Position numbers and translations under genes: made by a program. A stretch of 52,033 bases of DNA from Ectothiorhodospiraceae bacterium (GTDB taxonomy: Bacteria > Pseudomonadota > Gammaproteobacteria > Nitrococcales > Aquisalimonadaceae): the NCBI GenBank assembly GCA_020831885.1, contig JAFIFU010000020.1, positions 1 through 52,033 on the forward strand, written 5' to 3'. Positions 1 through 52,033 of the stretch are shown here, piece after piece (position 1 is the first letter of the stretch; each line of letters opens with the position of its first letter). Under the pieces are notes generated by a model, which had not been told where the DNA came from, did not search any database, and worked only from the letters and a program-made list of their open reading frames with translations.

Positions 1-128
1 GCGTCGGCCTGGCGGAGCACCCAGGCGGGGTGCCCCCACCCACGCCCGCCCGGATCCCACCCCCCGCTCTTCCCCTGCCCGCCCCCCCCCCCCGGGGCCG
101 CAGCACAGCCCTAAAAGGGAGCAGTGCC
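1..128. other. Low-complexity C-rich window start, no gene seen
   Basis: This stretch is dominated by C and includes an uninterrupted run of C at about 85-94. An open frame runs through it into the first gene, but its translation is mostly Pro and Ala and looks like composition rather than protein. The G homopolymer at the other end of the window suggests that both edges are contig edges with poor base quality. Confidence 0.5.
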
Positions 129-1022
129 ATGCCCTGGAGCCAGATTGCAGAGCGTATCGGCCAGGCCACCGGCCACCCGTTCCGTGGCATTGAGCGCACC
201 CCGGTGGCGGGAGGCAGTATCAATGCTGCCTATCGCCTCGGCGACGGCCGGCGGAATTACTTCGTCAAGCTCAATCGCCCCGATGCGCTGAGCCAGTTCC
301 AGGCGGAAAGCGATGGTTTGCGGGAACTGGCCGCAGCGGGAGCTATCCGTGTCCCGGCTGCGGTGGACTGCGGCCTGGCCGGCGAACGCGCTTTCCTGGT
401 GCTGGAATGGATAACGCTGCATGGACGCGGTGACTGGGCGGCGCTTGGGGAGGGCCTGGCTCACTTGCATGAATGTACGGCGCGGCGTCATGGCTGGCAT
501 CGGGACAACGCCATCGGCGCCACACCGCAGCCCAATCCGTGGACCGAGGACTGGGGGGAGTTCTTCGCCACGCAGCGGCTCGGCCATCAGCTCACGCTGG
601 CCGAAGCCAACGGCGCCGAACCGGCGCTGATCGATGCCGGGCGCCGGCTGCAGGAGGCGTTGCCGCTTCTGTTCCGGGATCACGCGCCCTCGCCCTCGCT
701 GCTGCACGGCGACCTCTGGACCGGCAATATCGCCTTCGATGACGGCCGGCGGCCGGTGCTTTACGACCCGGCTGTCCATTATGGCGATCGGGAATGCGAT
801 CTGGCCATGAGCGAGTTGTTCGGCCGGCTGCCGGAGGTGGTTTATCGGGCGTACCATGCCGTCTGGCCGCTGGATCCGGGCTATCCGACGCGACGGGAGC
901 TTTACCAGCTCTACCACGTGCTCAACCATTTCAATCTGTTTGGCGGTGGCTACGGTGGTCAGGCGGTGACACGGATCCGTCGCCTGCTCACCGAGCTGGG
1001 TTGCCAGCCCTGCGGCGGGTGA
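129..1022 (+). CDS. Fructosamine kinase family protein (ketosamine-3-kinase-like)
   Basis: 297 aa, the usual size for the bacterial fructosamine-3-kinase family. The family phosphorylates sugar adducts on protein amino groups so that they fall off, a cytoplasmic protein-deglycation role. The N-lobe has a Gly-rich loop near GGSIN and the nucleotide-binding Lys in FVKLN. The catalytic loop HGDLW-x-GN is at residues 193-200, followed by the metal-binding D-P-A segment where the family usually has DP(A/S). I start at 129 because AGGGAGCAG lies just upstream and the residues before it are Pro-rich noise. The gene is monocistronic and convergent with the mlaA gene across a 10-bp hairpin. The family assignment is firm; the physiological substrate is not known. 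Confidence 0.85.
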   Translation: MPWSQIAERIGQATGHPFRGIERTPVAGGSINAAYRLGDGRRNYFVKLNRPDALSQFQAESDGLRELAAAGAIRVPAAVDCGLAGERAFLVLEWITLHGRGDWAALGEGLAHLHECTARRHGWHRDNAIGATPQPNPWTEDWGEFFATQRLGHQLTLAEANGAEPALIDAGRRLQEALPLLFRDHAPSPSLLHGDLWTGNIAFDDGRRPVLYDPAVHYGDRECDLAMSELFGRLPEVVYRAYHAVWPLDPGYPTRRELYQLYHVLNHFNLFGGGYGGQAVTRIRRLLTELGCQPCGG

Positions 1023-1032
1023 AGCCACACCC

Positions 1033-1061
1033 CGGTGACCGCCACGCTGCCGCGGTCACCG
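1033..1061. terminator. Bidirectional hairpin between convergent genes
   Basis: A perfect 10-bp stem, CGGTGACCGC pairing with GCGGTCACCG around a 9-base loop, sits between the stop codons of the fructosamine kinase (+) and MlaA (-) genes. There is no clear T-tract, so termination may be weak or factor-assisted. Position and stem strength support a shared terminator. Confidence 0.6.
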
Positions 1062-1063
1062 TC

Positions 1064-1801
1064 CTACCAGTCGAAATCCTCGTCCAGATCATCGAACAGA
1101 TCCCGCTCCGGGACCTCGCCGTCGAAGATCAGGTTGTTCCGGTACTGGCGGTAGGCTGAGCGGGTGAAGACGTATTCGTCCAGCGCCGCCTCCGAACGGA
1201 AGCGGGCGGCCTGATCCAGATTCGCCCGCAGGTTGACCAGGTCCAGGGCGTACAGCGGCCCGATCAGGGCCCAGCCGCCCAGGTAGGTGACCACATTGGT
1301 GGCCATGCCGACGGGGTAGTCATGCACGTCCCGGGTTGTGCTTGGTCCCATCACGGGCAGCACCAGGTAGGTGCCCTCCGGCGTCCCCCAGACTGCCAGG
1401 GTCTGGCCGAAATCCTCGTTATGCTGCTCCAGCCCCAGCGGTGTGGCGACGTCGAACAGGCCTAGCAGGCCGATGGTGCTGTTCAGCAGGAAGCGGCCGC
1501 TGTCCCGTCCTGCCTGCCCCCATTTGCCCTGTAGGGCGCCGTTCACCACCGTGCCCGGGTAGCGGGCATTGTCGAAGAAATTCGTGACGCCGCGCCGGGC
1601 GAACCGGGGCGTGACGAACACGTAGGCGTCAGCGGCCGGTTTCGCGATGTAGCGATCCAGTTGTTCGTTGAACGCGTAGATGCGCCGGTTGACGTTTTCC
1701 AGCGGGTCATGCACCTGTTCATCCGGCATCGGTGGTGTTCCGGCGCAACCGCCCAGCAGCAGGGCGAGCAACAGGGCCGGGAGGCAGATGCATCGGTTCA
1801 T
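1064..1801 (-). CDS. mlaA: MlaA (VacJ) family outer-membrane lipoprotein
   Basis: 245 aa lipoprotein of the MlaA/VacJ family. In the Mla pathway MlaA sits in the outer membrane and removes misplaced phospholipids from the outer leaflet, handing them to periplasmic MlaC. The start at 1801 gives a type II signal peptide with lipobox L-G-G-C (Cys19). The mature N-terminus carries the family hallmark DPLENVNR followed by YAFNE, and the Gly/Pro-rich central region is as expected. The gene starts inside the stop of the upstream squalene/phytoene synthase (ATGA overlap, 1798-1801), so the two are probably translationally coupled. None of the inner-membrane MlaFEDB genes or mlaC is in this window. 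Family assignment is solid. Confidence 0.9.
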   Translation of the reverse strand: MNRCICLPALLLALLLGGCAGTPPMPDEQVHDPLENVNRRIYAFNEQLDRYIAKPAADAYVFVTPRFARRGVTNFFDNARYPGTVVNGALQGKWGQAGRDSGRFLLNSTIGLLGLFDVATPLGLEQHNEDFGQTLAVWGTPEGTYLVLPVMGPSTTRDVHDYPVGMATNVVTYLGGWALIGPLYALDLVNLRANLDQAARFRSEAALDEYVFTRSAYRQYRNNLIFDGEVPERDLFDDLDEDFDW

Positions 1802-2868
1802 GGAGCGCGTCCTTCCGAGGACAGACCTTGCAGTTGCTCGGCAGAGGGAAGGGGCAGGCCGCGGGATGCCAGGGCGAAGCCGGTTTCCAGCAGCCGGTCG
1901 CTGCCCACGCTCAGATTGCAGCCGAGGATGATGGTCCGTAGTCGCTGCCGACTGATCTTCACCTCGCTGGCGGAACGGAAGTCCGGCCGGCGGTGGATAT
2001 TCCGTAGTGTATAAAGGGCCATGCCCAACGCCCAACTGCAGAACCGCCGCATGCCCCGTTGCCGGGCCGGGATAGCCAGGGTGTAGGTCCGGGCCAGGCG
2101 TAGTTGATGGTGAGCCACCGCCACCAACTGACCGATGGCTGACCGGAAGGCATCATCCCGGCGCCAATGGCCATGTTCGTCCAGTGAGCAGCCGTTGGCA
2201 GCCAGCAGATCCCGTGGCAGCCAGCAGATCCCGCGTTCCCGGTCGTCGCGCACATCCTTCAGGATATTGGTCATCTGAAGGCCCTGACCGAAGCCGCGGG
2301 CCAGCGGTAGCAGTGCATCCCGCCGACGGGCGATATCGCGGTCCGCCAGGGCAAAGAGCTCCGTGAGCATCTCGCCCACCACGCCGGCCACCACATAGCA
2401 GTAATCACGGAAGTGCTCGCCGTCGGGCAGCCCCAGCGGGTTCTGCAGTCCTTCGAAACGGGCCATGCCCTGGCTCATGATCTTCAGGCAGCGATACAGG
2501 ATCCGGCGCTGCTCCGCGGGCAGGCTCTGGTAGACAGCCGCCAGCTCGGGAGCCCGGAGGATGAGTTCCTGTTCGGCGGCCAGGGAGATGGGCGCTTCCC
2601 GCAGCAACTGCCGGGCGAAATCACCCCCGGTCAGCCTGTTGTCCAGCATGTCCAGCAGGGCCTGGTAGTGGCGGGCCTTGTCGGCAGTTGACAGCCGGGT
2701 GCTGTCCTCGATGGTATCCGCCGTGCGGCAGAGCAGATAAGCGTTGGTGATCGCCGGCCGCAGCATGTCGGGAAGCTGCGGGATGGTGAGGGCGAAGGTT
2801 CGGGAGACCCCGGGTAACAGCGCCTCCTGCCGCGCTCGAGCGGCCATTTCCCGGCTGCTTGCGTTCAT
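1798..2868 (-). CDS. Squalene/phytoene synthase family protein
   Basis: 356 aa trans-isoprenyl diphosphate synthase of the head-to-head class, which condenses two C15 or C20 prenyl diphosphates. Both Asp-rich Mg-binding motifs are visible: DTIED in the first third and NILKDVRDD in the second half. The LPGVSRTFALTIPQLP-type N-terminus resembles farnesyl-diphosphate farnesyltransferase (squalene synthase) more than plant-type phytoene synthase. I chose ATG 2868. The frame stays open upstream to a GTG at 2982, but that extension is Gly/Arg-rich and not family-like. The gene is coupled to mlaA by an ATGA overlap. No squalene cyclase or carotenoid gene is nearby, so whether the product is squalene, a hopanoid precursor or a carotenoid precursor cannot be decided here. 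Confidence 0.82.
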   Translation of the reverse strand: MNASSREMAARARQEALLPGVSRTFALTIPQLPDMLRPAITNAYLLCRTADTIEDSTRLSTADKARHYQALLDMLDNRLTGGDFARQLLREAPISLAAEQELILRAPELAAVYQSLPAEQRRILYRCLKIMSQGMARFEGLQNPLGLPDGEHFRDYCYVVAGVVGEMLTELFALADRDIARRRDALLPLARGFGQGLQMTNILKDVRDDRERGICWLPRDLLAANGCSLDEHGHWRRDDAFRSAIGQLVAVAHHQLRLARTYTLAIPARQRGMRRFCSWALGMALYTLRNIHRRPDFRSASEVKISRQRLRTIILGCNLSVGSDRLLETGFALASRGLPLPSAEQLQGLSSEGRAP

Positions 2869-3008
2869 GGCCGGGCACCGTTCCCGGGCCCCCGTTCCTC
2901 CCGATGAAGGGCGACCTTCACCGCCGTCGCCGGCGGAGCCCATGCGCTGCAGTAACAGGTACTGGGGGAAATAGACATGCACGGTGACCTGGGTCCGATT
3001 CTGCCGGC

Positions 3009-3038
3009 AGTATACCGCCGCAGCCTATGGCCTGCCAT
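3009..3038 (-). promoter_or_regulatory. Candidate sigma-70 promoter for the synthase-mlaA pair
   Basis: On the minus strand ATGGCA (3033-3038) and TATACT (3009-3014) are separated by 18 bases, a plausible -35/-10 pair. The predicted start is about 3002, giving a leader of roughly 130 bases before ATG 2868. The -10 is good and the -35 is mediocre (4 of 6). Confidence 0.4.
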
Positions 3039-3046
3039 GCACCGGT

Positions 3047-4576
3047 TCAGTGGGGCGTGACGATGGCGTGTGGCTCCGCCGGCGCAGCCTGGCCGGTCCG
3101 GAGCCGGGAAATGTCATACGCCTGCACAGCGAGTTGCAGCGGTTCGCCGCCGGGTGTCCGGAGCAGCGTGCCGGCGATATGGCACCATACGATACGCCCG
3201 TTGCGGTGGAGGTAGCGTTTCTCCGCCGTGAAACGGTCTTTCCCGCCGCGCAGGGCCGTTCGGACCAGTGGCGGGGTGATGTGGATGTCCGCCGGATGGG
3301 TGATCTCCCGGAAATCCAGACCGGCCAGTTCACCCCCGCTGTAGCCCAGCATGTCGCAAAAGGCCTGATTGGCCCGCAGGCAGGCCCCGGTCCCGGGGTC
3401 AAACATGGCCATGCCCATGGCCGCATTGTCAAAAGCGTGCCGGAAAAGCCAGGCGTCCGCCCCCAGTTGCCGGCTGCGCTGCGCCTGTTCCTGGGCGCGT
3501 GCCGCGTCCTGCCGTGCCTGGGCGCGGGTTCGCCGCAGATCGTCCTGCAGCCGTTGGTTCTCATCCTCCAGCTGCTTCCGGGTTTCCCGCAGTTCCCCCA
3601 GCAGGTGTTCCCTTGCTGCGTACCGATGGCTGAGCGTACGGCGGGCACGGCTGTTGTTGTGTGCCAGAACAGTGAGCCCCAGCAGCAGACCGGCCAGGAC
3701 CGTCAGCGGCAGCCAGGTTGCCGCTGACCATGGCATGGGCAGCGGCCGGGCGGGCACCAGCCATGCGGACCAAGTCCGGTCGGCCACGTGGACTGTCTCA
3801 TGCAGGTGAGGCAGGTTTTTCAGTGAGTCGGTGGTGGGCGTCGCGCCGGCCGTGCCGCTCTGCCGGGGACTGCTGTACAAGGGCAGTTCACGGCCGTTGC
3901 CGGGGCGGGTTTCGAACAGATGCAGACTGGCGTCGGCGGGATCGGTGAGGGCATGCGCCAGGGCGTCGAATCGCAGCGCAATAACAACCACGCCCCGGAG
4001 TATGCCGCTGCCGTCGAAGGCCGGCTGGAACAGGAGCTGTCCGGTGCTTACGCCGTTGGAAGCCGGGAGCAGCACCGGACCGTCCACGGTTGTCAGGCCC
4101 TCACTGGCGATGGCGTGTTGCAGGACGTTGGCGTGGGTATCGATCAGGAGCGCCTGGGCGGCGCGCTGGTCCAGCGGATCGCTGCGGGTGCGAAGTTGAC
4201 TCAACCGGAACGGGCTGACGCTCCGCTCCGGCTCGGGTTCGATCCAGGCGACCAGTTCCAGGTGAGGGTCGCGGGCCTGGTACTCGGATGCCAGCACATC
4301 GAACAGCCTGGCATCACTGCTTCCCGTCGCACCCATGATCCGGCCCAGTCGCCGGGCGAGGGCCGTACTGTCCTCCAGCGCGTCCACCACAGCCTGGAAG
4401 GCCGTCTGCTGCTGGCCGAGAAAGTGATGCTGGTTGCTCCAACGGGCCTGCTGCCAGAGCGCGACTGCCAGCAGGAGGCAGCACACGGCCGCGGCCGACC
4501 CCAACAACAGCGTCATCCGGCTGCCGTTCCCGGTCCATCCACGTGATCCTGCCTGGGAAAGAAGGTCCTTTTCCAT
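3047..4576 (-). CDS. Membrane CHASE-like/PAS sensor protein without a recognisable output domain
   Basis: 509 aa. TM1 is at about residues 21-41. A periplasmic region of about 240 residues resembles CHASE sensor modules (conserved FQAVVDALEDS and ELVAWIEP-type segments). TM2 is at about 286-306, followed by a charged coiled coil at about 325-372 and one PAS/PAC unit at about 375-490 (NAAMGMAMFDPGTG, then NGRIVWCHI). The protein ends about 20 residues after the PAC motif. No GGDEF, EAL, histidine kinase or methyl-accepting signature is visible. The start at 4576 is preceded by AGGAAG at good spacing; the frame could begin 8 codons earlier. It probably senses an external ligand and signals by protein-protein contact, or it is the sensor half of a split receptor. 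The ligand is unknown. Confidence 0.7.
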   Translation of the reverse strand: MEKDLLSQAGSRGWTGNGSRMTLLLGSAAAVCCLLLAVALWQQARWSNQHHFLGQQQTAFQAVVDALEDSTALARRLGRIMGATGSSDARLFDVLASEYQARDPHLELVAWIEPEPERSVSPFRLSQLRTRSDPLDQRAAQALLIDTHANVLQHAIASEGLTTVDGPVLLPASNGVSTGQLLFQPAFDGSGILRGVVVIALRFDALAHALTDPADASLHLFETRPGNGRELPLYSSPRQSGTAGATPTTDSLKNLPHLHETVHVADRTWSAWLVPARPLPMPWSAATWLPLTVLAGLLLGLTVLAHNNSRARRTLSHRYAAREHLLGELRETRKQLEDENQRLQDDLRRTRAQARQDAARAQEQAQRSRQLGADAWLFRHAFDNAAMGMAMFDPGTGACLRANQAFCDMLGYSGGELAGLDFREITHPADIHITPPLVRTALRGGKDRFTAEKRYLHRNGRIVWCHIAGTLLRTPGGEPLQLAVQAYDISRLRTGQAAPAEPHAIVTPH

Positions 4577-4627
4577 GTTGCTCTTCCTGCCTGAAGCCAA
4601 CCTTGACTGTGCTGGCGCCCCCGGATG

Positions 4628-5680
4628 CTAGGCGGAGCTGGATGTGGGGTTCAGGGACACCGGTGCATCCACCGCCCGCTCGAAGGAATCATAGTATAGC
4701 TGGTCCCCGGGCAGACCGTGTCTGGCGAAATCCCGCCGTGCGGCGTGGACCATTCCCGGCGGGCCGGCCATGTAGACGTCGAAGGGGTCGAGGCTGGAGA
4801 AGTCCCGGAGAACCCGGTTATGCACCAGATCCACATGTCCTTCCCAGTTGTCTTCCGGCAGCGGTTCCGACAGGCATGGGGTGTAATGGAAATGCCGGTG
4901 TTCCGCCTCCCATTGGCGGGGTAGCGCGTCCATGTACAGATCGCGCAGGCTGCGCACACCCCAGTAGAAGTGGATAGGGCGATCCAGTCCGATGTAAAAC
5001 GCGTGCTCCAGCATGCTCTTGATGGGTGCGAAGCCGGTGCCGCCCGCCATCAGGATGATGGGTCGCGGGGATTCCTCTCGCAGGAAGAAATTTCCCAGCG
5101 GCCCCTCCAGGCGCAACAGCGCCTTCTCTTTCATGTCGCCAAACACCTTGCCGGAGAAGGCCCCGTCCGCCACGTGGCGGACATGGATCTGCAAGACATC
5201 GTCCTCGTGGGGCGGGTTGGCCAGTGAATAGCTGCGCTTGCGGCCGTCCCGAAGCAGGATGTCCACATACTGACCGGACAGGAACTGCAGCCGTTCCGTT
5301 TCCGGCAGCTTCAGATCCAGTTGCATCACGTCGTGCGCCAGGCGCTTCATGCCCACCACACGGCAGGGCAGCTTGCGCGGCTCGATATCACTGCCGTCGC
5401 GCACCTCGCGGACTTCGATGCTCAGGTCGGTCTCCGGGCGCGCCAGGCAGAACAAGGCCTGACCGACCGCCGCCTCCTTCGGGTCAAGCCCGGGGGGCAA
5501 CTCGTTGGCCGGATAACTGACCTCGCCTTCCACCACTTTTCCCATGCAGGTGGCACAGGTTCCGCCGCGGCAGCTGTACGGAATGACCAGTCCGTGCCGC
5601 AGCGCTGCCTCCAGGACGGATTCGTCGGCTTCGGCGGTGAAGCTGTGGCCCGAGGATTCGATGGTGATCCGGTAGCTCAT
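4628..5680 (-). CDS. 2Fe-2S/FAD oxidoreductase (CDP-6-deoxy-3,4-glucoseen reductase type)
   Basis: 350 aa. The N-terminal plant-type ferredoxin domain (1-90) has cluster ligands Cys37, Cys42, Cys45 and Cys78. A ferredoxin-NAD(P) reductase module follows, with the FAD motif RSYSLAN and the nicotinamide motif GGTGFAPIKSML. This layout passes electrons from NAD(P)H through FAD to the 2Fe-2S cluster and on to a partner oxygenase or dehydratase. Proteobacterial homologues beside ubiD are commonly annotated as CDP-6-deoxy-delta-3,4-glucoseen reductase by similarity to AscD, but no dideoxysugar genes are nearby. A general reductase role, possibly linked to ubiquinone synthesis or flavin chemistry, is equally likely. 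It lies 64 bases downstream of ubiD on the same strand. Confidence 0.8.
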   Translation of the reverse strand: MSYRITIESSGHSFTAEADESVLEAALRHGLVIPYSCRGGTCATCMGKVVEGEVSYPANELPPGLDPKEAAVGQALFCLARPETDLSIEVREVRDGSDIEPRKLPCRVVGMKRLAHDVMQLDLKLPETERLQFLSGQYVDILLRDGRKRSYSLANPPHEDDVLQIHVRHVADGAFSGKVFGDMKEKALLRLEGPLGNFFLREESPRPIILMAGGTGFAPIKSMLEHAFYIGLDRPIHFYWGVRSLRDLYMDALPRQWEAEHRHFHYTPCLSEPLPEDNWEGHVDLVHNRVLRDFSSLDPFDVYMAGPPGMVHAARRDFARHGLPGDQLYYDSFERAVDAPVSLNPTSSSA

Positions 5681-5718
5681 ACTGACAATGACAGCCTGTG
5701 AGGAAAGTTGTTTCCGAT

Positions 5719-5738
5719 CCGGGATAGCTGATTCCCGG
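5719..5738 (-). terminator. Weak hairpin after ubiD
   Basis: CCGGGA pairs with TCCCGG around an 8-base loop, starting 7 bases past the ubiD stop. There is no strong T-tract, so this may only attenuate read-through into the downstream reductase gene. Confidence 0.35.
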
Positions 5739-5744
5739 CCCCGT

Positions 5745-7211
5745 TCAGTCGATGCCCAATTCGCCCCAGCGCTCGTCCACCCGACGGCGGATGTCGTCGG
5801 ACATGGTGATGGGCCTCCCCCATTCCCGACTGGTTTCCCCCGCCCACTTGTTGGTGGCGTCGAAGCCGATTTTTGAACCCAGCCCGGAGACCGGCGAGGC
5901 GAAATCCAGGTAGTCGATGGGTGTGTTGTCGATCATCACCGTGTCGCGCTGCGGGTCCATGCGGGTGGTCATGGCCCAGATCACATCCTTCCAGTCCCGG
6001 GCGTTCACGTCCTCGTCGGTGACGATGATGAACTTGGTGTACATGAACTGGCGCAGGAACGACCACACGCCCAGCATCACACGTTTGGCGTGCCCCGGGT
6101 ACTGCTTCCTCATGGTCACCACTGCCATGCGGTAGGAACAGCCTTCCGGCGGCAGGTAGAAGTCCACGATCTCCGGGAACTGCTTCTGCAGGATGGGCAC
6201 GAACACCTCGTTCAGCGCCACCCCCAGGATGGCCGGCTCGTCCGGCGGACGCCCGGTATAGGTGCTGTGGTAGATGGGTCGGTGGCGTTGGGTGATCCGG
6301 TCGATGGTGAACACCGGGAATCGGTCCACCTCGTTGTAATAGCCCGTGTGGTCACCGAATGGGCCTTCCGGCGCCATGTCATCCGGGTGGATATGACCCT
6401 CCAGCACGATCTCGGCGCTGGCGGGCACCTGCAGGTCCGACCCGATGCATTTCACCAGTTCCGTCTTGCTGCCGCGCAGCAGGCCGGCGAAGGCGTATTC
6501 CGACAGGCTGTCCGGCACCGGGGTGACCGCACCCAGGATAGTGGCCGGGTCGGCGCCCAGCGCCACGGCCACCGGGAACGGCTCGCCCGGGTGCGCCAGC
6601 TGCCACTCGCGGAAGTCCAGGGCACCGCCCCGGTGAGCGAGCCAGCGCATGATCACGCGGTTCCTGCCGATCACCTGCTGGCGGTAGATGCCCAGGTTCT
6701 GCCGCTCCTTGTGCGGGCCGCGGGTCACCACCAGCGCCCAGGTGATCAGCGGCCCGGCATCGCCGGGCCAGCAGGTCTGCACCGGGATGCGGGAGAGGTC
6801 CACGGCGTCACCCTCGAACACCTCTTCCTGACAGGGCGCGCTGCGCACTTTTTTCGGCGCCATGTTCAGCACCTGACGGAACACCGGTAGCTGATCCCAG
6901 GCGTCCCGGAAGCCCTTGGGCGGCTCCGGCTGCCGGAGGAAGGCCAGCAGTCTGCCGATCTCGCGCAGGGCCTCGGTGCTTTCCGCGCCCATGCCCAGCG
7001 CAACACGGCGCGGCGTGCCGAACAGGTTGCCAAGCACAGGCATGTCGTGGCCCACCGGTTTCTCGAACAGCAGGGCGGGGCCTTCGCGACGCAATGTGCG
7101 GTCGCAGATTTCGGTCATCTCCAGCTTCGGGTCCACCGGAGCGGTCACGCGCTTCAACTCGCCCTGCGCCTCCAGGCCGGCGATGAAATCCCTGAGGTCG
7201 GCGTACTTCAT
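5745..7211 (-). CDS. ubiD: UbiD, 3-octaprenyl-4-hydroxybenzoate decarboxylase
   Basis: 488 aa, the standard UbiD length. UbiD decarboxylates the polyprenyl-hydroxybenzoate intermediate of ubiquinone synthesis using the prenylated flavin made by UbiX, in the cytoplasm at the membrane. The N-terminus [10 protein letters not shown], the segment [13 protein letters not shown] in the cofactor-binding region, the EFPYNE-equivalent region and the [10 protein letters not shown] loop are all family-typical. The start at 7211 overlaps the xthA stop as ATGA, so the gene is translationally coupled to xthA. ubiX is not in the window. Identification is secure. Confidence 0.95.
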
Positions 7212-7975
7212 AGGCTGAACTCCGCCACCACCGGGGCATGGTCGGATGGACGTTCCCAGCGGCGCGGCGCCACGTCCACCCAACTGGCAGTGCAGGCGCG
7301 GCGCATGGCCTCATTGGCCAGAATGAGATCGATGCGCAGGCCGCGGTTACGGCGGAAGTTGTTCATCCGGTAATCCCACCAGGAGAACACCTTCTCTTCC
7401 TGTGGGAACAGGCGGAAGGTGTCCACCAGACCGAGATCCAGCAGCTTTCCCAGGGCCTGATGCTCAGGTTCACTGAATAACACCTTGCCGCGCCATTCCT
7501 CCGGATCGTGCACGTCGGCATCCTCCGGCGCGATGTTGAAATCGCCCACCACCACCAGCTGTTGGTTCCGTCGCAGCTCGTCCCGGATCCAGGTGTGCAG
7601 GCGCTCCAGCCAGTCCAGCTTGTAGGCAAACTTCTCGGAACCGACTTCCTGTCCGTTGGGCACGTACAGGTTGATGAAGCGGATGCCGGATACCGTCACC
7701 GCCAGCACGCGTCGCTGGGGGTCATCCAGGCCGGGAATGTCGGTCACCGGCTCGGTCATGGGGGCTCGGGCCAGCACGGCAACGCCGTTGTAGGTGGGCT
7801 GTCCGGCGTACATCACCTGGTAGCCGGCGTCCTCCAGTGCGGCGACCGGGAATTTGTCGTCAGTCAGCTTGGTTTCCTGCAGACCCAGAATGTCGGGTTG
7901 GACGCTGCTCAGCCAGTCCAGCACCTGGGGCAGGCGCACCTTCAGCGAGTTGACGTTCCAGGAAGCGAGTTTCAT
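7208..7975 (-). CDS. xthA: Exodeoxyribonuclease III (AP endonuclease)
   Basis: 255 aa. Exonuclease III cuts DNA 5' of abasic sites and degrades 3' ends during base-excision repair. The N-terminus [16 protein letters not shown], the metal-binding Glu in [14 protein letters not shown], and the catalytic SDHAPV at the C-terminus are all present, so the enzyme should be active. The start at 7975 matches the family N-terminus exactly; sequence upstream is out of family. It is the upstream partner of ubiD through a 4-base overlap, a pairing with no obvious functional link beyond co-expression. Confidence 0.95.
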
Positions 7976-8042
7976 GGGCGATCCATCGTACCGGTGGGTC
8001 AGTGCCGGGACCACTGCGACCCCGGCCGTGCATGCCCGGGGC

Positions 8043-8468
8043 TCAGTCCAGGGCGGCCCGGATCTGCTCCGCCAGGGATTTCAGCTCCTGCGGGTCCGCC
8101 ATCTCCTTCCCGTGGCTGCGCCGTGGTTGGCCTTCCCAGCGCGGTGTCACGTGGATGTGATAATGGAATACCGTCTGGCCGGCGGCAGCACCATTGAACT
8201 GGGTGACCGTCGCACCGTCCGGTTTCAGCGCCTTGCGCTGGGCCCGTGCCAGCCGCTGGGCCTCTCTGGCGCAGTTGGCGAGCAGTTCCGGCGGAATCTC
8301 GAAAACATCGGGGTAATGGGGCTTGGGGATCACCAGGGCGTGCCCCTTGGAGGACGGGAAGGCATCCATGATGGCCATCACCTCCTCGGTTTCGAAGACA
8401 ATGGCGGCGGGAATGTCACCGTCGCGGATCTTGCAGAAAACGCAGTCCGGGTCACTGGGGCTCGTCAT
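8043..8468 (-). CDS. HIT family nucleotide hydrolase/transferase
   Basis: 141 aa histidine-triad protein. The triad H-Y-H-I-H-V with His102, His104 and His106 is intact, as is the N-terminal CVFCKI...IPA signature. HIT proteins of this type hydrolyse nucleoside phosphoramidates or dinucleoside polyphosphates. Cys9 and Cys12 form the CxxC pair seen in members that may bind zinc. The start at 8468 has AAGGAG at ideal spacing. It lies 62 bases downstream of the oligopeptidase A gene, with a strong hairpin between them. Confidence 0.9.
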   Translation of the reverse strand: MTSPSDPDCVFCKIRDGDIPAAIVFETEEVMAIMDAFPSSKGHALVIPKPHYPDVFEIPPELLANCAREAQRLARAQRKALKPDGATVTQFNGAAAGQTVFHYHIHVTPRWEGQPRRSHGKEMADPQELKSLAEQIRAALD

Positions 8469-8494
8469 GCCATGCTCCTTCTCATTGTTCGCGC

Positions 8495-8521
8495 GTGCCG
8501 GACCGCCCACCGGTCCGGCAC
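8495..8521 (-). terminator. Strong hairpin between the oligopeptidase and HIT genes
   Basis: A perfect 10-bp stem, GTGCCGGACC with GGTCCGGCAC, closes a 7-base loop 9 bases past the oligopeptidase stop. No T-run follows on the minus strand. It could terminate, or it could protect the 3' end of the longer message while the HIT gene is still read. Confidence 0.55.
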
Positions 8522-8530
8522 CGGTTACCC

Positions 8531-10573
8531 TTATGCCGCCAGGCCGCTGTGGCGTAGCAGCGCATCGATGCTCGGTTTGCGGCCGCGGAAGGCCACGTAC
8601 AGGTCCATCAGCTCCTCCGAGCCGCCTTTTTCCAGAATGTGGGTCCGGAAATCGGTTCCGGCTTCGGCACTGAAGATACCTTCTTCCTCGAAGCGGGAAA
8701 ACGCATCCGCGGACAGCACCTCGGCCCATTTGTAACTGTAATAACCTGCCGCGTAGCCGCCGGCGAAGATATGGCTGAAGCTGTTCGGGAACCGGTGCCA
8801 GTCCGGCGGGCGTACCACCGCCACCTGGTCCCGTACCCGGTTCAGTGTCTCCGGGATTCGCCCGCCATGGGCCGGGTCGTACTCCAGGTGCAGCCGGAAA
8901 TCGAACAGGCTGAATTCCAGTTGCCGGACCATCTGCATGGCGGACTGGAAGTTCTTCGCTGCCAGCATGCGCTGGTAGAGCTGCTCCGGGATGGGTTCGC
9001 CGCTCTCGTGATGCGCGGCGAACAGGTTCAGCGCCTCGCGGTCCCAGCACCAGTTTTCCATGAACTGACTGGGCAGTTCCACGGCATCCCAGGGCACACC
9101 GTGGATTCCGGATACCGGCGCGCAGTCCACCCGGGTCAGCATGTGGTGCAGTCCGTGACCGAATTCGTGGAACAGGGTCTGCACCTCGTCGTGGGTAAGC
9201 AGGGCCGGCTTGCCGCCCACCGGGGGCGTGAAATTGCAGGTGAGATAGGCCACCGGAGTCTGCACGCCGTTCTCGGTGCGGCGCCGTACGCGGCACTCAT
9301 CCATCCAGGCACCGCCGCGCTTTTTCTCGCGGGCGTACAGATCCGTGTAGAACTGACCGCGCACCGTGCCGTCCGGATCCCGGATCTCGAAAAACTGCAC
9401 GTCCGGATGCCAGATGTCCACGTCCCGGGTGCGTTCCACTATGCGGACCCGGTACAGCCGTTCCACCACCTGGAACAGACCGTCGATCACCCGCTGCGCC
9501 GGGAAGTAGGGACGCAGATCCTCCGGACTGAGCTGGTACCGGGCCTGGCGCAGCTTCTCCCCGGCCCAGGTGATGTCCCAAGGCTCCAGTTCCACCAGTC
9601 CCAGTTCGTCGGTGGCGAAAGCGCGCAGCTCCTCCAGCTCCTTCTGCGCCTGAGGGCGGGAGCGGGCGGCCAGATCGCTGAGGAAATCCAGCACCGCCTC
9701 CGTGCTGTCCGCCATCTTGGTGGCCAGCGACAACTCGGCGTAATTGGCAAAGCCCAGCAGTCGGGCCTGTTCGTGACGCAGGGCGAGGATTTCCTCCATG
9801 ATCTGGTGGTTATCCCATTGCCCGGCATGTGGACCCTGGTCCGAGGCCCGGGTGCCGAAGGCCGTGTACACCTCGCGGCGCAACGCGCGGTCATCCGCGT
9901 AGGCCAGCACGGCGTATACGCAGGGGAAGTCCAGGGTCAGGCGGTAACCCGATTGGCCCTTCTGCTGGGCGGCCTGTTTCAGCATGGCCAGGCTGGAGTC
10001 CGGCAGGCCGCCGAGGCGGCTGGCGTCGGTGAGTGTCAGCTCCCACGCGTTGGTGGCGTCCAGTACGTTTTCGCCGAACCTGGAGGACAGCTCCGACAGG
10101 CGGCTGGCGATCTGACGGTAACGGTCCTTTTCCGCGGGCGGCAGGTCCACGCCCGCAAGGCGGAAGTCCCGCAGTGCGTTCTCCACGGTCTTGCGCTGGG
10201 CCGGGGTGAGGTTGGCGAAATCCGGCCGCTGGCTGATCCTTTCGTAGGCCCGGAACAGCGCCTCGTTCTGCCCCAGCTCCGTGCTGTACTCGGACAGCTT
10301 GGGCAGACAGGCATTGTAGGCGGCCCGCAGGGCATCGTTGTTCATCACCGAATTCAGGTGGCTGACCGGCGACCAGGCCTTGCTCAATCGATCGTTCATT
10401 GCCTCCAATGGCCGCACCAGGCTGTCGAAGTCGTGCTCGCCCTCCTGGCCCAGCAGGTGCTCCAGTTGGCGCCGGTTGTCGGCAAGAATCCGGTCGATGG
10501 CCGGCTCCACATGCTCCGGACGGATGGCCGGGAAGGCCGGCAGGCCGTCGGTTGCGAGTAGCGGGTTGGTCAT
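8531..10573 (-). CDS. prlC: Oligopeptidase A (M3 metallopeptidase)
   Basis: 680 aa, matching E. coli oligopeptidase A. It is a cytoplasmic zinc peptidase that degrades signal peptides and other short peptides. The zinc motif HEFGH lies near residue 468 in LFHEFGHGLHHML, and the downstream Glu-containing helix and the C-terminal GYAAGYYSYKWAEVL signature are present. The start at 10573 gives the family-typical N-terminus and is preceded by GAGGCAG. It is transcribed divergently from gor across 141 bases. Identification is secure. Confidence 0.95.
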   Translation of the reverse strand: MTNPLLATDGLPAFPAIRPEHVEPAIDRILADNRRQLEHLLGQEGEHDFDSLVRPLEAMNDRLSKAWSPVSHLNSVMNNDALRAAYNACLPKLSEYSTELGQNEALFRAYERISQRPDFANLTPAQRKTVENALRDFRLAGVDLPPAEKDRYRQIASRLSELSSRFGENVLDATNAWELTLTDASRLGGLPDSSLAMLKQAAQQKGQSGYRLTLDFPCVYAVLAYADDRALRREVYTAFGTRASDQGPHAGQWDNHQIMEEILALRHEQARLLGFANYAELSLATKMADSTEAVLDFLSDLAARSRPQAQKELEELRAFATDELGLVELEPWDITWAGEKLRQARYQLSPEDLRPYFPAQRVIDGLFQVVERLYRVRIVERTRDVDIWHPDVQFFEIRDPDGTVRGQFYTDLYAREKKRGGAWMDECRVRRRTENGVQTPVAYLTCNFTPPVGGKPALLTHDEVQTLFHEFGHGLHHMLTRVDCAPVSGIHGVPWDAVELPSQFMENWCWDREALNLFAAHHESGEPIPEQLYQRMLAAKNFQSAMQMVRQLEFSLFDFRLHLEYDPAHGGRIPETLNRVRDQVAVVRPPDWHRFPNSFSHIFAGGYAAGYYSYKWAEVLSADAFSRFEEEGIFSAEAGTDFRTHILEKGGSEELMDLYVAFRGRKPSIDALLRHSGLAA

Positions 10574-10714
10574 TGTCTGCCTCGGTCAATGCTTACGGGA
10601 ATGCACGGATGGTCCTGTTACCGGGCGGCGGCGTATAGTGTGCATCGACCAGTGTACTGTATGGGCGGTTCCAGCGTGATCCAAGGCGGGCCGCCGGTTT
10701 TCGACGGGGGATGC

Positions 10715-12061
10715 ATGACTCAGCACTTCGACCTGATCGCCATCGGTGGTGGCAGCGGCGGCCTGGCCACCGCGCGGCGCGCCACCCGCTACGGTGCCAG
10801 CGCCGCGGTTATCGAATCGTCCGGGCTCTGCGGAACCTGCGTGAACGTGGGCTGTGTGCCGAAAAAGATCATGTGGCAGGCCTCGGGCGCCATGGAGGCC
10901 ATTCACCGTGCCGGCGATTACGGCATCGGCGTGTCCGGGGCGGAACTGGACTGGGCCACCCTCAAGGCGCGCCGCGACGCGTACATTCAGCGCCTGAACG
11001 GGATCTACCAGCGCAACCTGGACAAGGACGCGGTTACCCTGTTTCGCGGCCATGGGCGGTTTGTCGGTGCGGGCACGCTGGAGGTGGGTGACCAACGACT
11101 CACGGCCGACCATGTCATCATCGCCACCGGCGGCAAGCCCCGTTGGCCGGCGATTCCCGGGGCGGAACTGGGTATCGACTCCGATGGTTTCTTCGCCCTG
11201 GAGGAACAGCCCCGCCGTGTGGCCGTGGTGGGGGCCGGCTACATTGCGGTGGAACTGGCCGGCGTGCTGGCGGGGCTGGGTTCGGACTCCACCCTGGTTA
11301 TCCGTCATCAGACGCCGCTGCGCGGCTTCGATGCCATGCTCCAGCAGGGTCTGATGGAAGCGCTGCCCCACGGTGGTGTGAAGGTGCAGCCCGGTTTTGT
11401 GCCCGCGCGGCTGTCCGGTGAGCCCGGTGCCCTGGTGCTGGAGGCGGAGGACGGCCAGCGGCTTGAGAACCTGGATGTGGTTATCTGGGCCATTGGCCGG
11501 GATGCGAATACCCAGGGTCTGGGGCTGGATGCCGCCGGCGTTGTCACCGACAATTGGGGCAACATCCCGGTGGATCGCTGGCAGCAGACCAATGTGGAGG
11601 GCGTGTACGCACTGGGCGACATCACCGGTCAGATGCCGCTCACCCCGGTGGCCATCGCTGCCGGACGCCGCCTGTCCGACCGTCTGTTCGGCGGTATGCA
11701 GGACCGCTATCTCGATTACGCCAACATCCCCACCGTGGTGTTCAGCCATCCCCCCATTGGCACCGTGGGGCTGTCCGAGGAAGACGCGCGGGCGCAGTAT
11801 GGCAACGCCGTGCAGGTGTTCACCAGCACCTTCGTGGGCATGGACTACGCGCTGTCCGACGAGAAGGTACGCACCCACATGAAGCTGGTGACAGTGGGTG
11901 ATGAGCAGCGCATTGTCGGCGCGCACGTGATCGGCAATGGCGCGGACGAGATGCTCCAGGGCTTTGCGGTCGCTGTGCGCATGGGCGCCACCAAGCAGGA
12001 TTTCGATGAGACCGTGGCCATTCACCCCACCAGCGCCGAGGAAATGGTCACCATGGTGTGA
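10715..12061 (+). CDS. gor: Glutathione-disulfide reductase
   Basis: 448 aa flavoprotein disulfide reductase that regenerates glutathione from its disulfide with NADPH in the cytoplasm. Visible parts are the FAD motif IGGGSGG near residue 10, the redox pair Cys42/Cys47 in TCVNVGCVPKK, the nicotinamide Rossmann motif GAGYIAVELAGVL, an Arg-containing VIRHQTPLR segment typical of NADPH preference, and the catalytic HPTSAEE at the C-terminus. One oddity is an extra Cys39 where the family normally has Gly (LCGTC in place of LGGTC). The ATG at 10715 follows a GGGGG tract. An ATG 4 bases earlier is out of frame. Confidence 0.93.
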   Translation: MTQHFDLIAIGGGSGGLATARRATRYGASAAVIESSGLCGTCVNVGCVPKKIMWQASGAMEAIHRAGDYGIGVSGAELDWATLKARRDAYIQRLNGIYQRNLDKDAVTLFRGHGRFVGAGTLEVGDQRLTADHVIIATGGKPRWPAIPGAELGIDSDGFFALEEQPRRVAVVGAGYIAVELAGVLAGLGSDSTLVIRHQTPLRGFDAMLQQGLMEALPHGGVKVQPGFVPARLSGEPGALVLEAEDGQRLENLDVVIWAIGRDANTQGLGLDAAGVVTDNWGNIPVDRWQQTNVEGVYALGDITGQMPLTPVAIAAGRRLSDRLFGGMQDRYLDYANIPTVVFSHPPIGTVGLSEEDARAQYGNAVQVFTSTFVGMDYALSDEKVRTHMKLVTVGDEQRIVGAHVIGNGADEMLQGFAVAVRMGATKQDFDETVAIHPTSAEEMVTMV

Positions 12062-12065
12062 GGGC

Positions 12066-12099
12066 GATCCCGTCGGGATCCCGGACCCGGTAAGACCGG
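12066..12099. terminator. Paired hairpins between gor and the DUF1328 gene
   Basis: Two short stems sit back to back between convergent stops: GATCCCG/CGGGATC at 12066-12080 and CCGGT/ACCGG at 12087-12099. Either could stop transcription from its own side. There is no T-tract. Confidence 0.45.
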
Positions 12100-12102
12100 T
12101 GA

Positions 12103-12264
12103 TCAGGGCCCGCGCTTGCCAAGGATCAGGAATGCCAGGAACAGGATGATGGAGATCACGAACAGGACCTGAGCGATGCCGGCTTCCGCCCCGGCCAGGC
12201 CGGAGAAGCCCAGGACAGCGGCGATGACGGCAACGATCAGGAAGATCAGTGCCCAGGACGGCAT
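12103..12264 (-). CDS. DUF1328 (YtjA-like) small membrane protein
   Basis: 53 aa with two hydrophobic helices separated by a short Gly/Ala turn (GFSGLAGAEAGIAQVLF), ending in LGKRGP. This is the DUF1328/YtjA pattern. Such proteins are small inner-membrane proteins, often stress-induced, with no known biochemistry. The start at 12264 is chosen for its AAGGAG ribosome site. It is convergent with gor and divergent from the aspartoacylase-like gene. Confidence 0.85.
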   Translation of the reverse strand: MPSWALIFLIVAVIAAVLGFSGLAGAEAGIAQVLFVISIILFLAFLILGKRGP

Positions 12265-12340
12265 GAGCGGGCTCCTTGTCGGGGGCGGAATGGGCACGCA
12301 TCATCCTTGGGCAGGCGTCATGCGGTGTCAACCGGTTTGC

Positions 12341-12360
12341 GGAAGGGGGAGGAAGGGGGA
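12341..12360 (+). repeat. Tandem GGAAGGGGGA, duplicated ribosome-binding tract
   Basis: The decamer GGAAGGGGGA occurs twice in direct succession, followed by GGA and the ATG at 12364. Each copy has Shine-Dalgarno character, so ribosomes may have a double landing site, and replication slippage could vary the copy number. Confidence 0.6.
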
Positions 12361-12363
12361 GGA

Positions 12364-13401
12364 ATGGTGAGAGCGGCGTTCGAGATCGCGGGGCGGACGA
12401 TCGTGCCGGGGGGACGGGGTACGGTGGATCTGCCCGCAGGACATCTATACACCCATACGCCGCTGACCATACCGCTGCACGTGGTGCACGGCCGTCGCGA
12501 CGGACCCTGCCTGGTGGTTTCCGCCGCCGTGCACGGTGACGAGATCAACGGTGTGGAGATCATCCGCCGGTTGCTTCGGGAGAAGGCCCTGGGAAGGCTG
12601 GCCGGCACCCTGGTGGCGGTGCCCATCGTCAACGTGCTCGGTTTCACCGCCCGGTCCCGGTACCTGCCGGACCGGCGCGACCTCAATCGCTGCTTTCCCG
12701 GTTCGGATACCGGCTCCATGGGCGCGCGGCTGGCGCGCCTGTTCCGCAAACAGGTACTGCAGAAGGCCAGCCACCTGATTGATCTCCATACCGGCGCCGT
12801 CCACCGCGACAACCTGCCGCAGATCCGCGCCGATCTGGACCACGGGGGTGACGAGATACTGGCCCGGGCCTGCGGGCTGCCGGTGATGATCCATTCCCCG
12901 ATCATCGAAGGCAGCCTGCGGGAGGCCGCTCGGGAGCTCGGTGTGGCGGCGGTGACGTATGAAGGCGGTGAGGCGTTGCGCTTTGACGAAGGAGCGATCC
13001 GGGCGGGCCTGCGAGGCGTGCTACGGGCCATGCGGGCCCTGGGCATGCTGCCCGCCAGCCGGGGACGACCCCAGCCCGAGCCGTTCATCGCCGATGCCAC
13101 CCGCTGGGTGCGTGCCGGGCAGGACGGCATTCTCCGCGCCGCGGTGGCTCTGGGGGATCGGGCGGAGACAGGCCAGCCCCTGGGCTGGGTGTCCGATCCC
13201 TTCGGTGAGCGGACCAGCGTGGTGGAGGCGCCCGAGGCGGGTCTGGTGATCGGGCGCACCAATCTCCCCCTGGTGCACCAGGGGGAGGCCCTGTTCCACC
13301 TGGCCCGTTACGAACGTGTCGGTCCGGTGGTGCGGCAGGTGGAACGCTTCAGTCAGGAACTGGAAAATCACCAGGGCTGGGAAGAACCGCCCATCGTTTA
13401 G
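12364..13401 (+). CDS. Succinylglutamate desuccinylase/aspartoacylase family hydrolase
   Basis: 345 aa zinc carboxypeptidase-fold hydrolase. Zinc ligands His57 and Glu60 are in AAVHGDE, and the third ligand His142 is in DLHTG. YEGGE near residue 200 supplies the catalytic Glu. This family removes acyl or amino-acid groups from small molecules. The sequence resembles the stand-alone bacterial group rather than AstE, and no arginine succinyltransferase pathway genes are nearby. The C-terminal 90 residues form a beta-rich, biotinyl-like module (ILRAAVALGDRAETGQPLGWV). I take ATG 12364 because the sequence before it is a G-rich ribosome-binding tract, although an upstream in-frame start exists. 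The substrate is unknown. Confidence 0.8.
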   Translation: MVRAAFEIAGRTIVPGGRGTVDLPAGHLYTHTPLTIPLHVVHGRRDGPCLVVSAAVHGDEINGVEIIRRLLREKALGRLAGTLVAVPIVNVLGFTARSRYLPDRRDLNRCFPGSDTGSMGARLARLFRKQVLQKASHLIDLHTGAVHRDNLPQIRADLDHGGDEILARACGLPVMIHSPIIEGSLREAARELGVAAVTYEGGEALRFDEGAIRAGLRGVLRAMRALGMLPASRGRPQPEPFIADATRWVRAGQDGILRAAVALGDRAETGQPLGWVSDPFGERTSVVEAPEAGLVIGRTNLPLVHQGEALFHLARYERVGPVVRQVERFSQELENHQGWEEPPIV

Positions 13402-13406
13402 GGAAT

Positions 13407-13545
13407 CGATCAGTGCTTCCTTCCGATGATTCTCCTCCGGCAGCCGATGGCCGCATCCATGCGGCCACCCTTCGGGCCGGACGGCGCTCCTGGCGCGGCT
13501 CCGCGAGGAACGCCCAGCCACTCCCACCGCACGTCCCGATCAACC
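13407..13545. mobile_element. Hairpin-rich mini-repeat, possible non-autonomous element
   Basis: This fills most of the 169-base gap between two convergent genes. It opens with CGATCAGTGCTTCC, a motif shared with two other gene ends in the window, and closes with GATCAACC, which matches the opposite-strand end of that motif. Inside are a 20-base inverted repeat with 9-bp arms (TGGCCGCAT/ATGCGGCCA, 13448-13467) and a long imperfect stem (13483-13514) capped by CGCGG/CCGCG. The structure resembles a palindromic repeat or small MITE. No transposase is nearby and the second end is degenerate, so mobility is an inference. It could also serve as the terminator for both flanking genes. Confidence 0.45.
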
Positions 13546-13570
13546 GCGGCCTTCAACACGCGGAATGCCG

Positions 13571-14560
13571 TCAATGGGCCGGCGCCTGCTCCGGTGCCAG
13601 CGGATCCTCTCCCCGGGCCGCGTCGGCCGAGGGCGCGTCGTCGGTCAGGTGCTGGTCCAGCCAGTTGCTCAGGTCCCGGTAGACCTCCTGGCGGTTGATT
13701 TCGTTGAACACCTCGTGGCGCGCCTCCGGGTAACTGATCAGGTTTACCCGGCGGGCGCCGTGCTGCCTGTAGGCCTGCATCAGTGCCCGCACACGCTGGC
13801 CGCCCAGACTCAACAGATCGCCGGTACCCACCAGCATCAGCACCGGCAGATCCGACGGAATGCGACCCCGCAGCCGGTTGCTGATCTCCTCCATGCCCTG
13901 GGCGATGGCATGCCACATGCCGTTACTGGGTTGGAAACCACACAGGGGATCCGCCAGATAGGCGTCGACGATGGATTCATCCCGGCTGATCCAGTCCTGG
14001 TCCGTCCGCCGGTCCGGCAGGGAGCGCTTCATATTGCCGACGCCCAGCGCATAGAGCAGCCGGCTGCGGCGATTCCGCCCCTGCAGCGCCTTGAACAAGG
14101 TGCCGCCCCAGTGGGTGATCCGCGTGCCCAGGCCCGGCCGGCTGTCGGTGGCGGAGAGAATCAGCCCGTCGATGGTCTCGCCGTGAACGGCCGCGTAATG
14201 CTGACACATGAGTGAACCCAGGCTGTGTCCCAGCAGGAAGATGGGGGTGTCCGGATGCCGCTCCCGGGCATGCTGCACCAGCGTGCCGATATCCCGGATC
14301 CAGTCGTCCCAGCCGCTTTCGGCAGGGAGGATGCCCAGACACTCGGGATCGCCGGCGGTGGCACCATGCCCACGCGTGTCGAAAGCGTAGACCTGGAAGC
14401 CGCAGGTGGTCAGGTGGTCGGCCAGTTCGCCGTAGCGTCCGCTATGTTCTCCCAGACCATGCACCAGCACCACGCAGGCCCTGGGCAGTCGGCCGGGTGC
14501 GGTCCAACTGCGGCAATGCAGGGTGAGCCCGTCATGGGCCTTCAGTGTGAATTGTTCCAT
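13571..14560 (-). CDS. Alpha/beta hydrolase, monoacylglycerol-lipase-like
   Basis: 329 aa serine hydrolase. The nucleophile elbow GHSLGS has Ser113, Asp248 lies in VGTGD and His282 in EARHEVFNE, so the triad is complete. The oxyanion region is VHGLGEHSGRY, and FDTRGHG is typical of the monoglyceride lipase/lysophospholipase group (PldB-like). No signal peptide is seen, so it is probably cytoplasmic or membrane-associated. The last 25 residues are a low-complexity acidic/Pro tail. Its first 29 bases overlap the end of the upstream propeller gene, implying one transcript. GGAAGGGAGC precedes the start. The natural substrate is likely a lipid ester, but this is not shown. Confidence 0.82.
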   Translation of the reverse strand: MEQFTLKAHDGLTLHCRSWTAPGRLPRACVVLVHGLGEHSGRYGELADHLTTCGFQVYAFDTRGHGATAGDPECLGILPAESGWDDWIRDIGTLVQHARERHPDTPIFLLGHSLGSLMCQHYAAVHGETIDGLILSATDSRPGLGTRITHWGGTLFKALQGRNRRSRLLYALGVGNMKRSLPDRRTDQDWISRDESIVDAYLADPLCGFQPSNGMWHAIAQGMEEISNRLRGRIPSDLPVLMLVGTGDLLSLGGQRVRALMQAYRQHGARRVNLISYPEARHEVFNEINRQEVYRDLSNWLDQHLTDDAPSADAARGEDPLAPEQAPAH

Positions 14561-15599
14561 GCTCCCTTCCCGTCATCCGGCGCCGTAGCAGGTACAGGGC
14601 CAAGGCGATCAGCAGCAGGCCGACCGCCATCTGCTGGTAGATATGGGGACCGGCCACCCGGTCCAGGCGGTAGGTGGCCCCGGCGCTGATCCAGATCGTA
14701 TCAGCGTAGGGCACCACCCAGCTCACTGGCCTGTCCAGTCCTTCCGGCGGATTGCGCAGTTTTTCCCAGCGACCCTGGGTTTCCAGAGCCCGCTCCCGCT
14801 GCACCAGACGTATCCGGTAGGCACCGTCGTCGCTGCCGGCCCAGAGCATGCCCTCGGCGTCCAGCGCCAGCGCAAGCACCCGTCGCTGGCCCAGGCCCGC
14901 CTCGACACGGCGCCAGGGGCGCCCGTCTGCCCGCCAGAACAGGCCCTGATCCGTTCCGGCCAGCAGGGCGCCGTTGTCAGCTTCCAGCAGGCTGAGGATA
15001 TTCACCGGCCGGGGCAGGCCCTGACTGACCGGTTGCCAGCCATCGGCGGGCCTGTCCATCTCCAGTCGCCAGATGCCGTCGCCGATGGTGCCGGCGTGGA
15101 TGGCCAGACCGGTGGCGGTGTCGCCGGCGTGCAGACGATAGACCTGCGCGTCCAGCCCCAGGTTCCGGAAACCGTCCCCGTCCCAGGCCAGCACGCCGTT
15201 GCCGGTGGCCAGCAGCAGGTAGTGGCCGGCGGTCACCGCATGGCTGACCCGGGTGCCATCCGGCGCCGCCTGCCACATGTCGGTATTCCAGTCCCAGAGT
15301 CCGCCGTTCAACACCGCCAGGTGTCGCTCCGGCAGCAGAGCCATGATCGCGCCCCGGTCCGTTTGGCCAACGCGGTGCCATTCCTGCCCTTCAAGGCGCC
15401 ACAGCGCGCCATTCTGACTGCCGCGGTACAGCCCGTCCTGCCCCTTCGCCAGGGTGAACACGTGTTCGCTGCGATCCGGGTCGTCCATGACCCAGCGCTC
15501 GTGGCTGAACACCCAGGGCGTGGTGGCCAGCACCACCACCCCGAGCATCCCCAGCAGCGCGGAAGGCAACCACATGCGACGGCTGACGGCTGTTTTCAT
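14532..15599 (-). CDS. Doubly anchored periplasmic beta-propeller-like protein of unknown function
   Basis: 355 aa. An N-terminal hydrophobic helix (about 8-28) and a C-terminal helix (about 324-340, followed by RRR) frame a soluble domain of about 290 residues. Repeated blades such as LLAGTDQGLFWRADG, LWAGSDDGAYRI and LATGNGVLAWDGDG look like the BNR/two-component-regulator propeller repeat (G-T-D-x-G-L-W). Orientation by the Arg-rich C-terminal tail puts the propeller in the periplasm. The gene overlaps the hydrolase by 29 bases and is divergent from the small exported-protein operon. I do not recognise a named family. A scaffold or sensor role is inferred from the fold only. Confidence 0.65.
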   Translation of the reverse strand: MKTAVSRRMWLPSALLGMLGVVVLATTPWVFSHERWVMDDPDRSEHVFTLAKGQDGLYRGSQNGALWRLEGQEWHRVGQTDRGAIMALLPERHLAVLNGGLWDWNTDMWQAAPDGTRVSHAVTAGHYLLLATGNGVLAWDGDGFRNLGLDAQVYRLHAGDTATGLAIHAGTIGDGIWRLEMDRPADGWQPVSQGLPRPVNILSLLEADNGALLAGTDQGLFWRADGRPWRRVEAGLGQRRVLALALDAEGMLWAGSDDGAYRIRLVQRERALETQGRWEKLRNPPEGLDRPVSWVVPYADTIWISAGATYRLDRVAGPHIYQQMAVGLLLIALALYLLRRRMTGREHGTIHTEGP

Positions 15600-15640
15600 A
15601 AAAAACCTGAGGTATGATCGCTAAGCTTTCGTCAATAATA

Positions 15641-15668
15641 GTTTTATGCTTCGCATCTGGCCTGTGAA
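15641..15668 (-). promoter_or_regulatory. Candidate promoter for the propeller-hydrolase pair
   Basis: On the minus strand TTCACA (15663-15668) and TAAAAC (15641-15646) are 16 bases apart, giving a start near 15634 and a leader of about 35 bases. This lies in the AT-rich patch (about 15600-15650) that separates the two divergent operons. No equally good forward-strand pair was found for the operon beginning at 15739. Confidence 0.35.
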
Positions 15669-15738
15669 CTGGAACACGGCCCTGGGCCTGTCCGCCCGGT
15701 ATGCTGCGAACACGGATCCATCCCATGGGACCATACGC

Positions 15739-16059
15739 ATGCGAATAAACCCGGCACGCCTTTCCCTGCGCATTGCACTGGCCTGCAGCCTCGTGGCATC
15801 GCCGTTATTGGCGGACGAGGCTGCCCGGGCGTCTGTCCCCTCTGACGATTGTGACACGCTGCGCGCCGTGTATCAGCGGTTGGCCGCTGACGAGGCGGCT
15901 GCCGAGGCCCGGGCGCAACTGGCGAGAACCATCCTGCTGCTGCCGGATTGCGTATCCGGCCAAGGGCGGCTGCAGCGGGCGCGCACCCTGGACGGCGTGG
16001 ACGTGTTCCAGGCGGGGAGGTTGCAGGATCTGTTCCAGGACACGGAGCAGGGGCGATGA
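15739..16059 (+). CDS. Small exported hypothetical protein (first gene of envelope operon)
   Basis: 106 aa. ATG 15739 gives a Sec signal peptide (Arg-rich start, hydrophobic ALACSLVASPLLA, cleavage near ADEAA). The mature part is about 80 residues, mostly alpha-helical and Ala-rich, with two Cys in DDCDTLR and LPDCVSG that could form a periplasmic disulfide. I recognise no family. Its stop overlaps the next start as ATGA (16056-16059), so the two products are probably made in fixed ratio. The Shine-Dalgarno sequence is weak (GGGA). An in-frame start 31 codons earlier would bury the signal peptide and is rejected. Confidence 0.6.
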   Translation: MRINPARLSLRIALACSLVASPLLADEAARASVPSDDCDTLRAVYQRLAADEAAAEARAQLARTILLLPDCVSGQGRLQRARTLDGVDVFQAGRLQDLFQDTEQGR

Positions 16060-16502
16060 AGACCCCGGTGCTGATTTTCCTGATGGCGCTCGCCCCGGCC
16101 GCGTGGGCGGATGGCATGCGCACCCTGGAACCCATCGGGGGCGGGCGGGAAGTGCCGGCGTCCTCCTTGCCCGGGGTGGCGCGGGACGATGTCGAGGATT
16201 TCGTAAACGCGTTGCTGGAGGCGTGGAACGGGCAGGGGCTGGAGCGACTGCTGGCGGAGGATTTCCCGGACCGAAACCGGTTGCTGGGGGATCTGGCCGA
16301 ATTGCCGCCCACTGCCCGGCTGCGCTTGCTGTCCATCGGTCCGGTCCAGACGTTGGAGTCCTCCTGGGAGGAGGACGCCTTGGTCACCCTGCTGTCCGTG
16401 CGGGTGCGCGCCCGGGTGGAACTGGAAGGCGAGGACGGCCCGCGGCGGCACGAGACCACCCAGGAACTGGTGATACGTTTCGTACGGCGTCTGACGGATT
16501 GA
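16056..16502 (+). CDS. Small exported hypothetical protein (second gene of envelope operon)
   Basis: 148 aa. The signal peptide (MKTPVLIFLMALAPAAWA) is followed by a domain of about 125 residues. It has an acidic helical half (DDVEDFVNALLEAWNGQGLERLLAEDFP) and a beta-rich end (ALVTLLSVRVRARVELEG). The shape recalls SnoaL/NTF2-like or DUF4440-like periplasmic folds, where a helix packs on a beta sheet, but I see no diagnostic residue. It starts within the stop of the preceding gene and ends one base before the barrel gene. Co-translation suggests the three proteins work together in the envelope. Confidence 0.6.
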   Translation: MKTPVLIFLMALAPAAWADGMRTLEPIGGGREVPASSLPGVARDDVEDFVNALLEAWNGQGLERLLAEDFPDRNRLLGDLAELPPTARLRLLSIGPVQTLESSWEEDALVTLLSVRVRARVELEGEDGPRRHETTQELVIRFVRRLTD

Positions 16503-16503
16503 C

Positions 16504-18105
16504 ATGAAGGTGGGGCGCTTCCTTAACGGGATGCTGTTGGTGGCGGTCTGCGCAACGGCACAGGCCGAGATCACTGTGTCCGGCGATACCACGCTGCGGT
16601 ACGAGTACTATCAGGTCAGTGGCGACGAGACCCATGCGCCTTACGCCGAAACCGGCGGGCAGTTCTATCAGGATCTCAATCTGCGCATGACGGGCCAGCC
16701 GGAGGCGGGGCGGTACTGGGAGTTCAATGCCTCCGCGGTGCTCAACCGGTCCGACTACCGCCATCCGGACCGGGGTCTGGTGCCGGAGTGGGTGCACCTG
16801 CGCTATGAGGACGGAACCGCTCCGCTTCCCTATCGCCTGGACATGGGTGATCAGATGGCCCGCCTGACGCCGCTGACGCTGAACCAGCGGATCCAGGCCG
16901 CCCGGGTGGAATTGCAACCGCAACGGGAGGGGCCGGCGGGGGGGCGGCATTCCCTGGTCTGGATCTCCGGGCGGGATCGGAGCGACTGGAACAGCCTTGA
17001 TCCGTCCGCTCCGCCACGGTTTCATGACACCGCTTATCACGGCGCATCCTGGTTGCTGGACGGGGTGGGGCCCGGCCGTTACAGCGTCAACGTCCTGCAC
17101 CAGTCCCCCGGCGATCATTCCCCGGATGCAGCGGACGCCCTGATCGCCAGCCTGGCTGCCGCCTGGGACATCCGCTTTGCCCAGCAGCGCCTGGCGGCGG
17201 AGGCCGAGCTGGCGCAGGTGGACGAACGGCATGACGTTCAGACAGCGTCGGATCAGGGTTTGCGAATCGCCGTCTCCGGCGAAGCGGATCGGGCGCCCCT
17301 GGACTATGGCCTGCGCTATCGTCGCTACGGTGACGGGTTTCGCCCGCTGGGTACCGACGTGATGCCGGACTCGCGCCTCATCGGAATTGACGCCGGCCTG
17401 GCCATCCCTTTGGGCATGCATCTCAGCGGCAGCGTGGAGCGGTACACCGACGCGGTGACCCGACGGCGCCTGGAACTGGATGATTACGGGCTGGTGCTGA
17501 GTGCTCCGGACTCTCTGGGCATGCTGGACTGGATGGACCATGAATGGGCCGTGCGGGTCCGCGATCGTGAGAACCGCAGCGGCAGCATCCGCGACCGGGC
17601 CACGGAGGCACGCTGGACCATTCGGGTCGCCGCGGGCGAGCGGTCCGAGACCCGCATGTCCATGCGCTGGCTTGGAACCGATGACGATACGCCGCTTGAC
17701 CGGGACCGGCGCGAGCGCCGCCTGGCCCTCAGCCATCAGGAACGGTTCATGCTGGGTGGGCTGAACGTGAGTGCGGCTCCCGGAGTGGACTACCGGCAAC
17801 GCACGGGCCATCTACCCATGACCCTGCTGCATCCCACCCTACGTCTGGATGCCGGCGTCCAGGCGCACCGGTTCGGCATGCTGCTGGGTTATCGCACACT
17901 GGAGCGCCGGGACCACCTGCTGGATGTGGACGAATACAGCCTGCGACTGGATTATCGCTATCGCCTGCGCAGCCATGTCTTCGGCCTGGAGTTCGACCAG
18001 CAGTTGCGGGAGCCCGAGGACGGAAACAACACGGAATCCTGGCGGGCGGGGATGTTCTGGCGCTATGAGTTCAGCGGCGCGGGCGGCCTGTCCCTGACAC
18101 ACTAG
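16504..18105 (+). CDS. Predicted outer-membrane beta-barrel protein of unknown function
   Basis: 533 aa with a clear signal peptide (cleavage after AQA, before EITVSGDTTLRYEYYQ). The whole mature protein consists of alternating polar/hydrophobic strands rich in aromatic residues (LRYEYYQV, YGLRYRRYG, FGMLLGYRTLERRDH, RLDYRYRL), typical of an outer-membrane barrel. It ends in SGAGGLSLTH rather than a terminal Phe, which is unusual for BamA substrates, although the last strand FWRYEF lies 12-17 residues inside. An internal stretch, LDMGDQMARLTPLTLNQRI, recalls the G-D...L-T-L-x-x-R motif of some large surface barrels. It starts 1 base after the previous stop. No ligand, pore or transport role can be assigned. 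Confidence 0.6.
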   Translation: MKVGRFLNGMLLVAVCATAQAEITVSGDTTLRYEYYQVSGDETHAPYAETGGQFYQDLNLRMTGQPEAGRYWEFNASAVLNRSDYRHPDRGLVPEWVHLRYEDGTAPLPYRLDMGDQMARLTPLTLNQRIQAARVELQPQREGPAGGRHSLVWISGRDRSDWNSLDPSAPPRFHDTAYHGASWLLDGVGPGRYSVNVLHQSPGDHSPDAADALIASLAAAWDIRFAQQRLAAEAELAQVDERHDVQTASDQGLRIAVSGEADRAPLDYGLRYRRYGDGFRPLGTDVMPDSRLIGIDAGLAIPLGMHLSGSVERYTDAVTRRRLELDDYGLVLSAPDSLGMLDWMDHEWAVRVRDRENRSGSIRDRATEARWTIRVAAGERSETRMSMRWLGTDDDTPLDRDRRERRLALSHQERFMLGGLNVSAAPGVDYRQRTGHLPMTLLHPTLRLDAGVQAHRFGMLLGYRTLERRDHLLDVDEYSLRLDYRYRLRSHVFGLEFDQQLREPEDGNNTESWRAGMFWRYEFSGAGGLSLTH

Positions 18106-18788
18106 TCGCGTCCGGCGGCCCGCCAATAGAGGATGAGCGCGAGCCCGAAGAGCATTCCCCCCAGATGGGCGAAATGGGCCACGTTGGCCATGGCGCCGGT
18201 CATGCCGGCCCAGAGCGTGAACGCGCCGTAAGCCACGACGAAGTACTTGGCCTTCATGGGAATGGGCGGAATCAGCAGCATGATGCGCTGGTTGGGAAAG
18301 CACATGCCGAATCCGAGCAGGATGCCGAATACCCCGCCCGAGGCGCCGACGGTGGGATAGGGCATGCCGGTGCGGGCGGCCTGGGTGGCCACGGCCAGTT
18401 GGATCAGGCCGGCACCGACCACGCAGAACAGGTAGTAGAACAGAAAGCGTGCCGAGCCCCAGCGGTACTCCAGGGCCACGCCGAACATCCACAGGGCGAA
18501 CATGTTCACGAACAGGTGCAGCGTCCCGCCGTGCAGAAACCCGTAGGTGAGTGGTTGCCAGACGCGGAAGCCGTCCAGTTCCACGGGGCCCATGGGCGTA
18601 CGCACCACGTCCGGCATGCCCAGCGGCCACAGGGCGAAGTGCTCGATCAGCGGCAACCGCAATCCGGTTTCCAGGAAAAAGATGGCCACGTTGATGGCCA
18701 GCAACGCCATGATCACCGGCGGGAAGGCCGACGGCGGTCGGAGGGGAGTGTAGCCGGGCGGGGGCGACTGGTAGGCATTGGGTGTCAT
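18102..18788 (-). CDS. Rhomboid family intramembrane serine protease
   Basis: 228 aa with about six transmembrane helices. The catalytic Ser is in GASGGVFGILLGF, the catalytic His in NVAHFAHLGGM and the oxyanion His/Asn in HLFVNMFALWMFG, so it should be active. Rhomboids cleave membrane proteins within the bilayer. ATG 18788 is chosen; a TTG two codons earlier is also possible. No Shine-Dalgarno sequence is visible and a candidate promoter ends only about 10 bases upstream, so translation may be leaderless. It is tail-to-tail with the barrel gene: the two stop codons share the palindrome CTAG. Confidence 0.9.
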   Translation of the reverse strand: MTPNAYQSPPPGYTPLRPPSAFPPVIMALLAINVAIFFLETGLRLPLIEHFALWPLGMPDVVRTPMGPVELDGFRVWQPLTYGFLHGGTLHLFVNMFALWMFGVALEYRWGSARFLFYYLFCVVGAGLIQLAVATQAARTGMPYPTVGASGGVFGILLGFGMCFPNQRIMLLIPPIPMKAKYFVVAYGAFTLWAGMTGAMANVAHFAHLGGMLFGLALILYWRAAGRD

Positions 18789-18797
18789 GATCAACCG

Positions 18798-18826
18798 ACT
18801 TTAGACTAGCTGTCTACCTGAGACAA
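18798..18826 (-). promoter_or_regulatory. Candidate promoter close to the rhomboid start
   Basis: TTGTCT (18821-18826) and TAAAGT (18798-18803) are 17 bases apart on the minus strand, each 4 of 6 to consensus. The predicted transcription start would lie within a few bases of ATG 18788, leaving almost no leader. The small dyad TAGAC/GTCTA at 18802-18816 overlaps the spacer. Confidence 0.3.
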
Positions 18827-18831
18827 CGCGG

Positions 18832-18846
18832 GGAGCGCTTCGCTCC
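18832..18846 (-). terminator. Hairpin after the RND efflux operon
   Basis: GGAGCG/CGCTCC with a 3-base loop starts 5 bases past the stop of the RND pump gene. It is compact and GC-rich but lacks a T-tract. Confidence 0.45.
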
Positions 18847-18850
18847 ACCG

Positions 18851-21800
18851 CTATGCCGCCCGGCCGCGCCACTGGCGCAGCCGCAGCACCCCGTTCTCCA
18901 GCAGCGAATAGGCGGCGGGGATCACCACCAGGGTCAGCAGCATGGACGAAATCATGCCGCTGATGATTGCCACCGCCAGTGGTCCCTGGGTTTCCGCGCC
19001 GGCTCCCAGGCCGATGGCCGCCGGCAACATGGCCAGGATCAGCGTCAGCGAGGTCATCAGGATGGGGCGAAGCCGGACCGGGCAGGCCGCCTGCAGTGCC
19101 TCGTTCACGCTCAGGCCGCGTTTCGCCCGGTATTGGTTGGTCAGATCCACCAGGAGAATACCGTTCTTGGTCACCAGGCCGATCAGCAGGACCAGGCCGA
19201 TCATGGAGAAAATATTCAGTGTGTGGTTGAACAACCACAGGCCCACGATGCCGCCCACCATGGCCAGCGGCAGGGCGGCCAGGATCACCACCGGTTGCAG
19301 GAACGAGTTGAACTGGCTCCCCAGCACCATGTAGGCCAGAATGGTGGCCACCACGAACACGAACAGGATGGATGCGGCGGTGCGTTCGAACTCCTCCGCC
19401 TCTCCCACCAGGTTCAGTGTGTACCCCAGGGGCAGCAGGTCCTCGGCCTCCTCTTCCACCACCCGTACCGCCTCCGCCAGCGGTACGGCCGGGTTGGAAT
19501 AGAACTGGGCCGCATACTGCAGGTTGTACCGGCCGATGACCGCCGGCCCCAGGGTGGGCTGGAATCCCGCCAGATTGTCCAGCCGGATCATGTCCCCGTC
19601 GGGGCCGCGCAGAAAAATGCCGCGGAGATCGTCGGCGGATGTGATGGCGCCGTCCACCGCCTTCAGCCGCACGTCGTAGCGCTCACCATCGCCCGGATCA
19701 TCGTTGTACCGGGCCACATCGATGCCACCGGCCAGTACGTTGACCGCACGTGCCACCTCGAATGTGGAAAGTCCCAGGCTGCGGGCGCGGTCCCGGTCCA
19801 CCCGCAGGGTGTACTCGGGTTGGTCCAGGTCCAGGTCCAGATCCAGGGTGGCGATGCGGTCGTCGTTGCGCAATCGTCGTTCCATCTCCTCCGCCAGACG
19901 GGCCACCTCATCCAGATCGGGGCCGCTGATGTTGAACTGCAGCGGCTCGCCGCGCTGACCGCCGATCAGGGGCACCGCGGTGGCGAAGGCGCGCACACCC
20001 GCCACTTCCGCCAGCCGGCCCTGGACCTGACGGGTGATCTGCTGCTGGCTGAGACGGCGTTCGTCCCGCGGTTCCAGGCGTACGAAGGCGATGCCATCAT
20101 TGACTTGCCCCTGTTGGCCCAGGCCGATGGCGGTGAAAAAGCTGCGCACCCCCTCCTGATCGGCGAGGATGTCCTCCACCACCCGCAGTTTTTCCTCGGT
20201 GTAATGGATGCTGGAACCCAGCGGCGTCTGCAGGATGACCAGGAACTGGCCCTCGTCCTCTTCCGGTGCGAACTCGCCGCCCAGTTGCCCCATCAGGCTG
20301 CCCGCCAGTACCGTGACCACGGCCACCAGGCCCAGCGTGGTCCAGCGGAAGCGCAGGGCCTTCGCCAGCAGCCAGCGGTAGCCGCCCTCCATGGCGCGGA
20401 AGCCGTATTCCAGCACGTTGTACACCCGGCCGTGTTGTTTCGGTACGGAGAGAAAGCGGGAACAGAGCATGGGCGTCAGGGTCAGCGCCACCATGCTGGA
20501 GGCCAGCACGCCCAGGGAGACCACCACGGCGAACGATTCGAAGAAGCGGCCGATGATGCCGCCCATGAACAGGACCGGCAGGAAGATGGCCACCAGCGAC
20601 AGCGTGGTGGCGATGATGGCGAAAAACACTTCATTGGACCCGGTAATGGCACCCTCCACCGGGTCCTCAATGCCTTCCTCCCGATGCCGGAAGATGTTTT
20701 CCAGCACCACGATGGCGTCGTCCACCACCACGCCGATCAGCAGAAGCATGGCCAGCATGGTCAGTGCATTCAGGGTATAGCCGAAGAAGAACACCACGGC
20801 CACGATCGCCGACAGCGAGATCGGGATAGACAGCACCACAATCAGCGTGGAGCGGAGGTTCTTCAGAAACAGCCACAGGACCAGCGCCGAGAACAGGATG
20901 CCCAGCCCGATGGTGGTGTACAGCGATTCCACCATCTCGTGAATGAACACGGACTGATCCGAGGCCACGTGCACCTGGATGCCGGGCGGAAGCTGCGGGC
21001 GGATCTCCTCCTCCAGCCGGCGCTGCACTTCCTCGATGATGGCCACGGTGTTGGTGCCGGCCACCTTGACGATGCCCAGTCCCACGGTGGGCTGGCCGTT
21101 GAAGCGGGCCAGCGAGCGGGGATCCTCCAGCCCGTCCACCACATCGGCCACGTCGCGCAGGCGGATGAGCGCGCCGTTGCGGCTCGCCACCACCATGTCC
21201 TCCAGTTCGTGCGGCGTGTGGTATTCCAGGTCCAGCTTGATCAGCCGCTCGCTGTAGTCACTGACCACGAAGCCGCCCGGGAGCTGGAAGTGTTCCACTT
21301 CGAAGGCGTCGATCAGGTCCTGGACGGTGAGGCCGTAGCTGGTCAGCCGCTCCGGATGGATCTCCACCCGGATGTTGCGCTCCAGCCCGCCGCCGATCTG
21401 GACCTCGCCCACCCCGTCGATGTTCTCCAGCCGGGGGCGGATGACGTTGCGGGCGTAGACGCTGAGCTGCTGCAGCGTGCGATCGCCCTGCACGCTGAGC
21501 CACATGATGGCCTGGGCGCCGGTCTCCACTTTCTGGATGATCGGCGCGTCCGCGTCCGGCGGTAACTGCCGCCGGACCTCATTGACCTTCGCCTGTACCT
21601 CGTTGAAGGCCACATCCACGTCCTTGTTCAGATTGAAGGTCACCACCACCAGGGAGACCCCGGGTGCGGACGTGGACTGGATGTTGTCGATGCCGGGAAC
21701 CGTGTTCACGGCCCGTTCCACCACCGAGGTGACCGAGGCATCGATGATCTCCGGATCGGCGCCGGGTTGGGTCACCACCACGGTGACCACCGGAAAGTCG

Positions 21801-21919
21801 ATGTCCGGGATGCGGTCGGTGCCCACCTGCTGGTAACCGATGATGCCGAACATCACCAGAACGGCGCTGAGCATCACCGCTAGCACGTGGCGGCGGATGG
21901 ATATCTCTGGCAGCGTCAT
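18851..21919 (-). CDS. RND-family efflux pump inner-membrane subunit
   Basis: 1022 aa HAE1/AcrB-type proton-driven exporter. It shows the N-terminal LPEISIRRHVLAVMLSAVLVMFGIIGY helix, two large periplasmic loops and 12 predicted TM helices. The TM4 proton-relay pair Asp-Asp lies near residue 400 (VVVDDAIVVLENI), and the relay Lys is in LIGLVTKNGILLVD of TM10. The segment FAPEEDEGQF after TM7 is typical of the family. It follows the adaptor gene by only 7 bases. No outer-membrane TolC-like gene is in the operon, so a channel encoded elsewhere is presumably used. Substrate (drug, solvent, bile-like compound) cannot be read from sequence. Confidence 0.93.
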   Translation of the reverse strand: MTLPEISIRRHVLAVMLSAVLVMFGIIGYQQVGTDRIPDIDFPVVTVVVTQPGADPEIIDASVTSVVERAVNTVPGIDNIQSTSAPGVSLVVVTFNLNKDVDVAFNEVQAKVNEVRRQLPPDADAPIIQKVETGAQAIMWLSVQGDRTLQQLSVYARNVIRPRLENIDGVGEVQIGGGLERNIRVEIHPERLTSYGLTVQDLIDAFEVEHFQLPGGFVVSDYSERLIKLDLEYHTPHELEDMVVASRNGALIRLRDVADVVDGLEDPRSLARFNGQPTVGLGIVKVAGTNTVAIIEEVQRRLEEEIRPQLPPGIQVHVASDQSVFIHEMVESLYTTIGLGILFSALVLWLFLKNLRSTLIVVLSIPISLSAIVAVVFFFGYTLNALTMLAMLLLIGVVVDDAIVVLENIFRHREEGIEDPVEGAITGSNEVFFAIIATTLSLVAIFLPVLFMGGIIGRFFESFAVVVSLGVLASSMVALTLTPMLCSRFLSVPKQHGRVYNVLEYGFRAMEGGYRWLLAKALRFRWTTLGLVAVVTVLAGSLMGQLGGEFAPEEDEGQFLVILQTPLGSSIHYTEEKLRVVEDILADQEGVRSFFTAIGLGQQGQVNDGIAFVRLEPRDERRLSQQQITRQVQGRLAEVAGVRAFATAVPLIGGQRGEPLQFNISGPDLDEVARLAEEMERRLRNDDRIATLDLDLDLDQPEYTLRVDRDRARSLGLSTFEVARAVNVLAGGIDVARYNDDPGDGERYDVRLKAVDGAITSADDLRGIFLRGPDGDMIRLDNLAGFQPTLGPAVIGRYNLQYAAQFYSNPAVPLAEAVRVVEEEAEDLLPLGYTLNLVGEAEEFERTAASILFVFVVATILAYMVLGSQFNSFLQPVVILAALPLAMVGGIVGLWLFNHTLNIFSMIGLVLLIGLVTKNGILLVDLTNQYRAKRGLSVNEALQAACPVRLRPILMTSLTLILAMLPAAIGLGAGAETQGPLAVAIISGMISSMLLTLVVIPAAYSLLENGVLRLRQWRGRAA

Positions 21920-21926
21920 GCTGGAC

Positions 21927-23000
21927 TTACTCCCTGTTCGTGCGGACTTCCGCGCCGTCGGTCAGGAAGCCGGCGCCCTCCACGGCTATGACCTCGCCGC
22001 CATCCAGGCCTTCGAGGATCTCGATGCGGTCACGCTGGCGGACCCCCACCCGCACCGGCCGGGCGTGGGCGACGCCGTTTTCGATGACGTACACCACCTC
22101 ACCCACCGGACGTTGGATCACCGCCTGATTCGGTACCACGATGCTCTCCCGGCTCGCCAGGACCACGTCGGCATTGACGCTGCCGCCCTGACGCCAGCGA
22201 CCGGGGTTTTCCACGTTCACGATGGCTTCCACGGCCCGGCTCGCGCCCATGAGCGCCGGCCGCAGCTCGTTGATGTGTCCCTCCACCTGGCCGTTGCTGG
22301 ACAGGGGGGCGCGCATGCGGACCGCCTGGCCCACCTCCAGCCGGGCCCCGATGGTTTCCGGAAACGGGAGCCGGACCCGCAACAGGTCCTGGCTCACCAG
22401 TCGGAACAGCGGCTGGCCCGGGGAGCTGTAGTCCCCCACCGAGACCATGCGCTCGTCCACCTCCCCATCCACCGGTGCCGTCACCCGGGTGTTGCGCAGA
22501 TCACGTTCCGCATTGCGTACGGCCACACGGGCACCTTCCAACTGCTCGCGCAGGTTTCGGTATTCGGCCTCGGTGGCGTCGAACATGGCCTGGGTCACGA
22601 AACCGTCTGCCAGCAGCTCACGTTGGCGTTCCAGTTCCCGCCGCTGGGAGCTGATCAGTGCCTCCAGGCGCCGTATGTCCGTGCGGGTCGACGCCAGGGC
22701 CAGTTCATAGGGTTCCGGATCGATCTCCAGCAACAACTGCCCCCGTTCCACCCGGTCGCCCTCGTCCGCGTGTATGGCAACGATGTGCCCGGCCACTTCG
22801 GCGGTCAACGAGGGTGCGGTGCGGGAGCTGATCTGTCCGATGGTCCGCTCCACGACTTCCACGGTGTCGGATTCCGCAGGAACGGTGGTGATCAGGGTGC
22901 GGCGGTCCGGCGCGGGCGCCGTCTCGCCGCCATTGTCACCGCAGGCGGCCAGCAGCAGCGGCAGGATCAGGGCGAGGGTGAGTCGGAAGCATGTACGCAT
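21927..23000 (-). CDS. RND efflux periplasmic adaptor lipoprotein
   Basis: 357 aa membrane-fusion protein. A lipoprotein signal ends in L-A-A-C, followed by DNGGE. It shows the split biotinyl-lipoyl domain (VAGHIVAIHADEGDRVERGQLLLEID and later NTRVTAPVDGEVDERMVSVGDYSSPG), an alpha-hairpin coiled coil between them and the C-terminal beta-barrel. It joins the RND pump to an outer-membrane channel. A second ATG 5 codons upstream (23015) is also possible. The one at 23000 places the Arg directly after Met in the signal peptide. Confidence 0.92.
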   Translation of the reverse strand: MRTCFRLTLALILPLLLAACGDNGGETAPAPDRRTLITTVPAESDTVEVVERTIGQISSRTAPSLTAEVAGHIVAIHADEGDRVERGQLLLEIDPEPYELALASTRTDIRRLEALISSQRRELERQRELLADGFVTQAMFDATEAEYRNLREQLEGARVAVRNAERDLRNTRVTAPVDGEVDERMVSVGDYSSPGQPLFRLVSQDLLRVRLPFPETIGARLEVGQAVRMRAPLSSNGQVEGHINELRPALMGASRAVEAIVNVENPGRWRQGGSVNADVVLASRESIVVPNQAVIQRPVGEVVYVIENGVAHARPVRVGVRQRDRIEILEGLDGGEVIAVEGAGFLTDGAEVRTNRE

Positions 23001-23034
23001 GGTGCTTGATCCCATCCTTGAGAATTCTCCGGGT

Positions 23035-23694
23035 TCAGCGGGTCAGATGTCGTTGAGCGTCATGGCCGTTGTCCACCGCCGGCGTGATCAGGTGCATCAG
23101 CGAGCGGATAAAGGCTTCCGGCTCCACCGGGTTTCCGTCCTGGCCCAGCTCGGCAAGGATGCCCTGTAACTGGAAGAACATGAAGTTCGCTCCGATGATG
23201 GCCAGTGTCAGCGCCAGCGGATCGGTTTCCGTCGGCAGCTCGCCGTCCGCCTTGAGTTGCTCCAGCAAGTGGAGCAGGTTTTTCAGGCTGTCCGAGACCA
23301 CTTGCTCCGCGGTGCGCCGCTGGGCGGTCCGCTGGGGCGTGATCAACTGCCGCAGAAACAGGTAAACGCAGTGCGGATCGCCGAGTTGCTCCTGCAAGTC
23401 CAGCAGTGCGAAGCGGGCGATCCGGTCCCGTACGCTGTGGCGGGTGTCCCGGAGCACCTCCAGTTTGGTGATCAGCTTCTCCGCGGTGTCGTGGAGGTTG
23501 GCCTCGTACAGGTTTGCCTTGTTGCCGAAGTGGTGGAAGACGTTGGCCTTGCTGACACGAGCCTTTTCCGCGATATCACGGATCGAAACGCCGTCATAGC
23601 CGCGTTCGGCAAACAGGATCTTGGACGCCTCCAGAATGCGCCGGGCCGCCTCGGTGCGCGGCTCCGCGGACTGGGTAGAGCTTTGCTGCTGCAT
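23035..23694 (-). CDS. TetR-family repressor of the RND operon
   Basis: 219 aa. The N-terminal HTH (about 18-64) has the usual RRILEASKILFAERGYDGVSIRDIAEKARVSKANVFHHFGNKANLY layout in pieces. The C-terminal ligand-binding helices show no assignable ligand. It is the first gene of a three-gene unit, 34 bases ahead of the adaptor, and so would repress itself together with the pump. The divergent neighbour is a VOC/GNAT pair. The role as local repressor is inferred from position and is common for this arrangement. Confidence 0.88.
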   Translation of the reverse strand: MQQQSSTQSAEPRTEAARRILEASKILFAERGYDGVSIRDIAEKARVSKANVFHHFGNKANLYEANLHDTAEKLITKLEVLRDTRHSVRDRIARFALLDLQEQLGDPHCVYLFLRQLITPQRTAQRRTAEQVVSDSLKNLLHLLEQLKADGELPTETDPLALTLAIIGANFMFFQLQGILAELGQDGNPVEPEAFIRSLMHLITPAVDNGHDAQRHLTR

Positions 23695-23711
23695 GGATCG
23701 GGGACTCCGAC

Positions 23712-23748
23712 TGATCGACCGGTCAGGATGTGGGGAATGTACCGGTCA
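23712..23748. promoter_or_regulatory. Candidate TetR operator region, two ACCGGTCA sites
   Basis: ACCGGTCA occurs at 23718-23725 and again at 23741-23748, 23 bases apart in the same orientation. The first lies in an imperfect 14-bp dyad, TGATCGACCGGTCA (23712-23725). This lies just upstream of tetR and about 90 bases ahead of the divergent VOC gene, the expected place for an autoregulatory operator. Confidence 0.45.
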
Positions 23749-23834
23749 CAAGCCTTCGGCGCAAGCCTCCGCTCGACCTTGTGGGCATGCTCTGGCAGCA
23801 TTCGGGATCAGGCTCCGTATCGGAGGAGGCTGCC

Positions 23835-24263
23835 ATGCGACCGCGTTTTCATCTGGCCTTCCCGGTCAATGATCTGGAAGCCGCCCGCCGGTTTTATCAG
23901 GATGTTCTCGGCTGCACGCCGGGACGCACCAGCGAGCGCTGGATCGACTTCGATTTCCGGGGACATCAGATCACGGCGCACCTGGTGGACCGGCATGTCA
24001 GCGAACCCACCAATCCGGTGGACGGCAAGCAGGTGCCGGTGCGGCATTTCGGGCTGATTCTGCCCTGGGACGAATGGGAAGACCTGGTGGAACGTCTGCG
24101 CGCCGCCGGCACGCGCTTTCTGATCGAGCCCGGTATCCGTTTCCAGGGCGCGGTGGGGGAGCAGGCCACCTGTTTCCTCACCGATCCGAGTGGCAACGCC
24201 CTGGAGTTCAAGGCATTCCGTGACGACAGTGCGGTGTTCGAAACCGCACGGGCGGAAGGGTGA
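23835..24263 (+). CDS. VOC (glyoxalase/bleomycin-resistance) superfamily protein
   Basis: 142 aa, two beta-alpha-beta-beta-beta modules. The start has the classic [23 protein letters not shown], and the second half ends in [15 protein letters not shown], carrying the metal Glu. A His in the first module (FHLAF) and His in VRHFGLIL could complete a metal site. This matches the dioxygenase/glyoxalase-like group without a fixed substrate. GGAGGAGG precedes ATG 23835. Its stop overlaps the start of the GNAT gene (TGATG), so the two are co-translated. Confidence 0.85.
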
Positions 24264-24856
24264 TGGAAACCGTCTCATTGGAACGGCTGGTCGGTGACCA
24301 GATGAATCCCCATCTGGAGGAGTTGGCCGCCTTGCGCATCGAGGTGTTCCGGGAGTTTCCCTACCTGTATGACGGCGATATGGACTACGAGCGCGGTTAC
24401 CTGGCCACGTACGCGCGCTCGTCACGCGGCCTCTGCGTTCTGGCCCGGGACGGGGACACCGTGGTGGGGGCGGCCACGGGCATCCCGCTGGAGGACGAGA
24501 CCGCGGAGTTCATTCTGCCGCTGCAGGCTGAAGGCCTGGATGTGCCCGGCACCTTCTACCTGGGTGAGTCGGTGTTGCGGCGCAGCTACCGTGGGCAGGG
24601 TGTCGGCGCCGCATTCATGCGCGAGCGCGAAGCCTATGCCCGGGAACTGGGATTCTCGCGACTCATGTTCTGTGCCGTCCAGCGCCCGGATGATCACCCG
24701 CGCCGGCCTCCGGATTATCGACCCCTGGACGATTTCTGGAAAAGTCGCGGGTTCAGCCGCCATCCCCGTTTGCGCACCTGGTACCGCTGGCGGGATCTGG
24801 ACGATGTGGAGGAAACCCTCAAGCCCATGGCATTCTGGTTCAAGTCACTGGCGTGA
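24263..24856 (+). CDS. GNAT-family N-acetyltransferase
   Basis: 197 aa. The acetyl-CoA loop RRSYRGQGVGAAFMRERE is canonical (R-x-x-G-x-G/A). The preceding beta-4 strand is FYLGESVL. The N-terminal part has LAALRIEVFREFPYLYDGD, seen in a group of acetyltransferases acting on small amines, but no acceptor can be assigned. The C-terminus is extended with an aromatic-rich tail (TWYRWRDLDD). It overlaps the VOC gene by one base and is convergent, 9 bases away, with the small membrane protein gene. Confidence 0.85.
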   Translation: METVSLERLVGDQMNPHLEELAALRIEVFREFPYLYDGDMDYERGYLATYARSSRGLCVLARDGDTVVGAATGIPLEDETAEFILPLQAEGLDVPGTFYLGESVLRRSYRGQGVGAAFMREREAYARELGFSRLMFCAVQRPDDHPRRPPDYRPLDDFWKSRGFSRHPRLRTWYRWRDLDDVEETLKPMAFWFKSLA

Positions 24857-24865
24857 CCACGTGAG

Positions 24866-25204
24866 TCAGAGCCCGGCAAGCAACAGCAGGAAGGCCACCA
24901 CACCGGTGACAGCGTGCAGCAACACCAGGGGCAGGATGGGGGCTTCCCCCCGATCCCGTACCAGCCAGGCGAAGCCACCGCCGATCAGGGCCAGGATGAA
25001 CAGAAAGAGCGCACTGTTGAACCAGAGGTTCTCGGGCCCGGTGAGAATCCGATGGAGCAGCAGTCCCACCCCGGTGAGCACCAGCAGCCCGTGGGCGGCA
25101 CCCGGGACGGGGTGGGCCCGACCGCGCCGGTGGCCGAGCAGGTAGGTTGTACCGCCCAGGAACATGGCGGCCAGGAAGACAAGGACGATCAGGATGTCCG
25201 GCAT
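24866..25204 (-). CDS. Small multi-helix membrane protein of unknown function
   Basis: 112 aa with four predicted TM helices (about 3-22, 39-51, 62-81 and 91-110) and short Arg-rich loops (GHRRGRAH, RDRGE) that favour cytoplasmic placement. Two His, one in LLHRILTG and one near the C-terminus in LLHAVTG, might bind a cofactor, but spacing does not match a known cytochrome. The ATG at 25204 follows GGGAAACCCC. A longer frame extends upstream but is Arg/Pro-rich. I recognise no family. Confidence 0.6.
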   Translation of the reverse strand: MPDILIVLVFLAAMFLGGTTYLLGHRRGRAHPVPGAAHGLLVLTGVGLLLHRILTGPENLWFNSALFLFILALIGGGFAWLVRDRGEAPILPLVLLHAVTGVVAFLLLLAGL

Positions 25205-25325
25205 GGGGTTTCCCGTTCAGGCTGCTGCAGCGGAGCCTACACAGCCGAATGCCGCGGGACAAGGACGGGGATCGTTTTCGACGTTGTGCTGTCTGATAGC
25301 TATCCGGGGCCAGGGGGGGCAACCC

Positions 25326-25658
25326 ATGCGGGCTACGATGGTAACGCTTGCAGCCGCCTTTGCGCTGGCGGCTTGCGCCACGTCACCGGAGACCACCGTC
25401 TCCACCCTGGCGGGGGAGCGCTGGGAACTGGATAGCCGGGTGTCTGATTTCAACCGCCAGATCACCATCTACCTGGACGGGGAGGTGGCCATGCGCCATC
25501 ATTTCGTTCCCATGCCGCCGGCCGGTTCCTCGGGACGGGGTGAGTTCCGTGGCCATGCGCTGCGGCTGCATTGCCGGCCGAACCCCATCGTGTACGGTGT
25601 GGACTGCGTGCTGGGCATGGACGGAAGAACCGTCGCCCATCTGCAACACGTCTTCTAG
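25326..25658 (+). CDS. Small lipoprotein of unknown function
   Basis: 110 aa. The lipobox L-A-A-C at Cys17 follows a short signal peptide. The mature part is about 93 residues, beta-rich, with RHHFVPMPP and two Cys (LRLHCRPN, VDCVLG) likely to form a disulfide. A strong AGGGGGGGC ribosome site precedes ATG 25326. It is divergent from the small membrane protein across 121 bases and convergent with the kinase fusion gene. Its stop codon abuts a copy of the TTGATCAGYRCTTCC repeat. Function unknown. Confidence 0.65.
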   Translation: MRATMVTLAAAFALAACATSPETTVSTLAGERWELDSRVSDFNRQITIYLDGEVAMRHHFVPMPPAGSSGRGEFRGHALRLHCRPNPIVYGVDCVLGMDGRTVAHLQHVF

Positions 25659-25673
25659 GGAAGTACTGATCAA
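25658..25673 (-). repeat. Copy of the TTGATCAGYRCTTCC repeat
   Basis: Read on the minus strand it is TTGATCAGTACTTCCC. It spans the gap between the lipoprotein stop and the stop of the convergent kinase fusion gene, whose TGA is part of the repeat. Confidence 0.55.
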
Positions 25674-27211
25674 CCCTGGGCGCGTGGGCCGGTGTCCATG
25701 ATCTCTACCCCCGGTTCGCCGGCGTCCGGTGGCTCGTGATCGGCTAACTGCCGCTCCAGTACCGCTTCATCCGCCTCGGAAGGGTCGCGGCCCTGTTCCA
25801 GGCGCCGGCGAACCCGATGCCGCAGGACAGCCGGGGACGCCCGGCACCAGATGACCGTGCAGGGGCACCCGGCTTCCCGGGCGAGTTCGCGAAAGCTGTC
25901 CCGTTCTCCGCGTTTGAGGCAGGCCGCGTCGATGACCACCGGCCAACCGGCGCGCAGCAGCAAGTCCGCTGTCTCCCGCAGCCGCTGGTAGGTGCGCCGG
26001 CCCGCCTCCGGGCCGTAGATGCCTCCGCCCGGTGGCGCTCCGGTCCGGGCTTCCCCAGAGAGCCCGAACAGGCGTTTGCGCTCCACATCGGATCGCAGGC
26101 GGACGGCCTGTTCCCGTTCCATGAGCCGGGCGGCAATCGTGGACTTCCCGCTGCCCGACAGGCCGGCCATGACCCAGAGTCGGGGCACCGGTGTGGTGAT
26201 GTAGCCCTCCGCGAGGGCAAGATAGCGTTCCAGATCCCGGTGTGCGACGGTGTCCTCCGTCCTGCCCGACGTCAACTGCTGCAGGCGTATGGCGTTGATT
26301 TTGGCCCGGACCAGGGCCCGGTAGCCCTTATACAGTTGGAGCAGTGGTAAGCCGGCGTGATCGCCGGTCACGTCCAGCCAGGCATTCAGCAGCCGGATGC
26401 CGAAACCCCGGAATCCGCGTGCGTCCAGATCCATGAGCAGGAAGGCCAGGTCGTTCAATACATCGATCCAGCGCAGCGCGTCGTCAAACTCGATGCCGTC
26501 AAAGGGCAGAAAGCGGCCTTCCAGCAGTACCAGATTAGCCAGATGCAGGTCGCCGTGGCAGTCGCGGACGAAGCCGCCGGTGGCGCGTGTATCCATCAGG
26601 GGGCCCAGTCGTTCCAATTGCTGTTCCATCCAGGCCCGAAGGGTCGCAACGCGGTTGTCCCCGGGGAGCAGACGGGCCAGTTGCTGCGCGTTGTCCCCCA
26701 AGGGTGTGGTCTGCACGCCGGCGGAGGCGAACGCGCTGCCTTCCCGGGGCCGTGGTGCCGCCTGATGCATGGCTGCCAGTTCGCGTCCCAACTGTTCCAT
26801 GTGCTCCCTGCCCAGACCTCCGCTCTCCAGCAGGTGGTCCAGACGGCAGTGTTCCGGGAAACGCCGCATGCGTACCGCGTACTCCAGGACCGGCCCGGTG
26901 CCGCCCATCCGCGGTGCATCCGCGGTGCCCGTGACCGGGATGCAATCGAGATAGAGTTCCGGTGCGCGGCGCCGATTGAGCTCGACCTCCAGGGCGCAGT
27001 AGTGATGCCGCTGCTCCAATGCGGTGTAGTCCAGGAAGTCCAGTCGGAGGGGTTTCTTCAATTTGTAGGCGTAGTCGCCGGCGAGCAGGATGGTGGAGAT
27101 ATGGGTCTCCAGCAGCCGGACCTCGTTTACCGGGTGCGGGTAGCAGCGCGGGTCCAGCAGGGCACGGATCAATCCCTGCTGGCGGGCGGCTGGATCGGTG
27201 GACGGGGTCAT
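25670..27211 (-). CDS. Bifunctional aminoglycoside-phosphotransferase-like/P-loop kinase fusion
   Basis: 513 aa in two parts. Residues 1 to about 330 form an APH/choline-kinase-like domain: the Lys-rich YAYKLKKPL replaces the usual ATP-binding Lys strand, and the catalytic DCHGDLHLANL is near residue 217. Residues from about 345 form an AAA/zeta-toxin-like kinase with Walker A GLSGSGKST and a downstream VVIDAACLKRGER segment typical of gluconokinase/polynucleotide-kinase relatives. Homologues of this fusion are widespread and are not established antibiotic-resistance enzymes. The start overlaps the aroE stop as ATGA. Substrates of both halves are unknown. Confidence 0.85.
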   Translation of the reverse strand: MTPSTDPAARQQGLIRALLDPRCYPHPVNEVRLLETHISTILLAGDYAYKLKKPLRLDFLDYTALEQRHHYCALEVELNRRRAPELYLDCIPVTGTADAPRMGGTGPVLEYAVRMRRFPEHCRLDHLLESGGLGREHMEQLGRELAAMHQAAPRPREGSAFASAGVQTTPLGDNAQQLARLLPGDNRVATLRAWMEQQLERLGPLMDTRATGGFVRDCHGDLHLANLVLLEGRFLPFDGIEFDDALRWIDVLNDLAFLLMDLDARGFRGFGIRLLNAWLDVTGDHAGLPLLQLYKGYRALVRAKINAIRLQQLTSGRTEDTVAHRDLERYLALAEGYITTPVPRLWVMAGLSGSGKSTIAARLMEREQAVRLRSDVERKRLFGLSGEARTGAPPGGGIYGPEAGRRTYQRLRETADLLLRAGWPVVIDAACLKRGERDSFRELAREAGCPCTVIWCRASPAVLRHRVRRRLEQGRDPSEADEAVLERQLADHEPPDAGEPGVEIMDTGPRAQG

Positions 27212-28044
27212 GGGTCGCCTGTTGGGGCCTGGAGGCGGGCACGCAGCGCGCGGATGACCGCTGAAGTCTCCGGGTGAATGCCGCGCCAGATCCGGAAGGA
27301 CTCGGCGGCCTGTTCCACCAGCATGCCCAGGCCGTCGCTCACGGTTCCCGCGCCCTGTGCCCGGGACCAGACCATGAACCGGGTGGGTTCGGCGCCATAG
27401 ACCATGTCATACGCCGCTGCGCCCGGTGCCAGGATGCCCTTGGGCAGTTCCGGCATGGCGCCATGGAGTCCCGTGGAGGTGCCGTTGATCACCAGGTCGA
27501 ACCGCTCACCGGCCAGCTCCGGATAACCGCTGGCCCGTAGCGGACCGGTACGGGTCTCCACCAGGGCCCGGGCCTTTGAGACGGTCCGGTTCGCAATAGT
27601 GATGCTGGCGGGTCCTGTCTCCAGCAAGGGCAGCAGCACGCCGCGCACCGCACCGCCTGCGCCCAGAATGAGCACATGCCGTCCCGCCGGATCCAGGTCC
27701 AGATTGTCCCGCAGATCCCGAACCAGCCCGATGCCATCGGTGTTGTCGCCGTACAGCAGGGCCCCGGCATCCTCAAGCAGGGTGTTCACCGCGCCCGCCG
27801 CCTCAGCCCGGGGGCTGCGCCGCTGACAGAGTTCCCAGGCCTGCTCCTTGAACGGCACCGTGACATTCAGTCCTTTTCCCCCATGGGCGAAGAAGGACTG
27901 CACCGCCCGGGCGAACCCGTCCAGGGGGACTTCCTGGCGGCCGTACTCCATCTGCTGGCCGGTCTGCTGGGCGAAGCACGCGTGAATCCAGGGTGACTGG
28001 CTGTGACTGACGGGGTTGCCGAATACGGCGTAGCGGTCGGTCAT
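27208..28044 (-). CDS. aroE: Shikimate dehydrogenase (NADP+)
   Basis: 278 aa. AroE reduces 3-dehydroshikimate to shikimate in the aromatic amino-acid pathway. Substrate residues SHSQSP, the catalytic Lys in NVTVPFKE and Asp in DNTDGIGL are present. The Rossmann motif GAGGAVRGV is followed by NRT, where the Arg favours NADP. AGGAGG lies directly upstream of ATG 28044. It is coupled to the kinase fusion gene downstream and separated by 28 bases from the Pit gene upstream, so it may be read from the Pit promoter. Confidence 0.95.
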   Translation of the reverse strand: MTDRYAVFGNPVSHSQSPWIHACFAQQTGQQMEYGRQEVPLDGFARAVQSFFAHGGKGLNVTVPFKEQAWELCQRRSPRAEAAGAVNTLLEDAGALLYGDNTDGIGLVRDLRDNLDLDPAGRHVLILGAGGAVRGVLLPLLETGPASITIANRTVSKARALVETRTGPLRASGYPELAGERFDLVINGTSTGLHGAMPELPKGILAPGAAAYDMVYGAEPTRFMVWSRAQGAGTVSDGLGMLVEQAAESFRIWRGIHPETSAVIRALRARLQAPTGDP

Positions 28045-28072
28045 CGGGCCTCCTGTCCGGCCGGCTCGGTGT

Positions 28073-29323
28073 TCAGCCGAAGATCATGCTCAGGATCTGG
28101 TAAAAGATGATGGCCAGGATACCACCTGCGGGCAGGGTCACTATCCAGGACAGGAAGATGCCCCGGACGACGGTGAGGTTCAGAGCAGCGATACCCCGGG
28201 CCATGCCAACGCCCAGTACCGCGCCCACCAGGGTGTGGGTGGTGGAGACCGGGATGCCGAAGCCCGAGGCCATGACCACCGTGCCCGCGGCGGCCAGCTC
28301 ACAGGTAAAGCCGCGGCTGGGCGTGAGCTGCGTGATCTCCTTGCCCACGGTGGCGATGACCCGGTGACCCAGCATCAGCAGCCCGGCGACGATGCCGATG
28401 GCCCCCAGCAGCAGAACCCAGGTGGGCACGGTGGCCTGCGCCTGCACCTGGCCGCTCTGGACCGCGCTCAGTACGGCGGCCACGGGGCCGATGGCATTGG
28501 CCACATCGTTGGAGCCGTGGGCAAAGGCCATGGCGCAGGCAGTGACCACCATGAGAACCGCGAAGATACGCTCCACGTTGGTGTAATGAAACTTGCGGTC
28601 CAGGTTGGGATCGATGGGAATGCGGTTGATGATCAGTTTGCCGGATACGCCCAGGGCGCCGCCGATGGCGGCAGACAGGGTGATGGCCTCCGGCATGCTG
28701 AAGTTCAGGCCCAGGTGCTGAAGCCCCTTCAGGATGGTCATCAGGGACATGATGAAACCGGTGAGAAAAATGTACATGGGCACGTAGCGCCGGGCACAGC
28801 TGATGGGATCCTGCCGGTCCAGGATCAGCAGTTGCACACTGCGGAACAGCATGTAGGCGACGAAACCCGCCAGCAGCGGCGAAATGATCCAGCTCATGGC
28901 GATGGATCCGATCACCGGCCACTGGACCGCGCCCCAGCCCAGCCCTGCGATGGCGAAGCCGACGATGGCGCCAACGATGGAATGGGTTGTGGAAACGGGC
29001 CAACCCATGTTGGAGGCCACAAACAGCCAAGTGCCTGCGGCGAGCAGGGCGGCCAGCATGCCGAAGATGAGTTCCTCCGGCTTGCCTTCCAGCATGCCGA
29101 TCTCGATGATTCCCGAGCGGATGGTGTTGGTGACTTCGCCACCGGCCAGGACGGCGCCGGCGAACTCGAACACGGCAGCGATGATCACCGCCTGCCGGAT
29201 GGTGAGAACCCGCGAACCCACCGATGTGGCCATGGCGTTGGCCACGTCGTTCGCCCCGATGCCCCAGGCCATGAACAGCCCGAAAATGGCCGCCAGGACC
29301 AGGTACGTCATGCCGAATTCCAT
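28073..29323 (-). CDS. Pit-type low-affinity phosphate transporter
   Basis: 416 aa inner-membrane protein with about ten TM helices and the two PHO4 signature repeats: GANDVANAMATSVG near the N-terminus and GSNDVANAIGPVAAV in the middle. The family imports metal-phosphate driven by a cation gradient. GGGGGGA precedes ATG 29323. The upstream DUF47 gene is its usual partner, 31 bases away. This implies one transcript from the promoter near 30100. Whether it is PitA-like or another PiT subtype is not decidable from sequence alone. Confidence 0.93.
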   Translation of the reverse strand: MEFGMTYLVLAAIFGLFMAWGIGANDVANAMATSVGSRVLTIRQAVIIAAVFEFAGAVLAGGEVTNTIRSGIIEIGMLEGKPEELIFGMLAALLAAGTWLFVASNMGWPVSTTHSIVGAIVGFAIAGLGWGAVQWPVIGSIAMSWIISPLLAGFVAYMLFRSVQLLILDRQDPISCARRYVPMYIFLTGFIMSLMTILKGLQHLGLNFSMPEAITLSAAIGGALGVSGKLIINRIPIDPNLDRKFHYTNVERIFAVLMVVTACAMAFAHGSNDVANAIGPVAAVLSAVQSGQVQAQATVPTWVLLLGAIGIVAGLLMLGHRVIATVGKEITQLTPSRGFTCELAAAGTVVMASGFGIPVSTTHTLVGAVLGVGMARGIAALNLTVVRGIFLSWIVTLPAGGILAIIFYQILSMIFG

Positions 29324-29354
29324 CGATCCCCCCAGGTGACGTGGCTGCGCCGTC

Positions 29355-30035
29355 CTACTTGGCCAGCATCATCTGCAAGCGGCTCCCGGCGCGCTCGGCA
29401 AGGTCGGCCAGCTTGCCGACGAGTTCAATGATCTTGTAGAGAAACATCACGTCCACCGGGGGCATATCCCCTTCCATGCCCCGCAGTGTGGCCCGTAGCC
29501 TGATCTGCATGTTGTCCGTGTCTTTCTCGATGTGCCCCAGCTCTTCCAGCAGGTTCTTGACCAGTTCCACCTCGGAGCCGCGGAACCCGGTCTCCACCAG
29601 TTCGTCCAGTTCCTCCACCGTCCTGTGGGCCTGACGGGCGGCGTCGATGGAGCGTTCCACGTAGGCGAGAAAGGGCTTCACCATGGGTTCGGGGATGGTC
29701 ATCTGACGGCCCAGTATCAGCCCGGCGATGTCCTTGGCCTTGTTGGCGATGTTGTCCTGCAGGCGCAACAGCTCCAGCAGGTCGCGCCGGTCCACCGGCA
29801 GGAACAGCGTGTCCGGCAGACGAAGCCGCAACTCCCGCTTCATGTCGTCCGCCACGTCCTCCAGGTGCGCGATGGTCTGCTGGTGCTTCTCCACTTCGGC
29901 GAAATCCTTCCTCGCCACGGCCTGAAACAGCGGCACCAGTTGCTCGGTGCACTCCACCACCTTGGCCATATGCTCCTGCAGGGGCTTGAAAGGGGATCGG
30001 CCGAAAATGCCGGAGAAGTAGCTTCTGGAAAACAT
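29355..30035 (-). CDS. DUF47 (PhoU-like) Pit accessory regulator
   Basis: 226 aa, helical, PhoU-like fold of the DUF47/TIGR00153 family. It begins MFSRSYFSGIFGRSPFKPLQEH and carries the metal-binding acidic helices (EDVADDMKRELR, RRDLLELLRLQDNIANKAKD) and a C-terminal KIIELVGKLADLAERAGSR. Members are encoded next to Pit transporters and are thought to regulate them in the cytoplasm. ATG 30035 is chosen for the family N-terminus; upstream in-frame Met codons exist but are out of family. Confidence 0.9.
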   Translation of the reverse strand: MFSRSYFSGIFGRSPFKPLQEHMAKVVECTEQLVPLFQAVARKDFAEVEKHQQTIAHLEDVADDMKRELRLRLPDTLFLPVDRRDLLELLRLQDNIANKAKDIAGLILGRQMTIPEPMVKPFLAYVERSIDAARQAHRTVEELDELVETGFRGSEVELVKNLLEELGHIEKDTDNMQIRLRATLRGMEGDMPPVDVMFLYKIIELVGKLADLAERAGSRLQMMLAK

Positions 30036-30073
30036 CGGGGATGGTCCGCCTGTCATCATCGTGACGAAAAGAT

Positions 30074-30150
30074 GGATACGGTGGGCGGCAGTATAGCCGA
30101 GGAGCAGGCACGGCCCAACGGTCGCAGGCGGTGCCCCGGATACGGTGGGC
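30074..30150 (-). repeat. Direct repeat GGATACGGTGGGC flanking the DUF47-pit promoter
   Basis: A 13-base exact direct repeat occurs at 30074-30086 and 30138-30150 (forward-strand reading), 64 bases apart. The first overlaps the predicted transcription start, and the second lies beyond the -35 box. The geometry suits a repressor that binds both copies. Confidence 0.5.
30090..30118 (-). promoter_or_regulatory. Promoter for the DUF47-pit unit
   Basis: On the minus strand TTGGGC (30113-30118) and TATACT (30090-30095) are exactly 17 bases apart. The predicted start near 30083 gives a leader of about 48 bases. This is one of the better sigma-70 matches in the window. Confidence 0.5.
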
Positions 30151-30171
30151 CGCCGGGGCGGGCGGAACGGT

Positions 30172-31900
<1,729 letters not shown>

Positions 31901-31929
31901 GGGTTGCCTGGTTCCTCCCGGTTCGCGGC

Positions 31930-32997
31930 TCAGCCATGGTACTGCGGGCTGAGTTCGTGAACGGCGCGGATCATGGCGCCGGCATGTTCCGGATCGACTT
32001 CCGGGTGGATGCCGTGTCCCAGGTTGAAGACGTGACCGCTGCCGTGCCCGTAGCTGGCGAGCGCATCCGCCACCTGCTGCCGGATCACCTGGGGAGAAGC
32101 ATAGAGTACGCTGGGGTCCAGGTTGCCCTGCAGGGCAACACGGTCACCGACGCGCCGGCGGGCATCACCCAGATCCTGGGTCCAGTCGATGCCCAGCCCG
32201 TGGGCGCCGATACCGGCCATGGCTTCCAGCCAGGCGCCGCCGCCCTTGGTGAAGAACACCAGCGGAACCTCCCGACCATCATGCCGCTTGGTGACACCGG
32301 CGATGATCTGCTCCGCATACCGCAGCGAGAACTCCCGATAGGCAGCCGGGGTCAGGATGCCGCCCCAGGTGTCGAAGATCATCAGGGCCTGGGCACCCGC
32401 TTGTACCTGGGCGTTCAGGTAGGCGGTGACCGCCCGGGCCAGCTTGTCCAGCAGGCGGTGCATCAGTTCCGGACGATCGTAGAGCATGCCCTTGGCGTAG
32501 GCGAAGTTCTTGCTGGAGCCGCCCTCGATCATGTACGTGGCCAGGGTCCACGGGCTGCCGGTGAAGCCGATCAGCGGCACGCGACCGCGCAGCTCCCTGC
32601 GGATCAGGCTGACGGCGTCAGTGACGTAGCGCAGTTCCGCACCCGGATCGGGTACCGGCAGGGCGTCCACATCCGCCTCGCGCCGCACCGGCCGCTGGAA
32701 TTTCGGTCCCTCACCGGTGACAAAGTACAGCCCCAGCCCCATGGCATCGGGGATGGTCAGGATGTCCGAGAACAGGATGGCTGCATCCAGCGGAAAACGC
32801 TCCAGTGGCTGCAGTGTCACCTCACAGGCCAGTTCGGTGTTCTTGCACAGATCGAGAAAACTGCCCGCTTTCCCACGGGTTGCCCGGTACTCCGGCAGGT
32901 AACGCCCGGCCTGGCGCATCATCCAGACAGGCGTGCGTTCGGTGGGTTGCCGGAGCAGGGCGCGTAGGAGCAGGTCGTTCTGAAGTGCAGCGGTCAT
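31930..32997 (-). CDS. hemE: Uroporphyrinogen decarboxylase
   Basis: 355 aa. HemE converts uroporphyrinogen III to coproporphyrinogen III by removing four acetate carboxyls, in the cytoplasm. The N-terminal signature [11 protein letters not shown], the second signature [17 protein letters not shown] and the C-terminal segment [14 protein letters not shown] are all present. ATG 32997 matches the family start; AAGG lies upstream. Downstream neighbours are the Nudix gene and hemB, giving a tetrapyrrole grouping. Upstream on the same strand is gltD, separated by 125 bases with hairpins. Confidence 0.95.
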
Positions 32998-33077
32998 GGT
33001 CCAGCCTTGGGTGATGGTGGTCAAGGCCGCCATCGCCGGACAGTGCCGGCGGCGGCAGACTGGGGATGATCCTACCA

Positions 33078-33090
33078 GCCGGTGACCGGC
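33078..33090 (-). terminator. Weak hairpin downstream of gltD
   Basis: GCCGG/CCGGC with a 3-base loop, flanked by CCT and AGG that can extend pairing, follows gltD and the repeat copy at 33098. Stability is modest and there is no T-tract. Confidence 0.3.
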
Positions 33091-33097
33091 AGGACCA

Positions 33098-33114
33098 TTG
33101 ATCAGCGCTTCCCC
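33098..33114 (+). repeat. Copy of the TTGATCAGYRCTTCC repeat
   Basis: TTGATCAGCGCTTCCCC lies 8 bases beyond the gltD stop. In the direction of gltD it reads as the reverse complement, the same orientation as the copy that follows the small lipoprotein gene. Confidence 0.55.
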
Positions 33115-33122
33115 GGTTCTTT

Positions 33123-34562
<1,440 letters not shown>

Positions 34563-37500
34563 CTACGCCGCCTGGCGCAGGGTGTTCAGTATGCTTTGCA
34601 GGTCCGCCGCCTTCGGTTTAACCAGCCAGAATTTGCGCAGGTAATCGCGGAAGTCCTCCAGAATCTCCCGGCCCCAGGGGCTGCCGGTCTCCTCCACGAA
34701 TTCTTCCACCATGCGCTTCAGATAATGCCGATGGGCCGACATGGCTTCCGAACGCATGCGGTGAATGTCGATCAGCTCGTGGTTGTAACGGTCCACAAAG
34801 GTATTATCCAGGTCGAGAACGAAGGCGAACCCTCCGGTCATGCCTGCACCGAAATTCACCCCGGTGGAGCCCAGCACACAGACCACGCCGCCGGTCATGT
34901 ATTCGCAGCCATGATCGCCAACACCCTCGACCACGGCCCGTGCGCCGGAATTGCGCACCGCGAAGCGTTCACCGGCCAGTCCCGCGGCGAACAGGCTGCC
35001 GCCGGTGGCGCCGTAAAGGCAGGTGTTACCCATGATCGCGGTCTCATTGGAGCGGAAGCCGCTGCCGGCCGGTGGGTAGATCACCAGCTTGCCGCCGGCC
35101 ATCCCCTTGCCCACGTAATCGTTGGCATCGCCTTCCAGGATCATATGCAGGCCGCCGGCGTTCCAGACCCCGAAGCTCTGACCCGCGCTGCCGCTCAGGT
35201 GCAGGGTGATGGGCTTGTCCGCCATGCCGTGGTTGCCATGGCGGCGGGCGATCTCTCCGGATAATCGAGCGCCGATGGAGCGGTTCATGTTTTTCACCCC
35301 GTAGCGGTACTCGCCGCCGGTTTTCTGCAGAATCGCCGGCAGGCAGTCCTTGACCATCCGTTCCGCCAGCTCGCCGCGGTCGAAGGGGGCATTGCTGGAA
35401 ACCGCGCAGAAACGGGGCTTGTCCGCCGGCACGCCGCCGTCGCTGAGCAGCGGGCGCAGGTCCAGGCCGCGCTGCTTGTCCGTTTCACCGGGCAGGATCT
35501 CCAGCAGATCGGTGCGGCCGATCAGATCCTGCAGACTGGGAACCCCCAGCTTCCCCAGCCACTCCCGTGTCTCCATTGCCACCAGACGAAAGTAGTTGGC
35601 CACCTTCTCCGGCGTGCCGATGAAATGCTTCAGGCGCAGGACCTTTTCCTGGGTGGCCACGCCGGTGGCACAGTTGTTCAGGTGGCAGATGCGCAGGTAT
35701 TTGCAGCCCATGGCAATCATCGGCGCGGTGCCGAATCCGAAGCTCTCGGCGCCCAGGATGGCCGCCTTGATCACGTCCAGTCCGGTTTTCAGGCCGCCGT
35801 CCGCCTGGACGCGGACCTTGTCCCGCAGATCGTTGGCGCGCAGGGCAGCGTGGGTTTCCGCCAGCCCCAGCTCCCAGGGGCCACCGGCGTATTTCACCGA
35901 TGTCAGGGGGCTTGCTCCGGTGCCGCCATCGTAGCCGGCGATGGTGATGAGATCCGCGTAGGCTTTGGCGACGCCGGCGGCAATGGTGCCCACGCCGGCG
36001 GAGGACACCAGTTTCACCGAGACCAGCGCCTGGGGGTTCACCTGTTTCAGGTCGAAGATCAGTTGCGCCAGATCCTCGATGGAATAGATGTCGTGGTGGG
36101 GTGGGGGCGAAATCAGTGCCACGCCGGGGCTGGCGTAGCGGAGCCGGGCGATCATCTCGTTGACCTTGTGTCCCGGGAGTTGTCCCCCCTCCCCCGGCTT
36201 CGCGCCCTGGGCGATCTTGATCTGCAGCACTTCGGCGTTGACCAGGTAATGGGGCGTGACCCCAAAGCGCCCCGAGGCCACCTGCTTGATCTTGGACATG
36301 CGTTCGGTGCCGTAGCGGGCCTCGTCCTCGCCGCCTTCCCCGGAATTCGAGCGCCCGCCAAGGCGGTTCATGGCGACGGCCAGGGCCTCGTGGGCTTCCG
36401 GGGACAACGCCCCCAGGGACATGCCGGCGGAGTCGAAGCGGGGCAGAATCGCCTCGAGGGGCTCCACCGCATCCAGGCTCAGGGGCCGTGCCGCCGGCTT
36501 CAGCCGGAGCAGGTCGCGGAGCACGGCGGGCGGGCGGCTGTTGACCACCCGGGCGAAATCCTGCCAATCCGCATAGTCACCGCTCTCCACGGCCAGTTGC
36601 AGTGTGCGCACCACCTCCGGGTGATAGGCGTGATACTCGCCATCCTGAACGAACTTGAGGAGCCCGCCCTTGGATACCGGGGCGCGGCGTTGCCAGGCCT
36701 CCCGGGCCAGCCGCTTCTGCTCGTCTTCCAGTGCCCGGAACCCGGCGCCCTGAAGGCGGCTGACGCTGCCGCGCAGGCAACGTTCCACCACCTCATCGGC
36801 CAGGCCGATCACCTCGAAAAGCTGCGCACCCCGGTAGCTGGCCACGGTGGAAATGCCCATCTTGGACAGAATCTTGTAGAGCCCCTTGCTGATGCCCTTC
36901 CGGTAGTTGCGGCGCAGTTGATCGGCCGGCATCTTGGCGATGCGGCCGGCACGGACCAGGCCCCGGATGGTGGCGTAGGCCAGGTACGGGTACACCGCCG
37001 TGGCGCCATAGCCGATCAGTACGGCGAAATGGTGCGGATCCCGGGCGGTGGCGGTCTCCACCACGATATTGGCATCGCAACGCAGACCGCGGTCCGTGAG
37101 GCGGTGATGCACGGCACCGGTGGCCAGCAGGGCGTGGACCGGAAGGCGGTCCCGGGCGATGTCCCGGTCGCTCAGCACCAGGACGACCGCGCCGTCGCGT
37201 ACCGCCCGTTCCGCTTCATCGGCAATGCGCTCCACCGCCGCCTGCAGCCCCTCCGTCGGCGGGTAGTGCAGGTCGATCACATGGTGGGCGTAATCCGGAT
37301 CGTCCTGGTTCAGCAGAAGCAGGAACTTGGTGCGCGACAACACCGGTGAATCCACCACCAGGCGGCGCGCATGGTCCTCGGTTTCCTCGAAGACATTGCG
37401 CTCCTGTCCGAAGCAGGTTTCCAGGGACATGACAATCTGCTCGCGCAGGGGGTCGATGGGGGGGTTGGTCACCTGGGCGAACTGCTGGCGAAAATAGTCA

Positions 37501-39038
37501 TACAGCGAGCGCGCTTGCCGGGAGAGCACGGGCAGGGGGGTATCGTCACCCATTGAGCCCACCGCCTCCTGGCCCGCTTCGGCCAGCACCCGCACCACCT
37601 GATCGCTTTCCTCCAGGGTGAGATTGAACAGTTTCTGGTAAACGGTGAGTTCGTCGGCGGAGATGGTGGCGTGGTCGTCCTCCAGCTCTGTCTCCTCCAG
37701 GGTGGATTCCAGCCGCCGCTGGTGTTTGCCCAGCCACTGCTTGTACGGGTGGCGTGTCTTCAACTGCCGGTCGATGTCGTCAGGCAGGAGCAGTTCCCCG
37801 GTCCGGGTGTCCACTGCCAGCATTTGTCCCGGCTTCAACCGCCCCTTGGCCACTACGTCCGCCGGATCATAGTCATAGACGCCGATCTCGGAGGCCAGGG
37901 TGATGTGGCGGTCCCGGGTGATGACGTAGCGGGCCGGCCGCAGGCCATTGCGGTCCAGCGCACAACCGGCATGGCGGCCGTCCGTGAGCACGATACCTGC
38001 CGGGCCATCCCAGGGTTCCGCGTGCATGGAATGGTATTCGTAAAAGGCATGGAGATCGGTGTCCATCTCGTCCACGTTCTGCCAGGCCGGGGGGATCAGC
38101 AGCCGCATGGCACGAAAGATGTCCATGCCGCCGGCCAGGAGCACATCCAGCATGTTGTCCAGGCTGCAGGAATCGGACCCCTCACTGCTCACCAGCGGGG
38201 CGATGGCCTCCATGTCCGGAATCAGGGGGCTGCGCAGTTTCCCGGCCCGGGCGTTCGCCCAGTTGCGGTTGCCCTGGATCGTGTTGATCTCGCCGTTGTG
38301 GGCCAGGAACCGGAACGGTTGGGCCAGTCGCCATTGGGGCCAGGTATTGGTGGAGAAACGCTGGTGGAAAACGCAGATGGCGGTTTCCATGCGCGGGTCG
38401 CGCAGATCCGGGTAGAACACCGGCAGGTTCGCCGGCATGACCAGCCCCTTGTAGGAGAGCACGCGGCTGGACAGGCTGGGAATGTAGAAATCCGGATCCA
38501 GCCCGTCCAGGGCTTTTTCCGCCAGGCGTCGGGCGATGAACAGCCGGCGTTCGAAATCCGGGGTGTCGGCGTCCTCCGGGGCGTTGACGAACACCTGCTC
38601 GATGCGGGGCAGTGTCTTCAGAGCCTCCGCGCCACAGGCTTCCGGATCGGTGGGTACCGGACGCCAGCCGGGAACCGACAGTCCCTGCTGTTCCAGCATG
38701 CGGGTGACCGTCTCCCGCGCCGCATCCGCCCGGTCTTCCTCCGCGCTGAGGAAGACAAGGCCAACGGCCCAGTTCCGGTCCAGGGCCCAGCCGTGCTCCT
38801 CCGCCACCCCACGCAGGAAGGTGGCAGGCCGCTGCAACAGCAGCCCACAGCCGTCGCCGGTTTTACCATCGGCGGCCACGGCGCCCCGGTGGGTCAGCCG
38901 GCCCAGGGCGTGGATGGCGGTCTGCAGCACCCAGTGGCTGGCAGTGCCGTCCATGTGGGCGATCAGGCCGAATCCGCAATTATCCCTTTCAAAGGCGGGG
39001 CGATAGAGCGATGGTCGGTGGGTGGTCTGGTAGCGCAC
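34563..39038 (-). CDS. gltB: Glutamate synthase large (alpha) subunit
   Basis: 1491 aa, close to E. coli GltB. It makes two glutamates from glutamine and 2-oxoglutarate. The N-terminal class II glutaminase has its nucleophile Cys21 in [12 protein letters not shown], so a 20-residue propeptide must be removed. The central/FMN domain, the [3Fe-4S] motif [19 protein letters not shown] near residue 1110 and the C-terminal Gly-rich beta-helix (GxxGG repeats) follow. It starts with GTG at 39038, supported by GGAGG 8 bases upstream. The 5' leader of about 165 bases carries paired repeats. Identification is secure. Confidence 0.96.
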
Positions 39039-39140
39039 GGGATAAGCCTCCGCTGAGGTTGCGCCGCGAGGACCAACCCGGCGAAGGCTCCATGACTGAC
39101 AACCAACAGCAGGTGGCGATCGCTCGGGTCGACCACATCA

Positions 39141-39180
39141 CCCCTGGCGGGCATCGCGGCTGGCAGGGATGCCCCTGGCG
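39141..39180 (-). promoter_or_regulatory. Structured part of the gltB leader
   Basis: CCCCTGGCG is present at 39141-39149 and again at 39172-39180, and between them GGGCATC pairs with GATGCCC (39149-39174). This hairpin with repeat flanks sits in the predicted gltB leader, about 105 bases before the GTG. It does not match a riboswitch consensus that I know. Confidence 0.35.
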
Positions 39181-39211
39181 CCATGCCGCCGCGCCACGCA
39201 GAGGGATTCTC

Positions 39212-39240
39212 AGTCTAAACCACGCTGCGGCGCACCTCAA
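39212..39240 (-). promoter_or_regulatory. Candidate promoter for gltBD
   Basis: On the minus strand TTGAGG (39235-39240) and TAGACT (39212-39217) are 17 bases apart, each 4 of 6 to consensus. The predicted start near 39205 leaves a leader of about 167 bases that includes the hairpin at 39141-39180. Confidence 0.45.
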
Positions 39241-39257
39241 AACACGGGGAGGATTGC

Positions 39258-39284
39258 CCGGGCCCCGCGGCCAGCGGGGCCCGG
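39258..39284 (-). terminator. Terminator after the Ig-like lipoprotein gene
   Basis: A perfect 11-bp all-GC stem, CCGGGCCCCGC with GCGGGGCCCGG around GGCCA, begins 13 bases past the lipoprotein stop. A TTTT follows further on. It isolates the lipoprotein gene from the gltB promoter. Confidence 0.7.
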
Positions 39285-39296
39285 TGAGCAGGCAAC

Positions 39297-40517
39297 TCAG
39301 TCCAGCAGTTGGATCCGGAGTTCGAGGGTGTCGCTCTCACGGGCTTCCGAGCTGTCCTGGACCCGCACGCGAACCCGGGACTCGGTACCGGCCTGCCCGT
39401 CCACGGGCTCGCCCACGATCAGCCCCGCCGTGTTCAGGCGCAGGCCTTCCGGCAGGGTACCGTCTGCAAGGCTCCAGTAGTACGGTGCTGTGCCGCCCTG
39501 GGCCTGCAGGTTGAACAGGGCGGGTTCCCCGGCGGACAGCGTCACATCTTCCCGGGAGGTGATGAGCAGCGGGGCGCCGCCCGCGATGCCACCGGTCACC
39601 TGGATCGCGTGCAGATCCATGCCGGCGGGAACCGGGTTTCCGTCCCCGGCGGTGGACTCCACCCGCAGGATCAGCATGCCGGGGGTGTCACCGCGGACCG
39701 CCACCCGGGCCTCGCCGTCCCGGGTTGCCAGCGGAAGGGCGGGTACGGCGGTACCGTCCTGGTCCAGCAGCGAGCCGGCCGGCGGCAGGCCCAGATCGTC
39801 CGCCACGGAAACCCGGACATTGGGTGCTCCGTCGGCGGGGTCCGGGACCGGCGTACCGTTCGCGTCCAGCACCCGGAGGGCGATGGTTTCCTCCGTTTCC
39901 GCGGTCACGCTGTAGGGCCCGGAAAAGGCGGCGCGGCCGCCGTCGTCCATCAGCCGCAGTGCGGTGGCCGTGGCCGGCTCGTCGATGGTGAACCGTTTGC
40001 TGTCCTCGATGCCTGCCCCGTCAACGGAGGTGGATACCCGGAGTTCCACGCGCCCTGGTTCCCAGCCGGTGAGGTAGAAAACAGCGGTGCCGTTGGCGCC
40101 GGCCTCCTGGGAGATACTGACCAGCGTGGAGTTGCATCCGACCACCTCCTGGCCCGCGCCCTCGTCTTCAGGGGTGTTCTCCGGGTCGAAGGGGATGCTC
40201 AGGGTGGCGTCCCCGCCCCGCTGGATGATCGTGGCCTGAATCGGTGTGCCCACCAGATCACCGGTGTTGCCCCCGGCGCGCTTGATCTGCGCGTACACGG
40301 GGATGGAATACAGAACACCGCCGATGCTGATGCCGCAGGTGGGCGCCGCCCCTTCCGGCAGCGGCGGTATCGGGCCGGAGCTGGCAGGCGTCGAGATCTC
40401 CAGCGACAGTCGGGGCTCGAGCGGATCCTGTCCTTCGGAATCGTTGCAGCCGGCCAGGAGGGTGGCTGTGGCAACGGCAAGCGCCGCAGCGCTCAGTGCT
40501 GTACGGTTCTTCTTCAT
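39297..40517 (-). CDS. Ig-like-repeat lipoprotein of unknown function
   Basis: 406 aa. The lipobox L-A-G-C (Cys24) follows a signal peptide rich in Ala. The mature protein is all-beta and has bacterial Ig-like character. The final 90 residues include the putative Ig (He_PIG-type) signature APYYWSLADGTLPEGLRLNTAGLIVGEP. Two Cys (APTCGISIGG and VVGCNSTL) may pair. It is probably surface or periplasmic, tethered to a membrane. It sits between dgt and gltB, with its own AT-rich promoter region and a strong terminator, so it is an independent unit. AGGGAACA precedes ATG 40517. Function unknown; adhesion is only a guess. Confidence 0.7.
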   Translation of the reverse strand: MKKNRTALSAAALAVATATLLAGCNDSEGQDPLEPRLSLEISTPASSGPIPPLPEGAAPTCGISIGGVLYSIPVYAQIKRAGGNTGDLVGTPIQATIIQRGGDATLSIPFDPENTPEDEGAGQEVVGCNSTLVSISQEAGANGTAVFYLTGWEPGRVELRVSTSVDGAGIEDSKRFTIDEPATATALRLMDDGGRAAFSGPYSVTAETEETIALRVLDANGTPVPDPADGAPNVRVSVADDLGLPPAGSLLDQDGTAVPALPLATRDGEARVAVRGDTPGMLILRVESTAGDGNPVPAGMDLHAIQVTGGIAGGAPLLITSREDVTLSAGEPALFNLQAQGGTAPYYWSLADGTLPEGLRLNTAGLIVGEPVDGQAGTESRVRVRVQDSSEARESDTLELRIQLLD

Positions 40518-40535
40518 TGTTCCCTACTCTGTCCG

Positions 40536-40552
40536 GGGCCATGGCATGGCCC
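40536..40552 (-). repeat. Palindrome GGGCCATG/CATGGCCC in the lipoprotein leader
   Basis: A perfect inverted repeat with 8-base arms and a single central base lies 18 bases ahead of the lipoprotein ATG, close enough to affect ribosome loading or to bind a dimeric regulator. Confidence 0.4.
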
Positions 40553-40673
40553 GCTGGTGCCAGGGCGGCGGAGAGCGTTATGAATGCCGCCCGTTCATCG
40601 TCCGTGACTTCCTCGCCGAGGCGGCGGGATGCTGCGCACGGTCATCTGCCAGAACACATGAGCTTGCTGTTCT

Positions 40674-40701
40674 AGTGTATTGGTCTGGCAATACAAGTTA
40701 A
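40674..40701 (-). promoter_or_regulatory. Candidate promoter for the Ig-like lipoprotein
   Basis: On the minus strand TTAACT (40696-40701) and TACACT (40674-40679) are 16 bases apart within a locally AT-rich patch that stands out from the GC-rich surroundings. The leader would be about 150 bases long. Confidence 0.4.
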
Positions 40702-40709
40702 AGACACAG

Positions 40710-40725
40710 TTCTCATTCCTGAGAA
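40710..40725 (-). terminator. Small hairpin after the dGTPase-like gene
   Basis: TTCTCA/TGAGAA with a 4-base loop lies 24 bases past the dgt stop and is followed on the minus strand by a T-richer stretch. This is a plausible weak intrinsic terminator for the pil-aro-dgt transcript. Confidence 0.4.
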
Positions 40726-40748
40726 GGGATCCGAGACCGGTGGCGTAC

Positions 40749-41918
40749 TCAGGTCAACCGCCTGGGATTGAACAGCCGCTCGTGTTCGTCAATGGCGTAA
40801 CGGTCGGTCATTCCGGCGATGTAGTCCGCCACACCCCGGGCCCGCCCGGCCTGGCCGCGCTCCTGTTCCAGGCGGCGCGCCTGTTCATGCTGCTGGGGCG
40901 GCATCAGAGCGATGTCGTCCATGAAGGCCCGGAACAAGGCGGCCACCGTCCGCTGGGCCTTCTCCGCCATGCGGTACACCCGATGATGACGATACAGACG
41001 CTTGAACAGGAAGCGCTTGAGCTCCACGTGCTCGGCCTGCATGGCCTCGCTGAAGCGGATCAGTGGCTGCGGCTGCCGGCGCACGGCGTCGCTGTCCGCC
41101 GGGGCGGCATCGGCCAGCAGGGCCGCGGAGGTCCGGATCACATCCGCGACCTGTTCACCGATCATGTGACGCACGGTTTCGTAGATCATGCGCCGGTGGG
41201 GCAGGTTCGGATGCGCGGCGCGGACCTGGGCGAACAAGCGGCCCATCAGGCCCAGCGCCTCCAGTTGATCAACGGTGATCAGTCCGGCTCGCAGGCCGTC
41301 GTCCACGTCGTGGCTGTTGTAAGCCAGCTCGTCCGCCAGATTGGCCAGTTGGGCCTCCAGGCCGGGCTGGGTGCGGTCCAGGAAGCGTTTTCCCAGATCC
41401 CCCAGCTCCCGGGCATTGGCGGCGGAACAGTGCTTGAGGATTCCCTCCCGGGTTTCGAAGCAGAGATTCAGTCCGTCGAATTCGGCGTAGCGCTGCTCCA
41501 GGTCGTCCACCACCCGTAGCGACTGCAGGTTGTGCTCGAAACCGCCGTACTCCTTCATGCTGCGGTTAAGGGCTTCCTGGCCGGCATGGCCGAAGGGGGT
41601 ATGGCCCAGGTCGTGGGCCAGGGTGATGGCCTCGGTGAGATCCTCGTTGAGATCCAGCGCGCGGGCAATGGTGCGCGCGATCTGGCAGACCTCCAGCGTG
41701 TGTGTGAGCCGGGTGCGGAACAGATCCCCTTCGTGATTGACGAACACCTGGGTCTTGTATTCCAGGCGACGAAAGGCGGAGCTGTGGATGATCCGGTCCC
41801 GGTCCCGCTGGAACTCGCTACGCCAGGTGGGGGCCGGTTCCGGTCGCTGCCGCCCGCGGCTGTGCCGGGGATCCTGGGCGTAGGGGGCGAGGGGACGGGG
41901 TGTGCTGCTCACCGCCAT
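40749..41918 (-). CDS. dgt: Deoxyguanosinetriphosphate triphosphohydrolase-like protein
   Basis: 389 aa HD-domain protein of the dGTPase-like family, which removes triphosphate from deoxynucleotides. The early segment [18 protein letters not shown] and the metal motif [14 protein letters not shown] (HD pair) are intact, together with RLTHTLEV. It is shorter than E. coli Dgt and belongs to the type found next to aroB in many gammaproteobacteria. It lies 15 bases downstream of aroB. GGGAG precedes ATG 41918. Confidence 0.9.
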
Positions 41919-41933
41919 GCTGCGAACTCCCGT

Positions 41934-43016
41934 TCAACCGGTGAAATGGTCCAGCGTGCGCTGCAGTGCGGCCGGATCGAATTCCCCGGTCACCACTGCC
42001 CGGCCGATACCTTGTTGCAGCACAAGCCGCAGGCGGCCCGCCTCGGCTTTCTTGTCCACCGCCATCAGCTCCAGGAAACGGGCTGCGGTCATTGTCCCCG
42101 GCGGTTGCAGCGGTAGTCCGGCGCGTCTGATCAGGGCCTCGACGCGGGCGTACTCCCCGGCGTCCAGCCACCCCAGATCCCGGGACATCCAGGCCGCCAT
42201 CAGCATGCCGGTACCCACGGCCTCCCCATGCAGCCATTCGCTGTAGCCGGTGGCGGTCTCGATGGCATGACCGAATGTGTGGCCGAGGTTGAGTACGGCG
42301 CGTACGCCCTGTTCGGTCTCGTCTTCGGCCACCACGTCCGCCTTCGTCTGGCAGGAGATACGGATGGCCTGGGCCAGTGGCCCGGCCCGGCGTTGCAGCA
42401 GCGCATCCATGTTCTGTTCCAGCCAGGTGAAGAAGCCGGCATTCCTGATCAGGCCGTACTTGATGACTTCGGCCATGCCGGCGGTCAGCTCCCGGTCAGG
42501 CAGGGTGTTCAGGGTATCGGTGTCGGCCAGGACCAGCCGGGGCTGATGGAAGGCACCGATCATGTTCTTGCCCAGCGGATGGTTCACGCCGGTCTTGCCG
42601 CCAACGGAGGAATCCACCTGGGCCAGCAGCGTGGTGGGGATCTGGATGAAGTCCACACCGCGCTGGTAGGTGGCGGCCACAAACCCGGTGAGATCCCCGA
42701 TCACGCCCCCGCCCAGGGCGATCAGCGTCGTCCTGCGGTCATGCCGTTGCTCCAGCAGACGATCATAGACGCGCATGCAGGTGGTGAGCTGTTTGTGTTG
42801 CTCGCCGTCCGGAAGTACCACCACATCCTGTCGGACGCCGTGGCCAAGACCGCCTTGCAGTCGCGCCAGATACAGGGGGGCGATGGTCTCGTTGGTCACG
42901 ATGAGCGCGCTGTCCGCGCGCAGCCGCGGACGGATCAGATCACCCCGCTCCAGCAGACCAGGGCCGATGTGGATGGCGTAGCTGCGCTCACCCAGCGCGA
43001 CTTCAAGACTTTGCAT
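41934..43016 (-). CDS. aroB: 3-Dehydroquinate synthase
   Basis: 360 aa. AroB closes DAHP to 3-dehydroquinate, using NAD+ and a divalent metal. The NAD motif [13 protein letters not shown], the substrate segment [23 protein letters not shown] and the metal-binding His in [11 protein letters not shown] are present. The start at 43016 lies inside the end of aroK (14-base overlap), giving translational coupling. aroK and aroB adjacent to pilQ is the standard gammaproteobacterial arrangement. Confidence 0.95.
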
Positions 43017-43545
43017 CAGATGCCGTCTCCAGAGCCCGCAGGCTGTCCAGTATGTCCTTGACCACCGCCGGAACGGACCCACCGGCGGTGGTGACCGTGA
43101 TGTGGGCGGTTTCCCGGTAAAGCGGTTCCCGTTCCCGCATCAGGGCTTCCAGTCGGGCACGGGGATCCTCTGTCTGCAGGAGCGGGCGGTTGCGATCATG
43201 GCGGGTACGGCGCAGTTGCTCCTCCACCGGGGTTTCCAGGTAGATCACCAGGCCCCGTTCCCGGAGGTGGTGACGGTTGGTCTCGGCCAGCACGGCGCCG
43301 CCACCGGTGGCCAGCACCAGATCGTCCCGTTGCGTGAGTTCGTCAAGAATGGCCGCTTCCCGGTGGCGGAACCCGGATTCCCCTTCCAGTTCGAAGATCA
43401 GCGGGATATCCACCCCGGTCCGCTGCTGGATCTCCTGGTCGCTGTCCAGGAAATCCAGCCCCAGCGTCCGCGCCAGGCGGCGACCGATGGTGGATTTCCC
43501 GGCCCCCATGGGGCCGATAAGGAAGATTCGCCGTGTCTTGCTCAT
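43003..43545 (-). CDS. aroK: Shikimate kinase
   Basis: 180 aa P-loop kinase that phosphorylates shikimate at O3. Walker [10 protein letters not shown] is at residues 11-19. The shikimate residues Asp in DSDQEIQ, the Arg in SGFRHREA and the GGG in ATGGGAVL follow, as does the lid Arg in [15 protein letters not shown] 43545 has only a weak Shine-Dalgarno sequence. It overlaps aroB and follows pilQ by 97 bases containing a GC-rich hairpin. Confidence 0.95.
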
Positions 43546-43613
43546 GACGCACCCATTGCCAACGGGGCATGATACCGCGACCGGGGGCGAAGGGGGATGG
43601 GGCCAGCGGAAAG

Positions 43614-43632
43614 GGCCCCCCGGGGCGGGGCC
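43614..43632 (-). terminator. GC hairpin between pilQ and aroK
   Basis: GGCCCC/GGGGCC around a 7-base loop starts 11 bases past the pilQ stop and is followed by TTT on the minus strand. It may separate the pilus operon from aroKB, perhaps partially. Confidence 0.4.
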
Positions 43633-43642
43633 ATCCGGACGG

Positions 43643-45802
43643 TCACCATTCGCCGCCCGGCGCGCAGGTGACCCTGCCTGCGCTCAGACTCTCGCTGAGG
43701 ATACGCGGGGTCACGAAGATCAGCAGTTCGCTGTTCTCGTCCACGTTGCGGGTGGTGCGAAACAGCCAGCCCACGGCGGGCAGTGAGCCGAAGAACGGAA
43801 CCCGGCTGATCTCCTGACCGCGTTCGCGCTCGTAGATGCCGCCGAGCACCACCGTCTCGCCGTTGTCCACCAGGACCTGCGTGGTCACTGACTGGGTGTC
43901 GATACTGGGCACGCCCTGGAAAACCTGCCCCACGGTGTCCTTGCTGACCTCCAGATCCATGATGATGCGATCGTCCGGCGTGATCTGCGGTGTCACGTCC
44001 AGGGCGAGCACCGCCTCCTGGAAGGAGACGCTGGTGGCGCCGCTGGCGGAGGCCTCCTGGTACGGGATCTCCACACCCTGGCGGATCCGCGCGGTCCGCT
44101 GGTTGGCGGTGATCACCCGCGGGCTGGAAACCACCTCACCGCGGCCTTCGGTCTCCATGGCGGAGAGTTCCAACTGCAGCATACGGTCGCCGATGCGGCC
44201 CACGGCCAGGCCCACGGCGCCGGCCGGGTTGTTCACCGGGAGGTCCACAAGGTTGCCTTCGATGCCATCGCTGGCGAAGCCGGTGGTACCCGGGACGAGA
44301 CCGCCGGGCCGCGTGCCGCCGACCCGGGCACCGTCGCTGCCCACGCGGCCGCTGCCGCTGGCACCGAAGCGCACACCCAGTTCCCGGCTGAAGTCGTCGT
44401 TGGCCAGCACGATGCGGGATTCGATCAGCACCTGGCGCACGGGGATGTCCAGACGGTTGAGCAGGCCGCGGATGTCCGACAGATTGCGTTCGGTGTCGCG
44501 GACGATCAGTGTGTTGGTGCGGTCGTCGATAGTGACGGTGCCCCGCTCCGAAAGCAGGGATGCATCCTGGGAGCGCAGCAGAGAGGCCACATCGGCCGCC
44601 TTGGCATAGTTCACCTGGAAGAACTCGGAGCGCAACGGTGCCAGCTCTTCGGTGTGGCGCTGCGCCTCCATCTCACGCTGCTCGCGGGCGGCAATCTCCT
44701 CCGCGGGTGCCACCAGCATGACGTTGTCGCGGATCCGCTTGTCCAGATCCTTGGTCTGCAGAATGATGTCCAGGGCATGGTCCCAGGGCACGTTCTGCAG
44801 GCGCAGGGTGATGTTGCCGGTCACGGTGTCGCTGACTACCACATTCAAACCGGTGAAGTCCGCGATGAGCTGCAGTACCGAACGGATCTCGATGTCCTGG
44901 AAGTTCAGCGACAGCCGCTCACCCACGTACTCCTGTTCCTCGCGCTCGGCCACCTCCCGCTCGGTCAGGGGTTGGAACTCGATGACAAAGGTGCTGCCCG
45001 TCTGATAACCGAGATAGTCGTACTCGCCGGTGGGGGTGATGGTCATGCGGGCGTCGCGACCGTCCTGGCGGGTTTCGATGGTCTGTACGGGTGTGGCGAA
45101 ATCCACCACATTCAGGCGACGCTGAAGGCGCTCCGGTACCCGGGTGCCCTCGATGCGGGCGACGATCTGACCCGCCTGGCGCCGGAGGCTGACGCCGGTG
45201 TCCGGACGGGCCAGCTCGATAATCACGCGCCCCGTGCCGTCACCTCCCCGCCGGAAATCGATATCCCGCAGTTCGTCGGCCGTTGCGGCCACCGGGCGTT
45301 CCTCCGCAGCCGGTTGCGCGGCGGGCCGCCGCTCCGTGGTTCGGGGACGCTCTGTCGCCGCGGTTCCCCGATCACGGAGGTAGACGTGCAGGGTGTTTCC
45401 CTCGATCTCGGTGTCGTAAGCCATCATCCGGGCCAGCCGGAGGACGACCCGGGTCCGTCCGGCGGCCTCGGCCGTGGTGACCCCTTCCACCAGACCGATG
45501 CCGATGGGCACCGTGCGCTCCTCCAAGGCATTCCGGGTATCCGGAAAGTCGAAGGTGATCCGCGCCGGGTCGTCGATGGTGAAGCTGCTGGGCGTGGGCG
45601 GAGGGCCTTCCATTTCCAGCGATACCTGCACCTGGTTGCCCGGCAGTGTGGAGTAGGTGATGTCACGCAGGACGTTATCGGCCAGGGCGGCGGTAGCCCA
45701 GGCCGAGCTGATGATGGCGACGGCCACGGCCGACAGCAGACGCCTGACTGCTCCCCGGGCAGGGATGAGGCGGCGTGTGCCGTTGGATGCAAGCATGATC
45801 AT
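43643..45802 (-). CDS. pilQ: Type IV pilus secretin PilQ
   Basis: 719 aa outer-membrane secretin through which the type IV pilus passes. A signal peptide (cleavage near ALADN) is followed by two AMIN-type peptidoglycan-binding repeats, an STN/N0 domain (LSLNFQDIEIRSVLQLIADFTGLN), N1 and the C-terminal secretin domain with EIPYQEASASG and GGIYERE. ATG 45802 is preceded by GGGAG. An ATG two codons later is also possible. It is the last gene of pilMNOPQ and lies 20 bases after pilP. Confidence 0.95.
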   Translation of the reverse strand: MIMLASNGTRRLIPARGAVRRLLSAVAVAIISSAWATAALADNVLRDITYSTLPGNQVQVSLEMEGPPPTPSSFTIDDPARITFDFPDTRNALEERTVPIGIGLVEGVTTAEAAGRTRVVLRLARMMAYDTEIEGNTLHVYLRDRGTAATERPRTTERRPAAQPAAEERPVAATADELRDIDFRRGGDGTGRVIIELARPDTGVSLRRQAGQIVARIEGTRVPERLQRRLNVVDFATPVQTIETRQDGRDARMTITPTGEYDYLGYQTGSTFVIEFQPLTEREVAEREEQEYVGERLSLNFQDIEIRSVLQLIADFTGLNVVVSDTVTGNITLRLQNVPWDHALDIILQTKDLDKRIRDNVMLVAPAEEIAAREQREMEAQRHTEELAPLRSEFFQVNYAKAADVASLLRSQDASLLSERGTVTIDDRTNTLIVRDTERNLSDIRGLLNRLDIPVRQVLIESRIVLANDDFSRELGVRFGASGSGRVGSDGARVGGTRPGGLVPGTTGFASDGIEGNLVDLPVNNPAGAVGLAVGRIGDRMLQLELSAMETEGRGEVVSSPRVITANQRTARIRQGVEIPYQEASASGATSVSFQEAVLALDVTPQITPDDRIIMDLEVSKDTVGQVFQGVPSIDTQSVTTQVLVDNGETVVLGGIYERERGQEISRVPFFGSLPAVGWLFRTTRNVDENSELLIFVTPRILSESLSAGRVTCAPGGEW

Positions 45803-45822
45803 TGTTGTTGACTCCCTTTCCT

Positions 45823-46365
45823 CTACTCCCTCGATGCCAGGGTGGCGGCCCGGTGCTGCCAGCGGTTCTCACCCGTGCGAACGAGTTCCTCGAGTTCGAC
45901 TGATCGTTCCGTAATCGCGACAATGCGACCGTGGTTTTGCCCCAGGTAGTTCCCCTCGCTGACCCGGTGAACGGTGCCCCGAGGGTCGCGGATCAGGGCC
46001 CACCGTTGTCCGTCCTGGGCCAGCGTTCCGGCCATGCGCAACGCATCCAGGGGATACTGTTCCAGTTCTTCCCGGCGGCGGTTGGTGTCCGGCCGGGGCC
46101 CGGTATCCTCCTCGGCAGCGACACGCGGTTCAACGAAGCTCAGCCGGCTGAACGGATCCCGGTCAAGGCCTGATGGATACGTGTGACTGGGCAGATCCTG
46201 CGGCGCCTCGTAGGGTTCGGGTGGTGGGGCCGAGCGTTGCAGTGTCTGCTGGATGTATCCGTACAGGTCATCCGTGCTCCGATCACAGCCCGCCAGCAGG
46301 GCCGTACCCATCACCAGGATCAGGATGCCTCCGATGCGGCCCGGCGCGCGGCGACGCGTCCTCAT
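45823..46365 (-). CDS. pilP: Type IV pilus inner-membrane lipoprotein PilP
   Basis: 180 aa. The lipobox L-A-G-C (Cys27) follows an Arg-rich signal peptide. The linker is Pro-rich, and the C-terminal HR domain (LDALRMAGTLAQDGQRWALIRDPRGTVHRVSEGNYLG) is the part that contacts PilQ N0. PilP links the PilNO inner-membrane pair to the secretin. It overlaps pilO by 4 bases (TCAT at 46362-46365). Confidence 0.93.
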   Translation of the reverse strand: MRTRRRAPGRIGGILILVMGTALLAGCDRSTDDLYGYIQQTLQRSAPPPEPYEAPQDLPSHTYPSGLDRDPFSRLSFVEPRVAAEEDTGPRPDTNRRREELEQYPLDALRMAGTLAQDGQRWALIRDPRGTVHRVSEGNYLGQNHGRIVAITERSVELEELVRTGENRWQHRAATLASRE

Positions 46366-46958
46366 TGCGCTGCCTCCTCATCGTCCAGATACCAGTATGT
46401 GCGCGCGACGGCCCGCATGGCGAGCTGCTCGCCGCTCTCTCGGGTGATTTCGATGTTATGCAGCGTGACGATCCGGGGCAGGTTTGCCACCTCGCTGATG
46501 AATTCGCCGAACTGGTGGTAGTTGCCCCGGACCGCGATCTCGATGGGCCGCTCCGCGTAGAAGTCCCGGCGCACCGGGCTGCCGGGTCGAAACAGCTCAA
46601 AATCGAGCCCGGCACCCAGACCGGCTTGCGAGATGTCCGCCAGCAGCCTGGGTATCTCCACCCGGCTCGGTAACTGACGCAGCCTGTCCTCCAGTTCCTC
46701 CTCCATCTCCGCCAGCATCTGCTCGTACGCCTCCAGATTCGCGGCGCGGCGCTGCTTGAGCTCGAACTCCGAACGCAGTTGAGGCTCCTGCGCCTGTTCC
46801 CGCTCGAGCTGCCGGAGCATGTCGCTCCAGTTCAGGTACCAGCCCAGGAAAACGACCAGACCGAACACCAGCGCGGCCACGATGCCCTTGATCAGCGGCG
46901 GCCAACTGCCGATGTTGTTGAGGTCCAGATCGTTGAGATCCATGCCCTGCAGTTTCAT
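46362..46958 (-). CDS. pilO: Type IV pilus alignment protein PilO
   Basis: 198 aa. A short cytoplasmic N-terminus, one TM helix (about 24-43), a periplasmic coiled coil and a C-terminal ferredoxin-like domain (VRGNYHQFGEFISEVANLPRIVTL). It forms heterodimers with PilN. It overlaps pilP and pilN by 4 bases each. Confidence 0.93.
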   Translation of the reverse strand: MKLQGMDLNDLDLNNIGSWPPLIKGIVAALVFGLVVFLGWYLNWSDMLRQLEREQAQEPQLRSEFELKQRRAANLEAYEQMLAEMEEELEDRLRQLPSRVEIPRLLADISQAGLGAGLDFELFRPGSPVRRDFYAERPIEIAVRGNYHQFGEFISEVANLPRIVTLHNIEITRESGEQLAMRAVARTYWYLDDEEAAQ

Positions 46959-47530
46959 CGGGTTCCCTCCCCGTTATCCGATGTGCCCGGACTGCTCTGA
47001 CTGACACGGAGTGTGAAATTGCTGACACGCACCCCGTCCCGGTCACGGATCTCGATGACCTCCAGGTTCGGGTCGGTCAGCCAGCCTGAGGCGTCCAGCC
47101 GCTCCATATAGCTGGAAACCCGGGCATTGGACTGCCCGACGCCGGCAATGGTGAGGCTGCCGCCCTGCTGGCGCACGGACTCCAGGAATACGCCGTCGGG
47201 TAGGGTGGTCACCAGCTGCTCGAACAGGTGCACGATCTGGGGGCGCCCCTTTTGCAGGTCCTGGATCACATCCATGCGCGCGATGAGCTGTTCCCGGGTA
47301 CGGTCCAGCTCCTGGATGCGCGCGATCTGCCGGTCCAGTTGCCGGATCTCCTGCTGCAGAATCTGATTGCGGTGCTGCTGGTGCTGGATTTCCATGTTCA
47401 GATACCAGCGCCCGCCGAACCAGACGGCCAGCCCCACCAGGGCTGCGATGGCCAGGATGACGTAGAACTCCGTCTGCCGTTGCTTCTTCAGCTCCTCGCG
47501 CCACGGGAGCAGATTGATGCGTGTGCTCAT
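46955..47530 (-). CDS. pilN: Type IV pilus alignment protein PilN
   Basis: 191 aa. The N-terminal INLLPWRE motif binds the groove of PilM. A TM helix (about 22-42), coiled coil and periplasmic ferredoxin-like domain follow. It overlaps the pilM stop by one base (TGATG) and pilO by four, so PilM, PilN and PilO are made in step. Confidence 0.94.
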   Translation of the reverse strand: MSTRINLLPWREELKKQRQTEFYVILAIAALVGLAVWFGGRWYLNMEIQHQQHRNQILQQEIRQLDRQIARIQELDRTREQLIARMDVIQDLQKGRPQIVHLFEQLVTTLPDGVFLESVRQQGGSLTIAGVGQSNARVSSYMERLDASGWLTDPNLEVIEIRDRDGVRVSNFTLRVSQSSPGTSDNGEGTR

Positions 47531-48591
47531 CAGTCGAAACTCCTCAGCGCAAGACCGCAGGCGACCAGCAGCGAGGGGGCATCCTCACTGAGCTGCTGCG
47601 GGCGGATCCGGGAGGAGACCGCCATGTTCACGAAAGGATTGGCGATATAGGTGGACGTGCCGGTCTGCTCCCGCACCATGTCGTCCATGCCGGGTATGGA
47701 GGCGCAGCCGCCGGCCAGAACCACGTAATCCACCGAGTTGTGCTGGCTGGCGCCGAAGAAGAACTGCAGCGAGCGGGCGATCTGCTGGGCCATGGCCTCC
47801 TTGAACGGGCCAAGCACCTCCTCCTCGTAGCTGTCCGGCAGACCGCCCTGACGCTTGGCACGCCCGGCCTCCTCGAAGGAGAGGCCGTAGCGGCGCATGA
47901 TCTCCTCGGTGAGCTGCCGGCCACCGAACACCTGCTCGCGGGTGTAGGTGATACGCCGGTCGTCCAGCACCGTGAGCGTGGTCATCGTGGCGCCCACGTC
48001 AATCACCGCCACCGTCTGGTCCACACCCTTGCCCGGCAGCTCTTCGGCCACCAGGGAGAACGCGTTCTCCGTTGCATAGCTTTCCACGTCCATGACCACC
48101 GGGGTGAGCCCCGCCGATTCGCAGGCATCGATCCGGATGTCGACGTTGTCCGAACGGGAGGCTACCAGCAGCACGTCCACCGTGCCGGGCGCCTCCGGGG
48201 ATTGCCCCAGCACCTGGAAGTCCAGGTTCACCTCTTCCAGGGGATACGGGACGTACTGATCCGCCTGAAGCTGGATCTGGGCTTCCAGTTCATCCTCGCT
48301 CAGATCCCCGGGCAGGTTGATCATCTTGCTGATGGCAGCGGAGCCGGGAACGGCGAGAGCCGCCGTCTTGAGCTTTGATCGCGACCGTTTCACTGCTTTC
48401 CGTAGCGCTTCCCCGACGGCATCGAGGTCCGCGATGTTCTTCTCGACTACCGCATTGGCGGGCAGAGGCTCCACGGCGTAGCTCTCTACCCGCAGTCGTC
48501 CGTCCTGGCGCTTGAGCTCCAGCAGCTTGATGGCTGTCGAGCTGATGTCAATGCCCAGGACGGGTGGACGTTTCTTCCTGAACAGTCCCAC
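47530..48591 (-). CDS. pilM: Type IV pilus actin-like protein PilM
   Basis: 353 aa actin/FtsA-like cytoplasmic protein. The phosphate-1 segment GIDISSTAIKLLEL, the phosphate-2 AVIDVGATMTTLTV and the adenosine region VVLAGGCASIPGM are seen. It anchors PilN on the cytoplasmic face. The start is GTG at 48591, supported by AAGGA upstream and by the family N-terminus MGLFRKK. It heads the pilMNOPQ operon and is divergent from ponA. Confidence 0.95.
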   Translation of the reverse strand: MGLFRKKRPPVLGIDISSTAIKLLELKRQDGRLRVESYAVEPLPANAVVEKNIADLDAVGEALRKAVKRSRSKLKTAALAVPGSAAISKMINLPGDLSEDELEAQIQLQADQYVPYPLEEVNLDFQVLGQSPEAPGTVDVLLVASRSDNVDIRIDACESAGLTPVVMDVESYATENAFSLVAEELPGKGVDQTVAVIDVGATMTTLTVLDDRRITYTREQVFGGRQLTEEIMRRYGLSFEEAGRAKRQGGLPDSYEEEVLGPFKEAMAQQIARSLQFFFGASQHNSVDYVVLAGGCASIPGMDDMVREQTGTSTYIANPFVNMAVSSRIRPQQLSEDAPSLLVACGLALRSFD

Positions 48592-48873
48592 GGGCTTTTT
48601 CCTTGTACTTTTGACAGTTAGGTGAATTTACTACGAAACTACCTTCGGTTCCAGCGCTCTGGCGCCGCCGAAAGACGCTCCCGGCCACAGGGGTGTCGCC
48701 TACATCCTACAGAGCAAGCGAGCCCAGGGTGAAGCGGAACTTAAGGCGCTTCGTTCTGTCCTGTATAAGCCTTTATACTGCGCAAGAACGAGATCTCGTA
48801 GACAGAATCGGCAATTCGGCGTCGAGATTTCGGGCGCGGATGACGAGATACCACCGGCGATAGGTTCCGCTTC
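48592..48873. promoter_or_regulatory. Divergent pilM/ponA control region
   Basis: 282 bases with no gene. The main landmark is the palindrome GTATAA-GCCT-TTATAC at 48763-48778. Its right half supplies TATACT (48774-48779), a good forward -10 for ponA, but no matching -35 is evident. Toward pilM, TAAATT (48625-48630 on the minus strand) is a possible -10 with a poor -35. A forward TTGACA at 48611-48616 has no partner at the right distance. Confidence 0.4.
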
Positions 48874-51312
48874 ATGCATCGCATTCCCCGAGTTCTGGCC
48901 TATATGCTGGCCACCATATTGTCCCTGTGTCTCCTGGCTCTGGTGGCCGCGGGCGGCGTATATCTGGTGCTGTCGCCCCAGTTGCCGTCGGTGGAAACGC
49001 TCCGGGATGTGCGTTTCCAGCAGCCGCTGCGGGTTTTCAGTGCCGACGGCGAGCTGATCGGCGAGTTCGGCGAGTACCGCCGTGAACCGCTGCGCTATGA
49101 AGATGTCCCGGAAAGGATGAGGCAGGCCTTCATCGCGGCGGAGGACGAACGCTTCTTCACCCATTACGGCGTCGATCCGGTGGGCCTTGCCAGGGCCGTG
49201 GTCTACCTGGCCCGGCATCGGGAAATCGGTCCCGGCGGCAGCACCATCACCATGCAGACGGCCCGCAACTTCTTCCTCGGGCGGGAGCAGACCTATCTGC
49301 GCAAACTCAATGAGATCCTGCTCTCGTTCCAGATCGAGCGTGAATTGAGCAAGGAAGAGATACTGGAGCTCTACCTGAACAAGATCTATCTGGGCCAGCG
49401 TGCCTACGGGGTCGGGGCTGCGGCACAGATCTATTACGGGCGGAGCCCGTCGGAGCTGACCCTGGCGGAGACGGCCATGATTGCCGGCTTGCCGAAATCC
49501 CCCTCCGTGGCCAATCCGATCAGCAATCCGCAGCGGGCGCTGCAGCGGCGGGCATACGTGCTGCGCCGCATGCTGGAACTGGATTACATCACCCGGGAGG
49601 AGTTCGCCGAGGCCAGCGCCGCGCCGATCACCGCTTCGCTGCGCCGGGTGCGGCCCGGGCTGCACGCACCGTACGTGGCTGAGATGGCCCGTGCCAGGGC
49701 GGTGGAGCTGTATGGTGAATCCGCCTATGTGGACGGCTACCGTGTCGTGACCACGGTGGACAGCCGCCTGCAGGAGGCGGCCAATGCGGCGGTGACCGGC
49801 AACCTGTTGGCCTATGATGAACGGCACGGTTATCGGGGGGCGGAGGCCACCTATTCCCTGGAGACCTACGACGCGGCCGATGCCTGGGATGGTTTGCTGC
49901 GGGAACATCCGCGTTTCTCCTCGTTGCTGCCCGCGCTGGTGCTCTCGGTGGATGACCAGGCCGGCACGGCGCGGATCTATCTGGGCGCGGGTGAGGAAAA
50001 GGAGCTGACGTTCCAGCAGATGCGCTGGGCGCGCCCCTGGTTGTCCCAGTTCTCGGTCGGGGCGGAGCCCGAGCGCGTCTCGCAGGTGGTCTCCCCGGGT
50101 GATCTGATCCGGGTCCGGGAGACGGAGGAAGGGTTACGGCTGGCCCAGGTGCCCGATATCCAGGGGACACTGGTCAGCCTGAATCCGCGTACCGGGGCGG
50201 TGGTCGCTCTGGTGGGTGGCTTCGATTTCCGCCACAGTCAGTTCAACCGTGCGGCCCAGGCGCTGCGGCAGCCGGGGTCCGCATTCAAGCCGTTCATCTA
50301 CTCCGCCGCCCTGGAGCGCGGGTTCACCCCAGCCAGCATCGTCAACGATGCGCCGGTGGTGTTCGAGGATGACGCATTGGAAACCACCTGGCGGCCGGAA
50401 AACTACAGTGGCCGCTTCTACGGGCCGACGCGCCTGCGCGAGGCTCTGGCCCAGTCCCGCAACCTGGTTTCCATCCGGGTGCTGCGGGATGTCGGTGCAC
50501 GGTATACCGTCAGTTTCCTTGAGCGATTCGGTTTCGATTCCCAACGCATGCCCGTTGACCTTTCACTGGCGCTGGGTAGCGCCTCCGTCACGCCGCTGGA
50601 GCTGACCGCCGGCTACGCCGTTTTCGCCAACGGTGGTTATCGCGTTGAGCCCCATGTGGTGAGTCACATCACCAACGACCGGGGCGAAGTGGTCTACCGG
50701 ACGGTGCCGACCCTGGCATGCGATGCCTGTGAGGAACTACAGGAAACGGCGGGTGCCATCCGGCCGGTGGCGGCCGACGAGTCCGGGGGGGCGGACGTGC
50801 TGGATCCCCGTTACCGGCCCGCCGAACGGACGCTGGATGCGGCCAACGCCTATCTGATGAACAGCATGATGCAGGATGTGATCCGCACCGGCACGGCCCG
50901 CGCCGCCCGCGCGCTGGGGCGGGACGATCTGGCCGGGAAGACCGGTACCACCAATGATCTGCACGACGCCTGGTTCACCGGCTACAATGGCACGCTGGTC
51001 ACGTCCGCCTGGGTGGGCTTTGACCAGGCCCGATCCATGGGGCGTGGCGAAACCGGTTCGAGGGCGGCCCTGCCCATGTGGATGGATTACATGCGCGTGG
51101 CCCTGGACGGGGTGCCGTCCAGCCCGCCACCGCGGCCCGATGGGATTGTGACCGTCCGTATTGATCCGGAGTCCGGGCTGGTCACCGGTGCGGATAACCC
51201 GCGGGCAATCTTCGAGACCTTCCATCGTGACCGTGTGCCGGAGCGTGACAGCCATGCCGATGGCCGGTCCGGCGGCGGCGGCCGTGATGCCGACGAAAGG
51301 ACGATCTTCTGA
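48874..51312 (+). CDS. ponA: Class A penicillin-binding protein 1A
   Basis: 812 aa bifunctional peptidoglycan synthase. A single N-terminal TM helix (about 8-33) is followed by the GT51 glycosyltransferase with catalytic Glu90 in AAEDERFFTHYG, an OB-like insert and the transpeptidase. The three penicillin-binding motifs are S469-AF-K472, S528-R-N530 and K689-TG. It polymerises glycan and cross-links peptides in the periplasm. The position divergent from pilM is conserved in gammaproteobacteria. The C-terminal 40 residues are a low-complexity polar tail. Confidence 0.95.
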   Translation: MHRIPRVLAYMLATILSLCLLALVAAGGVYLVLSPQLPSVETLRDVRFQQPLRVFSADGELIGEFGEYRREPLRYEDVPERMRQAFIAAEDERFFTHYGVDPVGLARAVVYLARHREIGPGGSTITMQTARNFFLGREQTYLRKLNEILLSFQIERELSKEEILELYLNKIYLGQRAYGVGAAAQIYYGRSPSELTLAETAMIAGLPKSPSVANPISNPQRALQRRAYVLRRMLELDYITREEFAEASAAPITASLRRVRPGLHAPYVAEMARARAVELYGESAYVDGYRVVTTVDSRLQEAANAAVTGNLLAYDERHGYRGAEATYSLETYDAADAWDGLLREHPRFSSLLPALVLSVDDQAGTARIYLGAGEEKELTFQQMRWARPWLSQFSVGAEPERVSQVVSPGDLIRVRETEEGLRLAQVPDIQGTLVSLNPRTGAVVALVGGFDFRHSQFNRAAQALRQPGSAFKPFIYSAALERGFTPASIVNDAPVVFEDDALETTWRPENYSGRFYGPTRLREALAQSRNLVSIRVLRDVGARYTVSFLERFGFDSQRMPVDLSLALGSASVTPLELTAGYAVFANGGYRVEPHVVSHITNDRGEVVYRTVPTLACDACEELQETAGAIRPVAADESGGADVLDPRYRPAERTLDAANAYLMNSMMQDVIRTGTARAARALGRDDLAGKTGTTNDLHDAWFTGYNGTLVTSAWVGFDQARSMGRGETGSRAALPMWMDYMRVALDGVPSSPPPRPDGIVTVRIDPESGLVTGADNPRAIFETFHRDRVPERDSHADGRSGGGGRDADERTIF

Positions 51313-51315
51313 ATT

Positions 51316-51957
51316 ATGGCAAGATCATCGGGGAACACGCGGGATCAGCGCATGCGGCAGATGCTGACTCAGGAGGCCGCGCGCATCATGGCCGAGGAGG
51401 GTGTCCGGGACTTCTACCTGGCCAAGCGCAAGGCTGCTGATCGGCTGGGCGCCCCCGGTACCCAGAATATGCCGCGAAATCAGGAAGTCCAGGATGCGCT
51501 GCTGGAATATCAACGCCTGTTCAAGGCGGATCGGCAGCCGGATCAACTGCGCCGTCTCCGGGAGACCGCGGTGGAAGCCATGCGCTATTTCAGCCGCTTC
51601 CGCCCCCGGTTGGTGGGGCCGGTGCTGGACGGGACCGCCAGTGACTGGTCGGACGTGAATCTGCACGTGTTCGCGGACACACCGGAGGAGGTGGCGATTT
51701 TCCTGATGGACGAGGGTATCCCCTTCGAGCCGTCCGAGCGGCGTTTCCGCGTGAACCGGGATGCCTGGGAGACATTCCCGGTCTTCCGTTTTCTTGCTGG
51801 AGATGTGACGGTGGACCTGACCGTGTTTGGCAGGGCAGGCATCCGACAGGCGCCAAGGAGCCAGGTGGACGGGCAGCCCATGAGCCGGGCGGACATCGGG
51901 CGCGTGGAGGCGTTGTTGGAAGAACCGGGAATGCGGGAGGAAGGCACCGCTTACTGA
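51316..51957 (+). CDS. Uncharacterised protein with nucleotidyltransferase-like signatures
   Basis: 213 aa, cytoplasmic, starting 3 bases after the ponA stop and probably on its transcript. The N-terminal helical part (about 10-100) looks like a separate domain. Residues 106-116, GTASDWSDVNL, resemble the nucleotidyltransferase motif G-S/T...D-x-D-L, but the second acid is Asn115. Residues 164-169 (VTVDLT) could supply the third acid, Asp167. If this is the fold, it may be inactive or atypical. Homologues occur near ponA in related bacteria from memory, but I cannot name the family. AAGGA lies about 13 bases before ATG 51316. Confidence 0.55.
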   Translation: MARSSGNTRDQRMRQMLTQEAARIMAEEGVRDFYLAKRKAADRLGAPGTQNMPRNQEVQDALLEYQRLFKADRQPDQLRRLRETAVEAMRYFSRFRPRLVGPVLDGTASDWSDVNLHVFADTPEEVAIFLMDEGIPFEPSERRFRVNRDAWETFPVFRFLAGDVTVDLTVFGRAGIRQAPRSQVDGQPMSRADIGRVEALLEEPGMREEGTAY

Positions 51958-52033
51958 TCTGTTGGACCGGATGGTCCTCCCCCGCGACCTTGTGAGGGTA
52001 CCGGAAACGCGGGGGGGGGGGGGCGGGGGGGCG
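51958..52033. other. Window end with G homopolymer
   Basis: CCCCCGCG (51979-51986) could pair with CGCGGGGG (52008-52015) as a terminator for the ponA unit. However, the right arm runs into a long G homopolymer that continues with one interruption to the window edge. This looks like a sequencing or assembly end, so the hairpin is not reliable. Confidence 0.4.

Follow-up and report, generated by a model that had tools for sequence, protein, structure and literature searches.

Genes C, D and E in the DNA of an Ectothiorhodospiraceae bacterium were predicted to make up an outer-membrane set that had not been named before and is found again in bacteria only distantly related. The window, meaning the whole stretch of DNA analyzed, was 52,033 nucleotides in length (contig JAFIFU010000020.1). 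The three genes belong to a group of six (A to F) that had been proposed as an uncharacterised envelope cluster. The outer-membrane operon C-D-E was borne out by the analysis while the wider six-gene machine was not, A, B and F being separable from it. The novelty is in the C-D-E module and not in the proposed six-gene cluster. In the preferred reading, given a probability of about 0.5, E would be an outer-membrane conduit and D a periplasmic adaptor, and proteins carrying a short motif, here called NPFD, would be exported or anchored.

Proteins C, D and E of the window

Gene C (15739-16059, plus strand) encodes a small exported protein with a signal-like N-terminus. Its start codon was picked by eye. 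The Cys38...Cys71 segment, of the form Cys-x(32)-Cys, is probably a helical hairpin and is followed by a motif like G-x-N-P-[FWY]-D. The motif is degenerate in the window's genus (GVDVF), reading LDGVDVFQAG in the window, and the mature C of this genus has only approximately 80 residues. Gene D (16056-16502, plus strand) overlaps C by 4 bases (ATGA) and encodes an exported NTF2-like protein. Gene E (16504-18105, plus strand) follows after a gap of 1 base and encodes an outer-membrane beta-barrel of 533 amino acids. Signal peptides were assigned to all three proteins by eye, and among them only C reached the threshold of 1.5 in a 19-residue hydropathy scan.

The AlphaFold2 model of E had 26 strands, a mean pLDDT of 87.7 and a pTM of 0.77. 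The first strand was at residues 22-40 and the longest stretch between strands was 19 residues (158-176). As modeled, E is a confident wide 26-strand outer-membrane barrel, in agreement with the barrel originally predicted. The best Foldseek match in the PDB was MtrB (6r2q_B, E 2.5e-9). VIA-align, whose fold comparison covers listed folds only, aligned E to 6r2q_B over 429 residues (Z 17.5, rmsd 6.4, 10% identity). The superposition spanned residues 22-523 of E, and the strands of the model may close into one barrel. Among the 50 matches listed 6r2q_B had the most aligned residues and was tied on Z with AlgE and ushers. No sequence relatives of E were found in the PDB at E<=1, and the window E had no match in NCBIfam. 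A Pfam search (E<=1) of the 13 E family members in alignment A4 gave Porin_4 in four (best 9.3e-9) and otherwise weak single matches. Porin_4 scored 20.7 bits for the window E, below the cut-off of 27, and 34.0 bits for its relative in locus L079. E matched no particular family in Pfam, NCBIfam or the PDB sequences, and the generic Porin_4 cut-off was passed by one relative.

D was modeled by AlphaFold2 with a pLDDT of 81.1, helices at 43-60 and 73-81 and strands at 88-105, 108-125 and 128-145. In this model D is NTF2-like, its helices lying against an antiparallel sheet that is long and curved. NTF2-like chains dominated the 50 VIA-align matches listed (Z 8.9-10.3), and Foldseek gave no match with E<=0.001. 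No reliable match to D was found in Pfam, NCBIfam or PDB sequences, the PDB search giving chance matches only (YfeA, 1.2 and 1.3). D has no Cys and is therefore not a lipoprotein.

Distribution of the D-E pair and its companions

E was matched in 18 of the 54 genomes of the order. In 25 of the 27 loci holding both, D lay immediately upstream of E; in L082 and L104 it was on the 3' side of E, separated from it by an NPFD protein. Outside the order D was near E in all seven genomes with a strong E match. The class genomes were found with an E profile (A1) made only from sequences of the order. D occurred without a nearby E once, in L130 (same genome as L051). E occurred without D in L061, where E is short, in L054 and L103, which are at contig ends, and in L052 and L053, where the start of E is missing. 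In the latter two the first strands of E are lost and C and D were not found either. Co-occurrence of D and E in the class sample gave a Fisher value of 3e-17, which depends on D being absent elsewhere and scores the weak matches in G197 (E, 5.0e-4) and G078 (D, 8.6e-4) as negative. D profile A5 holds rows from eight of the nine class-sample genomes having both genes, so the D matches in those eight are by construction and only G408 is independent. Counts of 7/299 for the phylum and, in the second count for the class, of 11/375 include weak matches (G217, G484). Searches with A4 gave no new locus around G297 (order, 1/4), G068 (1/1) or G192 (1/1), nor in the class of G562 (3/78 matched, one weak).

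All 14 loci of the Ectothiorhodospiraceae-type group that hold D and E also had a small C. Ten of them supplied the C profile; L041, L042, L047 and L049 were independent of it. Aquisalimonas lutea and Alkalilimnicola ehrlichii, represented by L046 and L047, each have all three genes. Several C homologues carry GVNPFD, GVNPWD or GVDPFD at the corresponding place, and the C proteins of L049 and L047 carry GVDFFD and GVNFFN. C and D are in one reading frame in L042 and in L041, which is cut at the contig start.

The D of other families is found with a longer E, which has an additional C-terminal part absent from the window E, and the place of C there is mostly held by large NPFD-motif proteins. 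This replacement applies to the majority of the examined loci beyond the Ectothiorhodospiraceae-type group. The large companions contain tandem repeats of 15-20 residues or Cys-bounded coiled coils, and their N-terminal parts are changeable. They are probably exported, as judged by eye from N-terminal sequences of which several starts are uncertain. Repeat identity was 0.84-0.98 in the companions of L081, L102 and L130. The companions of L080 and L104 have a C-terminal domain in common (E 2.9e-14) and N-terminal parts without a match at 0.05, which at the sequence level is one clear swap of N-terminal parts. Two Cys-rich companions were present in L079, and two exported proteins follow D in L130.

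By the time the strict motif, GxNP[FWYL][DNSA], was defined, most companions had already been inspected. The motif had 15 matches among 4,827 six-frame ORFs, a scan from which L062 and L063 were absent, and all 15 were companions of D or E. Two of these, in L077 and L104, were previously uninspected, and that of L077 is related to L115. The strict motif was found in 10 of 23 companion rows compared to 0 of 328 background proteins, and a looser form in 12 of 23 compared to 6 of 328; the 23 rows exclude L047 and include an L049 row at wrong coordinates. In L079 the gene after E carries the strict motif and the gene before D does not. The motif was looser in L081, loose only and in a divergent ORF in L116, and not found in L083. 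Searching with a profile of small C only, the first other match was the L078 companion (E 4.8e-4), followed by those of L077 (0.057) and L104 (2.5) with chance matches between. Alignment of C to three large companions with hhalign gave a probability of 15.6 only, and the 27 aligned columns were the motif region. The NPFD-beta profile A8 matched 2 of 363 genomes, a count showing only the absence of further matched genomes since both were training genomes.

Proposed role of C-D-E

E would act as a wide barrel forming an outer-membrane conduit, and D as an NTF2-like adaptor or chaperone in the periplasm. C would be an exported protein docking through the G-x-N-P-F-D-type motif. Together E and D would receive NPFD proteins in the periplasm, leading to their export or surface anchoring. 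More tentatively, C-D-E may be an undescribed export and assembly system in which D and E recognise NPFD as a docking motif, swappable repeat-rich or Cys-bounded coiled-coil passengers are displayed on the surface, and the window holds the minimal form. In the literature found, judged by titles and the start of abstracts, no set of an NTF2-like protein and an outer-membrane barrel was described. No literature was found on an Aquisalimonas outer-membrane protein operon, or under the name 'NPFD motif' in a search covering few subscription journals.

E is like MtrB/PioB in being a wide barrel with 6r2q_B as its best Foldseek match and 26 strands in its model, the strand number of MtrB also. It differs in its 10% identity and in having no MtrB-type Pfam family match, and no cytochrome was found among A to F. 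A haem conduit was rejected as CXXCH is absent from A to F of the window. In chaperone-usher systems, too, a wide barrel is combined with a periplasmic partner and with proteins of the cell surface, the location proposed here for NPFD proteins, and FimD/PapC aligned over the whole E barrel (Z 15.8-17.3, 379-402 residues, rmsd 4.9-6.3). However, E lacks the usher N-terminal and plug domains, its first strand being at 22-40, and D is NTF2-like in its model and not an Ig-type chaperone. LptD/LptE also pairs a 26-strand barrel with a small partner, but E has no N-terminal periplasmic domain, since its first strand begins at residue 22, and D is no lipoprotein. GfcD of group 4 capsules has a similar number of strands in a single chain, given as 12+13 in PMC11494523. 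These make up two barrels separated by a periplasmic domain, whereas the E model is uninterrupted and, along its length, matches single barrels in superposition.

The alternative that survives best, itself doubtful, is a closed pore like LptDE or MtrAB. Here the small proteins would plug or gate a wide barrel through which a lipid, a polymer or some small molecule moves, and the plug would have lineage-specific extensions in the form of the large NPFD proteins. A 26-strand barrel probably needs a plug. LptD is likewise 26-stranded according to PMC11494523, and MtrB, the best Foldseek match, encloses its partner MtrA, which sits inside it as described in PMC8805035. C and D are small and are joined in one frame in two genomes. 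In the window's genus C may itself act as a plug and not as a passenger, being so short in its mature form and having a degenerate motif. On the other side, companions whose tandem repeats are nearly identical and whose N-terminal parts are exchanged resemble passengers more than plugs, and the Cys-rich pair of L079 and the two post-D proteins of L130 suit cargo better.

It is improbable that E is an ordinary general porin and that C and D are small exported proteins unrelated to it, retained through operon inertia. The Porin_4 matches, with L079 above the curated cut-off, would fit such a porin, but D and E stay paired across families and in another class despite differing surroundings. The C-D fusion, and the motif common to C and its unlike companions, also argue against it.

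Neighbouring genes A, B and F

All six genes were present with the overlaps and short gaps originally reported. A (13571-14560, minus strand) encodes a Hydrolase_4 alpha/beta hydrolase (PF12146, 180.5 bits) with a GHSLG motif, consistent with the lipase-like hydrolase claimed. It overlaps B (14532-15599, minus strand) by 29 bases. B encodes a membrane-anchored Reg_prop-type propeller (PF07494, 22.2 bits, cut-off 20.4; PDB profile match 3ott), and its hydrophobic segments at residues 14-32 and 320-338 fit the predicted double anchoring. B and C are divergent as described, separated by 139 bases (15600-15738). No promoter-like match was found in this gap by a sigma-70-type scan of 13300-18900, both sites being elsewhere. 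F (18102-18788, minus strand) encodes the expected rhomboid protease with GASG and HxxH (PF01694, 96.1 bits, cut-off 22.6) and overlaps E tail to tail by 4 bases. It does not qualify as a rhombosortase (TIGR03902, 28.8 bits, below the cut-off of 84).

B was matched in 16 of the 54 genomes of the order. It occurred together with E in nine, all within the window's own family, and was adjacent and divergent in all nine. Each also occurred without the other: B without E in six genomes (seven with one weak match) and E without B in nine, half of the order's barrel genomes. The association was weak (Fisher p = 0.02, uncorrected for phylogeny and with the weak B match in G039, 9.2e-4, scored negative). 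Six of the nine cases have the full syntenic block (the window, L039, L040, L042, L043 and L044). It is partial in L052 and L053, and the L045 contig is too short to show it. B is retained without C-D-E in G015 (L055) and G014 (L056) and is in other contexts in L057-L060; its neighbours in L058 and L059 are MlaA, an FAD oxidase and a PLD-domain gene. No B was found in the examined stretches of L084 or of loci outside the order. A adjoins B only in the window's genus (the window, L039 and L040); 44% relatives of A in L049 and L050 are approximately 3-5 kb from E, without B. F is tail to tail with E only in the same three loci, is in the same direction as E in L041-L046 and L052-L054, and stays beside B in L055.

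Joint action of all six genes as an envelope lipid- or surface-handling machine was therefore rejected as highly improbable, since A is genus-restricted and both B and F persist without C-D-E, despite the tight spacing, the constant B/E adjacency where both occur and the hint of a lipid link for B in L058 and L059. Judging from gene order, the adjacency of A, B and F to C-D-E is part of a long syntenic block and they are mostly just neighbours. A mobile element was also rejected. E of L078 had no match to plasmids at 1e-3. No relative was found in viral contigs, where the query was one protein and only close relatives are within reach. B had no plasmid match, and B to E had none in PHROGs at 0.01.

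The close packing of the six genes in the window mostly reflects synteny. If the proposed role is true, two uncharacterised families, E and D, would gain a common frame, and a short motif would predict which proteins are the cargo of an outer-membrane export route that has so far gone unrecognised. The cargo would therefore be findable by sequence and the route testable in one or two laboratory-grown bacteria.

Gene content and synteny

The six genes of the original prediction, with their spacing and strands, were borne out by the gene coordinates at 13571-18788 of the window. Pfam searches of the window proteins identified gene A as Hydrolase_4, gene F as Rhomboid and gene B, marginally over the cut-off, as Reg_prop. 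Proteins C and D gave no reliable Pfam match, and E matched Porin_4 under the cut-off. None of A to F had an NCBIfam match over the curated cut-offs. B has a hydrophobic segment near either terminus. C (15739-16059), D (16056-16502) and E (16504-18105), all on the plus strand, encode short N-termini resembling signal peptides when judged by eye. A single match each for E and D was present in the window's genome.

Genomic neighbourhoods were compared with tblastn searches and gene predictions over the retrieved regions. In the window's family B, C-D-E and F belong to an extended syntenic block. Its genes are, in order, a putative OpdA, putative glutathione-reductase-like, DUF1328-like and AstE-like genes, B, C-D-E, F, and a putative RND pump and adaptor. 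The putative RND pump, adaptor and TetR-like gene adjoining F in the window (18851-23694) are syntenic in the family. A precedes B only in the window and loci L039 and L040. Relatives of A (44%) lie approximately 3-5 kb from E, without B, in L049 and L050. L049 also encodes a 787-aa protein (9688-12051) that joins a P-type ATPase to a C-terminal hemerythrin domain. B is absent from the L046 block, and C-D-E is absent from L055, which retains B and F. L052 and L053 retain B and F; their E match starts only at profile position 119 of 535, and no C or D was found at either locus. In the window's genus alone, F and E are tail to tail; in L041-L046 and L052-L054 F follows E in the same direction. 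Since parts of the block come and go and the orientation of F varies, the closeness of A to F mostly reflects the block. Co-function of all six genes had been proposed from spacing; this closeness is mostly synteny, B and C-D-E being separable (L046, L055, L052, L053).

Propeller B is a separate story from C-D-E. In a survey of 54 genomes of the order (E-value ≤0.001) gene E was found in 18 and B in 16, one of these B matches being weak (G039). Both were found in nine, and in all nine they were adjacent and divergent. At L058 (3704-8551) and L059 (4645-9496) B lies in a conserved run of PLD-domain gene, FAD-linked oxidase, B and MlaA lipoprotein gene, the oxidase and MlaA genes flanking B. This run suggests a possible link of B to phospholipid handling. 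At L057 and L060 B adjoins a redoxin-glutaredoxin gene. In both pairs, L058/L059 and L057/L060, Pfam searches covered at least one member. In L057 the redoxin and glutaredoxin domains are in a single protein (5771-6313), convergent with the B relative. On the window's contig, 13 kb away from B, a protein (1064-1729) falls into one cluster with the L058 and L059 MlaA genes.

Barrel E and its putative partner D

E was modelled with AlphaFold2 from a 14-sequence alignment, A1 (mean pLDDT 87.7, pTM 0.77). The model has 26 strands spanning residues 22 to 524, in agreement with the barrel originally predicted. The top Foldseek match was MtrB (6r2q_B, E-value 2.5e-9), which VIA-align superposed on residues 22-523 (Z 17.5, 429 residues, rmsd 6.4). 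Among the VIA-align matches listed, AlgE had an equal Z but over approximately 304-314 residues, and ushers matched over the whole length (Z 15.8-17.3, rmsd 4.9-6.3). The model is most naturally read as a single wide barrel. GfcD comprises two barrels (PMC11494523), and such an arrangement is unlikely for the modelled E. By sequence, relatives of E matched only the generic Porin_4 (4 of 13 members), the L079 protein alone exceeding the cut-off (34.0 against 27 bits).

The model of D, from alignment A2, has two helices and three long antiparallel strands (pLDDT 81.1). Foldseek returned nothing at E ≤0.001, and the VIA-align matches listed were mostly NTF2-like chains (top Z 10.3, 96 residues, 2.4 A). 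From this model D is taken as NTF2-like. Twenty-two D sequences gave weak Pfam matches at most.

Among the relatives, two Ectothiorhodospiraceae MAGs (L086, L092) have an E 63-65% identical to the window's. Others were labelled Aquisalimonas, Methylonatrum kenyense and Alkalilimnicola ehrlichii, or were MAGs labelled Azoarcus and Lysobacteraceae. Among 369 genomes of the class, the A1 profile detected E in 11; eight of these lie outside the order, one with a weak match (G197). Of 299 genomes of the phylum the broader A4 profile matched 7, two of them weakly, and in a further sample of the class it matched 11 of 375, with one weak match; many genomes recurred between these searches. Outside the order most E proteins are longer: gene calls give approximately 713-750 residues, the C-terminus carrying an additional part. 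At L103 (2390-5326) it is fused behind SPOR domains, giving approximately 980 residues (978 aa).

Both genes occur in 27 loci. D immediately precedes E in 25 of them and lies downstream of it in L082 and L104. E occurs without D in L061 (a short E), L052 and L053, and in L054 and L103, both truncated by a contig end. The D profile matched 10 of 369 class genomes. Nine were E genomes, eight of which had contributed rows to the profile, and the tenth (G078) was weak. Genome G053 has a second D (L130:7645-10049) with no E nearby; two proteins that look exported follow it, of which one bears repeats and GTNPFD.

Protein C and the NPFD motif

C and D form a single open frame in two genomes, L042 and L041 (cut at the contig start). 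In relatives, the small C protein ends in GMNPFD, GVNPWD, GVDPFD, GVNPFD, GVDFFD and similar, and large proteins adjoining D elsewhere carry GNNPYD, GNNPFD, GTNPFD or GFNPLD. Alignment A6 of ten small C sequences has three invariant columns, namely two cysteines and the motif glycine. The window's motif site, LDGVDVF, is degenerate and common to L039 and L040; the motif is likewise degenerate in L041, L042 and L084.

Proteins that accompany D or E, in the C slot or nearby, are termed companions. A strict pattern, GxNP[FWYL][DNSA], was defined after most companions had been seen and fixed before the scan. The scan covered 4,827 stop-to-stop ORFs of at least 60 residues (722,103 residues) from the window and 38 loci. 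All 15 matches were companions of D or E, including those of L077 and L104, neither inspected earlier. The L077 companion is related to that of L115 (58% over 293 residues). With a small-C profile on the same ORFs the first non-C match was the L078 companion (whole-sequence E-value 4.8e-4), followed by those of L077 (0.057) and L104 (2.5) with chance matches in between. Outside the small-C group there were 14 D loci, and 11 of them had the strict motif nearby; in L079 the gene after E carries it. L081 has a looser AIDPFD, L116 has merely a loose motif in a divergent ORF, and no motif was found near D in L083. An NPFD-beta profile had no match in the window's genome.

Companions were cut at the motif and their N- and C-terminal parts compared separately. 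Those of L080 and L104 have a common C-terminal domain (32% over 154 residues, E-value 2.9e-14), and their front parts gave no match at 0.05. The L080 front is coiled-coil-like and that of L104 consists of short loose repeats (automatic repeat score 0.32). The L081 and L130 companions are alike in both parts. Across three periods the repeat identity was 0.98 in L081 (period 20), 0.84 in L102 (19) and 0.84 in L130 (15). It was 0.92 (period 20) in a motif-less protein near E in L103, cut by the contig end. In L104 a FecR-domain protein (6011-7123) sits between E and the NPFD protein.

Proposed role of the module

Unlike proteins that bear one motif and have exchangeable fronts are the pattern expected of cargo or anchored surface proteins. 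E might instead be a closed pore with plug proteins, a tentative alternative. The short motif occurs in unlike, probably exported proteins with exchangeable fronts, and these are almost invariably encoded next to one and the same barrel and periplasmic protein. Export or anchoring by E and D is therefore favoured, at a probability of about 0.5. For the window, the candidate cargo would be either the small C itself or the product of a gene located elsewhere. The original observation is confirmed and its reading supported in part, namely for C-D-E; what makes the region interesting is that module with its distribution rather than the grouping of six genes.
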